From NCBI GenBank assembly GCA_030538425.1, contig JAUNTZ010000020.1, forward strand, positions 1-41,925: a stretch of 41,925 bases of DNA. Reading direction: 5' to 3'. The DNA comes from Paracoccus sp. (in: a-proteobacteria). GTDB lineage: Bacteria; Pseudomonadota; Alphaproteobacteria; Rhodobacterales; Rhodobacteraceae. Position 1 is the first letter of the stretch. Every line of letters begins with the position of its first letter. The position numbers and the translations under genes are program-made. Below, in pieces: positions 1-41,925 of this stretch. The notes beneath the pieces were generated by a model that saw nothing but the letters and a program-made list of their open reading frames with translations, did no database searches and had not been told where the DNA came from.

Positions 1-2
1 TG

Positions 3-128
3 GCCGAGCTGATCGCCCATGCGCGTGAGCATGAGCGGCTGATCTCTTCGGGGATCAGCCCCGAACAATTGGCAACTGCGCTGGAGGTTCTGGACACGAT
101 CATCGCGAATCTGCGCGGCGGTCGTTAG
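3..128 (+). CDS. C-terminal end of a probable MarR-type regulator (partial)
   Basis: An open frame enters from the left edge and ends at a TAG at 126-128, giving about 41 residues rich in Leu, Ala, Glu and Arg with a long amphipathic helix near the end. The pattern (helix, 'ISPEQ' turn, helix 'ALEVLDTIIANL') resembles the dimerisation helices closing MarR-family regulators, but the DNA-binding part lies outside the window, so the family call is only an inference. It converges on the TpsB gene, whose stop codon is 17 bases away on the other strand. Confidence 0.45.
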   Translation, partial: AELIAHAREHERLISSGISPEQLATALEVLDTIIANLRGGR

Positions 129-145
129 GTCGCCAGCTTACGGCA

Positions 146-1807
146 TCACCACGCCTTCACATCGACGCGCAGCTGAAACAGCGGATCACCTAGGCGGATA
201 TCGTTATCCTCAATCAGCGGAACCGCAAGCAGGGCCTGCGCGGTCAGCCGCTCTCCATACCATGACGCGCCGATCCCCAGCCCGGCGGCATAATGATTAT
301 TGCGGCTCGCACGGTCACGAACCGCGCCCATGTCGAAAAACACATGCGGTTGCCAGCGCGCGCTTGCGTCTTGCCATGTCTCGGGAAGGCGTTGGGCCCA
401 AAGCTCGGGGCTCAGGTAAAGATCGTTGCGCATATAAAAGCCGCTGTCGCCCGAGGCCTCGATCTCATCATAGCCCCGGATCGTTGACCAAGAGCCAACC
501 GCCATCTGCTGCGCGCCATAAAGCAGATGCGGGCTATGCTGAAAGCGCAGATCACTCACCAATGTGCCAAGATCAGCCCAGGCGGCCTGCCGCTGCCAAC
601 CAAGGCCAAGCCAGGCGAATTGGGTCTTGGGGCCGTCCTTGTCGTCAGCATTATTCGCCGCCGAAAACATCGGAAGCCCGAAATTCAGGCTCGCGTCCCA
701 GGAATTGCGCGCGCCATCGCCCAGCCGCATATGCCGAAGGCCAAGATCAAGCACGGTCAGACCCTGCGGGTTCAACGGGGCGGAATTGATCCAGCGGCTT
801 GAGCGGGACACGCGCAGCGCCGAGGTCAGCTCGGTCACGCTCAGCTGATCGCGATGGACGATATGGCGCCATTCCAGTTGCGCGGTGTGGCTGTTGCCGA
901 ACAGCTCGGCCAGATCAGATAAGGGGGTCAAATATTCCGAATAGCCAAGCTCAAGCCCGAAGGTCGAATAGCCATAGGGCAGATTGCCGCGCAGGGTCAG
1001 CGCATTGGTGTCGCGCGTGCCGGTATAGCCAAGGCTCCAGTGGTCATTCGCGCCTAAAAGGTCGTCGATGCTGACATCCAGTGAGGCCCGGTTCCGTCCG
1101 GTATTGCCAGCCGCCAGCGTGTCAAAGCGCACATAGCCCCTGAAGCGGTCATTTTGCAGCCGCTGAACAAGGACATGCGAGCCGCCTTCCTCATCGCCGG
1201 GCTGAAGGCGCAGGACGGCCTCGACCGAGGCCAGACGGTTCATCTGATCCAGCCCCTGTTCAAAATCGCGCAGCTGGAACGGGCCGCCGCGCACGCCGGG
1301 AAAGGCGGTGGCCAGCTGGCGTTCGCCGCGCGCGGTCTCGACCTGCCCGTCTTCGTCCAGCAGGAACACGTCTTCGACAAAGCCCTCAACCACGGTCAGG
1401 ATCAACCGGCCTTCGCTGAGATTCTGCGCCGGAATGTAGGTTTTCGAGGTGATATAGCCGCGCTCGGCATAGGCTGCGTCCAGACCCCGCATCACCGCCT
1501 GAATATCCGCGCCTTCCATGCAGGACGGGATATAGGGCGAGACAACCGCCGCAACCTCGTCATGCGGAAGGATATGGACGCCCTCGACCGAAATCTCATC
1601 AATATGAAAGCAGGGGCCGCCCCGCGCCTGCGCCGGGCCGGGATCAGAGACGCCACCCCGGACCGTCAGAGCGCCCAGCTCATTGGTCCGCTGTTCCAGT
1701 GCCTGCTGACGCCGATCTTCCAGAAGCGGGTCGATTTGATCTATGCCCTGCGCTGCCGCCGACAGCGACAGGACAAGAAGCATAGGCCATGTGGCGACGA
1801 TCCTCAT
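146..1807 (-). CDS. TpsB two-partner secretion outer-membrane transporter (FhaC/ShlB/CdiB family)
   Basis: A 553-residue outer-membrane beta-barrel translocase that would export TpsA/CdiA proteins from periplasm to surface. Visible parts are a signal peptide (residues 1-20, ending AAAQG), a linker, a POTRA_2 domain starting near C66 (FHIDEISVEGV), a second POTRA ending around residues 138-146 (TVVEGFVED), and a C-terminal barrel. The barrel carries the family's conserved RGY motif near residue 443 (TIRGYDE) and ends in an aromatic residue (W). Length matches the family. It starts 7 bases after the stop of the short TpsA gene, so the two are certainly cotranscribed. It is the only TpsB in the window, so it is the best candidate exporter for both the short TpsA and the large CdiA; this sharing is inference. 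Confidence 0.93.
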   Translation of the reverse strand: MRIVATWPMLLVLSLSAAAQGIDQIDPLLEDRRQQALEQRTNELGALTVRGGVSDPGPAQARGGPCFHIDEISVEGVHILPHDEVAAVVSPYIPSCMEGADIQAVMRGLDAAYAERGYITSKTYIPAQNLSEGRLILTVVEGFVEDVFLLDEDGQVETARGERQLATAFPGVRGGPFQLRDFEQGLDQMNRLASVEAVLRLQPGDEEGGSHVLVQRLQNDRFRGYVRFDTLAAGNTGRNRASLDVSIDDLLGANDHWSLGYTGTRDTNALTLRGNLPYGYSTFGLELGYSEYLTPLSDLAELFGNSHTAQLEWRHIVHRDQLSVTELTSALRVSRSSRWINSAPLNPQGLTVLDLGLRHMRLGDGARNSWDASLNFGLPMFSAANNADDKDGPKTQFAWLGLGWQRQAAWADLGTLVSDLRFQHSPHLLYGAQQMAVGSWSTIRGYDEIEASGDSGFYMRNDLYLSPELWAQRLPETWQDASARWQPHVFFDMGAVRDRASRNNHYAAGLGIGASWYGERLTAQALLAVPLIEDNDIRLGDPLFQLRVDVKAW

Positions 1808-1814
1808 CGCTCGG

Positions 1815-3992
1815 TCACAGTCCGGGAAGCCAGCGCAGCAGGCCGGGTGCTTGCGGCGCGATCACCGGAAACTCAGGCACCTGCACATCGTCGCGGCCCG
1901 CAGTTAGCGTCACGCTACCGCCAGCCTCAACCGCATCGCCTTCGATCCGCGCCGCTTGCGCCGTCTCAACCGTGACATCGCCATCGCGCGCGATCACCCA
2001 ACCGTCCTGCCCGCGCACAGCCAGCCACGCAGAGCGAGAATTCCAAAAGCTGTGCAACCCGCGCGGGCGATGAATGACAACCGGCAGATGCAGGGCGACG
2101 GCTTCCAGCTGATCCGCGCGGATCGTGACCGCATCATCCGCCGCCAGAACAGCGCCGATATTGCGCGCGACGCCCTGCGCCTCAACCGTCAACTCGCCAC
2201 CGGCCTCGATTCTGGCGCCGTAGGTCAAAACCTCATCGCCCGACGAGGTCGTCCGACAGATCAGCCCGCATCTGCGCGTCAGCTCAACCCGGCCGACCGC
2301 GCCGGTTATGTTCTCAAACCCGTTGCCCCGGATCGTGACATCGCCATCATGCGCCGAAATCGTCGCGCCATGGTTCAGGACATCACCCTCGGCCCGCAGC
2401 GAGACACCCTGCGTCGCCGTTATCAGCGTGTCGAACTGAGGCGCAGGACCGGCCCCGAAATCATAGACAAGGTTCTGGCGACGCTCTCGCTTGAGGCCAA
2501 GACTCCAAAGCGTCCGGCGGCCCCGTGTGCGTTCATTGGTGATGCTGGGCGCCGCATAATGCCAGCCCGTCGCAAATGTGTTGTGGATATCACCAGATGC
2601 GGCAAGCCTGACCGAACCATTCGCAATGATCCGGCCTTCGCTATTCGTGATCGTGCCACCGGCGGCGACATCCACATCCCCGGAGGCGGCAAAAATGGTC
2701 GCGGCGTGGTTTTGCCCGACATTCACGATATCATCGGCCGCCCTGATGGTGACCGCACCCGCAGTCGCAACACCGTCGGGTGTCCGCAATTCAGGATAAG
2801 CCAGCCCGCCCTGAAGCAAGGCGCCGTGATTGACGATGCTGCCAGAGCTGCTGAGGATCATGCTGCCATTGCGGGCCACGATCTCTGTCTGACGATCCGC
2901 GCCGTGGAACGACAAATCGCCCGATGTTATCAGAACATGACCTTCGGCCTGCAAAAGACTGTCGCCAAAACGCGCTTGGCCGGTCTCGACAATCGCCGAA
3001 CCGCCCGCCCGAACTTCGCTGCCCACAACGTCAAGCTGCTCTGTGCTTTGCATCGCCAGATCGCGCGCAGCCGAAATATTGCTGTTCGAAAGGCGCGTGG
3101 TCTGGCCTGAGATATGGACAGATCCCGCGCTGTCGATCCGGGCCGAAGATATCTCGATCTCACCATCGCTGCGCAGTGCAAAGCCGCGCGCGCCCGCATA
3201 GCCCTCCCCGGCAAAGCGGACCCCTGCGCCATCGCCATTGACCTCAATGCCAATGTAATGCGCGCGCAGCACACCCCCGGCGGTGATCTCGATCAGGCCC
3301 GAGCCGCCGCCATCAGACCGGCGTGTCTGCGCCCAATCCGCGCCGACATTCCCCGGCACAACAGAGCTGTCGAACTCGGTCCGCGAGCGCCCTGCGCTCA
3401 GCCGCAACCGGCTGGATTCATGTGAGGAACTATTCTCAACCGGCCCAGCCACACGAATTTCATGGGCAATCAGATCGACCGCATCCATCTGCCCCGACAG
3501 GCCGCCCGCCCCAACGCGAATGACGCCCGCTTCGACCGTGGCCACCGGATTGATCTGGAACACGCCCGGCGCGATTTGTTGATCATGAAACGAGATCGAG
3601 CCGGTGGTCAGCGCGACCCGCCCGGTATTCACGAAGCGCGCGCCGTCAAGCATGATCCCGTTCGGGTTCGCGACGATGACATGCGCACGCTGCCCCACCA
3701 CCTCGACCGGGCCCGCAATGTGAGACGGCCTGGAACTTGTCACTTCGTTGACAATGGTGCGGGCCGCGCGTTCGCGATTGTCGAGACGGGCGCCCGGGCG
3801 GTTCACGTCAAACCGATCATAGCGGTTATGGCTCACCCCGCTTTGATTGGCGGGCGCGATGCCGACAGTCACGCTTCCATCCTGCCCAAGCGTCACAATC
3901 GTGTTCGTGCTGCCATCGGGAATGATCTGAGCGCCCGCCGGATGGCAAATGATCGCCGCGATAATGGCCGCCCGCCAAAACCCGCGCGCCAT
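1815..3992 (-). CDS. Short TpsA exoprotein (filamentous haemagglutinin type) without a toxin tip
   Basis: A 725-residue secreted protein. After a signal peptide (about residues 1-21, ending PAGA) comes a TPS secretion domain with the SGVSHNRYDRFDV and TIVNEVTSS blocks and the hallmark NPNGI at 109-113. It is clearly related to the N terminus of the large CdiA at 12870-21701. The remainder is a beta-helix-like series of degenerate repeats (DGDVTI/GGSVTL type). It lacks a pretoxin motif, a HINT domain and a toxin, and ends in a short hydrophobic tail (APGLLRWLPGL). The end looks natural rather than truncated, because the TpsB gene begins 7 bases downstream. Two bases separate it from the Sel1 gene upstream. 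It could be an adhesin, a scaffold or a toxin-less relic of a second cdiA; the sequence does not decide. Confidence 0.9.
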   Translation of the reverse strand: MARGFWRAAIIAAIICHPAGAQIIPDGSTNTIVTLGQDGSVTVGIAPANQSGVSHNRYDRFDVNRPGARLDNRERAARTIVNEVTSSRPSHIAGPVEVVGQRAHVIVANPNGIMLDGARFVNTGRVALTTGSISFHDQQIAPGVFQINPVATVEAGVIRVGAGGLSGQMDAVDLIAHEIRVAGPVENSSSHESSRLRLSAGRSRTEFDSSVVPGNVGADWAQTRRSDGGGSGLIEITAGGVLRAHYIGIEVNGDGAGVRFAGEGYAGARGFALRSDGEIEISSARIDSAGSVHISGQTTRLSNSNISAARDLAMQSTEQLDVVGSEVRAGGSAIVETGQARFGDSLLQAEGHVLITSGDLSFHGADRQTEIVARNGSMILSSSGSIVNHGALLQGGLAYPELRTPDGVATAGAVTIRAADDIVNVGQNHAATIFAASGDVDVAAGGTITNSEGRIIANGSVRLAASGDIHNTFATGWHYAAPSITNERTRGRRTLWSLGLKRERRQNLVYDFGAGPAPQFDTLITATQGVSLRAEGDVLNHGATISAHDGDVTIRGNGFENITGAVGRVELTRRCGLICRTTSSGDEVLTYGARIEAGGELTVEAQGVARNIGAVLAADDAVTIRADQLEAVALHLPVVIHRPRGLHSFWNSRSAWLAVRGQDGWVIARDGDVTVETAQAARIEGDAVEAGGSVTLTAGRDDVQVPEFPVIAPQAPGLLRWLPGL

Positions 3993-3994
3993 GG

Positions 3995-4810
3995 TCAGTC
4001 ATCCGCGGGCGCAGGTTCAGCCACTTGCGCAGCCCCCGCCTCGATCTCGGCAAGGATGGCCCGCGTGCGCTCTTGCCCTTGGGCGACCTGCTCTGCGGTC
4101 ATTGCGTCCTCCAGTCGGTCACGCAATGCGGCGGCTTCGGGATGCGATTGCGATGCGGCAAGATTGGCATAGCCGTAAGCCTCGACCAGATCCGTCGCAA
4201 CGGCGTCGCCTGCCTCATAGGCGACAGCCATTTCATAAAGACCAATCGCATTGCCTTGCGCCGCGGTCTGCTGGAACAGCCCAAAAGCCGCATCTTCATC
4301 CGTTTCCTTGAGACGAAGCGCGATCAGATTCGTGGCGCCGATATTGCCCTGCTCGGACGAAAGCCGCCAATATTCAAGCGCCTTCTCCTCATCCTGAGCC
4401 ACGCCGCGGCCATCGGCATGAACGACACCGCAATTGAACTGAGCCGTCGCGTCGCCCTCATCGGCCGCATCACAAAGCAACTCCGCGCCGCGCTGATAGT
4501 CGCGGATGACGCCCTGCCCCTCCAGATACATCAACCCCAACCGATTGGCCGCAAGCGCGCTGCCCTGCTCAGCGCCAACCGCGTAAATCGCAGCGGCCTG
4601 CGCCGGATCGGGCATGGCGCCCATGCCAAGCTCCAGCATCCGCCCGAGGTAAAACGCACCATCCGCATCGCCGCCCTCGAACGCGGCCTGAAACTGCACC
4701 GAGGCCGCCTCGACATCGCCCTGAGCCAAGGCGTCAAGCCCCGCTTCAACATCAGAAAGCGCCGGAGCAACCGAAAGAGCGACGCCCGCCGCAGCAAGAA
4801 CAAAACGCAT
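3995..4810 (-). CDS. Secreted Sel1-like repeat protein
   Basis: About 271 residues: a signal peptide (MRFVLAAAGVALSVAPALS) followed by tandem Sel1-like helical repeats, seen in phrases such as 'GAFYLGRMLELGMG', 'AANRLGLMYLEGQGV', 'AQFNCGVVHADGRGV' and 'GLYEMAVAYEAGD'. Such repeats bind proteins. I place the start at the ATG at 4810 because a GAGG ribosome-binding site lies about 6 bases upstream and the signal peptide begins there; ATG 4822 and TTG 4825 are longer alternatives. The stop is 2 bases before the short TpsA gene, so sel1-tpsA-tpsB form one operon. A periplasmic accessory role in secretion or assembly of the TPS proteins is suggested only by position. Confidence 0.85.
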   Translation of the reverse strand: MRFVLAAAGVALSVAPALSDVEAGLDALAQGDVEAASVQFQAAFEGGDADGAFYLGRMLELGMGAMPDPAQAAAIYAVGAEQGSALAANRLGLMYLEGQGVIRDYQRGAELLCDAADEGDATAQFNCGVVHADGRGVAQDEEKALEYWRLSSEQGNIGATNLIALRLKETDEDAAFGLFQQTAAQGNAIGLYEMAVAYEAGDAVATDLVEAYGYANLAASQSHPEAAALRDRLEDAMTAEQVAQGQERTRAILAEIEAGAAQVAEPAPADD

Positions 4811-5269
4811 GGGAAACCTCATCAAATATAGGTGATCCCGTAGGTGATGCGCGCGAAAAATGCAAGGGCGTGGTGGTGAAAAAGCAGCCAGATGGGCCTA
4901 TGGGCGCATAGGTTTTGCAGTATGGTCAAGGCGCCACATCGCGAAGGGTGACCGGCAGTGGTATAGGGGACGATCACGGAGGCTAACGAGCGATCTGCCC
5001 GGGTTGACAGGGGTAAGCTTTAAGCTTTAGGCGCGCATAGCGGTGCTGCGCCGGTGCCGGAGGGGGAATGTTCTGGTGAGGCACGTCTCGCGGGTTCAGC
5101 TGAAGTCACAGAGAGCGGTTGATGGGATTCGAAAGCCCCGCGTTCGGGAGCGACGGCGCAGGTCGCGATACGTCAGCTCAGCGCGCAGCGGGAAGGTATC
5201 TTTTCGCAACAGGGGAGGAATAATTGTTGAGAAAAGATAAGCATGAAAGAAAGCCGCCTACGAAAGCAG
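4811..5269. other. Intergenic stretch, no gene recognised
   Basis: About 460 bases between the Sel1 gene and the last orphan immunity gene. It should contain the promoter of the sel1-tpsA-tpsB operon (minus strand), but I see no convincing -35/-10 pair. A short direct repeat of AAGCTTT lies near 5016-5029. Short plus-strand frames (for example 5043-5240) have Arg-rich composition typical of chance frames. Confidence 0.5.
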
Positions 5270-5737
5270 TCACTTCAAATAGCGCTCACCCGTTGCCGCC
5301 CGCCAACCTTCACCGTCAAAACCGACAGGATAGTTTGGATAACAAATAAGCAAACCCTCAATAAACTCGCCAAACGTCAAAGGCAAATGATTCACGATCC
5401 TAAACGAATCTACAGAAACCAGATGCCAATTAGCACCGGTGTCGAAACCATACGACGTCTCACTGCCATCATCGCCAAAAATCTTAACCGCACCCTTAGA
5501 ATATATTTCATCATCCCCGAAAACATCGGCGGCGGCATCAACCAAACCACCCCGGAAGAAAAACATTAACCCATCCTCCATTTCTCCTGCGCCACGCTCA
5601 GCTATGAACGCCAAATAATCAGAAGGGCATTCGGGAAAACTCGCTCGGATCGCCTCAATACTCTCGGCGCATAAAGGCTTCAAACTCGACAGCAGTTGTG
5701 CCGAGCTTTCGGTTAGCGTATCCAAGTGCTCATACAT
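5270..5737 (-). CDS. Orphan immunity protein, SMI1/KNR4 (SUKH) family
   Basis: A 155-residue protein starting at ATG 5737 (MYEHLDTL...), chosen over an upstream frame extension because AGGA sits about 6-8 bases before it. The layout fits SUKH-superfamily immunity proteins: an 'FPECPSDYLAFIAERGAGE' block near residue 35, a middle 'IFGDDGSETSYGFDTGANW' block and a closing 'LTFGEFIEGLLICYP' helix. SUKH proteins neutralise diverse nuclease toxins in polymorphic toxin systems. It is the immunity member of module 6, the farthest from cdiA, and its toxin (5738-6160) is wrecked. The gene is visibly more A+T-rich than the flanking TpsA/Sel1 genes, consistent with transfer. Confidence 0.8.
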   Translation of the reverse strand: MYEHLDTLTESSAQLLSSLKPLCAESIEAIRASFPECPSDYLAFIAERGAGEMEDGLMFFFRGGLVDAAADVFGDDEIYSKGAVKIFGDDGSETSYGFDTGANWHLVSVDSFRIVNHLPLTFGEFIEGLLICYPNYPVGFDGEGWRAATGERYLK

Positions 5738-6160
5738 ATTTTTTCCTAAATGACTATGACCTGTCGTTGGGTGCCGTCCTACGCCCCACCTCCAAAACCG
5801 TGAACACGACCCCGATCTGTCGCTGTCGAGACTAGATGCAAACTCCACCATTTATTTGGGCCAACATAGCGCTAACGATGTTGCATTGTGCGCCCACCAA
5901 TTAATTCCACGCAAATCGGGCGGTCGCCCCTGGCCATTACTTTTCCTATATCTGCGTTGCGTTCGTGCTTAAGGCGACAAAGGAGGTACGGACGCGTTAA
6001 CAGTGAGATCGTAGGCTCTCACCGGCACGGCGGCAAGCGTCACCTAGGTTACCTCAGACAAAGTGCCGTCGTCGTTCAGCAACCGGCCGCCGGGCTCGAG
6101 GCTCTCGGCCTGCACATAATGGCCGTAAGCGATGGCACCAGAGTAGGAATGCTCCACCGA
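5738..6160 (-). pseudogene. Module 6: degenerate HINT fragment plus toxin remnant
   Basis: From about 6160 down to 5945 the minus strand matches the 3' part of the HINT domain found in cdiA, but with many substitutions, shifts and an amber codon (plus-strand cta at 6044-6046, where intact copies encode Ser). The roughly 205 bases between the HINT end and the SUKH gene should encode the toxin tip, but all three frames carry stops; the clearest relic reads '..VSTATDRGRVHGFGGGA*DGTQRQVIVI*'. The toxin family cannot be named. Its 5' junction (near 6160-6178) is the same as that of module 2. Confidence 0.7.
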
Positions 6161-6261
6161 TACACGGCTTTAGAATGAAATTTCGGCCCGCCAAAACCAC
6201 CTTAGGCATTCGCTGTCCTGAGGCAAGTCAGTTCACAAAGCAGAATCTCGATACCGCAAAA

Positions 6262-6597
6262 TTATGGCCGACTCTGCAATGGCTGAGGCAGCCGCCTGTC
6301 TCGATACCACCAATGAGTGTCGGGCATAGCCGCTTGCAGCTGCAGCAAAATCGCCCACCCTTCGTTAAAAAATGCATCTTCATCATTCTTCGAGGCGAAG
6401 CCTATCCTCGTGTGGAAGTTCTTTTTATCAAGCTCGTAGAGCGCATCAAATTTATCCGACCAACGATTGATCTGATCCACAAGTTGCTTCGGCAACGGCA
6501 GTGTGGCTGGGTCAATGTTATCTGGATTATCCATATCCCAAATTGCCCAGCATTGAACCTCTGCCATCAGCTTCATGCGTTTGTGCTTTGCTATCAT
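6262..6597 (-). CDS. Orphan immunity protein, module 5 (duplicate of the module 1 immunity gene)
   Basis: A 111-residue acidic protein differing at about 7 positions from the product of 10882-11217; the central 190 bases of the two genes look identical. No family is recognised with certainty. The Trp-rich N terminus (CWAIWDMDNPDNID), a 'LPKQLVDQINRWSDKFDALYELD' helix and an 'FFNEGWAILLQLQAAMPD' helix fit small CdiI-type proteins. Its ATG overlaps the TGA of the preceding toxin frame (ATGA), the coupling normal for CDI toxin/immunity pairs. The toxin frame is broken by a stop codon while this gene stays open, suggesting retention for protection. Confidence 0.8.
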   Translation of the reverse strand: MIAKHKRMKLMAEVQCWAIWDMDNPDNIDPATLPLPKQLVDQINRWSDKFDALYELDKKNFHTRIGFASKNDEDAFFNEGWAILLQLQAAMPDTHWWYRDRRLPQPLQSRP

Positions 6598-7095
6598 CGG
6601 AAGTTCGCTCCTACTATAAAGCCGTTATCGCCGAATGTTACTGAAAGCCGATGCGTCTGACCACCATACTCAAATTCATAAATGGGTCGCCCGGTGCCGC
6701 GGCCTTAATAACCAACAACGTTGTTACGCTGCAAAGCAGTAAAGAGCACATTTGGTATTTCCGCCTCCGGGATACCGCGTTGCGCAATTTCTGGACCATG
6801 CTCACCGACAATGTGGCGCAGACCAGCACTTGAATTCCCGGTTTCCAGCCAAACTATCGCTCCGTTGACGCTAGGGATATCGACAACGTTTTTGGGAGTG
6901 ATCCTCGTCTCACCAGCAGAGAGATCGTCGATGAACTGCGTCCTATCTGGGGGCACCCGGGCCGTCGGGAAAATCATTGCGCACCCACACCGGCGCTGCG
7001 TCTGTGCTTGCGGCGACGAAGTAGGTGTCGAGATCGTTAATGGCGAGATTGTAGGCCGTCAACGGCTGGGCGACAAGCGTTACTGCGGTTGCTTC
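6594..7095 (-). pseudogene. Module 5: HINT fragment plus broken BECR-like toxin
   Basis: A second copy of the toxin tip encoded at 11214-11590. Relative to that intact copy it carries a one-base length difference just after the HINT end (near 6950-6975), which puts HINT and toxin in different frames, and a CAA-to-TAA change (plus-strand tta at 6705-6707) in the middle of the toxin. Beyond the stop the same frame continues to match the intact toxin to its end (..GDNGFIVGANFR), so one nonsense mutation separates it from a full toxin domain. The HINT fragment matches other copies only to about 7095. Confidence 0.85.
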
Positions 7096-7253
7096 AGAAA
7101 AACTGGCTTGATCGCTATTAGACTCGCCACCGAGACGAAGGCGCGGACATGCGTCCACTCATATCGTCACTTAACGCGCAACAGACTTTGCGATCTATTT
7201 GGCTGAAAAAGAATTTGATTAAGCTGCATATGCCATCACTGCACGCTATCAGG

Positions 7254-7637
7254 TCACGAAAAAGAAGGAGGATAGGTGATCACCTTTCTTATCGCTGGGA
7301 GCTCTAGACAAAGCACCTCAACCCATTCATTTTGGGTCAGTATAGCCACATGCATAACCTCATCTTTAGCGAACATTCCACAGCTTTGCTCATGAAACCA
7401 ATCTAGAAAATCGGATCCTGTAACCAAGACAATCGGAGCCAGTTGCTTATCGCTGGGGTCCGAAATTGAGGTCATGGCCAAAAACTTTCCTTCGTCCATG
7501 CTTCGCTGAGAGAGAGGCACTCTCCCGAAGTCGATCTCATAGATAGGCCCGTCAGGATTAGCAAACTCGAAAACCCTAACTCTATACCCAGAATCGTCGA
7601 ACCTAAGATCTAGAAAGTCAATTTTTCGGAAAAACAA
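7254..7637 (-). CDS. Orphan immunity protein, module 4 (unrecognised family)
   Basis: A 127-residue acidic protein (FRKIDFLDLRFDDSGYRV..., ...VLVTGSDFLDWFHEQSCGMF...) without signal peptide or membrane segment. I do not recognise the family. It follows the module 4 toxin remnant by about 40 bases on the same strand, the usual place for the immunity gene. The only plausible start I find is a TTG at 7637, with GGAGGA directly in front of it; an in-frame stop lies 6 codons upstream. The close spacing makes initiation there uncertain. The gene is A+T-richer than the backbone. Confidence 0.65.
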   Translation of the reverse strand: MFFRKIDFLDLRFDDSGYRVRVFEFANPDGPIYEIDFGRVPLSQRSMDEGKFLAMTSISDPSDKQLAPIVLVTGSDFLDWFHEQSCGMFAKDEVMHVAILTQNEWVEVLCLELPAIRKVITYPPSFS

Positions 7638-7678
7638 TCCTCCAAAGGAAAGGACTTATGAACTCTTTCAGACATAGA

Positions 7679-8272
7679 CTAATACCTAACATTTATATAC
7701 CCATCTCGGTACTGCAGCTCCAAGGTCGGTTGGCTTGTGTGGTTTATATTCCGATCCGAGCTTGTTGTTTTTACAACGACCCTTGCCCCGTCCGGCAACT
7801 CACCCATTCGGCCAGCCCCACCATTCGGCATCCTAACCTTCGATACATTACTCAACCCTAGCGCATCGAAATCGACATTAGCTTGACTAAAACCACCAGA
7901 CTTTTCTATCTTAACCGAGCGTCCGCCAGCGCTCGGCAAACGTTCCCGCCTGTGATAATATCGTCCAGTGCTCTATTTCCAGTTCCCGCTCCATATGGGC
8001 AAGTATTATGCAACCATACCGGCGCTGCGTTTGTGTTTGCGGCGACGAAGTAGGTGTGGAACTCGTTAACGGTGAGATTATAGGCCCTCAGCGGCTCGGC
8101 GGCAAGCGTCACGGAGGTTACCTCGGACCAGGTGCCGTCGTCGTTCAGCAATCGGTGGCCGGGCACCAGCTGTTCGGCCTGCACCCAATGGCCGTTAGCA
8201 ATATCGCAGGAATAGGAATGCCCTGCTGATGCGCGCCCGGCGGCGTGGGTCGTGCTGACAAAGAACGGGTGG
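7679..8272 (-). pseudogene. Module 4: HINT fragment plus frameshifted toxin tip
   Basis: The HINT fragment runs from about 8272 (where similarity to cdiA stops abruptly) to the VWLHN block near 8005-8015. About 30 codons later the frame is lost: the HINT frame ends '..NVCRALADARLR*', whereas the toxin continues in another frame as '..PSAGGRSVKIEKSGGFSQ..' to a stop at 7679. Removing two bases around 7946-7950 would join the two. The toxin tip (LPDGARVVVKTTSS...PTLELQYRDGYINVRY) has the 'LPDG-V-S-PTLE-Q-RY' ending common at the ends of CDI and Rhs toxins; I know this pattern from family experience but cannot give a firm family name. Confidence 0.8.
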
Positions 8273-8499
8273 TATAGCCAGTAGGATATTGTTTATATTA
8301 TATTGGACATGCCAGACAGTTTTGGGGGCAATTCTAGTTCACATACAGCGACTTCAACGACAGCAACGAACTCATTTGGCGCCTCTAATACTACCCTCCC
8401 AAATGACCGAATTTTCAGTCATGCATCGCGCAAATTACGCCAATATATCATCGAGCATCTAGATTGTTCCGCATGTCACACTCGACACCAGGCCACGCA
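8273..8499. other. Module spacer, nothing recognised
   Basis: About 230 bases of A+T-richer sequence between the end of HINT similarity in module 4 and the immunity gene of module 3. A plus-strand frame (8303-8566) crosses it into the immunity gene, but it resembles nothing and has no clear ribosome-binding site. Confidence 0.4.
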
Positions 8500-8886
8500 T
8501 CACGGCGCGGCCACCACCTCAACCCCACGCGCAGTTATGTGCCAATTGAACTCACGATCAAAGTAAATGTAATGATGATGATCTGGAAATAAAAATTCTA
8601 TTCTTTTAAGATAAGACGAATCTTTGACCAAAAACAAGCCGTTTGTACGATTTACATCCTTGAAATAAGGATAACTTTCCTGCGACCACAGCATTTCATC
8701 GCAGTACATCACAGATGACACCCAATCAAAGACGATCTCTGTATCATTGTCCTCTGGAAACAAAAGTCGCAAGTCACCAACGAAGCTAGGCAAAAGCTGT
8801 CTGGCAACCCCTCTGAAAAGCAGCTGCAATGAGGAATAGGACTCAAAATCCTGCTTTATGTAGGAAACATCGGTAACATTAATCAT
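8500..8886 (-). CDS. Orphan immunity protein, module 3 (unrecognised family)
   Basis: A 128-residue soluble acidic/aromatic protein (MINVTDVSYIKQDFESYSSLQLLFRG...). The C-terminal half has a strand-rich 'LKRIEFLFPDHHHYIYFDREFNWHI' segment. The family is not recognised. Its start ATGATTAA contains the TAA that would end the module 3 toxin frame, so toxin and immunity were translationally coupled. The gene is intact although the toxin is not. Confidence 0.75.
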   Translation of the reverse strand: MINVTDVSYIKQDFESYSSLQLLFRGVARQLLPSFVGDLRLLFPEDNDTEIVFDWVSSVMYCDEMLWSQESYPYFKDVNRTNGLFLVKDSSYLKRIEFLFPDHHHYIYFDREFNWHITARGVEVVAAP

Positions 8887-9370
8887 AGCTAATCGCAGCT
8901 CCTCTTACATATATCGTTGGCGGCCCCGTAACAGCCGTATTCAATCCGCCAGAACTCCGCGCACTAAATACTATAGTCTCCCCGTTTGTACCTAAACCAA
9001 GCAATTTTCCACTGGCGAGTGTAACGTACTACCCACCCACCGCGCTCTCAAAATCGGCCCGAGCCTGATCCAAGCCGCCGTCAGCACGATACTGAAGTTT
9101 GCGACCGCCAGAAACAGTGCCATCGGGGTACACTCGAACGCCGTGGATACCACCGACATTCGTGGGATCGATTAGTTGGTTCGCACCCCCGCCCCATCGG
9201 GACAATCATTATGCACCCAGATCGGCGCTGCGTTTGTGTTTGCGGCGACGAAGTAGGTGTGGAACTCGTTGACGGTGAGATTGTAGGCTCTCAGCGGCTC
9301 GGCGGCAAGCGTCACGGAGGTTACCTCGGACCAAGTGCCGTCGTCGTTGAGCAACGGGTGGCCCGAAGGA
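8879..9370 (-). pseudogene. Module 3: HINT fragment plus broken toxin tip
   Basis: The HINT fragment spans about 9370 to 9205 and ends in IWVHN; its frame stops shortly after (..GAGVRTN*). The toxin continues in another frame as '..IDPTNVGGIHGVRVYPDG..' and 'LDQARADFESAVGG', where a TAG (plus-strand cta at 9029-9031) interrupts. It then resumes in the same frame as 'YVTLASGKLLGLGTNGETI..' to a TAA overlapping the immunity start. There are thus at least two lesions, a frameshift and a stop. The tip has the strand-rich look of CDI nuclease tips, but I cannot assign a family. Confidence 0.75.
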
Positions 9371-9554
9371 AGCCAACTCAAGAGCAGAAGTTCGCTACTG
9401 CAAGCTCCAACCAAATAATCCAACTCATTAATGCAATGGATATGTATATTGGTGCACGGCGCAAGGAAAGGGAGCGTACGCCGATCCGCGCCTCAACAAG
9501 CAGATACTCTTGGTAGATTAGAATAGACCAATATCATCCAGAAGCCAATGCCGG

Positions 9555-10157
9555 CTAAATCTGCACAAAACAAATTCCTGTCAGGTCTGCATCATGCCAT
9601 GCAGACCTAAATTCATCGCTGACCAAAACCTTCCCTTGCGCGCTTGGATTGTACATACCTGAGTAGTGAGTCCTGAAAGCTGTAAGATCAGACACCTTTT
9701 GAGCATCAATTACAAGTTTCTTAATCCCAGACCCATCGGGAAATTTTTCGGAAAGCGCCAAGTCAACACTTTCCTCAACCCATGGCAACCACCACAAATA
9801 GAACTTCTGATCACTATTTACCACATCAAGCGGCAGAACATGCCCTTGCCGCTCAAGAAAAGGTCGCATTTTCTCAACGGCATTTTCCGAAATAAAAGGC
9901 CCAACCACCCCATTGAAGATGCGGTCGAGCTTGTGAAGTTTTTGCCCCCGCGCCTTGAAGTGCAGGCAGACTGGCGCAGGCTTCCAGTCCTCTCTAGGCT
10001 GCCACGATTCAAGATAGAGAGAAACTCTCTTATGCTCTGAAAAGTCTTCTGCTTCCGTCACAGGATCAAATCTCTGCTCTGGATGCCGGCCTAAGGTGGC
10101 AACCCAAGCATTGTTCTCAGTAGGGTATTTCAGGTCAAAAAAAGTCATTTTAGTCAC
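9555..10157 (-). CDS. Immunity protein, Imm11 (DUF1629)-like, module 2
   Basis: A 200-residue soluble protein. The pattern of an N-terminal strand region, a 'DWKPAPVCLHF' segment, 'PFISENAVEKMRPFLERQGHVLPLDV', then 'FYLWWLPWV' and a closing 'VSDEFRSAWHDADLTGICFV' fits Imm11/DUF1629 immunity proteins. From family knowledge these often accompany AHH-type nucleases, which is exactly the neighbour here. Its ATG overlaps the toxin's stop by four bases (10154-10157), so the pair is translationally coupled. Both genes of this module are open, making it a possibly functional displaced pair. Confidence 0.8.
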   Translation of the reverse strand: MTKMTFFDLKYPTENNAWVATLGRHPEQRFDPVTEAEDFSEHKRVSLYLESWQPREDWKPAPVCLHFKARGQKLHKLDRIFNGVVGPFISENAVEKMRPFLERQGHVLPLDVVNSDQKFYLWWLPWVEESVDLALSEKFPDGSGIKKLVIDAQKVSDLTAFRTHYSGMYNPSAQGKVLVSDEFRSAWHDADLTGICFVQI

Positions 10158-10777
10158 CAGTTAATCTCGCCGCGATCAAGTTCATCTGCTATTCGGCGAA
10201 GCACCTGAGGCCTCTGATTGGGAGCAGCACTCCGCAACTGCGCGTTCACATAGTCATAGTACCTTTGAGAGTGAATGACGTCTCTCCGATGAACAGCCTT
10301 GTTATTAGGATTAGGCGTAGTTCTTACACCTGGCAAGGGAACAGCGTTAGCAGGACTGTTAACGTCGACCCCAGCTTCTGCCAAAAGGCTGCAGGCCTCG
10401 TCTGCTCGACGATCATGCCTTGCAACAATGTGGTGAGCCTCCTCGCCCGGATCAAAACGCGTACCTTCCCTTCTCATATTTAAGCGAAGGTCCTGAGTTC
10501 GCGCAACTGTAGAAGCAATTCGCGTTATTATGTTATTTTGCGTCTCCGGCCCGTCGGGACAATTATTATGCACCCAGACCGGCGCTGCGTTTGTGTTTGC
10601 GGCGACGAAGTAGGTGTGGAACTCGTTGACGGTGAGATTGCAGGCCCTCAGCGGCTCGGTGGCAACGGTCACCTCGGACCAGGTGCCGTCGTCGTTGAGC
10701 AACCGGTCACTGGGCTGAAGGTTCTCGGCTTGCACCAAATCGCCGTCAGCGATGGCACCGGAGTGGGAATGCTCCAC
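10154..10777 (-). CDS. Orphan CdiA-CT, module 2: HINT fragment fused to AHH nuclease
   Basis: A 207-residue open frame. Residues 1 to about 71 are the last third of the HINT domain (DRLLNDDGTWSEV.., FHTYFVA, VWVHN at 67-71) with a clean 9-base in-frame deletion relative to cdiA. Residues 110-207 are an AHH-type HNH/endonuclease VII-fold nuclease: EEAHHIVARH with AHH at 114-116, then 'GVDVNSPANAVPLP' and a downstream H163 and HS at 169-170. The HINT part has lost its Cys and splicing half, so it cannot self-cleave. The ATG at 10777 lies exactly where HINT similarity begins, with only a poorly spaced GGAG before it, so independent expression is uncertain. The frame would give a full toxin if recombined onto cdiA. 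Confidence 0.85.
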   Translation of the reverse strand: MEHSHSGAIADGDLVQAENLQPSDRLLNDDGTWSEVTVATEPLRACNLTVNEFHTYFVAANTNAAPVWVHNNCPDGPETQNNIITRIASTVARTQDLRLNMRREGTRFDPGEEAHHIVARHDRRADEACSLLAEAGVDVNSPANAVPLPGVRTTPNPNNKAVHRRDVIHSQRYYDYVNAQLRSAAPNQRPQVLRRIADELDRGEINW

Positions 10778-11714
10778 CGATACACGGCTTTAGAATAAAA
10801 TTTCGGCCCTCCAAAAGGGCCTTAGGCATTCGCCGTCCTGAGGCAAGTCAGTTCAAAAAGCAGGATCTCGATACCGCAAAGTTATGGCCGACTCTGCACT
10901 GGCTGAGGCAGCCGACTGTCTAGGTACCACCAATCAATATCCGGCATAGCCGCTTGCAGCTGCAGCAAAATAGCCCATCCCTCGTCAAAAAATGCATCTT
11001 CATCATTCTTCGAGGCGAAGCCTATCCTCGTGTGGAAGTTCTTTTTATCAAGCTCGTAGAGCGCATCAAATTTATCCGACCAACGATTGATCTGATCCAC
11101 AAGTTGCTTCGGCAACGGCAGTGTGGCTGGGTCAATGTTATCTGGATTATCCATATCCCAAATTGCCCAGCATTGGACCTCTGCCATCAGCTTCATGCGT
11201 TTGTGCTTTTCTATCATCGGAAGTTCGCTCCGACGATAAAGCCGTTATCGCCGACTGTTATTGCAAGCCGATACATTTGACCGCCATACTCAAATTCATA
11301 AATGGGTCGCGCGGTGCCGCGGCCTTGATAGCCAACAACGTTGTTACGCTGCAAGGCAGTGAAGAGCACATTTGGTATTTCCGCGTACGGGATGCCGCGT
11401 TGTGCAAATTCTGGACCATGGCGACCGACAATGTGGCGCAGACCAGCACTTGAATTCCCTGTTTCCAGCCAAACTGTCCTTCCATTGACAATACGGATAT
11501 CGACAACGTTTTCGGGCGTGATTTTCGCCCCACCAGCAGAAACATCGTCGATGAGCTGCGCTCTATCTGACGCCTCCGGCCCATTCGGACAACTATTATG
11601 TACCCAGATCGGCGCTGCGTTTGTGTTTGCGGCGACGAAGTAGGTGTGGAACTCGTTAACGGTGAGATTATAGGCCCTCAGCGGCTCGGCGGCAAGCGTC
11701 ACGGAGGTTACCTC
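10681..11714. repeat. Duplicated block, copy A (HINT piece, immunity, toxin, HINT piece)
   Basis: Partner of 6061-7095. The junction after the immunity gene (plus-strand gctccaccgatacacggctt at 10779-10798) is identical in copy B at 6151-6178, so the arrangement, not only the genes, was duplicated. Beyond the HINT piece at the low-coordinate end the two blocks continue into different toxins (AHH in module 2, unknown in module 6). Confidence 0.85.
10882..11217 (-). CDS. Immunity protein, module 1 (cognate of the BECR-like toxin)
   Basis: A 111-residue acidic protein that starts at an ATG overlapping the toxin TGA (ATGA at 11214-11217). It is nearly identical to the product of 6262-6597, and the family is not recognised. 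Features are a Trp/Asp-rich N-terminal third, a central amphipathic helix and the C-terminal 'DIDWWYLDSRLPQPVQSRP'. The role as antidote is inferred from its strict association with the same toxin in two modules. Confidence 0.82.
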   Translation of the reverse strand: MIEKHKRMKLMAEVQCWAIWDMDNPDNIDPATLPLPKQLVDQINRWSDKFDALYELDKKNFHTRIGFASKNDEDAFFDEGWAILLQLQAAMPDIDWWYLDSRLPQPVQSRP

Positions 11715-12347
11715 GGACCAGGTGCCGTCGTCGTTGAGCAACCGGTCGCCCGGCTGGAGGTTCTCGGCCTGCACCCAATGACCGTCAGCGATCTCGCCGG
11801 AGTACGAATGTTGTGCCGAGGCGCGTCGGGCGGCTTGGGCCGAGCTTACAAAGAACGGGTGGATGCGATTTGAGATGATGTCTTGCTGCGCGCCAGTCGA
11901 AAGGTCCGTGATTTCGACGGTCACGGTCGTATCGTAATCGTTCGCGTAATGGGCCTGAACGGGCTGCCACCCGACCCGGTCCGTCGCATTATCGCGCGAC
12001 CAGACTGACATGGTTGTGGTCACGTCACGGATTGGAAGAAGGCCGGCCTCGGTCAGAACAAGGGTGTCGCCATGGAAGGAACAGGCGCGTGTCCGCGATT
12101 GGTTTGGCGATGGAAGCGCCTCAACTATCTCATCGCCAGACTTGCGGAAATATTTGCCGCCCATTCTGATGAGGCTGCCGCCTGGAACAACAGAGGCAAG
12201 TGCAAATGCGCAGGCGAAAGCATCGCCCTCATTCACGCAACTGTAAGCGTCCACCGCCGTTCCAACACCGGGAACCAAGACCTCGGCGGCAAGCTGAAGT
12301 CCGTCAGCTATGTAACCATTCGTTCCCGCAGAAGCGGGCTTAGTCAC
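11214..12347 (-). CDS. Orphan CdiA-CT, module 1: pretoxin-HINT-BECR-like RNase
   Basis: A 377-residue open frame starting at GTG 12347. From residue 10 (NGYIADG) it follows CdiA from about residue 2601. Parts: a pretoxin segment (LVPGVGTAVDAYSC..), a complete HINT domain with Cys89 at its start (CSFHGDTLVLT), an IHPF block near 162-165, FHTYF near 233-237 and the terminal HN at 250-251, then a toxin at 252-377. The toxin has 'GLRHIVGRHGPEF' (H305, H310), 'EIPNVLFTAL' and strands to 'DNGFIVGANFR', a layout I associate with BECR-fold (barnase/EndoU/RelE-like) RNases; this is moderate, not certain. It has no signal peptide or TPS domain, so it cannot be exported alone. The start codon is preceded by only a weak ribosome-binding site. 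Confidence 0.88.
   Translation of the reverse strand: MTKPASAGTNGYIADGLQLAAEVLVPGVGTAVDAYSCVNEGDAFACAFALASVVPGGSLIRMGGKYFRKSGDEIVEALPSPNQSRTRACSFHGDTLVLTEAGLLPIRDVTTTMSVWSRDNATDRVGWQPVQAHYANDYDTTVTVEITDLSTGAQQDIISNRIHPFFVSSAQAARRASAQHSYSGEIADGHWVQAENLQPGDRLLNDDGTWSEVTSVTLAAEPLRAYNLTVNEFHTYFVAANTNAAPIWVHNSCPNGPEASDRAQLIDDVSAGGAKITPENVVDIRIVNGRTVWLETGNSSAGLRHIVGRHGPEFAQRGIPYAEIPNVLFTALQRNNVVGYQGRGTARPIYEFEYGGQMYRLAITVGDNGFIVGANFR
11683..12023. repeat. HINT identity tract, orphan copy
   Basis: Over about 340 bases this sequence is identical, base for base by eye, to 13261-13601 inside cdiA (offset 1,578). Immediately on both sides the copies differ at roughly one base in ten. This is the signature of recent gene conversion or crossing-over within the HINT domain. 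Confidence 0.85.
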
Positions 12348-12431
12348 TCGCTAGATTAACTCTCGACTGCGCCCTTCCCGGTCTGTCGAGTGTATTGTTT
12401 GAGGCGCTACAACGCTCCGGCGCGGTTTCAG

Positions 12432-12460
12432 AAATTAGACAAATTCCCCAATGTTGTCAA
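12432..12460 (-). promoter_or_regulatory. Possible promoter for module 1
   Basis: On the minus strand a perfect TTGACA (-35; plus-strand 12455-12460) is followed after 17 bases by TAATTT (plus-strand 12432-12437), a poor -10. It lies about 85 bases upstream of the module 1 GTG. The good -35 and correct spacing are suggestive; the -10 is weak. Confidence 0.3.
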
Positions 12461-12569
12461 TTGCATATCAGCGCAATAACTTGGCGCGGCTCCTCCAAAA
12501 GCTGATATTTCCCGACGCGGCTTTCTCACCGATTTGCACAAACGCAAGCATGAAAGCTGTAATCAGGTT

Positions 12570-12596
12570 AAAAAAGCCCGGTTGGGGAGGTCCGGA
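12570..12596 (-). terminator. Possible terminator of cdiA-cdiI
   Basis: On the minus strand, 15 bases after the immunity stop, CCGG (12595-12592) and CCGG (12581-12578) can pair, with one G-U extension and a loop of about 10 bases. A run of six T follows (12575-12570). The stem is short, so termination is plausible but unproven. Confidence 0.35.
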
Positions 12597-12610
12597 TGCG
12601 GCACGGCATC

Positions 12611-12859
12611 TCAATAGACAAGCTTAAATCGCTCCTGATCTACATCACCGAACAACGACAAAAAACTGCGGGCTGATGAGACAGACCCGCTAACATCCTG
12701 GGAAGAGAGCGACGAAAAGTCAGCAATTCCACCTAAGTCCGGTGTAATCCTGCCATCAACACAAATAAATCGCTCCACTCCAAAAATAAATACCTTATCT
12801 TTCTCACATGCATTAATAAACCGGAGCGCTTGGTCCGCAGTCAAAAATTCCGTTTCCAT
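12611..12859 (-). CDS. cdiI: CdiI immunity protein paired with the colicin E5-like toxin
   Basis: I place the start at ATG 12859 (METEFLTADQALRF..), 10 bases after the cdiA stop, giving 82 residues. An open extension to 12931 would overlap the toxin by about 60 bases and is less likely. The product is small and acidic, with an N-terminal helix (ADQALRFINACEKDK), strands (VFIFGVERFICVDGRI) and a Ser-rich helical end. Colicin E5 immunity is of similar size (about 83 residues) and a loosely similar helix-strand start, but I cannot claim homology by eye. Its role is inferred from its place directly behind the CdiA toxin tip. Confidence 0.8.
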   Translation of the reverse strand: METEFLTADQALRFINACEKDKVFIFGVERFICVDGRITPDLGGIADFSSLSSQDVSGSVSSARSFLSLFGDVDQERFKLVY

Positions 12860-12869
12860 CTTGCAACTC

Positions 12870-15800
12870 TCAATCAAAGGGTGATGCCCAATTTGGATTA
12901 GTGCGATCCGAGATTTGAACGATATCTCCACTCCTGTCGCTTCTCACAACATAAGAGCCATCTACGTTAATGTAAGCAGTTGCAGGATCATCATTTCGCG
13001 CACCAGTTTGAGGATTATGCCGAATGTCACGTGTTGTGACCGTCCGGTGTGGTTGCGCGATTGTCTCGTCAATTGAAGTTCTATCCCAGCCTCGGCGGCC
13101 TATTTGCCGTTCAATCTTAGGCGCAATTTGCGTTACTATGTTATTTGGGGGCTCCGGCCCATCGAGACAACTATTATGCACCCATACCGGCGCGGCGTTT
13201 GTGTTTGCGGCGACGAAGTAGGTGTGGAACTCGTTGACGGTGAGATTGTATGCCGTCAGGGGCTCGGCGGCAAGCGTCACGGAGGTTACCTCGGACCAGG
13301 TGCCGTCGTCGTTGAGCAACCGGTCGCCCGGCTGGAGGTTCTCGGCCTGCACCCAATGACCGTCAGCGATCTCGCCGGAGTACGAATGTTGTGCCGAGGC
13401 GCGTCGGGCGGCTTGGGCCGAGCTTACAAAGAACGGGTGGATGCGATTTGAGATGATGTCTTGCTGCGCGCCAGTCGAAAGGTCCGTGATTTCGACGGTC
13501 ACGGTCGTATCGTAATCGTTCGCGTAATGGGCCTGAACGGGCTGCCACCCGACCCGGTCCGTCGCATTATCGCGCGACCAGACTGACATGGTTGTGGTCA
13601 CATCACGGATTGGAAGAAGTCCGGCATCCGTCAGGACAAGGGTGTCGCCATGGAAGGAACAGGCGCGCGTCCGCGACTGATTGGGCGACGGAAGTGCCTC
13701 AATTATCTCATCGTCAGACTTGCGGAAATACTTCCCGCCGAGCCTGAGGAGACTGCCGCCCGGAACAACAGAGGCAAGTGCGAACGCGCAGGCGAAGGCA
13801 TCGCGCTCGTCCACGCAAGTGTATGCGTCTACCGCCGTTCCAACGCCGGGAACCAAGACCTCGGCGGCAAGCTGAAGTCCATCAGCTATGTAGCCATTTC
13901 TTTCTGCGTCTGCTGCCAATATGATAGCAGTGCAAGCGGCCGCGTCCAGTTGCGGACAAATGCGCGCGCGCCGCTCGGCCATTCTGGTGTTTTCCCGGAT
14001 ATAATGGTGTGTGATTCTATCGTAAGCATCGCGATTTCGGGTTATGGGCCAGTCACCCACATTCATTCTATTCGCCCAATAATTTGTCATCTCCCCGGAC
14101 ATTTGACGCGCGGCAAGAATTTCATTCAGATGGCGATTAAGGCAGACGTCGTCGTATCGCGCGGCACATTCGTCAAGGTCAGCCTGATTCGCCGCACTGA
14201 TTTCAGCAAATGAAGGGCCATCGCCCCCTTCATTGTACCAAATGTTAGCAATACAGTCTGCGGCTGCCCGATCACGCTTATCGCCACACTCTCGCTCCAG
14301 CCGCCTTTTATAAATCGCCAGATCATCATGCCCGAGATAATTATTCTCAAACGCACTCTGCGCGATCTGCGCCCCAAAGCCGACATTTATCGCGTTTCCG
14401 TCCGCGAAGACAAAGCCCACCAAACCGCCGAGCAGATGCGCGAAGCGTGACCCCTTGTCGCTATCCTGCGAGCCCTCCCCGTTCTTCGCCCATTCATGGC
14501 TGACGGCTGCGAAGAACCCGGCCGCGCAATTGCCACCCATCTTTTCCATGGCGAAGCAGCCAAAGCTGCCATGCAGCATCAGATGGGGCAGTGAGCCCTC
14601 CCAGCCTTCGCGACCATAGCCGATCTCACCAATCCCATGGTGAACAATCGCCATGGCTTCGCCGATGACAAAGCTGCGGCCAAGCTGATCGAGGCCCGCG
14701 AAGGGTGCTCGGCCTCCGGCGACGTTATCGACCGTGTTCGAGACCAGCTGCGCGCCCAGGCGGTCCATGATCTCCCGCTGTCCGAACCTAGCAGACGGAA
14801 GGCCCGCAATAATGGGCTGATCCCTGTCCAGCCCAAGCATCTCACCCAGGCGGAACCTGCTCGACAGGGCGTTCGAGATATCGGCGGTGACGCCGGCCAT
14901 CAGGGCGCTGCGGATGGACTCTTTCGGGTCGAACTGTCCGGTGATCGCGCCCGCGATTGCATCATTGGCCAGCCGGTTCACCATCGCGCTCTGGATATGC
15001 CCCAGACCGAGCCCACCCGTCACATAGCCAATCGCCAGACCAAGCGCCGCCTGGAAGGCCGGGTTCAGGCGCACCTGCCGGTCATACCATTCCTGATTGC
15101 GCAGCGAGATCGTCTCATAAGTCGCGCCATGCTCATTCAGCAAGGTGGACAGATAGGCGTAATCGCCGCCAGACGGCAGTTTGTAGTCATAATGATGGGT
15201 CAGGTCCCGGACCTGCGCCGCGGCCCCGACCCGATCCTCTGGTGTAAAGATATCCACCATGCGCCGGTCCAGCGGCGCATTGCCATAAGTGGCGGTGATC
15301 ATGCTGTTCAGACTTGGCCCGCGATAGCCCGCAATGGTGACCGGCCCGCCGACCGTGAAACTTGCCGGACGGATCGAGCGGATCTGCGGCAGCGAGGCGG
15401 ATTCCACCACCCGGCCTCGCTGGATCTCGGTGATCGTGACCATGTTGTCGCGGGTCGAGCGGTAGCTGTGGCTGACCGAATTGATCGCGGCGCGGATGTC
15501 CAGATTACCCGCCGCCGTGACCCGCACCTCACGACCGCGAAGGCTTCCGGCGATGATCTGAAGGTTGTTGGATGAGTTGAGGCTGAGGATTTCATCGGCA
15601 ACAAAATCATTGCCATAGCTCATCAGCACCCGCTTTTCGTCCTCGCTGCTGCTGCGACCCATCGGGATAATCGAGAAAAGCGAGCGTTTGGTCTGGCGCG
15701 ACTCTTCGGTGACGCTTTCCTCGTCATAGGTGCCCAGAAGAATGCTGCCAAAGCGGTGGTTCGTGCGCACATCGACATCGCGCGCCGAGATCGACGTGCC

Positions 15801-18800
15801 CGCCGACATGATCGCCACGCCGTCGCGGTTGACCTGATCGAAAGACAGAAGCCCGGTCGCGACAAGGCTGACGGTTCCGTTTTCAGCCGACAGCATCGTG
15901 TTGGTGTAGATGTCCTCATAGCGCGAGACCGTGAGGGTGGTCCGGCTTTTGTAGAACAACCGGCGCTTGGTCGTCGTATGCTGGTAATCATAGCTCCAGA
16001 AACCCGGCGCGGCGGCCATGACGATACCGCCCCCGGCCTCCAGAGAAATGTCGCCATTCACAGCCAACAGGCGTGAGCCGATCAGCGCGATATTCCCGCC
16101 CGCCATCATGCTGACATTGCCGCGCGCGTGGATCTGGTTCTCATAGGCGCGCAGGGCGTTTATCTTCACGCTGCCGATATTGTGACCGGCTTGCGGCAGG
16201 CCATAGCGGCCATCGAAGGCCCAGCCGACAGCGGGCGGGCGGGTCAGTTGCGCGCTTTCGATATAGACCGGCTCGCTGAGAATATCGCGCCCGGCAACAA
16301 GGGTGATGTCTCCGGTTGAGTGGATCCTGCCGGAAACGAGTTTCAGATCCCGGCCCGCATACAGCCCGATGCCCTGATGTTGGGCAAGCAGCGGATGGCC
16401 GCGCAATCCGGCGGCCTCGACGCCCCACCAATCCGATGTGTCAGCCTGGGCAATTGGCTTCAGGCGGGGGTCCGAATTGGCGACGCTTGGCCCGAATTCC
16501 TGATAGAGCCTGCCGCGCCAGATAAACGGATCAAAGCGGATAAAAATGTCGCGCCCCGCCCGGTAGGTGATCGCGCGCGCTGAGATGACCCGCTCACCCT
16601 GCCAGATATCTTCTTGCGAATTCAGCGTAATGTCGCGGCTGATAAAGCGATGATCGCTGTCAACGATGATCGAACGCGCCGAAGCGTAAAGATTAAAGCC
16701 GACATCCCGATCCAGCCAGTCGCTTGTTCTGAACCATCCGGTATTCTGGACAAGCGCTACATTCTGCGCGCTCAAGCGCGTATTGCCGTGATTCTTGAGG
16801 TAGGTATTGCCTTCCAGATAGATATCCTGACCCGCAGTCAGTTCGACATTGCGCAGCGCCGCGAACCGCGATGCCCGGATGTTGATATGTTTCGCAGCTT
16901 CGATGCGCCCGGTCAGGAACAGATCGCCCGCCGAGGTCCGCAAGGCGACCGAACCAGTGGACCGCAGGTTGACCGCTTCGTAGGAACTCAGCGGGATATC
17001 GGCCGCGCCGGCCAGGGTGACTTGCGCGGCGGGGCCGAAATTGGCAGCGGTCAGTTCGACATAGACATCGCCGACTGCCACAGGCAAAACCCCCAGCCGC
17101 CGGTTCGTCGCGGCAATGTCGGTCCGAACGATATTCCCCGCGATGATCTGCGACACCTGAGCGCCACGAACCGACCCCGCCCCGGCGCGCAAGGCATCGC
17201 TGACGCGCAGCGAGACCGTCGGCGCTGCAACCCGCGTGCCCAGCACAAGATCGCCTGCGGTGGTTTCAAGCTGGACAGCCTCACCCGCCGTCACATTCGC
17301 CGCGAAATTGGCATTGGCACCCGTCGCGGACAGCACTTTCCTTGCGTGAATGGCGGTGGTTGAGATCACCGCGCCATTCGACGCGAAAATGCGGATCTCA
17401 TCGCCGAACAGGCGCCCCTCGTTGCGCACGCGCCCGTTATCGGCCACCATGCCAAGCATCTTGGCCGAGTTAACCGTGCCGTAATTGTCGATGCGCGCCT
17501 GCGCTGTGAGGCCGATCTCATCGCCAATAACCTGCCCGTGATTGACAAGCGCACCGCTGCGCGCAGCCATCTCAACAATATTGCTGGCGCGGATCAGGGC
17601 ATCGGCCTCATTCGTGATGCCCTCGCCTGACACCGAGACATTGTTGCCAAGAATACGCGCGGTATTTGTCACGCCAGACTGGGCAAAGACGCGGACCCTT
17701 TCGGTGCCGCCAGTGGCGCGGCGAACCCCGATGGTGCCGTGATTGTTCACCTGCCCGCCCGAGGACAGCGAGATGATCCGCCCCTGAATATCCCCGCTGG
17801 CCTCATTGTTCAGCGTGCCGGTGCGGGTGGTCAGAACAACGACGTCGCGCGCGTTGATCTCACCATGGTTGCGGAAGGCCTCGCTGACATCGCCGAACAG
17901 CCCGAACACCTTGATCTCACCGTGATTGGTCGCCCAACTCCGGCTCAGGAGATCAAGCGTCCCGGCAACGATCTGCCCGGTCTCTGTATTATGGAAATGC
18001 TGGCCTGACAAAACGGTGCGATCCGCGCCGAAAATCCGACCGCGGTTGTCCAGCCCTGCAGTCGCGCGCAAGGTGACCGAACTGGCCTCAATTTTTGCAT
18101 CGGCATAGTTGCGGATAAACGTTCCGCTGTTCAGAACGGCGGAATCGCGGGCGCTGATCTCGCCATAATTGTGCAGACCCAGCTGCGACGCCATTGTCAG
18201 GCGCTTCGCGCCAAAGCTTGAACCACGGTGTTCAATGGCATTGGCGCTGCGCAGATCCAGCGTTTCGGCGTAAAGAGTGCCGCTTTGCAACAGACTGTCG
18301 CCATTGAGAACAATGTTGCCCCGCGCGGCCATCTGGCCCCACTGGCGCACGCGACCGCCCGCAATGGCGCGGATATTGCCCGAGGATGACAGCTGAGCCG
18401 TCCCGTTAACGTCCAGATTGCGAAGATTGCTCAGCGTGATATTCGCGCCGCTCAGATAGCCACGCAGCGTGATATCGCTGGGCGCATCGGCGGCCTGACC
18501 CAGCAGGGTGACAGTCCCTTCACTGGAGATCACGCTGTTTGCCGCAGTGCTGATCCGAGGCGCGGTCACACGCAGCCCGGCCTCACTATAGGTGACCGCC
18601 TCGATATGTGCGCTGTTGCTGGCGGTCCATGTATTTTCCCGCGCGCCTGACAGATAGATCGCGCCGCGCAGGGTCAGGTTATCCGCCGCAATGATCAGCC
18701 GATCCGCCGACAGTCGCGCCGATTCCGCCGCCCCGCGCTCTCGCCCGGTCAGGCCCGAAATGACCTCGGCACCGCGCAATGTCAGCGCACCGTTTGATGC

Positions 18801-21701
18801 AACCGTTCCGTGCAGCCGGATCGAGGCCGCATTCAGCGACAGCCCGGTCGCACCCTGAAGATGCCCGTTGCTGAGAACCGATCCCGCAGCAATCACCGTA
18901 TTGCCCGAGGCTGTGAACACGCCACTATTGCGGAATTCACCGGCGATATTGAACCGCCCCGTCCGGCCGATCGACACGATGCCGGTGTTGTTGAAATCCG
19001 CCATCCCGTCAGTCACCGACAGCGCACCGCTGGCCGCAAGAAGCCCGGCATTCGTGATCCCGGCCTCGCCCGACGAAAGGACAAGATCACGCCCGGCGAT
19101 GATCTCGGCGATTTGCGCCAGACCGATACCGGGCGCGTTGATTGAAACGCTGCCGCTGTGGCTCTGGACAATACCACCGATCTGCATCGCCGTGGCCGCC
19201 TCAACCGTCACGCCGCCCCCGGCGATCAGTTGCGCACGCTTGACGCCAGCCGCAGCGCTCTGCCCCCGGATGATGACGGTTGGCGCGGCCAACAGAACCC
19301 GGCCCGTGCCAAATTCGGTGTTGCCATCTTCATCGACCAAAAGCCCCGCAAGCATCGCACTTTCGCGACCCAGATCAATCGAGGCGCCGTCACCGGCAAG
19401 GCGCAGCTCGATATTACCGGCGCTTGAAAACACACCGTCATTGCGGAAGGCGTGAATGACATCAAAGCTGCGGTAATTCAACTGAAGCGTGACGCGCCCA
19501 TCATTGCGGAAGCTGTCAACCCCGAAGGTGGCCGCCCGCGCCTGCAGCAACGCCTTGTCGCTTGAATTGTGCAATGTGGTGCCGCGGATCGTCAGCGTTC
19601 CATCCGCCACGACCACCGAACGGTTCGTCACCGTCGCAGCCAAAAGCGCCGCATTGCCATAACCGATGATGCTGCCGTCATTGGAGATGCTCTGCGCGCC
19701 GGTCAATTGCAGGACCTGACTAGCCAGAAGCAGCCCCGAGCTGGCGATATGTTCAGCATTTGCGGTCAACCGGCCATCGGTCATGACCAGGCCCGTGTTG
19801 TTGATCCGGTCCGCCCGCAGCGTCACCGGGCCAATCGCCGTGATGCGCCCCTGATTGTGCAAAAGCGCGACAGCCACCGCCTCAAGTGAGCCGCTGGCCC
19901 GGATCTGGCCGGTGGTGCCATTGGTCACATCGCGCGCCTCAAGCCGGGCGCGAACGGTGTCAATCAGGCCATCATTTCGCAGCACCGTCGCAGCCGTCAT
20001 ATTGAGGGTCGCATCGCTGGCGATAGCGCCTTCATTCACCAGATCGGTTGCCGAGGACAGGCTGACATTCGGCGCGATGATCACCCCGGTGTCATGGTTG
20101 ACCAGACGTCCGGCCGAAACGGCGACGCTTTGTTCGCCATGCAACGTCCCGCGATTGTAAATCGCGCCATCCTGCGACAGCATAAGCGCATCGGCGGAGA
20201 AAACCCCCCGCGTCTCATTGTAAAGCGCCCCGCCCCACGAAATGCTGGCATGAGACAGGCTTCGCAGATCGACGTCATTGCGGAAATCGCCCGCAATATC
20301 CGCAATCAGGCGCGGGGTCTCATCCGCGCTCAAACCGGCGACGACAATCTCGCCGCCAAAGCTGAGACTGTTTGCCGAAAGCCGCACATCCGAAGAGGTG
20401 AACAGCGCGCTATGCTCTATCGAGACGTTCCGCCCCAAAGCTCCGGCATCAATCTCATGCGCGATAATGGTCGCGCCTTGCAGGCGCCCCTCATGCGTGA
20501 CCGCAAAACTCACACGACCCGCAGCCGAGGCATAGGCGCCAAAGCTCAGCTCACGGCCAGCGATCCGGATATCGCTGTCCGATTGCAGGTCACCGTCAAG
20601 CGTGACGTGATTGCCGCGCAGATCTAGCGCGCCAGCAGCATAAGCTCCGGACCATCCGTCAAAGACCAGATTGCCGCGTGCCGAAGCCACCACGTCGCCC
20701 TCAAGCGAGGCCACATCGTGGCGCACCCTGACATCCTGCCCCGAGGATTCGATGCGGACATTGCCCCGCGCCTCAACCGACGTGACATCGACGCTCCCGC
20801 GTGACGTAATCCGCGCCTCGGACGAATGGGCCTGAACCGCCCCTTGCAGGCGAACGCCCAGACCGTTTTCGTTGCCGACGATATGAATGCGACCGGCTTC
20901 CATCGCGCCGAACGCGGTTGCGTCAATGGCATAGTCCGACCCCGCGGCACCGGGCTCCGAGGCAGCACCACTGCGCCGCATCCGGCCCAGATCCCAACGC
21001 TGTGCGCCGCCTTGCACGTTGATCTCATCAACCGCGGTGACCTTGCCGTCGATCACCACCATCCGCCCGATCAGGTTCACCGCCGAGACATTGCCCGCTG
21101 CGCCATCCAGACCACGCCGCCCGATGCTGATCGCGCCGCTGGACACGTCAAGCTCAATCGCGCCGCCGTTAATGGTTGGCCGCCCGGTCGTCAGCGTCGC
21201 CGAAGACGTGTTCGAGAAGTTGCAGCCGTCGCAATCAATCCCGTTCGGGTTCGCAATCACCACCTGAGCGCGACTGCCCGCAACCTCGACCGTGCCCTGC
21301 AACCGCGAAGCCCGGCTTGAGGTCACTTCGTTGACGATCGTGCTGGCCGTTCTATCCGCAAGATTGGGGTTCCCCGCGACGGCGCCCGCATTCTGCGTCG
21401 TCGAGGATGAGGCCGAGTTGTTCAGCACAGCGCCCCGGCTGCCGACATCAAGCCGCTCATACCTGTTATGCGAGACACCCGAGGCGTTCGGCCGCGCAAT
21501 ATCGACAACCGGAGCGCGCGAGTTGGACTGCATCCGCGTGCCGCCGACATTGCCGCTGGCGTCGATGACAATCTCTTGCGCCCAGACCGGCTGGAGCATC
21601 GCGGGCTGTATCGCAATCACCCCGCAGAGAAGAACCGAAAGCGACCGCCGCGCCAAACCCGCAGCCAAAGACAAGCCCCAAATACGCGACACGGCAAACA
21701 C
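12870..21701 (-). CDS. cdiA: CdiA, contact-dependent inhibition exoprotein with HINT and colicin E5-like tRNase tip
   Basis: A 2,943-residue exoprotein. Order: an extended signal peptide (cleavage near VWA41-Q42); a TPS secretion domain with SGVSHNRYERLDV, TIVNEVTSS and NPNGIDCDGCNF (around 148-160); a long haemagglutinin-type beta-helix repeat region to about residue 2250; a pretoxin region with the ENNYL motif near 2452; a Cys-rich entry region; a HINT domain from Cys2681 (CSFHGDTLVL) to HN at 2842-2843; and a 100-residue tip. The tip (RRGW.., DDPATAYINVDGSYVV, DRSGDIVQISDRTNPNW) closely follows the colicin E5 RNase domain, which cuts queuosine-type tRNAs (Tyr, His, Asn, Asp) in the anticodon. 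HINT should release the tip by cleavage after Asn. The start used is GTG 21701; GTG 21692 has better spacing from the AGG and is an alternative. No TpsB gene adjoins it. Confidence 0.95.
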   Translation of the reverse strand: MFAVSRIWGLSLAAGLARRSLSVLLCGVIAIQPAMLQPVWAQEIVIDASGNVGGTRMQSNSRAPVVDIARPNASGVSHNRYERLDVGSRGAVLNNSASSSTTQNAGAVAGNPNLADRTASTIVNEVTSSRASRLQGTVEVAGSRAQVVIANPNGIDCDGCNFSNTSSATLTTGRPTINGGAIELDVSSGAISIGRRGLDGAAGNVSAVNLIGRMVVIDGKVTAVDEINVQGGAQRWDLGRMRRSGAASEPGAAGSDYAIDATAFGAMEAGRIHIVGNENGLGVRLQGAVQAHSSEARITSRGSVDVTSVEARGNVRIESSGQDVRVRHDVASLEGDVVASARGNLVFDGWSGAYAAGALDLRGNHVTLDGDLQSDSDIRIAGRELSFGAYASAAGRVSFAVTHEGRLQGATIIAHEIDAGALGRNVSIEHSALFTSSDVRLSANSLSFGGEIVVAGLSADETPRLIADIAGDFRNDVDLRSLSHASISWGGALYNETRGVFSADALMLSQDGAIYNRGTLHGEQSVAVSAGRLVNHDTGVIIAPNVSLSSATDLVNEGAIASDATLNMTAATVLRNDGLIDTVRARLEARDVTNGTTGQIRASGSLEAVAVALLHNQGRITAIGPVTLRADRINNTGLVMTDGRLTANAEHIASSGLLLASQVLQLTGAQSISNDGSIIGYGNAALLAATVTNRSVVVADGTLTIRGTTLHNSSDKALLQARAATFGVDSFRNDGRVTLQLNYRSFDVIHAFRNDGVFSSAGNIELRLAGDGASIDLGRESAMLAGLLVDEDGNTEFGTGRVLLAAPTVIIRGQSAAAGVKRAQLIAGGGVTVEAATAMQIGGIVQSHSGSVSINAPGIGLAQIAEIIAGRDLVLSSGEAGITNAGLLAASGALSVTDGMADFNNTGIVSIGRTGRFNIAGEFRNSGVFTASGNTVIAAGSVLSNGHLQGATGLSLNAASIRLHGTVASNGALTLRGAEVISGLTGRERGAAESARLSADRLIIAADNLTLRGAIYLSGARENTWTASNSAHIEAVTYSEAGLRVTAPRISTAANSVISSEGTVTLLGQAADAPSDITLRGYLSGANITLSNLRNLDVNGTAQLSSSGNIRAIAGGRVRQWGQMAARGNIVLNGDSLLQSGTLYAETLDLRSANAIEHRGSSFGAKRLTMASQLGLHNYGEISARDSAVLNSGTFIRNYADAKIEASSVTLRATAGLDNRGRIFGADRTVLSGQHFHNTETGQIVAGTLDLLSRSWATNHGEIKVFGLFGDVSEAFRNHGEINARDVVVLTTRTGTLNNEASGDIQGRIISLSSGGQVNNHGTIGVRRATGGTERVRVFAQSGVTNTARILGNNVSVSGEGITNEADALIRASNIVEMAARSGALVNHGQVIGDEIGLTAQARIDNYGTVNSAKMLGMVADNGRVRNEGRLFGDEIRIFASNGAVISTTAIHARKVLSATGANANFAANVTAGEAVQLETTAGDLVLGTRVAAPTVSLRVSDALRAGAGSVRGAQVSQIIAGNIVRTDIAATNRRLGVLPVAVGDVYVELTAANFGPAAQVTLAGAADIPLSSYEAVNLRSTGSVALRTSAGDLFLTGRIEAAKHINIRASRFAALRNVELTAGQDIYLEGNTYLKNHGNTRLSAQNVALVQNTGWFRTSDWLDRDVGFNLYASARSIIVDSDHRFISRDITLNSQEDIWQGERVISARAITYRAGRDIFIRFDPFIWRGRLYQEFGPSVANSDPRLKPIAQADTSDWWGVEAAGLRGHPLLAQHQGIGLYAGRDLKLVSGRIHSTGDITLVAGRDILSEPVYIESAQLTRPPAVGWAFDGRYGLPQAGHNIGSVKINALRAYENQIHARGNVSMMAGGNIALIGSRLLAVNGDISLEAGGGIVMAAAPGFWSYDYQHTTTKRRLFYKSRTTLTVSRYEDIYTNTMLSAENGTVSLVATGLLSFDQVNRDGVAIMSAGTSISARDVDVRTNHRFGSILLGTYDEESVTEESRQTKRSLFSIIPMGRSSSEDEKRVLMSYGNDFVADEILSLNSSNNLQIIAGSLRGREVRVTAAGNLDIRAAINSVSHSYRSTRDNMVTITEIQRGRVVESASLPQIRSIRPASFTVGGPVTIAGYRGPSLNSMITATYGNAPLDRRMVDIFTPEDRVGAAAQVRDLTHHYDYKLPSGGDYAYLSTLLNEHGATYETISLRNQEWYDRQVRLNPAFQAALGLAIGYVTGGLGLGHIQSAMVNRLANDAIAGAITGQFDPKESIRSALMAGVTADISNALSSRFRLGEMLGLDRDQPIIAGLPSARFGQREIMDRLGAQLVSNTVDNVAGGRAPFAGLDQLGRSFVIGEAMAIVHHGIGEIGYGREGWEGSLPHLMLHGSFGCFAMEKMGGNCAAGFFAAVSHEWAKNGEGSQDSDKGSRFAHLLGGLVGFVFADGNAINVGFGAQIAQSAFENNYLGHDDLAIYKRRLERECGDKRDRAAADCIANIWYNEGGDGPSFAEISAANQADLDECAARYDDVCLNRHLNEILAARQMSGEMTNYWANRMNVGDWPITRNRDAYDRITHHYIRENTRMAERRARICPQLDAAACTAIILAADAERNGYIADGLQLAAEVLVPGVGTAVDAYTCVDERDAFACAFALASVVPGGSLLRLGGKYFRKSDDEIIEALPSPNQSRTRACSFHGDTLVLTDAGLLPIRDVTTTMSVWSRDNATDRVGWQPVQAHYANDYDTTVTVEITDLSTGAQQDIISNRIHPFFVSSAQAARRASAQHSYSGEIADGHWVQAENLQPGDRLLNDDGTWSEVTSVTLAAEPLTAYNLTVNEFHTYFVAANTNAAPVWVHNSCLDGPEPPNNIVTQIAPKIERQIGRRGWDRTSIDETIAQPHRTVTTRDIRHNPQTGARNDDPATAYINVDGSYVVRSDRSGDIVQISDRTNPNWASPFD
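13261..13601. repeat. HINT identity tract, cdiA copy
   Basis: Partner of 11683-12023. It covers the middle and late HINT coding sequence of cdiA. Flanking cdiA sequence, including the pretoxin segment at 13602-13905 and the last HINT codons at 13175-13260, is clearly less similar to the orphan. Confidence 0.85.
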
Positions 21702-22138
21702 CTAAGAAATAAAATATCACATTCGCGTTAACTCAGAAGGGCGATGCGATCAAGGTTTTTGTGGCGCGAGCTGTGGGATTGAGGCGCGACTGCGACAGGG
21801 CGCGCCATGAGGTCCGCGCGTTGCAGAAATCACAGCCGTCCTTTATTCGCTTTCCTGCGGTTTTAAGTGCCTTGGGCCGCACTGGTCTGGATCGAGTTTT
21901 AGCGCGCTATAGCGACATGATCGAATGCGAACCCTTCAGCAGCCGAAAACCGCAAGGCAGGCCCTCAAGAACGACAGGCGCCGATAAAAGCGGCACAACC
22001 GGATTGAGATGATGCTCGGACGGCTCAAGGACTGGCGACGCGTCGCGCCCCGCTAGGACAGATGCACAAGAGTCTTGCTCTCCGCTGTTGCCGCCACAGT
22101 CCGCAGCCCCGCGCCCAAACGGCATCACGAAAATCAGC
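21702..22138. other. Intergenic stretch upstream of cdiA
   Basis: About 440 bases between cdiA and the VIT-like gene. It should hold the cdiA promoter (minus strand). An A+T-rich patch (plus-strand 21705-21720) lies directly before the start and no clear -35/-10 pair stands out. No coding frame on either strand looks real. Confidence 0.5.
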
Positions 22139-22636
22139 CTATCCCGCGCCCATCCTGCCCAAGCCCACACCGATACCAAACACAATCGCGCCACCAACCA
22201 CGACTTGCAGGATCGTGCTGGCCAGCCGTCCGCCCATGAAGCGCCAGCGGACATAGGCGATCACGATCAGCTCGATCACCACCACCGCATAAGCGACGCG
22301 CAGCGCGGTTTGGATGTCGGGCAAAAGAAATGGCAGCGTGTGCAGCATCCCGCCCAGCGCCGTGGCAAAGCCCGTAATCGCGCCGCGCTGCAGCGGGCCG
22401 CCGCGCCCGGTCACGCTTCCATCATCGGACAGCGCCTCGGCCAGACCCATGCTAACCCCGGCCCCCAGCGACGCGGCGAGCCCGACATAGAACGCGGTCA
22501 TCGGATGGCCCGACAGGCCTGCCGCCGCGAAAATCGGCGCAAGGGTGGAGACTGAGCCATCCATCAGCCCAAGCAGCCCCGGTTGAATTTTTTGCAAAAT
22601 CAGTTTCTTGCGGTCTGAATCGTAACTGTCTGGCAT
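22139..22636 (-). CDS. VIT1/MbfA-like membrane iron transporter, lacking the ferritin-like domain
   Basis: A 165-residue integral membrane protein starting at ATG 22636, with GGAGG about 6 bases ahead. The text '[28 protein letters not shown]', '[30 protein letters not shown]' and '[12 protein letters not shown]' matches the C-terminal VIT1/CCC1-like membrane domain of MbfA (erythrin-VIT) exporters, which move Fe2+ across the membrane. MbfA normally carries an N-terminal ferritin-like domain; here the protein begins directly at the membrane part. Its start overlaps the stop of the CLC gene (TGATG), so the two are coupled. Confidence 0.8.
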
Positions 22637-23904
22637 CAAGGCCTCCGTTCAGGGATCAAACCCGCCGCCGCTTGCGCACCCGCAACGGCAAGGATGGTCG
22701 GGATCAGGAAATCGGGGCTGGCGCGGGTGAACTCGACGGTCAGGACCACGGCAGCAAGCGGCATTTTCATCGACACCGACAGCAACGCCGCCGCGCCGAT
22801 CAGGGCGAAAGATCCCGGGGTGATGGCGATGCCCGTCAGCGCCACCCAGCCCGCACCAAGGATCAGAGCCAGCAGCGCGCCAATGGTCATGGCGGGGGTC
22901 ATCAGCCCGCCCTCGGCGCCCGCGCGCAGCACCATCACCACGGCAACCAGCTTCAGCGCGATCAGCACCGCCGCAAGGCGCGGGCCGATCTCACCCTCCA
23001 GCCCGGCCTCGACGGGACCGTGGCCGTTGCCCAGCAGCTCGGGGACGGCCATCGACGCAAGGCCGATCAGGGCAAAGACCGCAAGGCAGGCGGGGATCAT
23101 GCGGGCGTCGGTCAACGCGACCTTGCGCGACTGCGCCGTGATCCGGCCATAGCCCAGCCCTGCAATACCGAAGACCGGCCCGCAAAGCACCGCCCAGATC
23201 ACCAGCGAGGGGTCCATCACCAGCTCGGGGATGCGATAGGCCACGGCGTCGCCAAGGCCGATCCACGCGACCCAGGCGGCAATCGTGCAGGCGGTCAGCG
23301 CCGCCACGGCCTGACGCGGGGCCAGCGTCCGCAGCAGCACCTCAAGCGTGAACACCGCCCCGCCCAGCGGCACGTTGTAGATTGCAGCCAACCCCGCCCC
23401 CGCGCCGCAGGCGATGACGGTGCGCCGGTCCTCAGGGGCAAGCGCCAGCCTGCGCGCCAGCCAGCCGCCCAGCATGGCGCCGATCTCACGCGGGGCGACC
23501 TCGCGCCCAACGGGTGAACCCATGGCGACGGTGACGATCTGCAATGCGCCATGCACCAGCGTCGCGCCGGGCGGCATCGGCTGGGCAGGATCGGCGACCA
23601 CCTGCGCAATAGACCTCAGCGGGCGGCCCAGGCGAAACAGCAGCCACCAGCCAACCCCCGCGACCAGCCCGCAGAGGATCAGCACGGTCAGGCGGCGCGC
23701 GGGATGGGCGGCGCGCACGCCGTCCAGAAAGCTCTGGTCCCCCCACAGGTCCGACAGCGCGTAACCATAGGCAAGATGTTGGATCACATGCAGCGTCAGG
23801 GCGCAGGCCGCACCGACCAGCCCCGCCATGCCCGCCGTCAACAGAATCGCAAAGCCGAAGGCCAGCGGGTGGCGCGCGGGCTCAGCGGGCGCGGCGGCTG
23901 TCAT
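22636..23904 (-). CDS. CLC-family chloride channel / Cl-/H+ antiporter
   Basis: A 422-residue polytopic membrane protein. It carries the CLC selectivity motifs: '[19 protein letters not shown]' (the gating Glu within GRE), '[19 protein letters not shown]' and, near residue 336, '[17 protein letters not shown]', with '[13 protein letters not shown]' near the end. There are no CBS domains, as in many bacterial CLCs. The first motif has GREVAP rather than the classical GREGP. Its start has AAAGGA 6 bases upstream and overlaps the end of the ThrE-like gene by 23 bases, so the three membrane proteins are one operon. Confidence 0.88.
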
Positions 23905-25150
23905 GCGCGTTCCTTTCGCGTCCGGCGGCCCGCGCAGCCAAAGCCCGCGCCACCGCCATCGGCAGAATCAGCCCGGCGGCCATTGCGACCATGGTGACCG
24001 TGATCGTCGCCAGATCGGCGGCGACGATGCCCGCCAGTTCGGCTTTCTGATCCGCTTTGGCGGTTGTCAGCAGCGCCGCAGCGCTCATCGCGCGGAAGGC
24101 GAAAAGGCCCGGCACCAGCGCCACCACGGCGGCAAAGCCCGCCGCCGCGAAGGGCAGATTGCGGCGCAGCGAGACCGGCGCCAGCACCGCGCCGACGATC
24201 AGGCAGGCCAGACCCGAGGCCAGCGCCATCGGCATCGCCGCCTCGTGCATCGCCAGCCAGCGCGCCGCATGGGCGGCGGCGCCGACCAGCATCGGGGCCA
24301 GGAACATGCGCGGCGGGGCGGAGAAGAACACGCTATAGGCCAGCGCCGCCGCGGCCGCCGCCGGGATGTCCCACAGAAGCGGGGCCGAGCCGATGGGCTC
24401 GGCCGGCGGAAGTGAGCTGCCGCCCAGCAGCAGCCCCGCGACCACGCCCACCGAGATCCCGGCCAGCACCGCCACGGCAAAGCCCAGCCGCGCCAGCCCA
24501 AGCTGCACCCGCCCGGCGATCACGTCGAAACAGCCATTTAGCAGATGCGGCCCCGGCACCAGCACCATGCAGGGGCAGACCGCCACCAGCCTTTGCGCCG
24601 AGGTCAGGTGCAGGTGATCCGCCAAGGCGCCGAACAGCCCGGCCAGCAGCGCCGCCGCGAAAGCCTGCCAGATGCCGCTTGCGCCAAGCGCCCCCATCCG
24701 GCGGCGCAGCAACCCGCCCAGCCCGGCCGCCAGCGCGATCAGCAGCATCGAGGCGGGGACGTCTCCGCCAAAGATCACCGCCAGCGCCACCGCGCCAAGC
24801 GCCGCCGCCCCGGCAAAGGTCAGATCGCTGGACGGCGGCAGGTTTGCGGCGCGATCCAGCACGGCGCGGAAATCACCGCGCGGCAGGTGGCCCGCGATCA
24901 GATCGTCACAGGCCGCGTTCACGGCGGCAACGCGGGCCATGTTCACGGCATCGGGCTTGCCCGGTGCCATATACAGCGCGCCATTTCTCGCCTGCACCGC
25001 AATCCCGTCCCATCCGGGCATCAGCACCAGATCAAGCCCGAAATGCCCGGCCAGCCGCGCGCCGGTCTCCAGCGTCTTGGCCGTGCTTTGGCCATGGGCG
25101 TGCAACAGGCCAACGGCCCGCATCAGATCGGCCTTGTCCGCCTGTTCCAT
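23882..25150 (-). CDS. Threonine/serine exporter (ThrE) family protein
   Basis: A 422-residue fusion of both ThrE parts. The N-terminal cytosolic domain has 'GLLHAHGQSTAKTLETGARLAGHFGL' and 'VAAVNAACDDLI' followed by membrane spans including 'CPCMVLVPGPHLLNGCFDVIAG'. The C-terminal ThrE_2-like part has 'GAAAHAARWL' and 'VPGLFAFRAM'. Family members export Thr/Ser or small acids such as succinate. The start at ATG 25150 has AGGGGG about 5 bases before it. A stem-loop (25166-25191) separates it from the malic enzyme gene upstream. Confidence 0.85.
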   Translation of the reverse strand: MEQADKADLMRAVGLLHAHGQSTAKTLETGARLAGHFGLDLVLMPGWDGIAVQARNGALYMAPGKPDAVNMARVAAVNAACDDLIAGHLPRGDFRAVLDRAANLPPSSDLTFAGAAALGAVALAVIFGGDVPASMLLIALAAGLGGLLRRRMGALGASGIWQAFAAALLAGLFGALADHLHLTSAQRLVAVCPCMVLVPGPHLLNGCFDVIAGRVQLGLARLGFAVAVLAGISVGVVAGLLLGGSSLPPAEPIGSAPLLWDIPAAAAAALAYSVFFSAPPRMFLAPMLVGAAAHAARWLAMHEAAMPMALASGLACLIVGAVLAPVSLRRNLPFAAAGFAAVVALVPGLFAFRAMSAAALLTTAKADQKAELAGIVAADLATITVTMVAMAAGLILPMAVARALAARAAGRERNAHDSRRAR

Positions 25151-25165
25151 GCCGCCCCCTGCATA

Positions 25166-25191
25166 ACCGGCGCGAGTCGCCCCGCGCCGGT
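25166..25191 (-). terminator. Stem-loop between the malic enzyme and ThrE-like genes
   Basis: Perfect 9-base arms ACCGGCGCG / CGCGCCGGT with an 8-base loop, located just after the malic enzyme stop. No U-run follows, so it may be an attenuator or mRNA-stabilising hairpin rather than a full terminator. Confidence 0.5.
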
Positions 25192-25198
25192 GGTGTCG

Positions 25199-26833
25199 TT
25201 ATTTATAGACCGGCTGCCACATGGCGTCCTGAACCGCCTGCACGAGGTTGTCCTTGGGCTTCGCCACCCCGTCCCTGACCGCCTGTTTCGCCACCGCAAC
25301 CGCCACCGTTGCGCTTGACGCCCGCAGGTTCGACACATCCGGCAGCAGCGAAGCGCCCGCCCCGGTCGGATCGACCTGACTGGCCACCGCCTCGGCCGCC
25401 GCCAGCAGCATCCCGTCGGTCACATGGGTCGCGCCCGAGACCACCACGCCAAGGCCAAGCCCCGGATAAAGCAGCGCGTTATTCGCCTGCCCGATATGAT
25501 AGGTAGTGCCGTTATAGGTGATCGGATCAATCGGAATCCCGGTGGCGATCAGGGCGCGGCCCTCGGTCCAGGGGATGATGTCGGCGGGCATGGCCTCGAT
25601 CTTTTCGGTCGGGTTCGACAGCGGCAGAATGATCGGGCGCTCGACGCCCGCCGCCATGGCGCGGATCACGCCCTCGGTGAAGGCGTTGTGGTCGGTCGAA
25701 GTGCCGATCAGGATCGTCGGCTTGACCTGCTCGACCACGGTTTGCAGGCCGATCTTGCCGTCATGGCGGGTCCAGTCCGCGACCTCGGACGCCGGGCGGG
25801 CATAAGCCTGCTGATAATCGGGCAGGTCTTTCATATCGTCGGTGACCAGACCGTTGATGTCGATCAGCCAGACCCGCGCTTTCGCCTCTTCCGCCGACAG
25901 CCCGTCGCGCATCATCGCGGCGTGGATCTGGTCGGCCATGCCGGTGCCCGCCGTGCCTGCGCCGTAAACCACCAGCCGCTGATCGGCGAAGTTCTGTTTC
26001 GTGACCTTCAGCCCCGAGACGACCGAGGAAATCACGATGGCCCCGGTCCCCTGCATATCGTCGTTGAAGATCCGGTATTTGTCGCGGTTGTTCACCAGAA
26101 TGCGGCGAGCATTCGAGGGCCCGAAATCCTCGAAATGCAGCAGCGCCTTGGGAAACATCTCGGAGGCGGTTTTCAGGTAAAGGTCGATCAGGTCGTCATA
26201 CCGCTTGCCGGTAATCCGCGCATGGCGATTGCCCAGATAGGCCGGGTCGTTCAGCAATTGCTCATTATCCGTCCCGACATCGAGATTGACCGCAATCACC
26301 CGCGCCGGGTCGATCCCCGCCGCCGCCGTATAGACCGCCAGCTTGCCCACGGAAATATCAGTGCCGTTCACGCCCCAATCACCGATGCCAAGGATCTCTT
26401 GCGCGTCCGAGACCACGATCAGATCGACATCATCCGGGCCAAGGCCCAGCGTCTCGAACGATGCCTTCACATCTTCGGGCCGGTCGATGGACAGGTAAAC
26501 CGCGCGGGACTGGCGGTAATCGCGGCTCCATTTCTTGATCGCCTCGCCGATGGTCGGATCATAGACGATGGGCAGCATTTCCGACAGATGATCGAGGATA
26601 ACGCGGTAATAGAGCACCTCGTTGCGGTCATGCAGCTGGTCCAGATAGATGTATTTTTCCAGATCGGTCTCGAAACCGGACAGCTGCGCATAGGCCCGCG
26701 CGGCCTGCTGGTCCAGCGTCTCCACACCGGCGGGCAGACGCCCGGTCAGGCCCAGTTTCGCGCGTTCTTCATGGGAAAAGGCCGTGCCTTTATTCGTCAG
26801 CGGGTCGGTGATGATCTCGGGACGTTTGGTCAT
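25199..26833 (-). CDS. Malolactic/NAD-malic enzyme family protein
   Basis: Starts at ATG 26833 (MTKRPEIITDPLTNKGTAF) with AAGGA 7 bases upstream, giving 544 residues. It has the malic-enzyme N-terminal domain (YDPTIGEAI, VVSDAQEILGIGDWGVNG, HFEDFGPSNA, FNDDMQGTGAIV), the NAD-binding GAGTAG segment near residue 295, and 'LPLSNPT' and 'QANNALLYPGLGLG'. Several signatures (GIGDWGVNG, YLGNRHARI, QANNALLYPGLGLG, length near 541) are closer, from memory, to lactic-acid-bacterial malolactic enzymes (malate to lactate + CO2) than to E. coli-type MaeA, which reads GLGDQGIGG. The reaction therefore cannot be fixed from sequence alone. The hydrolase gene ends 26 bases upstream on the same strand. Confidence 0.88.
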   Translation of the reverse strand: MTKRPEIITDPLTNKGTAFSHEERAKLGLTGRLPAGVETLDQQAARAYAQLSGFETDLEKYIYLDQLHDRNEVLYYRVILDHLSEMLPIVYDPTIGEAIKKWSRDYRQSRAVYLSIDRPEDVKASFETLGLGPDDVDLIVVSDAQEILGIGDWGVNGTDISVGKLAVYTAAAGIDPARVIAVNLDVGTDNEQLLNDPAYLGNRHARITGKRYDDLIDLYLKTASEMFPKALLHFEDFGPSNARRILVNNRDKYRIFNDDMQGTGAIVISSVVSGLKVTKQNFADQRLVVYGAGTAGTGMADQIHAAMMRDGLSAEEAKARVWLIDINGLVTDDMKDLPDYQQAYARPASEVADWTRHDGKIGLQTVVEQVKPTILIGTSTDHNAFTEGVIRAMAAGVERPIILPLSNPTEKIEAMPADIIPWTEGRALIATGIPIDPITYNGTTYHIGQANNALLYPGLGLGVVVSGATHVTDGMLLAAAEAVASQVDPTGAGASLLPDVSNLRASSATVAVAVAKQAVRDGVAKPKDNLVQAVQDAMWQPVYK

Positions 26834-26859
26834 AATGCAATCCTTTCGGTGCTGGTTGC

Positions 26860-28134
26860 TCAGGTGCGCAGGATCCATTCGCGGATCGGCGCGATGGTAT
26901 AGGCGATGCGCCAGGTATTGCGGTGGCCCGCCGCGCCTTCGGTGCTTTCGCCCGGGGGAATGACGGTGCCTTCGGCAAAGCTGACATAGTTGATCCGCGC
27001 GCCCTCAGAGATCAGATCGTCAAAGGCGAACTGGAACTGATCGGCGCTCCACCGCCCATCCCAGACGGCGCGGGCGATATCGGCACCGGCGGCCTCCAGC
27101 GCGGCGGTAATGGCGTTCTGGCCGGGAAAGGCGATGGAATCGTCCTGACTGACCAGAATGAACAGCTTCTGCCCGGCCATCGGCGCGACCAGATCAGCGC
27201 CCCATTGACAGGCGACCAGAAAGGAGGCGGCAAAGAAATCGGGGTATTTGATGTTCATCGCAATCGACAGCATCCCGCCGCCCGATTGCCCGGTTGTATA
27301 AAGCCGCGCCGGGTCGATGCTGTATTCGGTTGTCAGGTGCTTGATCAGATTGATGACCGTGTCCAGCATCGACGAGGTGGTGTTATTGTCGCCCGCCACA
27401 ATCTCGGCGAATTGCGGGGCCAGCACAAAGGCCGGACGGGCGGCCTGATCCTCGGGGCTGGCCCAAGAAATCGCACCAAGTCCCTGTTTCAGCGTGAACA
27501 GCGGATCATCGCTGCACGCGCCCGCGTCATGCATGAAATTGACCAGAGGGTAGGTTTTCGCCGGGTCGTAATCCGCCGGGACAAACAGGTTATAGGGCAG
27601 CGTGTCGCCGGTTTCGGGGTCGTTCCAGACATGTTGCTGGAACTCATCCACGATCAGGTTGCGGACCGCATCGGTTTCGATCCTGTCCGGGGCATAAACC
27701 GTGGCCTGCGGCGTGGCCCAGATCGTATCGCTGATATTGCGGTCACCCACGTTCCAGTCCGGTCGCCCGCCCTGACCACCCGGACCGGCCTGCATCGGCG
27801 TCACGGCAAGGCTGGCATCGGTGTCGGTCTCCGACAGCGCGACGATCACCACCGGACCGCTATCGGCGCGGTCGTCGGGATCGGTCGAACTGGCCGGATA
27901 AACCTCGGTCACGGTGCGGCCTGCCACGGCAAAAGATGCGCCCGCCAGATCGGCGGTGCTGACCGCCGAAGGATAGGTCAGCGCCACCGCGACAAAGCGC
28001 AGCCCGTCGCCATAAACCCGCGTGACGGCGGTCGCTGATTGCGGGCTCTGCGTCGCGCCGAATGACGGGGCCGCAATGACTGACAGCGCGCCAAGCGATG
28101 TCACTCCAAGGATAAACTGTCTGCGTGTCGTCAT
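26860..28134 (-). CDS. Tat-exported alpha/beta hydrolase (esterase / PHB-depolymerase-like)
   Basis: A 424-residue protein from ATG 28134 with an AAGAG ribosome-binding site. The N terminus has a twin-arginine signal (TTRRQFILGVTSLGALSVIAAPSFGA), so it is periplasmic or secreted. After an immunoglobulin-like domain of about 150 residues, the catalytic part shows 'YNLFVPADYDPAKTYPLVNFMHDAG' and the nucleophile motif GQSGGG with Ser284, followed by a likely acid in 'LVSQDDS' and His in 'AAGHRNTW'. This matches esterases of the poly(hydroxyalkanoate) depolymerase / feruloyl esterase type; the substrate is unknown. Confidence 0.85.
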   Translation of the reverse strand: MTTRRQFILGVTSLGALSVIAAPSFGATQSPQSATAVTRVYGDGLRFVAVALTYPSAVSTADLAGASFAVAGRTVTEVYPASSTDPDDRADSGPVVIVALSETDTDASLAVTPMQAGPGGQGGRPDWNVGDRNISDTIWATPQATVYAPDRIETDAVRNLIVDEFQQHVWNDPETGDTLPYNLFVPADYDPAKTYPLVNFMHDAGACSDDPLFTLKQGLGAISWASPEDQAARPAFVLAPQFAEIVAGDNNTTSSMLDTVINLIKHLTTEYSIDPARLYTTGQSGGGMLSIAMNIKYPDFFAASFLVACQWGADLVAPMAGQKLFILVSQDDSIAFPGQNAITAALEAAGADIARAVWDGRWSADQFQFAFDDLISEGARINYVSFAEGTVIPPGESTEGAAGHRNTWRIAYTIAPIREWILRT

Positions 28135-28194
28135 CGAAACCACTCTTTACTCAGTGCCAGGTAAACTTGCGTTGTGGAAATTTGTTCCCGCCGC

Positions 28195-29622
28195 CTATTG
28201 CCAGAACCAGTGAAAGTGACGGTGCTTGCGAGTCGGCGGGTGCCGCAGCCCTGCCGTTTCATCCGGGCGCAGCGGCATCATCATCGCGGCCGAGACAACC
28301 AGCGTCGCCGCCACAACCCAGAATGCGAGGTGGAAATGCGTCAGCTCGGGGATGTGATGGCTGCCCGCGCCCATCTGCAAAACCAGCGCCGCGACCGAGA
28401 TCCCCGCCGTCAGCCCGACCTGCTGCGAGACCGCGACAAGGCTGGTGGCGCTTGCCATCTCGGCCTCGTCCGTTTGCGCGAAAACCAGCCCGTTCAGCGC
28501 GGTGAACACCAGCGCCTGCGCGAAGCCCGCAACCACGACCAGCGCGATGATGCGCGGATAATCCACCCGATCGATGAAGCCCAGCCCGGCAAATGCCGCT
28601 GCGCAGATCAGCGTGCCCCAGACCATCGCCGGGCGGAAGCCGAAACGGTCCAGAATACGCGGGGCAATCGCCTTCATCGCGATACCGCCGATGGCGAATG
28701 TGCCGCTGATAAGGCCCGAGGTGACGATGGAGAGGCCAAGGCCCACCTGAAACAGTAGGGGCAACAGAAAAGCCGCCGCGCCGCCGCTGATGCGGAACAT
28801 GGTGCCCGCCCATGTGCCGACCGCGAAGGTGTGGTGGCGAAACAGGCGCGGATTGACCAGAGCGTCATCTCGCCGCCGCACCCGGCGCAGATAGATCGCC
28901 AGTGCAACCAGCCCGACCACCATCGCGGCGATGGCCATGCGGGTGGAAATAAGATGCTCACCCAGACAGGACAGGCCGAACAGCCCCGCGCCAATGGCCA
29001 GCCCTGACAGGATAAAGCCGGGCTGATCCAGCGGCTTGACGGGCTCCTTGGGTAATTCGGGAATCAGGATCAGCGCAAGCGTCAATGCCAGCGCCCCGAT
29101 AGGCAGGTTAATCAGGAAAATCCAGCGCCAGCCCAGTTCCGCCGTCACCAGCGCGCCGACCAAAGGCCCAAGCGCCGGACCGATCAGCGCCGGGATCGTG
29201 ACCCAGGCCAGCGCCTGCACCATATCGGGCTTCGCCACCCCGCGCAGCACGATCAGCCGCCCGACCGGCACCATCATCGCACCGCCCGCGCCCTGCACCG
29301 CACGCGACAGCACCAGCCCCAACAGGTCAGACTGCATCGCACACAGCACCGATCCGGCCAGAAACACGCACATGGCCGCGACGAAAATCCGCCGCGCGCC
29401 AAATTTGTCGGCCAGCCAGCCCGACACCGGCACCATCGCGGCGTAAGAGATCAGATAGGTGGACAGCGCCAGTTTCAGCGACAGCACCGGCACGCTCAGA
29501 TCATGCGACAGCGTGGGCAAGGCCGTGGCCAGCACGGTGGCATCGGTGGTCTCCATCAGCAAGGCCAGCGCCACGACCAGCGGGATGACGACGCGGGCGC
29601 GGAAGCCGGGCTGCTCAGTCAT
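28195..29622 (-). CDS. MFS drug-efflux transporter, DHA2 (EmrB/QacA) type
   Basis: A 475-residue transporter from ATG 29622 (MTEQPGFRARVV..). It has the DHA2 signatures 'LMETTDATVLATALPTLSHDL' in TM1, 'GWLADKFGARRIFV' (motif A) and 'SRAVQGAGGAMMVPVGR' (motif B), and about 14 predicted hydrophobic segments. The first 8 bases overlap the end of the Crp/Fnr gene, so the pair is coupled and the regulator probably controls efflux. Confidence 0.9.
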   Translation of the reverse strand: MTEQPGFRARVVIPLVVALALLMETTDATVLATALPTLSHDLSVPVLSLKLALSTYLISYAAMVPVSGWLADKFGARRIFVAAMCVFLAGSVLCAMQSDLLGLVLSRAVQGAGGAMMVPVGRLIVLRGVAKPDMVQALAWVTIPALIGPALGPLVGALVTAELGWRWIFLINLPIGALALTLALILIPELPKEPVKPLDQPGFILSGLAIGAGLFGLSCLGEHLISTRMAIAAMVVGLVALAIYLRRVRRRDDALVNPRLFRHHTFAVGTWAGTMFRISGGAAAFLLPLLFQVGLGLSIVTSGLISGTFAIGGIAMKAIAPRILDRFGFRPAMVWGTLICAAAFAGLGFIDRVDYPRIIALVVVAGFAQALVFTALNGLVFAQTDEAEMASATSLVAVSQQVGLTAGISVAALVLQMGAGSHHIPELTHFHLAFWVVAATLVVSAAMMMPLRPDETAGLRHPPTRKHRHFHWFWQ

Positions 29623-30328
29623 GAGATGCCCTCTGAGGTTGCGGCTCACCGGCGGTCGCGGCCAGCCCGTGCGGCGACAGAATGACGATGCGCCCCTCAT
29701 CCATCCCGATCAGCCCGTTGCTGCGCAACTCACCAAGGCTCAGACTGACCGTCGGGCGCGAGGCTCCGATCAGCGAGGCCAGTTCCGCCTGCGTAAAGCG
29801 CGCGCCGATCCGGGTGCCCGCGGGCGTCGCCTCTCCCAGCTCATCGGCCAGCAACAGCAAAACGCGCGCCAGACGCGCCGGGACATGGTGGAACACCAGA
29901 TCCTCGGCCCGCATCTGAAACCGGCGCATCCGTCCGGCTATCTGTTTGGTGATGACCATGGCCGCCTCTGGCCCCGAGGCCATCAGCTCAAGAAACACCT
30001 GCCGGGGAAACCGCCAGACGATGGATTTTTCATGCGCCACGGCGAAACAGTCGCGCGGCGCACCGTCAAGGATGGGCAATTCGCCGAACACCTCGCCGCG
30101 CACGACAAGGCCATGGGTGAACTCCTCGCCCTCGGGGCTGAGGCCGAAAATCCGGCAGATACCGGATTCCAGCAGGAACACCATTTGCGGGTCCGGGGTC
30201 GGGGAAAAGACCGTATCGCCCCGCGCCAGCACCTGAACCTGCGACGACCGCCGCAAATCCGCCAGCGCCTCGGCGGGCAGATGGTCAAGCCAGCTTATGG
30301 ATGTCAGATGCCAGTAACCAGTTTTCAT
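29615..30328 (-). CDS. Crp/Fnr-family transcriptional regulator
   Basis: A 237-residue regulator: an N-terminal cyclic-nucleotide-binding-like fold (residues 20-120, with 'GEEFTHGLVVRGEVFGELPILDGAPRDCFAVA'), a dimer helix around 121-145, and a winged helix-turn-helix with 'FTQAELASLIGASRPTVSLSLGELRSNGLI' at 178-207. It lacks the N-terminal Cys cluster of FNR, so it is not an iron-sulphur oxygen sensor. No good ribosome-binding site is seen before ATG 30328. It is first in line before the efflux gene. Confidence 0.88.
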   Translation of the reverse strand: MKTGYWHLTSISWLDHLPAEALADLRRSSQVQVLARGDTVFSPTPDPQMVFLLESGICRIFGLSPEGEEFTHGLVVRGEVFGELPILDGAPRDCFAVAHEKSIVWRFPRQVFLELMASGPEAAMVITKQIAGRMRRFQMRAEDLVFHHVPARLARVLLLLADELGEATPAGTRIGARFTQAELASLIGASRPTVSLSLGELRSNGLIGMDEGRIVILSPHGLAATAGEPQPQRASHD

Positions 30329-30372
30329 GAAAAAAGGGGAAGCCAGATCGGGGCGCGCGTCAAGCGGTGAAG

Positions 30373-30400
30373 CGGGGCGTCCCCTTGCGGAAACGCCCCG
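30373..30400 (-). terminator. Stem-loop after the PRC-barrel gene
   Basis: Arms CGGGGCG (30373-30379) and CGCCCCG (30394-30400) pair perfectly around a 14-base loop, 16 bases past the PRC-barrel stop and about 45 bases before the Crp/Fnr start. It has no U-run; termination is probable but not certain. Confidence 0.5.
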
Positions 30401-30415
30401 CCGGAAAGGCCGGAT

Positions 30416-30799
30416 CTAGTTCTCCGCGACGTGCTTCAATGCGTCACGGGTGTAATCGGTGCGGAACTCGACATCATCGCCGACCAGTTCCGTTTGGGCA
30501 TCCGCCAGCGGAATGGCGACATATTTCTCGTCAATGCCCAGAAAACCGCCAACGCCCACAACCAGCGCCACGACCTGATTGTCGGCATCAAGCAGCAGGT
30601 CATGCACCCTGCCGATACGCTCATCCCCCGCGCCGCGCACATGAGCGTCGATCCACGCACGGGCCGAGCCATATTCCTCGATCTGGATCTCATCGATCAC
30701 CGTGAGCTCGGTGATTGCCGGAGCGTCCTGTGCCAGCGCCGGAGCGCTGAAAATCCCTGCCAGAAGCACGACTGCAAGGCGGCTTTTGAAATGTGTCAT
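30416..30799 (-). CDS. Secreted PRC-barrel domain protein
   Basis: A 127-residue protein starting at ATG 30799 with AAGGG about 7 bases ahead. It has a signal peptide (MTHFKSRLAVVLLAGIFSAPALA) followed by one PRC-barrel domain: 'ERIGRVHDLLLDADNQVVALVVGVGGFLGIDEKYVAIPL'. Such periplasmic PRC-barrel proteins are common in alphaproteobacteria and their role is poorly known. It stands alone between a stem-loop and the tRNA scar. Confidence 0.85.
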   Translation of the reverse strand: MTHFKSRLAVVLLAGIFSAPALAQDAPAITELTVIDEIQIEEYGSARAWIDAHVRGAGDERIGRVHDLLLDADNQVVALVVGVGGFLGIDEKYVAIPLADAQTELVGDDVEFRTDYTRDALKHVAEN

Positions 30800-31134
30800 A
30801 TCGTTGCCCTTTTGAAACCACGAATCACGGCGAGATGCCGTAATTTCAAACAGGTTAGACAAGTGCTTCTGGATGTTTTGTTAGGTGGCTAACACCTGAG
30901 GGCAAGTTGGTGGGCGGTTGGTGCGTGTGGCCTTAGAGGGAGCTGGCGCGGACGCCATATTGCGGCCGCTCTGCGATATAAGAGGACGCGTTGAGGAGCT
31001 GCTGCACGAGAGCGGCCATGGTCGGCTTTTAGGGCGCGGCTTCGCTGTCCGCTGCCTCTCAGCAAAGAGGCGAAGCCTTCGTTTTCTCCGCCGCCTTTAT
31101 AGAGCATGCGCTGATTCGCGACCTGGAACGCAAA
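30800..31134. other. Intergenic stretch, no gene recognised
   Basis: About 330 bases between the PRC-barrel start and the tRNA terminator. Short frames on both strands are unconvincing. Confidence 0.4.
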
Positions 31135-31158
31135 ACGCCCCGCGAGAGCGCGGGGCGT
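31135..31158 (-). terminator. Rho-independent terminator of the split initiator tRNA
   Basis: On the minus strand, perfect 9-base arms ACGCCCCGC / GCGGGGCGT surround a 6-base loop and are followed by TTTT. It sits 25 bases after the CCA end of the tRNA fragment, where the terminator of a complete tRNA gene would be. Confidence 0.75.
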
Positions 31159-31182
31159 AAGCTTTAGTATTATCGCTATTCT

Positions 31183-31228
31183 TGGTTGCGGGGATAGGAT
31201 TTGAACCTATGACCTTCAGGTTATGAGC
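31183..31228 (-). tRNA. 3' half of an initiator tRNA (fMet, CAT): integration-site scar
   Basis: The minus strand from 31228 to 31183 carries the anticodon loop CTCATAA, the anticodon-stem 3' arm ACCTGA, the T-arm GGTTCAAATCC, the acceptor 3' strand CCCCGCA, discriminator A and encoded CCA. It matches the 3' part of alphaproteobacterial initiator tRNA genes. Immediately 5' of the anticodon loop the sequence departs from any tRNA (GCTAG instead of the stem and D-arm), so this is a fragment, not a gene. Such 3' fragments mark the far end of elements that integrated by recombination in the anticodon region; the integrase begins 200 bases away. Confidence 0.85.
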
Positions 31229-31423
31229 TAGCTTTTCTCCATTCTACGAAAATGCTGAATCCAGCCCACTATCACACGACAACAACCTGTTATAGCTTGA
31301 TCTTCTCAAACCAGAGCCCATCCTTTTCCTACGCCCGAAAGCGCCACGGTTTTCTTTGCGGTGCTTCCACGACGCTGCCATCAGACACTTCCAGAACGCG
31401 GTGGCAGTAAAGGAACAGAAACC

Positions 31424-32587
31424 ATGTCCAATCTGAAACTGACCAAACGCACAGTCGAAACCCTCACTGTCAAAGAGAAAGACTACATCAGGTTCGACAC
31501 CGATCTGACCGGCTTCGGCATCCGCGTGATGCCGAGTGGCAAGCGCTTCTTTTTGATCCAGTATCGCAGGCACGGCCGCACGCGTCGGGTCATGAGCGAC
31601 CAATTCGGTCCGATCACGGTCGAGGGTGCGCGGCGTGATGCGCAGAAGATGCTCGGGGCCGTCCGGGGCGGCGGCTCTGATCCTGCGGATCGACGTGACC
31701 AGTTGCGCCAGTCGATGACTGTCAGGCAATTGGGCGAACGGTTCCTCAGGGAACATGTTGAAGTGCGGTGCAAGCCGACGACGCAGGCGGAATATACGCG
31801 TTCGGTTGAACTGTTTATCAATCCATTCTTTGGCGATCAGCGCGTCCGCACGGTCACATCGGCGGATATCGCTGATCTGCACGGCAACTATTCACAAATC
31901 CCGTATCAGGCGAACCGGACGCTGGGTGTCCTGTCGAAAATGATGAGCCTCGCCGAATTATGGGCATTCGTGATAAACACACAAATCCCTGCGAGGACGT
32001 GAAGCTTTACCCCGAGCGCAAGCGAGAGCGCTTTCTGTCACCCGCAGAACTCCATAAGCTTGGGAGAGTTCTCGTCCAGTCCGAGGCGGACGGAACCGAA
32101 AACAGCTATGCGATCGCAGCGTTCCGGCTTCTGTTATTAACGGGTTGCCGCTTGTCCGAAATCCAGAAATTGCGATGGCAGCACGTCGATCTGGATCAGG
32201 CGCAGATTAACCTCCCAGACAGCAAAACCGGAAAGCGAGCCATTCACCTCGGCAGTGCTGCGGTCGATCTGCTTGCCAATTTGCCGCGGGCGAACGGCCA
32301 ACCCTTATGTTATTATCGGCAAGGTCAGGGAGCAGCATCTGACCGACCTCCAACGGCCATGGCGACGGATTCGCAAAGCAGCTGGGCTTGAGGATGTACG
32401 CATCCATGATCTGCGCCACAGCTTTGCTTCGGGCGGTCTGCTGGTAGGCGAGAGCCTGCCGGTGATCGGCAAACTGCTCGGCCATACGCAGGTGCAGACA
32501 ACGGCGCGATATGCCCATCTGGCGGCTGATCCGCTCAAGGCGGCGGCGACAAAGATTTCCGACAGGCTCGCGGCGGCGATGTTGTAG
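31424..32587 (+). pseudogene. Tyrosine-recombinase integrase with two compensating frameshifts
   Basis: Starts at ATG 31424 with AAGGA before it. It has the arm-binding N-terminal domain of phage/ICE integrases ('DLTGFGIRVMPSGKRFFLIQYR'), a core-binding domain ('LGERFLREHVEV..TQAEYTRSVELFI') and the catalytic domain with Arg in 'TGCRLSEI', HxxR in 'HDLRHSFAS', His in 'LLGHTQ' and Tyr in 'TTARYAHL'. The frame is lost near 31963, where one G seems missing from a G-run (LAELW-GIRDKHTNP), and regained near 32302, where one C is extra. All catalytic residues remain but no single frame encodes them. Either the gene is dead or the two shifts are read errors. Confidence 0.88.
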
Positions 32588-32656
32588 GTTAACCGCCCTA
32601 CCCTTGGGCTGTTATGCCAACCTGACACAGGTCGTTTCGACAATACCCTTGAACGA

Positions 32657-32689
32657 ATCATCCGCAGCACTCATATGATGCGTGATGAT
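32657..32689. promoter_or_regulatory. Inverted repeat upstream of vapB (putative operator)
   Basis: ATCATCCGCA at 32657-32666 is mirrored by TGCGTGATGAT at 32679-32689 (one extra base) around a CATATG centre. It lies 25 bases before the antitoxin start, where type II antitoxins usually bind to repress their own operon. Confidence 0.45.
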
Positions 32690-32713
32690 TGATGCACAGA
32701 AATCGAGGCCGAT

Positions 32714-32941
32714 ATGAGAACGACACTGGCCATTGATGATGATGTTCTGGCGGTGGCGAAGGCCATGGCCGCCCAGCAGCGGCGCAGCCTCGGAGAGGTG
32801 ATCTCTGATCTGGCGCGGCGCTCGCTGCATCGTCCGAAAGCCGGCGGAGAGCGGAACGGCATCCCTCTGCTGACGCCCCGGCCCGGCACCCCACTGGTCA
32901 CGCTAGATCTGGTCAACGAACTGCGTGATGAGGCGCCGTGA
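32714..32941 (+). CDS. vapB: Ribbon-helix-helix antitoxin (VapB-like)
   Basis: A 75-residue protein. The N terminus 'MRTTLAIDDDVLAVAKAMAAQQRRSLGEVISDLARRSL' is a typical ribbon-helix-helix DNA-binding unit, and the rest is a flexible toxin-binding tail ending 'LVTLDLVNELRDEAP'. Its TGA overlaps the GTG start of the PIN-domain toxin by four bases, the usual antitoxin-toxin coupling. The pair lies right behind the integrase, a common place for element-stabilising modules. Confidence 0.85.
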   Translation: MRTTLAIDDDVLAVAKAMAAQQRRSLGEVISDLARRSLHRPKAGGERNGIPLLTPRPGTPLVTLDLVNELRDEAP

Positions 32942-33372
32942 CCTTCCTGCTTGACGTCAACGTCCTGATCGCCCTGATCGACCCGAGCCATGTGACCCAT
33001 GACGAGGCCCATGGCTGGTTTGCCGCGACCGGGCAGGAAAGCTGGGCCACCTGCCCTATTACTGAAAATGGCGTTATCCGGATCCTTGGCAATCCGAAAT
33101 ACCCAAACTCGCCGGGGTCGCCTGCTGCTGTTACCGATATCGTCCGGAAACTGCGCGCCCTTCCGGGGCATCGCTTTTGGCCCGACGACATAAGTCTGGT
33201 GGATGAGGCGTTCATAGATCCAGGCAAAGTTCTGACCTCCGGGCAGGTCACCGATACTTACCTGTTGGCCCTGGCGCAAAAGCATGGCGGCCAGCTTGCA
33301 ACTTTCGACCGGAAACTGTCCGTCGCCGCCGTCAGGGATGGCAAGGCGGCGCTCTGTCAGATTGGGCAGTGA
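32938..33372 (+). CDS. vapC: PIN-domain RNase toxin (VapC-like)
   Basis: A 144-residue PIN nuclease starting at GTG 32938. The acidic metal-binding residues of the family are present: D6 in 'LLDVNVLIAL', E43 in 'CPITENGVIRIL', D106 in 'VTDTYLLALA' and D124 in 'LATFDRKL'. VapC toxins cut tRNA or rRNA when the antitoxin is lost. The gene appears intact. Confidence 0.88.
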   Translation: MTFLLDVNVLIALIDPSHVTHDEAHGWFAATGQESWATCPITENGVIRILGNPKYPNSPGSPAAVTDIVRKLRALPGHRFWPDDISLVDEAFIDPGKVLTSGQVTDTYLLALAQKHGGQLATFDRKLSVAAVRDGKAALCQIGQ

Positions 33373-33840
33373 CGAGGCTTGAATGGATTGACAAGAAGCA
33401 AAGCTAGCCCGCCACAGTATCCATCCCTGATGATGCAGGCCCAGCGCCTCGCTAGGCTATTTAAATAGCTCGCCTTACGGCCGGATCCAGGAGCCGATGG
33501 GGTCTCATCCCGCCCAACAGCCGGTTGAGGCCAATAAATCCACTTGAGCGTAGGCGGCGTCATGATTCTGCCGTCGCGGCGCGGAGAGGGATGATGGGCG
33601 AAGTTGTCTGGCTGACCAACGAATAGATGTAGTGGCCGCGACCGTTTTTTCCGAAATCGCGAGGTAGGCCGCGCATTGACGACCGACGTGTATGGAGCGG
33701 GATAATCCTCAATCAACGCCATGGATTGATGCATCAGCACGCATCCCCTGCCTACGGGTTCCGTGAAAACGCTCTGTAACCGCGGGAAACAATGGAACCG
33801 GGTAAGACAAAGTCGCGCGTCTGAACGCCTACCAGCAAGA
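33373..33840. other. No convincing gene
   Basis: About 470 bases between vapC and the XRE regulator. A minus-strand frame (33357-33854) exists, but its Pro/Arg/Ser-rich text resembles no family and it overlaps both neighbours. It is probably decayed element sequence. Confidence 0.45.
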
Positions 33841-34686
33841 TCACACCGAATCATCGACCTTCAACCACGCCTCAAAGCGTTCCTTGTGGTCGCCGTCCTC
33901 AACGGGGGCCAAATAAATCAGCCGCAAATGACGGTCTTCGTCGATGGTCAGCATACTGTGGTCAAAGCAGATCGCCCCGGCATCGCCAATATTGATCCGA
34001 CGCTGCCCACTATAAGGGTTGCGAATATTCTGCTCTTCCCACCAGGACTTGAAATCCGTATCAACTACCTCAAGCGTCTTGATCAGCGCCAGAATATCCG
34101 GCTCATGCGTCGCCCGCGCAAAATCGCGCCGGAAATGAGACAGGATCTGGCGCGCCTGATCCTCCCACGGATCAAGTAATGTCCGGTATGTCTGATCGGC
34201 AAACGCAAGCCAAAGGAAATTCCGTTCCTCCGGCTTATAGGCTGAAAAGCCGAAGATCCGATCTGCCGCCTTATTCCAGGCCAGCACGTCCCATCGCAGA
34301 TTGATAACATAGGCAGGCCGCAAGGTCAGATCGGCCATCAGGCGATGGATGACCGGGGGCACGATACACCATGTCTTGCCAGGCTCGGCGGGGGCGCGAT
34401 TTTGCGTCAGAAAGAACAGATAGCGCCGCTCGGCCGCATCAAGGCGCAAAACGCGGGCAAGGTTGTCGAGAAAGGTCGAGGACACGCCGATGTCGCGCCC
34501 CTGCTCAAGCCATGTATACCATGCGAGGCCGACGCCAGAGAGTGCCGCGACCTCTTCTCGCCGCAGCCCCGGCGTGCGGCGGCGGCCGGTTGCGGGCAGA
34601 CCGACATCGGCAGGATCCAGCCGCTCGCGGCGGCTGCGCAAGAAGTCCGACAGCTCTTTGCGGGTTCTGTCGCGTTTGCGGCTCAT
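33841..34686 (-). CDS. XRE-family regulator with MmyB-like ligand domain (copy A)
   Basis: A 281-residue regulator starting at ATG 34686 (MSRKRDRTRKELSDFLRSRRERLDPADVGLP). An N-terminal helix-turn-helix ('RTPGLRREEVAALSGVGLAWYTWLEQGRDIGVS', about residues 37-70) is followed by the MmyB-type sensor domain ('AYVINLRWDVLAWNKAADRIFGF', 'FDHSMLTIDEDRHLRLIYLAP'). Regulators of this class typically repress a divergent transporter or enzyme gene; here an MFS gene starts 111 bases away on the other strand. The same frame stays open for another 412 codons upstream, but that stretch is antisense to the MFS gene and not real. Confidence 0.88.
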   Translation of the reverse strand: MSRKRDRTRKELSDFLRSRRERLDPADVGLPATGRRRTPGLRREEVAALSGVGLAWYTWLEQGRDIGVSSTFLDNLARVLRLDAAERRYLFFLTQNRAPAEPGKTWCIVPPVIHRLMADLTLRPAYVINLRWDVLAWNKAADRIFGFSAYKPEERNFLWLAFADQTYRTLLDPWEDQARQILSHFRRDFARATHEPDILALIKTLEVVDTDFKSWWEEQNIRNPYSGQRRINIGDAGAICFDHSMLTIDEDRHLRLIYLAPVEDGDHKERFEAWLKVDDSV

Positions 34687-34693
34687 GGAGAGG

Positions 34694-34731
34694 GATACCC
34701 ATAGTATCAGTATAACAAGATAAATTGTATC
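34694..34731. promoter_or_regulatory. Paired dyads between regulator A and its MFS gene (putative operator)
   Basis: GATAC-ccata-GTATC at 34694-34708 is a perfect dyad. A second, one-mismatch version (GATAA-att-GTATC) lies at 34719-34731, 25 bases further along, on about the same helix face. Both fall in the divergent promoter region, fitting cooperative binding by the XRE regulator. Confidence 0.45.
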
Positions 34732-34797
34732 TGAATAATTGGCGTTCCACAACAAGCCTGCGCGCACCGAATTGCGTGACAGCACAGGAATCGCCAC

Positions 34798-35982
34798 ATG
34801 AGACCCGAAGTCTATCTGATCGCGCTGGGTGCCTTTGCCCTTGGCATGGCCTCTTATGTGACGGCGGGGCTGATCCCGATGATCGAGACGGCGTTTCTGG
34901 TGCCCCCTGCCATAGCGGCGCAGCTTGTGACCGCGTTTACCTTGGCCTACGGGCTTGGCTCGCCGGTCCTTGTGGCCCTGATGCCGGCGCAGAGGCAAAG
35001 GGACGCATTGCTGATCGCGCTGGCGGGTTTCGTTCTGGCCAATGCTGCAAGCGCGATGGCCACGGATTTTACGCTGCTGCTGGTGTTCAGGGCGCTCGCC
35101 GGGATTGGCGCTGGCGTTTATCTGGCGCTGGGGATTGCAGCCTCGGCGGCGTTGTCCGGTGCGGAGCTGCGGGGGAAAGCCATTGCTGTCATCATGGGCG
35201 GCATGGCCAGCGGCACGGTTCTGGGGGTGCCGCTGAGCCTTATCCTGACCGAGCGGATGGGCTGGGCGTCGGCCCTGTGGCTTGTCGCGGGGCTTGGGAT
35301 GGTGGCGCTGATCGGCCTTGCGCTCAGGCTGCCTGCCCTGCCGGTTGCCGCATCGGTATCGCTGCGCCGCAAACTTGCGCTGCTGGGCGACCGTCACGTG
35401 ATGCTGATCTTGCTGGTGTCGCTTCTGGCCGCGATTGCGAGCCTCGGCATGTATACGTTCATCGCGCCATTGCTGCGAGAGCCTGCTTTCGGCGGCATCA
35501 CCTCGATCACGCCCTATCTGTGGATCTGGGGCGTCGGCGGCGTGCTGGGCAGCTTTCTGATCGGCCCTGTGGTTGATCGCGTCCGGGGTCCGCTGCTGAC
35601 CCTGTGGATCATGGTAATTCTGGCGGCTGCGCTGTTTCTGCTTCCCGTCACTGCAGGCATCAGCCCGTGGCTGGCCGTGATCCCGATTGCAGTGTGGGGG
35701 GCGGTTGGCTGGGCGCTGCAAGTGCCGCAGAACAATGAGCTTTTGCGGGCGCGCAGCCATGAGGGCGATGGCAACCTCGCCGTCGCCCTGAACGAATCCG
35801 CACTTTATCTGGGCAGCGCCATCGGGGCCGGGATGGGCGGTCTGTTGCTGTTGCAGCACTGGCCGGTCGGGACGCTTGCCGTGGCCGCAGGGGTAATTGC
35901 GGCGGTTGGTACGGTGGCGCAACTACTTAATCTTCGGGAAAATACGCAATCATCCGCAGATGCCGGTGCTGATCCACGATAA
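34798..35982 (+). CDS. MFS transporter, DHA1 type (AraJ/YdhP-like), copy A
   Basis: A 394-residue, 12-span efflux protein from ATG 34798 with AGGA 8 bases upstream. Signatures include 'ALGMASYVTAGLIPMIETAF' in TM1, 'FRALAGIGAGVYLALG' and 'GKAIAVIMGGMASGTVLGVPLS'. 'QVPQNNELLRARSHEGDGNLAVALNESALYLGSAIGAGMGG' is typical of AraJ/YdhP-like exporters. It is divergent from regulator A and its 3' end overlaps the end of regulator B by 56 bases tail to tail. Confidence 0.9.
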   Translation: MRPEVYLIALGAFALGMASYVTAGLIPMIETAFLVPPAIAAQLVTAFTLAYGLGSPVLVALMPAQRQRDALLIALAGFVLANAASAMATDFTLLLVFRALAGIGAGVYLALGIAASAALSGAELRGKAIAVIMGGMASGTVLGVPLSLILTERMGWASALWLVAGLGMVALIGLALRLPALPVAASVSLRRKLALLGDRHVMLILLVSLLAAIASLGMYTFIAPLLREPAFGGITSITPYLWIWGVGGVLGSFLIGPVVDRVRGPLLTLWIMVILAAALFLLPVTAGISPWLAVIPIAVWGAVGWALQVPQNNELLRARSHEGDGNLAVALNESALYLGSAIGAGMGGLLLLQHWPVGTLAVAAGVIAAVGTVAQLLNLRENTQSSADAGADPR

Positions 35983-36721
35983 GCATCTCATGCGCGAAGC
36001 CACATCGCCGCCCCGCGGCATCCAGCAAGGCGCCGATACCCCAGAGATAGCCCTCCATCCGCCGTTCCTCGATCCATCGGCGGAATTGCGGGGATACGGC
36101 TTTCAGTTCGGCCACCAGATCCAACATGGCAGGATCGTCGGGTGCTGAAGCCAGATCGCCGCAGAATTGCGCCAACAGCTTTGGCGCATCCCGGTTCCAA
36201 TCCGGCAGACGGGCGCGCAGGTCGGGATTGGCAAAGATCATCCGCATGATATTGCGATCCGTCTGCGTGGTTTGCGCAAAACCGAATAGCCGGTCGGCGG
36301 CATCATTCCACGCAATCACATCTCAACGCAGGTTAATGATATAGGCCGGCACGACCTCCATCGCGTCCAGCAGCTTTTGCACAAGAGGGCTGACAAAGGT
36401 CCATTGAACGGCCTCTGGCGAAGGCGGGCGGCGATGCGCCAGCAGGAACATCCGGCTGCATTCGATATCGTCCAGCCGCAGCGCCTTGGCGACAGAGAGA
36501 AGAAAGCCTTCGGACACGCCGATATCGCGCCCCTGCTCGAACCAGGTGTACCATGTCAGCCCGACACCGGCGAGCTGCGCGACCTCCTCGCGGCGCAGGC
36601 CGGGGGTGCGACGGCCACCCGTGACCGGCAACCCCACATCGGCGGGGGTCAGCCTGGCGCGGTGGTGTCGAAGAAACTCTGACAATTCGCTGCGCGTGCG
36701 GGCAAGGCTTCTGACAGGCAT
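35927..36721 (-). pseudogene. XRE/MmyB-like regulator, copy B, interrupted by a stop codon
   Basis: A paralogue of regulator A with the same helix-turn-helix text ('RTPGLRREEVAQLAGVGLTWYTWFEQGRDIGVS') and sensor domain. In the 'NLRWDV' motif conserved in copy A the Trp codon is TGA (plus-strand tca at 36323-36325), and the same frame continues intact on both sides for 132 and 131 codons. One base change separates it from a full 264-residue protein. Read-through is conceivable, but the simplest reading is a recent pseudogene. Confidence 0.85.
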
Positions 36722-36723
36722 GA

Positions 36724-36763
36724 TGTAACATCCACTAACAGGATAATTGCCAATCTTGTAACA
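36724..36763. promoter_or_regulatory. TGTAACA direct repeats between regulator B and MFS B
   Basis: TGTAACA occurs at 36724-36730 and again at 36757-36763, 33 bases (about three helical turns) apart, in the divergent promoter region of the second pair. A possible operator; no further support. Confidence 0.3.
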
Positions 36764-36807
36764 GCCTCAGCATGCGCGACAAACAACCATCAGGCAAGGA
36801 GGCGCTG

Positions 36808-38324
36808 ATGGATGACACGCAAACCCGCGCGGGCCTGCGCGAATGGCTGGGGCTGGCGCTTTTGTCGCTGCCGACGATCCTGCTGGGGCTGGACCTGACG
36901 CTGCTTCACCTGACGCTGCCGGCTCTGGCGGCAGACTTGCGGGCCTCCAGCACGCAGGCGCTGTGGATACTTGATGCCTACGGCTTCATGATCGCGGGCT
37001 TTCTGATCACCATGGGCACGCTGGGGGACAGGATCGGGCGGCGCAAATTGCTGATGACGGGGGCGGCGGCGTTTGCCATGGCCTCGGTCGTTGCGGCCTT
37101 TTCCACCAGCCCGCTCATGCTGATCCTTGCGCGCGCGGCCCTCGGGGTGTCGGCGGCGACGCTGATGCCCTCGACGCTTGCCCTGATCAGCAACATCTTC
37201 AAACACCCCGGGCAGCGGGCGCTTGGCTTTGGTATCTGGGCGACCATGTTCGGGGTTGGCTATGCCCTGGGTCCGGTGGTCGGCGGCCTTTTGCTGGGGC
37301 GGTTCTGGTGGGGCGCGGCCTTCCTGATCGCGGTTCCGGTCGTCGCGGTCCTGCTGCTGGCCGCGCCATTCCTGCTGCCCGAGTATCGCGCCCCGAAAGC
37401 GGCCAAATTGATTTGCCAAGCGTGGCCCTGTCGCTGACCGCCATGCTGCCGGTGATCTATGGCATCAAGGAGATCGCAAAGACCGGCCCTGCCCCGCACG
37501 CCATCGGCGCCATTCTGGCCGGCGGTATTTTTGCGGCGATCTTTCTGCGCCGACAGAGGCGGTTGGCTGATCCGCTGCTGGATCTGCAACTGTTTGCGAG
37601 CCGGGCCTTCTCGGTCGCCTTGATTGTGTTGCTGGGCGGTCTGACCGCGGTTGGCGGAGCGATGCTGCTGGTCGCGCAATATCTGCAACTGGTGCTGGGC
37701 CATTCACCTTCCGTTGCGGGTCTATGGATGGGGCTGGCTGCATTGGCCATGATCACCGGCGGCGTTGCTGCACCGATGGTCGCGCGATGGGTGCGGCCGG
37801 GTTTTGTGGTGACTGCCGCGCTGCTGCTGTCCGTGATCGGCTATCTTCTGTTCGCAGTGATCGGTGATGATCCGTCGCAGGGCCTTGTGCTTGCAGTGTT
37901 CGGTTTGGCCCTGGTCTATCTCGGCAATGGCACGATCGCGGCGCTTGGCACCGATCTTGTGGTGGGGTCCGCGCCGCCCGAGAAGGCGGGATCCGCCTCG
38001 GCCATGACCGAAACGGTGCAGGATCTGGGCATATCCGTCGGGATCGCCGTTCTGGGCAGTATCAGCACAGCCGTCTATCGCCGTGCGATGGAGGCGCAGG
38101 TCACCGAAACTCTTGCCCCGGAGATCGCGGCTGTGGCCGAGGACAGCCTCTGGGCAATGCTGTCGGTGGATACCGAACTGCCGGATGGCTTGATCGAGAC
38201 CGCCCAGGCGGCATTCACCGCAGGCTTTAGCGTGGCGGCGCTTGTCAGTGCGGTCGGCGTGACGATCCTCGCCATCCTTGCCGCGATTGCGTTGCGGCGT
38301 ATCGCGAGGTTTGCGGGAGAGTGA
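36808..38324 (+). pseudogene. MFS transporter, DHA2 type, copy B, frameshifted
   Basis: Starts at ATG 36808 behind a perfect AAGGAGG. The first part (TMs 1-6, with 'LDLTLLHLTLPALAADLRAS', 'GTLGDRIGRRKLLMTG' and 'ARAALGVSAATLMPSTLALISN') ends in another frame at 37437. The second part continues from about 37396 (..ESGQIDLPSVALSLTAMLPVIYG..) to 38324. Restoring one G near 37396-37400 would join them into a roughly 505-residue 14-span QacA/SmvA-like exporter. It is divergent from the broken regulator B. Confidence 0.87.
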
Positions 38325-38859
38325 ATGACGGGGGCAGTGTCATTTTGAAGCGGAGTAGCCTGATGCCTGCTCCTGTTTGGATGCCCTGTGCCGGAAACAC
38401 CTTTGAAATCATGGATGAAACCCCAGATCGCGGCACGCTATCCGACCATCCGGGCCGCAAAAAGCCGTTGCGCAGCAAAGGCTTGTCGGGCGCACGTGCC
38501 GCGCCTTTTATCTCGCCCTCCCCTTCCGCACGCGCGCCACCCCAGATCCCGCTGCAATCTGAAACCATCCGCGCCACCAGAACCTGCCCCCGACGGACCA
38601 ATGCCGGTAAGAAATCCACCCCACCGCCGCGCTCGTCCGCCGCAGGCTGGACGGCGCGCGGGTGGAGGGCGTAACCTCTCACCCGCACGCAGATCGCGCC
38701 CGAATTGCGCGGCGCCAGCAGCCGCAAGAGGCGTGTGGGGCACGGCGAAACCGCAGCACGATGGCAGCCGGCAGAGAGATGGGTCGCATCCGCTGCCGAC
38801 ATCCGCGCAGCGTGATGATGGCCAGCGGAAAGGCCCGGTGCGCTGGAACATTGCCGCCG
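38325..38859. other. Decayed sequence, no gene recognised
   Basis: G+C-rich sequence with overlapping frames on several strands, none with recognisable text. A minus-strand frame (38438-38863) begins at an ATG overlapping the stop of the transglycosylase relic, as a downstream operon gene would, but its Cys/Arg/Gly-rich product looks frameshifted. Probably a ruined gene of the conjugative element. Confidence 0.4.
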
Positions 38860-39257
38860 TCATGGCCGATCCCCGGCGGTATTCCTGTTCACGAACAGCC
38901 CGTCCGCCGCAGGCGGCGTGGCTGATCCGCCGCCTTCAACTGCGCCCTCAGCCTCATTGGCAGATACCGCAAACAGCAGCGCCTCGCGCCAGTCTGGCGC
39001 AGCCCGGGCGCGGGCGGGCAGCGTGCCGGTCCCGCCAGGATGTTGTCACGCGGATCGAAGACGTCGTGCCCGAGGCCATGGCGGGCGCGCAGACCCGTCC
39101 ATGTGCCAGGGATGATCTGCATCAGCCCCATCGCACCGGCAGAACTGACCGCTGCCGGATTGCCGCGGCTTTCGACATGCATGACCGCCTCGATCCATGG
39201 CGCGGGAATGGCAGCGCAAGCCCGCCCGAAAGCCGCCGACGCTAACTTCTCGCCACC
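38860..39257 (-). pseudogene. Lytic transglycosylase (SLT) of conjugative type, truncated and frameshifted
   Basis: The minus strand encodes 'IPAPWIEAVMHVESRGNP', 'AGAMGLMQIIPGTW' and 'FDPRDNILAG', the start of an SLT fold with its catalytic Glu and the MGLMQI block. The rest of the catalytic domain is missing, and after DNILAG the frame shifts into '..PDWREALLFAVSANEAEG..TPPAADGLFVNRN..' ending at TGA 38860-38862. That tail resembles the C terminus of transglycosylases found in conjugative transfer clusters. There is no start codon or signal peptide upstream, where a stop lies about 15 codons before the first recognisable residues. A gene remnant. Confidence 0.75.
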
Positions 39258-39305
39258 TTACGCGCGTGCGAGATTGCCCGCGTCGGCGCAGAGATAGCCG
39301 AGGAC

Positions 39306-39527
39306 ATGGAACTGCCGTTTCGCGTCGCCACGGGCTGCGACAACGTCAGCGGCAAGTTTATCGTCACAGTGCAAACTTCGAGCCGCAAGTGCACCGCAGT
39401 CGAGCCGTCCCATTACTCTACCCTTGTCGCGTGGCTGCCGATTATCGACCGCCAGCCAGGCTGCGAGGTCATGGGCACCGTGAAGGGCGATTATGTCGTG
39501 ATAATCCAGAATGGCACGCTTTCTTGA
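39306..39527 (+). CDS. Small protein of unknown function
   Basis: A 73-residue frame from ATG 39306 with natural-looking text (MELPFRVATGCDNVSGKFIVTVQTSSRKC.., ..CEVMGTVKGDYVVIIQNGTLS). The same frame stays open about 20 codons further upstream with helix-like text (LRACEIARVGAEIAEDMEL), so the ATG may be internal to a truncated gene. No family is recognised and no good ribosome-binding site is seen. Confidence 0.35.
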   Translation: MELPFRVATGCDNVSGKFIVTVQTSSRKCTAVEPSHYSTLVAWLPIIDRQPGCEVMGTVKGDYVVIIQNGTLS

Positions 39528-39612
39528 GCGTTAATGTCGATCAATCAATTCCACGGGCAAAAGCAGCATTTGTGTCCAGGCGTTATGGATAAAGTAGACA
39601 TCCAAACAGCAC

Positions 39613-40497
39613 CTAGCGCTTCAAATGTTCGCGCAGAAGTTCGACGAAGTCTTGAGCAATATCTGAAAGCTCATCAAAGGGCGGATACAAGATCGCGACG
39701 CTGTAGTCTATTGAAGGCAGGAAAGGTCGTTTGATGATATTTGCGGTGAAGGGCGTACTGACAACTGGATCAATTATACCAACGCCACAGCCAGCCTCTA
39801 CCAGTTCACAGGCAGTTGAGAAGAACTCCGTCTCCGCAACGATGTTCCAGCGCGCGCCATATTTGGAGAAAGCTACAGCCAACTGCTGATAGATTGGATC
39901 GCCACGAAACAGGCTCACGAAGGGTTCACCATCAAGGTCGGCTGGGGTGATCACCGATTTCTCGGCCAGCCGATGATCCGACGACATCATACACTGACAC
40001 TCGTATGAGAAGACCTCCATACGATTTTCGGGATAGTCCAGCGGCAGTTCAGCAATTGCCAAATCGAATTGCTGGGTCGAAATCAACTGGCGCACAGTTT
40101 CAGAGGGTCGCGAGATTATTTTCACCCGCACCTGCGGTCGGCTGGCCGTAAACAAAGACACGATACGTGGCAACAGGCTGATCGACATACTGGCATAGGC
40201 CGCGATTGACAGGTGTCCGCGCTGACCGGCCCGGATCTCTTCGGCCGCTTGCGATGCGCGCTCCAACGCCTCGACTGCACGAGTTGCATGATCGTGAAAC
40301 TGTCTGGCTTCAGGTGTCGGCTGCAATCGACCGGAGCGCCGGACGAATAGCGGAAAACCAAGATCTGCTTCGAGGTTGGTGATGGTGTGACTAACGGCAG
40401 GCTGGGAAATGCCCAGCATCTCGGCAGTCCTGGTCATGGTGCCGTGCCGCATAAGGGTCAGAAAGCATTCGAGGTGCCGCGTATGCATAGTGCGCAT
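39613..40497 (-). CDS. LysR-family transcriptional regulator
   Basis: A 294-residue regulator with an N-terminal helix-turn-helix ('HLECFLTLMRHGTMTRTAEMLGISQPAVSHTITNLEADLGFPLFVRR', residues about 8-54) and a periplasmic-binding-like effector domain (from about residue 93, 'GHLSIAAYASMSISLLPRIV..'). A second ATG three codons in (MHTRHLEC) is an alternative start. It is divergent from the ABC transporter genes and shares a 108-base promoter region with them, so it most likely controls them and itself. Confidence 0.92.
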   Translation of the reverse strand: MRTMHTRHLECFLTLMRHGTMTRTAEMLGISQPAVSHTITNLEADLGFPLFVRRSGRLQPTPEARQFHDHATRAVEALERASQAAEEIRAGQRGHLSIAAYASMSISLLPRIVSLFTASRPQVRVKIISRPSETVRQLISTQQFDLAIAELPLDYPENRMEVFSYECQCMMSSDHRLAEKSVITPADLDGEPFVSLFRGDPIYQQLAVAFSKYGARWNIVAETEFFSTACELVEAGCGVGIIDPVVSTPFTANIIKRPFLPSIDYSVAILYPPFDELSDIAQDFVELLREHLKR

Positions 40498-40498
40498 G

Positions 40499-40529
40499 AT
40501 AAGTTAAAGTTATAGCTGGGGCAACCCAG
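40499..40529. promoter_or_regulatory. LysR box (T-N11-A) and adjacent dyad
   Basis: ATAA-gttaaag-TTAT at 40499-40513 is a perfect inverted repeat fitting the LysR T-N11-A rule, and CTGGG-gcaa-CCCAG at 40516-40529 is a second perfect dyad. Both lie between the divergent LysR and binding-protein genes, the first two bases from the LysR start codon. Confidence 0.55.
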
Positions 40530-40605
40530 ATTATTTGTATTTCTGCCCTCGTCGTGGCTGCAATAGCCCTGCGCTGTCACGACACGCGCCAACAGGGAGA
40601 AAATC

Positions 40606-41718
40606 ATGATTGATCTGCAACCTTCGCGGAGATCGCTGCTGAAGTTCGGTCTTGCCGCGACCACGATGCTGGCGGCGCCGGGCATACTGCGCGCTCAACA
40701 GACCAGGGAGCTCACCATGCTGACCTGGGCAGGCCATGCGACGCCCGAAGTCGTCGGCCCCTTTGAAGAAGCGCACAATGTCCGAATCCGCGCAAAGGAA
40801 TATGTCGGCGGCGATCAAATGCTGGCACAGATCGCGCAGTCGCCGGTTGGCACCTATGATGTCGTGCTGGCAGATTCGGAATATATCTCGCAGCTCTATC
40901 AGGCGGACTATATTGAGCGGCTCGATCCGGAAGATTACCCGATCGACGATTTCTTTCCGGAATTTCAGAAATTCGAAGGCCATTGGTACGAGGATGGTCT
41001 GTATGCCGTCTTCCTGCGCTTTGGCTTCCTGGGGCTCTCGCATAATCTCGACGCAATCAGCGTCGATGAGGCCAGAAGCTACAGGATCATGTGGCAAGAC
41101 GCTCTCCGTGGCAAAATTGGGCAGTTCGACTGGCATCTGCCGAACTTTGGCACCATCAGTCTGATTGACGGCAACTCTGCTGCTTTCGACCTTTCATCCG
41201 AGGCATGGGAGCGCGTTCAGGCCAGTGCCATGACGCTACGCCCGCAGGTACGAGGCTTTTATGATTATGGCGGTACGCTTTCGGCGTTGCGCTCCGGGGA
41301 GGTCGCCGCGATACCCGGCATCGGCGACTGGATTACCGGCGTTCTTCAACGCGACGGCGGCAATGTCGCCACCACGATCCCGGAAGAAGGCGGCCTGCAA
41401 TGGACCGAGGCACTTGCGATCGGAAAGGACTCGCGCAATCAGGATCTCGCACGAGAGTTTATTCGCTATATGTTGAGCCCGCCGGGCCAGGTTGCAACGG
41501 CAACGCTGCGAGCCTACCCGGCCATGATCCCGACGCGGGCAGGTTGGGCCTTGTTGAATGAACTCGATCCTGCCGAGGCGGCTCGACAGAACATGCGCCT
41601 GAGCGGGGCCAATGCCTTGGATGAAATCCGCGCCGGGCGCATCAAGCTGCGTCGTCTACCCGTCCAGCAGTCGCTTGAAACCTGGAATGATGCCTGGATG
41701 CGCTACAAGAACGCATAA
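40606..41718 (+). CDS. ABC transporter solute-binding protein (PotD / polyamine type), Tat-exported
   Basis: A 370-residue periplasmic binding protein from ATG 40606 with AGGGAG upstream. The N terminus has a twin-arginine signal (SRRSLLKFGLAATTMLAAPGILRA), then 'LTMLTWAGHATPEVVGPFEEAHNVRI', the usual opening of PotD/spermidine-putrescine-type binding proteins. Further on are 'YDVVLADSEYISQLYQADYIERLD', 'GLYAVFLRFGFLGLSHNLDAI' and 'LAREFIRYMLSPPGQVATA'. The ligand cannot be read from sequence; polyamines or small amines/acids are likely. A permease gene follows after 89 bases. Confidence 0.9.
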   Translation: MIDLQPSRRSLLKFGLAATTMLAAPGILRAQQTRELTMLTWAGHATPEVVGPFEEAHNVRIRAKEYVGGDQMLAQIAQSPVGTYDVVLADSEYISQLYQADYIERLDPEDYPIDDFFPEFQKFEGHWYEDGLYAVFLRFGFLGLSHNLDAISVDEARSYRIMWQDALRGKIGQFDWHLPNFGTISLIDGNSAAFDLSSEAWERVQASAMTLRPQVRGFYDYGGTLSALRSGEVAAIPGIGDWITGVLQRDGGNVATTIPEEGGLQWTEALAIGKDSRNQDLAREFIRYMLSPPGQVATATLRAYPAMIPTRAGWALLNELDPAEAARQNMRLSGANALDEIRAGRIKLRRLPVQQSLETWNDAWMRYKNA

Positions 41719-41807
41719 CGGCCCTGTGTAGTTCACAAACGCTAAACGTATCTCCAGCCCCGCCGATGTCCGGGCCGGAATTTTCCCCTCATTCTCAGGA
41801 TCACCCA

Positions 41808-41925
41808 ATGTCTGGCTTCTCTGCACGAATCCGGCTGAGACGACGCGCCTGGTTCTTGCTCTGGGCGGCTCCGATGCCCGTCTGGTTTACGCTCTTCTTC
41901 CTTGGCCCGATGGTGCTGCTCGTCG
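41808..41925 (+). CDS. ABC transporter permease, PotB-like (5' part only)
   Basis: Starts at ATG 41808 with AGGA about 7 bases upstream and runs off the right edge after 39 codons. The visible part has a basic N terminus (RIRLRRRA) and the first membrane segment (WFTLFFLGPMVLLV), as in PotB-type permeases. Position behind the binding protein supports this. Confidence 0.8.
   Translation, partial: MSGFSARIRLRRRAWFLLWAAPMPVWFTLFFLGPMVLLV

What the first reader, a model, noticed from the sequence alone, without database searches (positions are those of the whole stretch)
5270..12859. Array of six displaced CDI toxin/immunity modules, decaying with distance from cdiA
Seven immunity genes follow one cdiA on the same strand. 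In the modules next to cdiA the toxin frames are open (modules 1 and 2). In modules 3 to 6 the toxins carry frameshifts and stops, and module 6 is barely recognisable, while every immunity gene is open. This fits stepwise insertion of new tips at the cdiA end, older ones being pushed away and losing the toxin while immunity is kept. It would be a readable history of past toxins in one strain, still protecting against siblings that use them.
Basis: partly seen in the sequence, partly recalled or inferred. Interest (0 to 1): 0.8.

Follow-up and report, generated by a model that had tools for sequence, protein, structure and literature searches.

The report
Displaced toxin-immunity array behind cdiA
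A Paracoccus bacterium carries, behind its contact-killing gene, a stack of six older toxin tips with their likely antidote genes; the far toxins are broken while most antidote genes are still open, a kind of gene array already known from other bacteria.

Summary
The array is real. In this Paracoccus-genus MAG, cdiA (TPS domain, PT-HINT, Colicin E5 tip) is followed on the same strand by its putative immunity gene and six displaced HINT-toxin-immunity modules (12347-5270). Toxins 1 and 2 are open; 3-6 carry frameshifts and/or stops. Corrections: immunity gene 4 is itself frameshifted near its start, and modules 1 and 5 are one toxin type. The block HINT-toxin-immunity-start of next HINT recurs at ranks 1|2 and 5|6 above different modules, and the junction behind immunity 4 recurs in another Paracoccus above another toxin: HINT-bounded cassettes move, which supports insertion by HINT recombination. 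HINT divergence is a step (6-9% in modules 1-4, 19-25% in 5-6), not a clock, and identical tracts of 341 and 189 nt point to recombination between copies. Immunity genes show fewer disabling changes (p 0.04 to 0.16 by counting rule) and lower pN/pS than displaced toxins, the reverse of a live pair: modest evidence. Arrays of this type, their 'fossil record' reading and immunity retention are in print. New member of a known kind.

The parts
12870..21701 (-). cdiA, 2943 aa: TPS domain, PT-HINT (about 13640-13170), Colicin E5-type ribonuclease tip (about 13133-12879)
12611..12859 (-). imm0, putative immunity to the current tip, 82 aa, no Pfam or NCBIfam family
11214..12347 (-). module 1: pre-HINT region + full HINT + toxin 1, open; match to cdiA starts at about 12320
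   Evidence: toxin 1 is 68.6% identical over 118 aa to the live tip of a Rhizobium ruizarguesonis plasmid CdiA
10882..11217 (-). imm1, 111 aa; 57% identical to the gene directly behind the Rhizobium cdiA
10154..10790 (-). module 2: truncated HINT + AHH-type nuclease toxin, open
9555..10157 (-). imm2, about 200 aa, weak Imm11 similarity (below cut-off)
8879..9372 (-). module 3: truncated HINT + toxin remnant with frameshift and in-frame stop
8500..8886 (-). imm3, 128 aa, full length beside a 78% identical homologue alone on contig C53 of the same genome, pN/pS 0.19
7679..8274 (-). module 4: truncated HINT + toxin 4 with frameshift; an intact relative exists in L024
7254..7637 (-). imm4, open only from a TTG; frameshifted near its N-terminus relative to L024
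6594..7105 (-). module 5: truncated HINT + second copy of the toxin 1 type, with frameshift and in-frame stop
6262..6597 (-). imm5, 94% identical protein to imm1, open
5740..6170 (-). module 6: decayed HINT (frameshift, two in-frame stops) and about 200 nt of unrecognised toxin remnant
5270..5737 (-). imm6, 155 aa, open; no Pfam or NCBIfam family; one 31% homologue on a Rhizobium plasmid; immunity role rests on position
13261..13601 (-). 341-nt tract identical to 12023-11683 in module 1's HINT, inside a 747-nt pair with 45 differences
10987..11175 (-). 189-nt tract in imm1 identical to 6555-6367 in imm5, inside a pair with 131 differences in 1119 columns
10582..11717 (-). cassette copy A (HINT1 3' part - tox1 - imm1 - spacer - HINT2 start), paired with copy B at 7098-5954
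5954..7098 (-). cassette copy B (HINT5 - tox5 - imm5 - spacer - HINT6 start)
3995..4825 (-). Sel1-repeat protein gene
1815..3992 (-). short second TpsA (725 aa, TPS domain)
146..1807 (-). TpsB/CdiB-type outer-membrane transporter (ShlB, POTRA)

Best explanation
A CDI locus whose cdiA tip has been exchanged about six times. Each exchange brought a cassette made of the 3' part of a HINT, a toxin, its immunity gene, a spacer and the 5' start of the HINT that had followed it in the donor. Homologous recombination between HINT sequences put the cassette onto cdiA and pushed the old tip downstream, under that new truncated HINT. Displaced toxins no longer have the cdiA export part and probably are not made, so they drift and break; immunity genes keep their own start codons and are lost more slowly. 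Shown here: the anatomy, cassette boundaries, reuse of one junction above different modules, identical tracts between copies, broken toxins 3-6. Inferred: insertion always at cdiA, circular or linear donor DNA, no production of displaced toxins, expression of and protection by the distal immunity genes.
For: HINT remnants before all six displaced modules. A cassette-length block recurring at 87% with different modules below; the immunity proteins are unrelated by BLASTP except imm4 and its L024 relative (imm5 not entered, being the imm1 type). Junction imm4 - spacer - HINT5 shared with L024 within a 1229-nt match at 80%, then a different toxin. 341-nt identity between the HINTs of cdiA and module 1: third-position differences in 26 of 99 codons of the 5' flank against 1 of 114 in the tract, that one at its border (entered as 0 of 113). 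Toxin 1 and imm1 are a live tip and its neighbour in a Rhizobium CdiA. G+C 0.515 in 5270-12347 against 0.629 in 1-4825 and 0.621 in 14500-21701. Fewer disabling changes in immunity genes and lower pN/pS than in paired displaced toxins, although between live loci the toxin is the better conserved partner (68.6 against 57% with Rhizobium, 53.5 against 32% with Pantoea). A lone imm3 homologue without a HINT or tox3 match in the 16 kb taken around it lies elsewhere in the same genome.
Against: imm4 is itself damaged. The excess of codon position 1-2 changes on the module 5 side of the toxin (13 of 16, against 6 of 15 on the module 1 side, p = 0.03) is not seen with the Pantoea outgroup (11 of 17 against 8 of 12). 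Toxin 5 against imm5 on that branch is not significant (p = 0.14). Under stricter counts the disabling-change test gives p 0.07 to 0.16. Other arrays keep open displaced toxins: both toxin parts in L024 (though the HINT before the second has two in-frame stops and a third HINT piece has no toxin) and 2 of 2 in L047, so decay is not general. HINT divergence is not monotonic with rank. No expression data. MAG sequence: some indels could be assembly errors.
Confidence: 0.77

Rival explanations
1. Mainly a dead end: displaced modules are junk that decays at equal rates, and the open immunity frames are shorter targets, chance, or recent conversion copies.
For: By module, 4 of 6 toxins against 1 of 6 immunity genes broken gives Fisher p = 0.24; imm4 is frameshifted; the near-identity of imm5 to imm1 is largely a 189-nt identical tract without one synonymous change in 63 codons, which protein-level selection does not explain; under stricter counts p rises to 0.07-0.16.
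Against: Main per-nucleotide count favours immunity genes (p = 0.04); imm4 pN/pS lower than the tox4 piece in 4962 of 5000 bootstraps; imm3 full length.
Confidence: 0.3
2. The array is a working repository: displaced toxins are kept for redeployment by recombination onto cdiA (the alternative model in PMC3150448 and PMC4927057).
For: HINT sequences of modules 1-4 are only 6-9% from cdiA's over the core and share exact runs of 53-341 nt with it; toxins 1 and 2 are open.
Against: Toxins 3-6 are broken; redeployment by simple recombination would delete the modules between.
Confidence: 0.2
3. Internal rearrangement rather than serial import: the modules 1|2 and 5|6 match arose by duplication within the locus, so rank carries no time order.
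For: 1146-nt block at 87%; conversion-like tract between the two copies; order of sel1, short tpsA, tpsB and cdiA circularly permuted compared with G080, which fits tandem duplication and loss.
Against: The block ends in HINT at both sides with different neighbours, and its HINT ends are 18-29% diverged by 60-nt window; HINT5's 5' end matches the L024 junction, not HINT1.
Confidence: 0.25
4. The breaks in modules 3-6 are sequencing or assembly errors of the MAG.
For: Indels occur in several modules; a transporter at 36772-38324 also appears split between two frames.
Against: cdiA is open over 2943 codons; in-frame stops occur in modules 3, 5 and 6, and divergence is raised in HINT5 and HINT6.
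Confidence: 0.08

Closest known systems
Orphan cdiA-CT/cdiI arrays (PMC3150448, 2011; Poole et al., author name recalled; passages read)
   Same: cdiA followed by displaced CT/immunity pairs, up to eleven; fragments keep varying lengths of upstream cdiA sequence; [quoted passage not shown]
   Different: junction sequence here is PT-HINT, not VENN; alphaproteobacterial; four toxins visibly broken; the orphan pairs they tested were functional
'Fossil record' model of orphan CDI modules (PMC4927057, 2016; Ruhe et al., author name recalled; passages read)
   Different: decay of toxins by rank is not discussed in the passages seen
Acinetobacter type-II cdi remnants (PMC6336857; passages read)
   Same: step-wise 5'-3' accumulation of displaced cdi remnants, immunity genes predominating
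   Different: other pretoxin modules; illegitimate recombination proposed for insertion
T6SS immunity gene arrays of Vibrio cholerae (Kirchberger et al. 2017, PMC5361080; passages read)
   Same: sequential displacement with loss of effectors and retention of immunity genes
   Different: T6SS, not two-partner secretion
Rhs C-terminal tip displacement (Jackson et al. 2009, PMC2935791; passages read)
   Same: strings of displaced tips with variable core length, proposed to enter by crossover with a circle
   Different: Rhs core, enterobacteria; cores reported identical within a locus there, mosaic here

Membership tests
CDI two-partner system | large exoprotein with N-terminal TPS domain | tested here: met
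   PF05860 E 2e-38 at residues 56-305
CDI two-partner system | polymorphic C-terminal toxin behind a pretoxin domain | tested here: met
   PT-HINT and Colicin_E5 at the C-terminus; PT-VENN only weak (E 2e-4)
CDI two-partner system | TpsB/CdiB transporter in the locus | tested here: met
   ShlB/POTRA protein at 1807-146, but downstream of the array, not directly before cdiA
CDI two-partner system | immunity gene directly behind cdiA that neutralises the toxin | tested here: inconclusive
   ORF of 82 aa directly behind cdiA, without a family; neutralisation cannot be tested here
Orphan cdiA-CT/cdiI array | displaced fragments homologous to cdiA upstream of the toxin, same orientation | tested here: met
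   6 of 6 displaced modules hit by cdiA's HINT, all on the minus strand
Orphan cdiA-CT/cdiI array | each fragment followed by an immunity ORF | tested here: met
   6 of 6, imm4 damaged; pairing shown by a live relative for modules 1/5 only
Orphan cdiA-CT/cdiI array | displaced toxins lack translation start signals | tested here: inconclusive
   HINTs of modules 2-6 are truncated and module 1's frame opens with a GTG before its HINT; initiation not tested
Sequential displacement with immunity retention | order of modules records order of arrival | tested here: inconclusive
   cassette junctions fit it; divergence does not act as a clock; no sister strain with a partial array was found
Sequential displacement with immunity retention | immunity genes outlast toxins | tested here: inconclusive
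   p 0.04 to 0.16 by counting rule; pN/pS lower than toxins; Fisher by module p 0.24
Sequential displacement with immunity retention | distal immunity genes expressed and protective | not testable with these tools
   no expression data or assays

The most novel reading that the evidence does not exclude
The HINT pretoxin domain doubles as the integration arm: cassettes bounded by HINT sequences enter cdiA by a HINT crossover, so each truncated HINT start names the cassette that arrived above it, and tracts such as the 341-nt identity mark the latest insertion. Conversion between duplicate immunity genes (imm1 and imm5) refreshes the older immunity copy while its toxin rots. The array would then be readable module by module from junctions, not from divergence.
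Probability: 0.3. Interest if true: 0.5.

Novelty: new member of a known kind. Interest (0 to 1): 0.36.

Why it matters
It is a clear alphaproteobacterial case of a displaced CDI array in which toxin decay and immunity retention can be compared module by module, with one cassette type present twice in one locus and one junction shared with another species. That makes the published 'fossil record' and immunity retention ideas measurable in one genus, and it warns that divergence of the repeated pretoxin cannot be used as a clock.

Tried and rejected
HINT divergence as a clock by rank: rejected (tree support values 38-76). My first reading, that imm5 outside the identical tract shows no constraint, was dropped after counting sites (dN/dS 0.25 over codons 78-111, 6 synonymous and 6 non-synonymous changes). 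Homologues of imm1, imm6 and imm2 in 125 genomes of the genus: only in the window's own genome. imm3 in 240 class genomes: only the own genome. Plasmid collection: imm0, imm2, imm3 and L024 imm4 no match; imm1 5 records, imm6 1. Families: NCBIfam gave only weak chance-like matches for two of ten queries, PADLOC none for nine, no Rfam match in 4800-22700. Promoter-like and terminator-like sites are at chance level (10 against mean 8.1; 9 against mean 9.3), so transcription of the distal genes cannot be argued from sequence. Papers on CDI in Paracoccus or Rhodobacter: 3 papers hold at least three of the four terms; from titles and abstract starts none is on CDI in these genera. The Rhizobium homologue of imm6 was not studied beyond its annotated neighbourhood. 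One search lists a TAA for modules 2 and 6; by the frame map it lies before the HINT, in the shared junction, and was not counted. One search checked HINT 6 over too short a stretch behind its indel; one search repeated it.
Full report
What is there. The window is the whole contig C52 of a 2.69-Mb MAG, 86.6% complete. Its only hit in the named genome collection is Paracoccus sp. S5R_Sa_37 (L024), whose contig has the length and array of G048:C18, and G048 is of the same genus as the window's genome. All genes of interest lie on the minus strand. cdiA (21701-12870) has a TPS domain, PT-HINT and a Colicin E5-type tip. Behind it come imm0 and six modules, each a HINT piece, a toxin or its remnant and a putative immunity gene, down to 5270, then a Sel1 protein, a short TpsA and a TpsB. 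G+C is 0.515 in the array against 0.629 in 1-4825 and 0.621 in 14500-21701.

State of the modules. Toxins 1 and 2 are open, toxins 3-6 broken. From the frame map and alignments I count disabling changes by rank as 0, 0, 2, 1, 2, 3 (Spearman 0.88, 16 of 720 orders as good or better; 0.80, 36 of 720, without the last stop of HINT 6). Toxin 2 is an AHH nuclease. Immunity 4 is not whole: in L024 the toxin 4 and immunity 4 pair is intact, and comparison shows a frameshift in the window's toxin 4 and another near the start of its immunity gene. The other five displaced immunity genes are open. imm3 is full length beside a 78% homologue that stands alone on contig C53 of the same genome, with no HINT or tox3 match in the 16 kb taken around it.

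Pairing. Toxin 1 and imm1 match the live tip (68.6%, 118 aa) and the next gene (57%, 107 aa) of a CdiA-like protein on a Rhizobium ruizarguesonis plasmid, and more weakly a Pantoea pair. This supports displaced module 1, and module 5 of the same type, as true tip/immunity pairs. For the other modules the pairing rests on order, and for module 4 on the same order in L024.

The moving unit. A self-comparison gives one long gap-poor match, 11717-10582 to 7098-5954, 87% over 1146 nt. It runs from the HINT of module 1 through toxin, immunity and spacer into the HINT of module 2, and likewise from 5 into 6; beyond it no match continues. imm6 and imm2 are unrelated by BLASTP. In L024 a 1229-nt match at 80% runs from HINT4 through toxin 4, immunity 4 and spacer into HINT5, and then the two genomes carry different toxins. 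So two cassette types, each with its lower HINT start, have each been seen above two different modules. This is what HINT-to-HINT recombination predicts, and it parallels the VENN-to-VENN boundaries of PMC3150448 (passages). L024's array lies between ORFs that I read as rplP and a threonine dehydratase (names by resemblance). A search of G048 with this cdiA's TPS domain found nothing (the same query finds five other genomes of the genus besides the own one), so there the array appears to stand without a cdiA of this kind.

Recombination tracts. cdiA's HINT and module 1's HINT differ at 45 of 747 sites but are identical over 341 nt (13601-13261); 0 of 20000 random placements of the differences give such a run. 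Third codon positions differ in 26 of 99 codons of the 5' flank and in 1 of 114 of the tract, that one at its border (entered as 0 of 113 in the Fisher test). imm1 and imm5 share 189 identical nt within a pair with 131 differences in 1119 columns, again 0 of 20000, with 0 of 63 third positions changed inside against 8 of 48 in the rest of the gene (p = 0.0009). The random-placement control ignores codon structure; the third-position counts do not, but their borders were chosen after seeing the data. Both point to crossover or gene conversion between copies.

Not a clock. Core HINT distance from cdiA is 0.07, 0.09, 0.07, 0.06, 0.19, 0.25 for modules 1 to 6, a step with Spearman 0.55 (98 of 720). 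The difference between cdiA and module 1 in the 5' flank is mainly synonymous (pN/pS 0.12, 95% 0.05-0.24), so most of it probably arose while both were parts of working cdiA genes. Differences of modules 5 and 6 are spread over codon positions, as expected of decay.

Immunity against toxin. In modules 3-6, 8 disabling changes fall in 2029 nt of HINT and toxin and 1 in 1620 nt of immunity genes (p = 0.04). With the small indel near the end of imm4 counted p is 0.11, with one stop of HINT 6 left out 0.07, with both 0.16. pN/pS is 0.17 for imm4 and 0.40 for the toxin 4 piece against L024 (4962 of 5000 bootstraps in that order), 0.25 and 0.47 for imm1/5 and tox1/5 (4186 of 5000), 0.19 for imm3 against C53 (synonymous sites near saturation in imm3). 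Between live loci toxin 1 is better conserved than imm1, so the order is reversed in displaced modules, in keeping with relaxed toxins. Against this: by module the difference is not significant (Fisher p = 0.24); polarising with Rhizobium suggests a relaxed toxin 5 (p = 0.03) but with Pantoea it does not; toxin 5 against imm5 on that branch gives p = 0.14; in L024 both toxin parts are open, although the HINT of the second has two stops, and in L047 2 of 2 displaced toxins are open.

How common. cdiA's HINT found 5 of 148 relatives, own genome included, only G048 closely, and 5 of 345 genomes drawn across the family, own included, of which G307 (L047) has a three-HINT array. The TPS domain of this cdiA was found in 6 of 125 genomes of the genus, own included. 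In G080 the order is sel1 - short tpsA - tpsB - cdiA (named by resemblance; both TPS domains matched), a circular permutation of the order here.

Known or new. Orphan CDI arrays, their reading as a fossil record, stepwise displacement, and immunity retention after toxin loss are in print (passages read, not whole papers). What this window adds is an alphaproteobacterial case with HINT as the boundary, a cassette present twice, mosaic tracts and a measurable toxin/immunity contrast. I rate it a new member of a known kind, interest 0.36.

Noticed in passing
G000:C62:35690-35971 (L026 about 10691-10969): A further, more distant HINT remnant (48%) near a contig end of the same genome, followed by small ORFs that could be immunity genes: possibly a second displaced array.
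   Followed up: partly
G000:C53:12550-12930 (L046): A lone homologue of imm3 (78%) with no HINT or tox3 match in the 16 kb taken around it.
   Followed up: partly
window 146-4825 and 12870-21701; L058: Order cdiA - array - sel1 - short tpsA - tpsB here, but sel1 - short tpsA - tpsB - cdiA in G080: a circular permutation that could reflect duplication and loss of the locus.
   Followed up: partly
L024:9470-12350: Displaced modules between ORFs that look like rplP and a threonine dehydratase in Paracoccus sp. S5R_Sa_37, without cdiA beside them.
   Followed up: partly
L047:1-4970: A related array in another genus of the family with two displaced modules, both toxins open.
   Followed up: partly
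L060:645-4036: In G079 two similar ORFs that could be immunity genes lie behind cdiA with other small ORFs between them.
   Followed up: no
window 36772-38324: An MFS-type transporter appears split between two frames; a real lesion or an assembly indel.
   Followed up: no
window 10821-10805: Terminator-like hairpin behind imm1 that is not in the scan's list at the matching place behind imm5 (the scan's total is at chance level).
   Followed up: no
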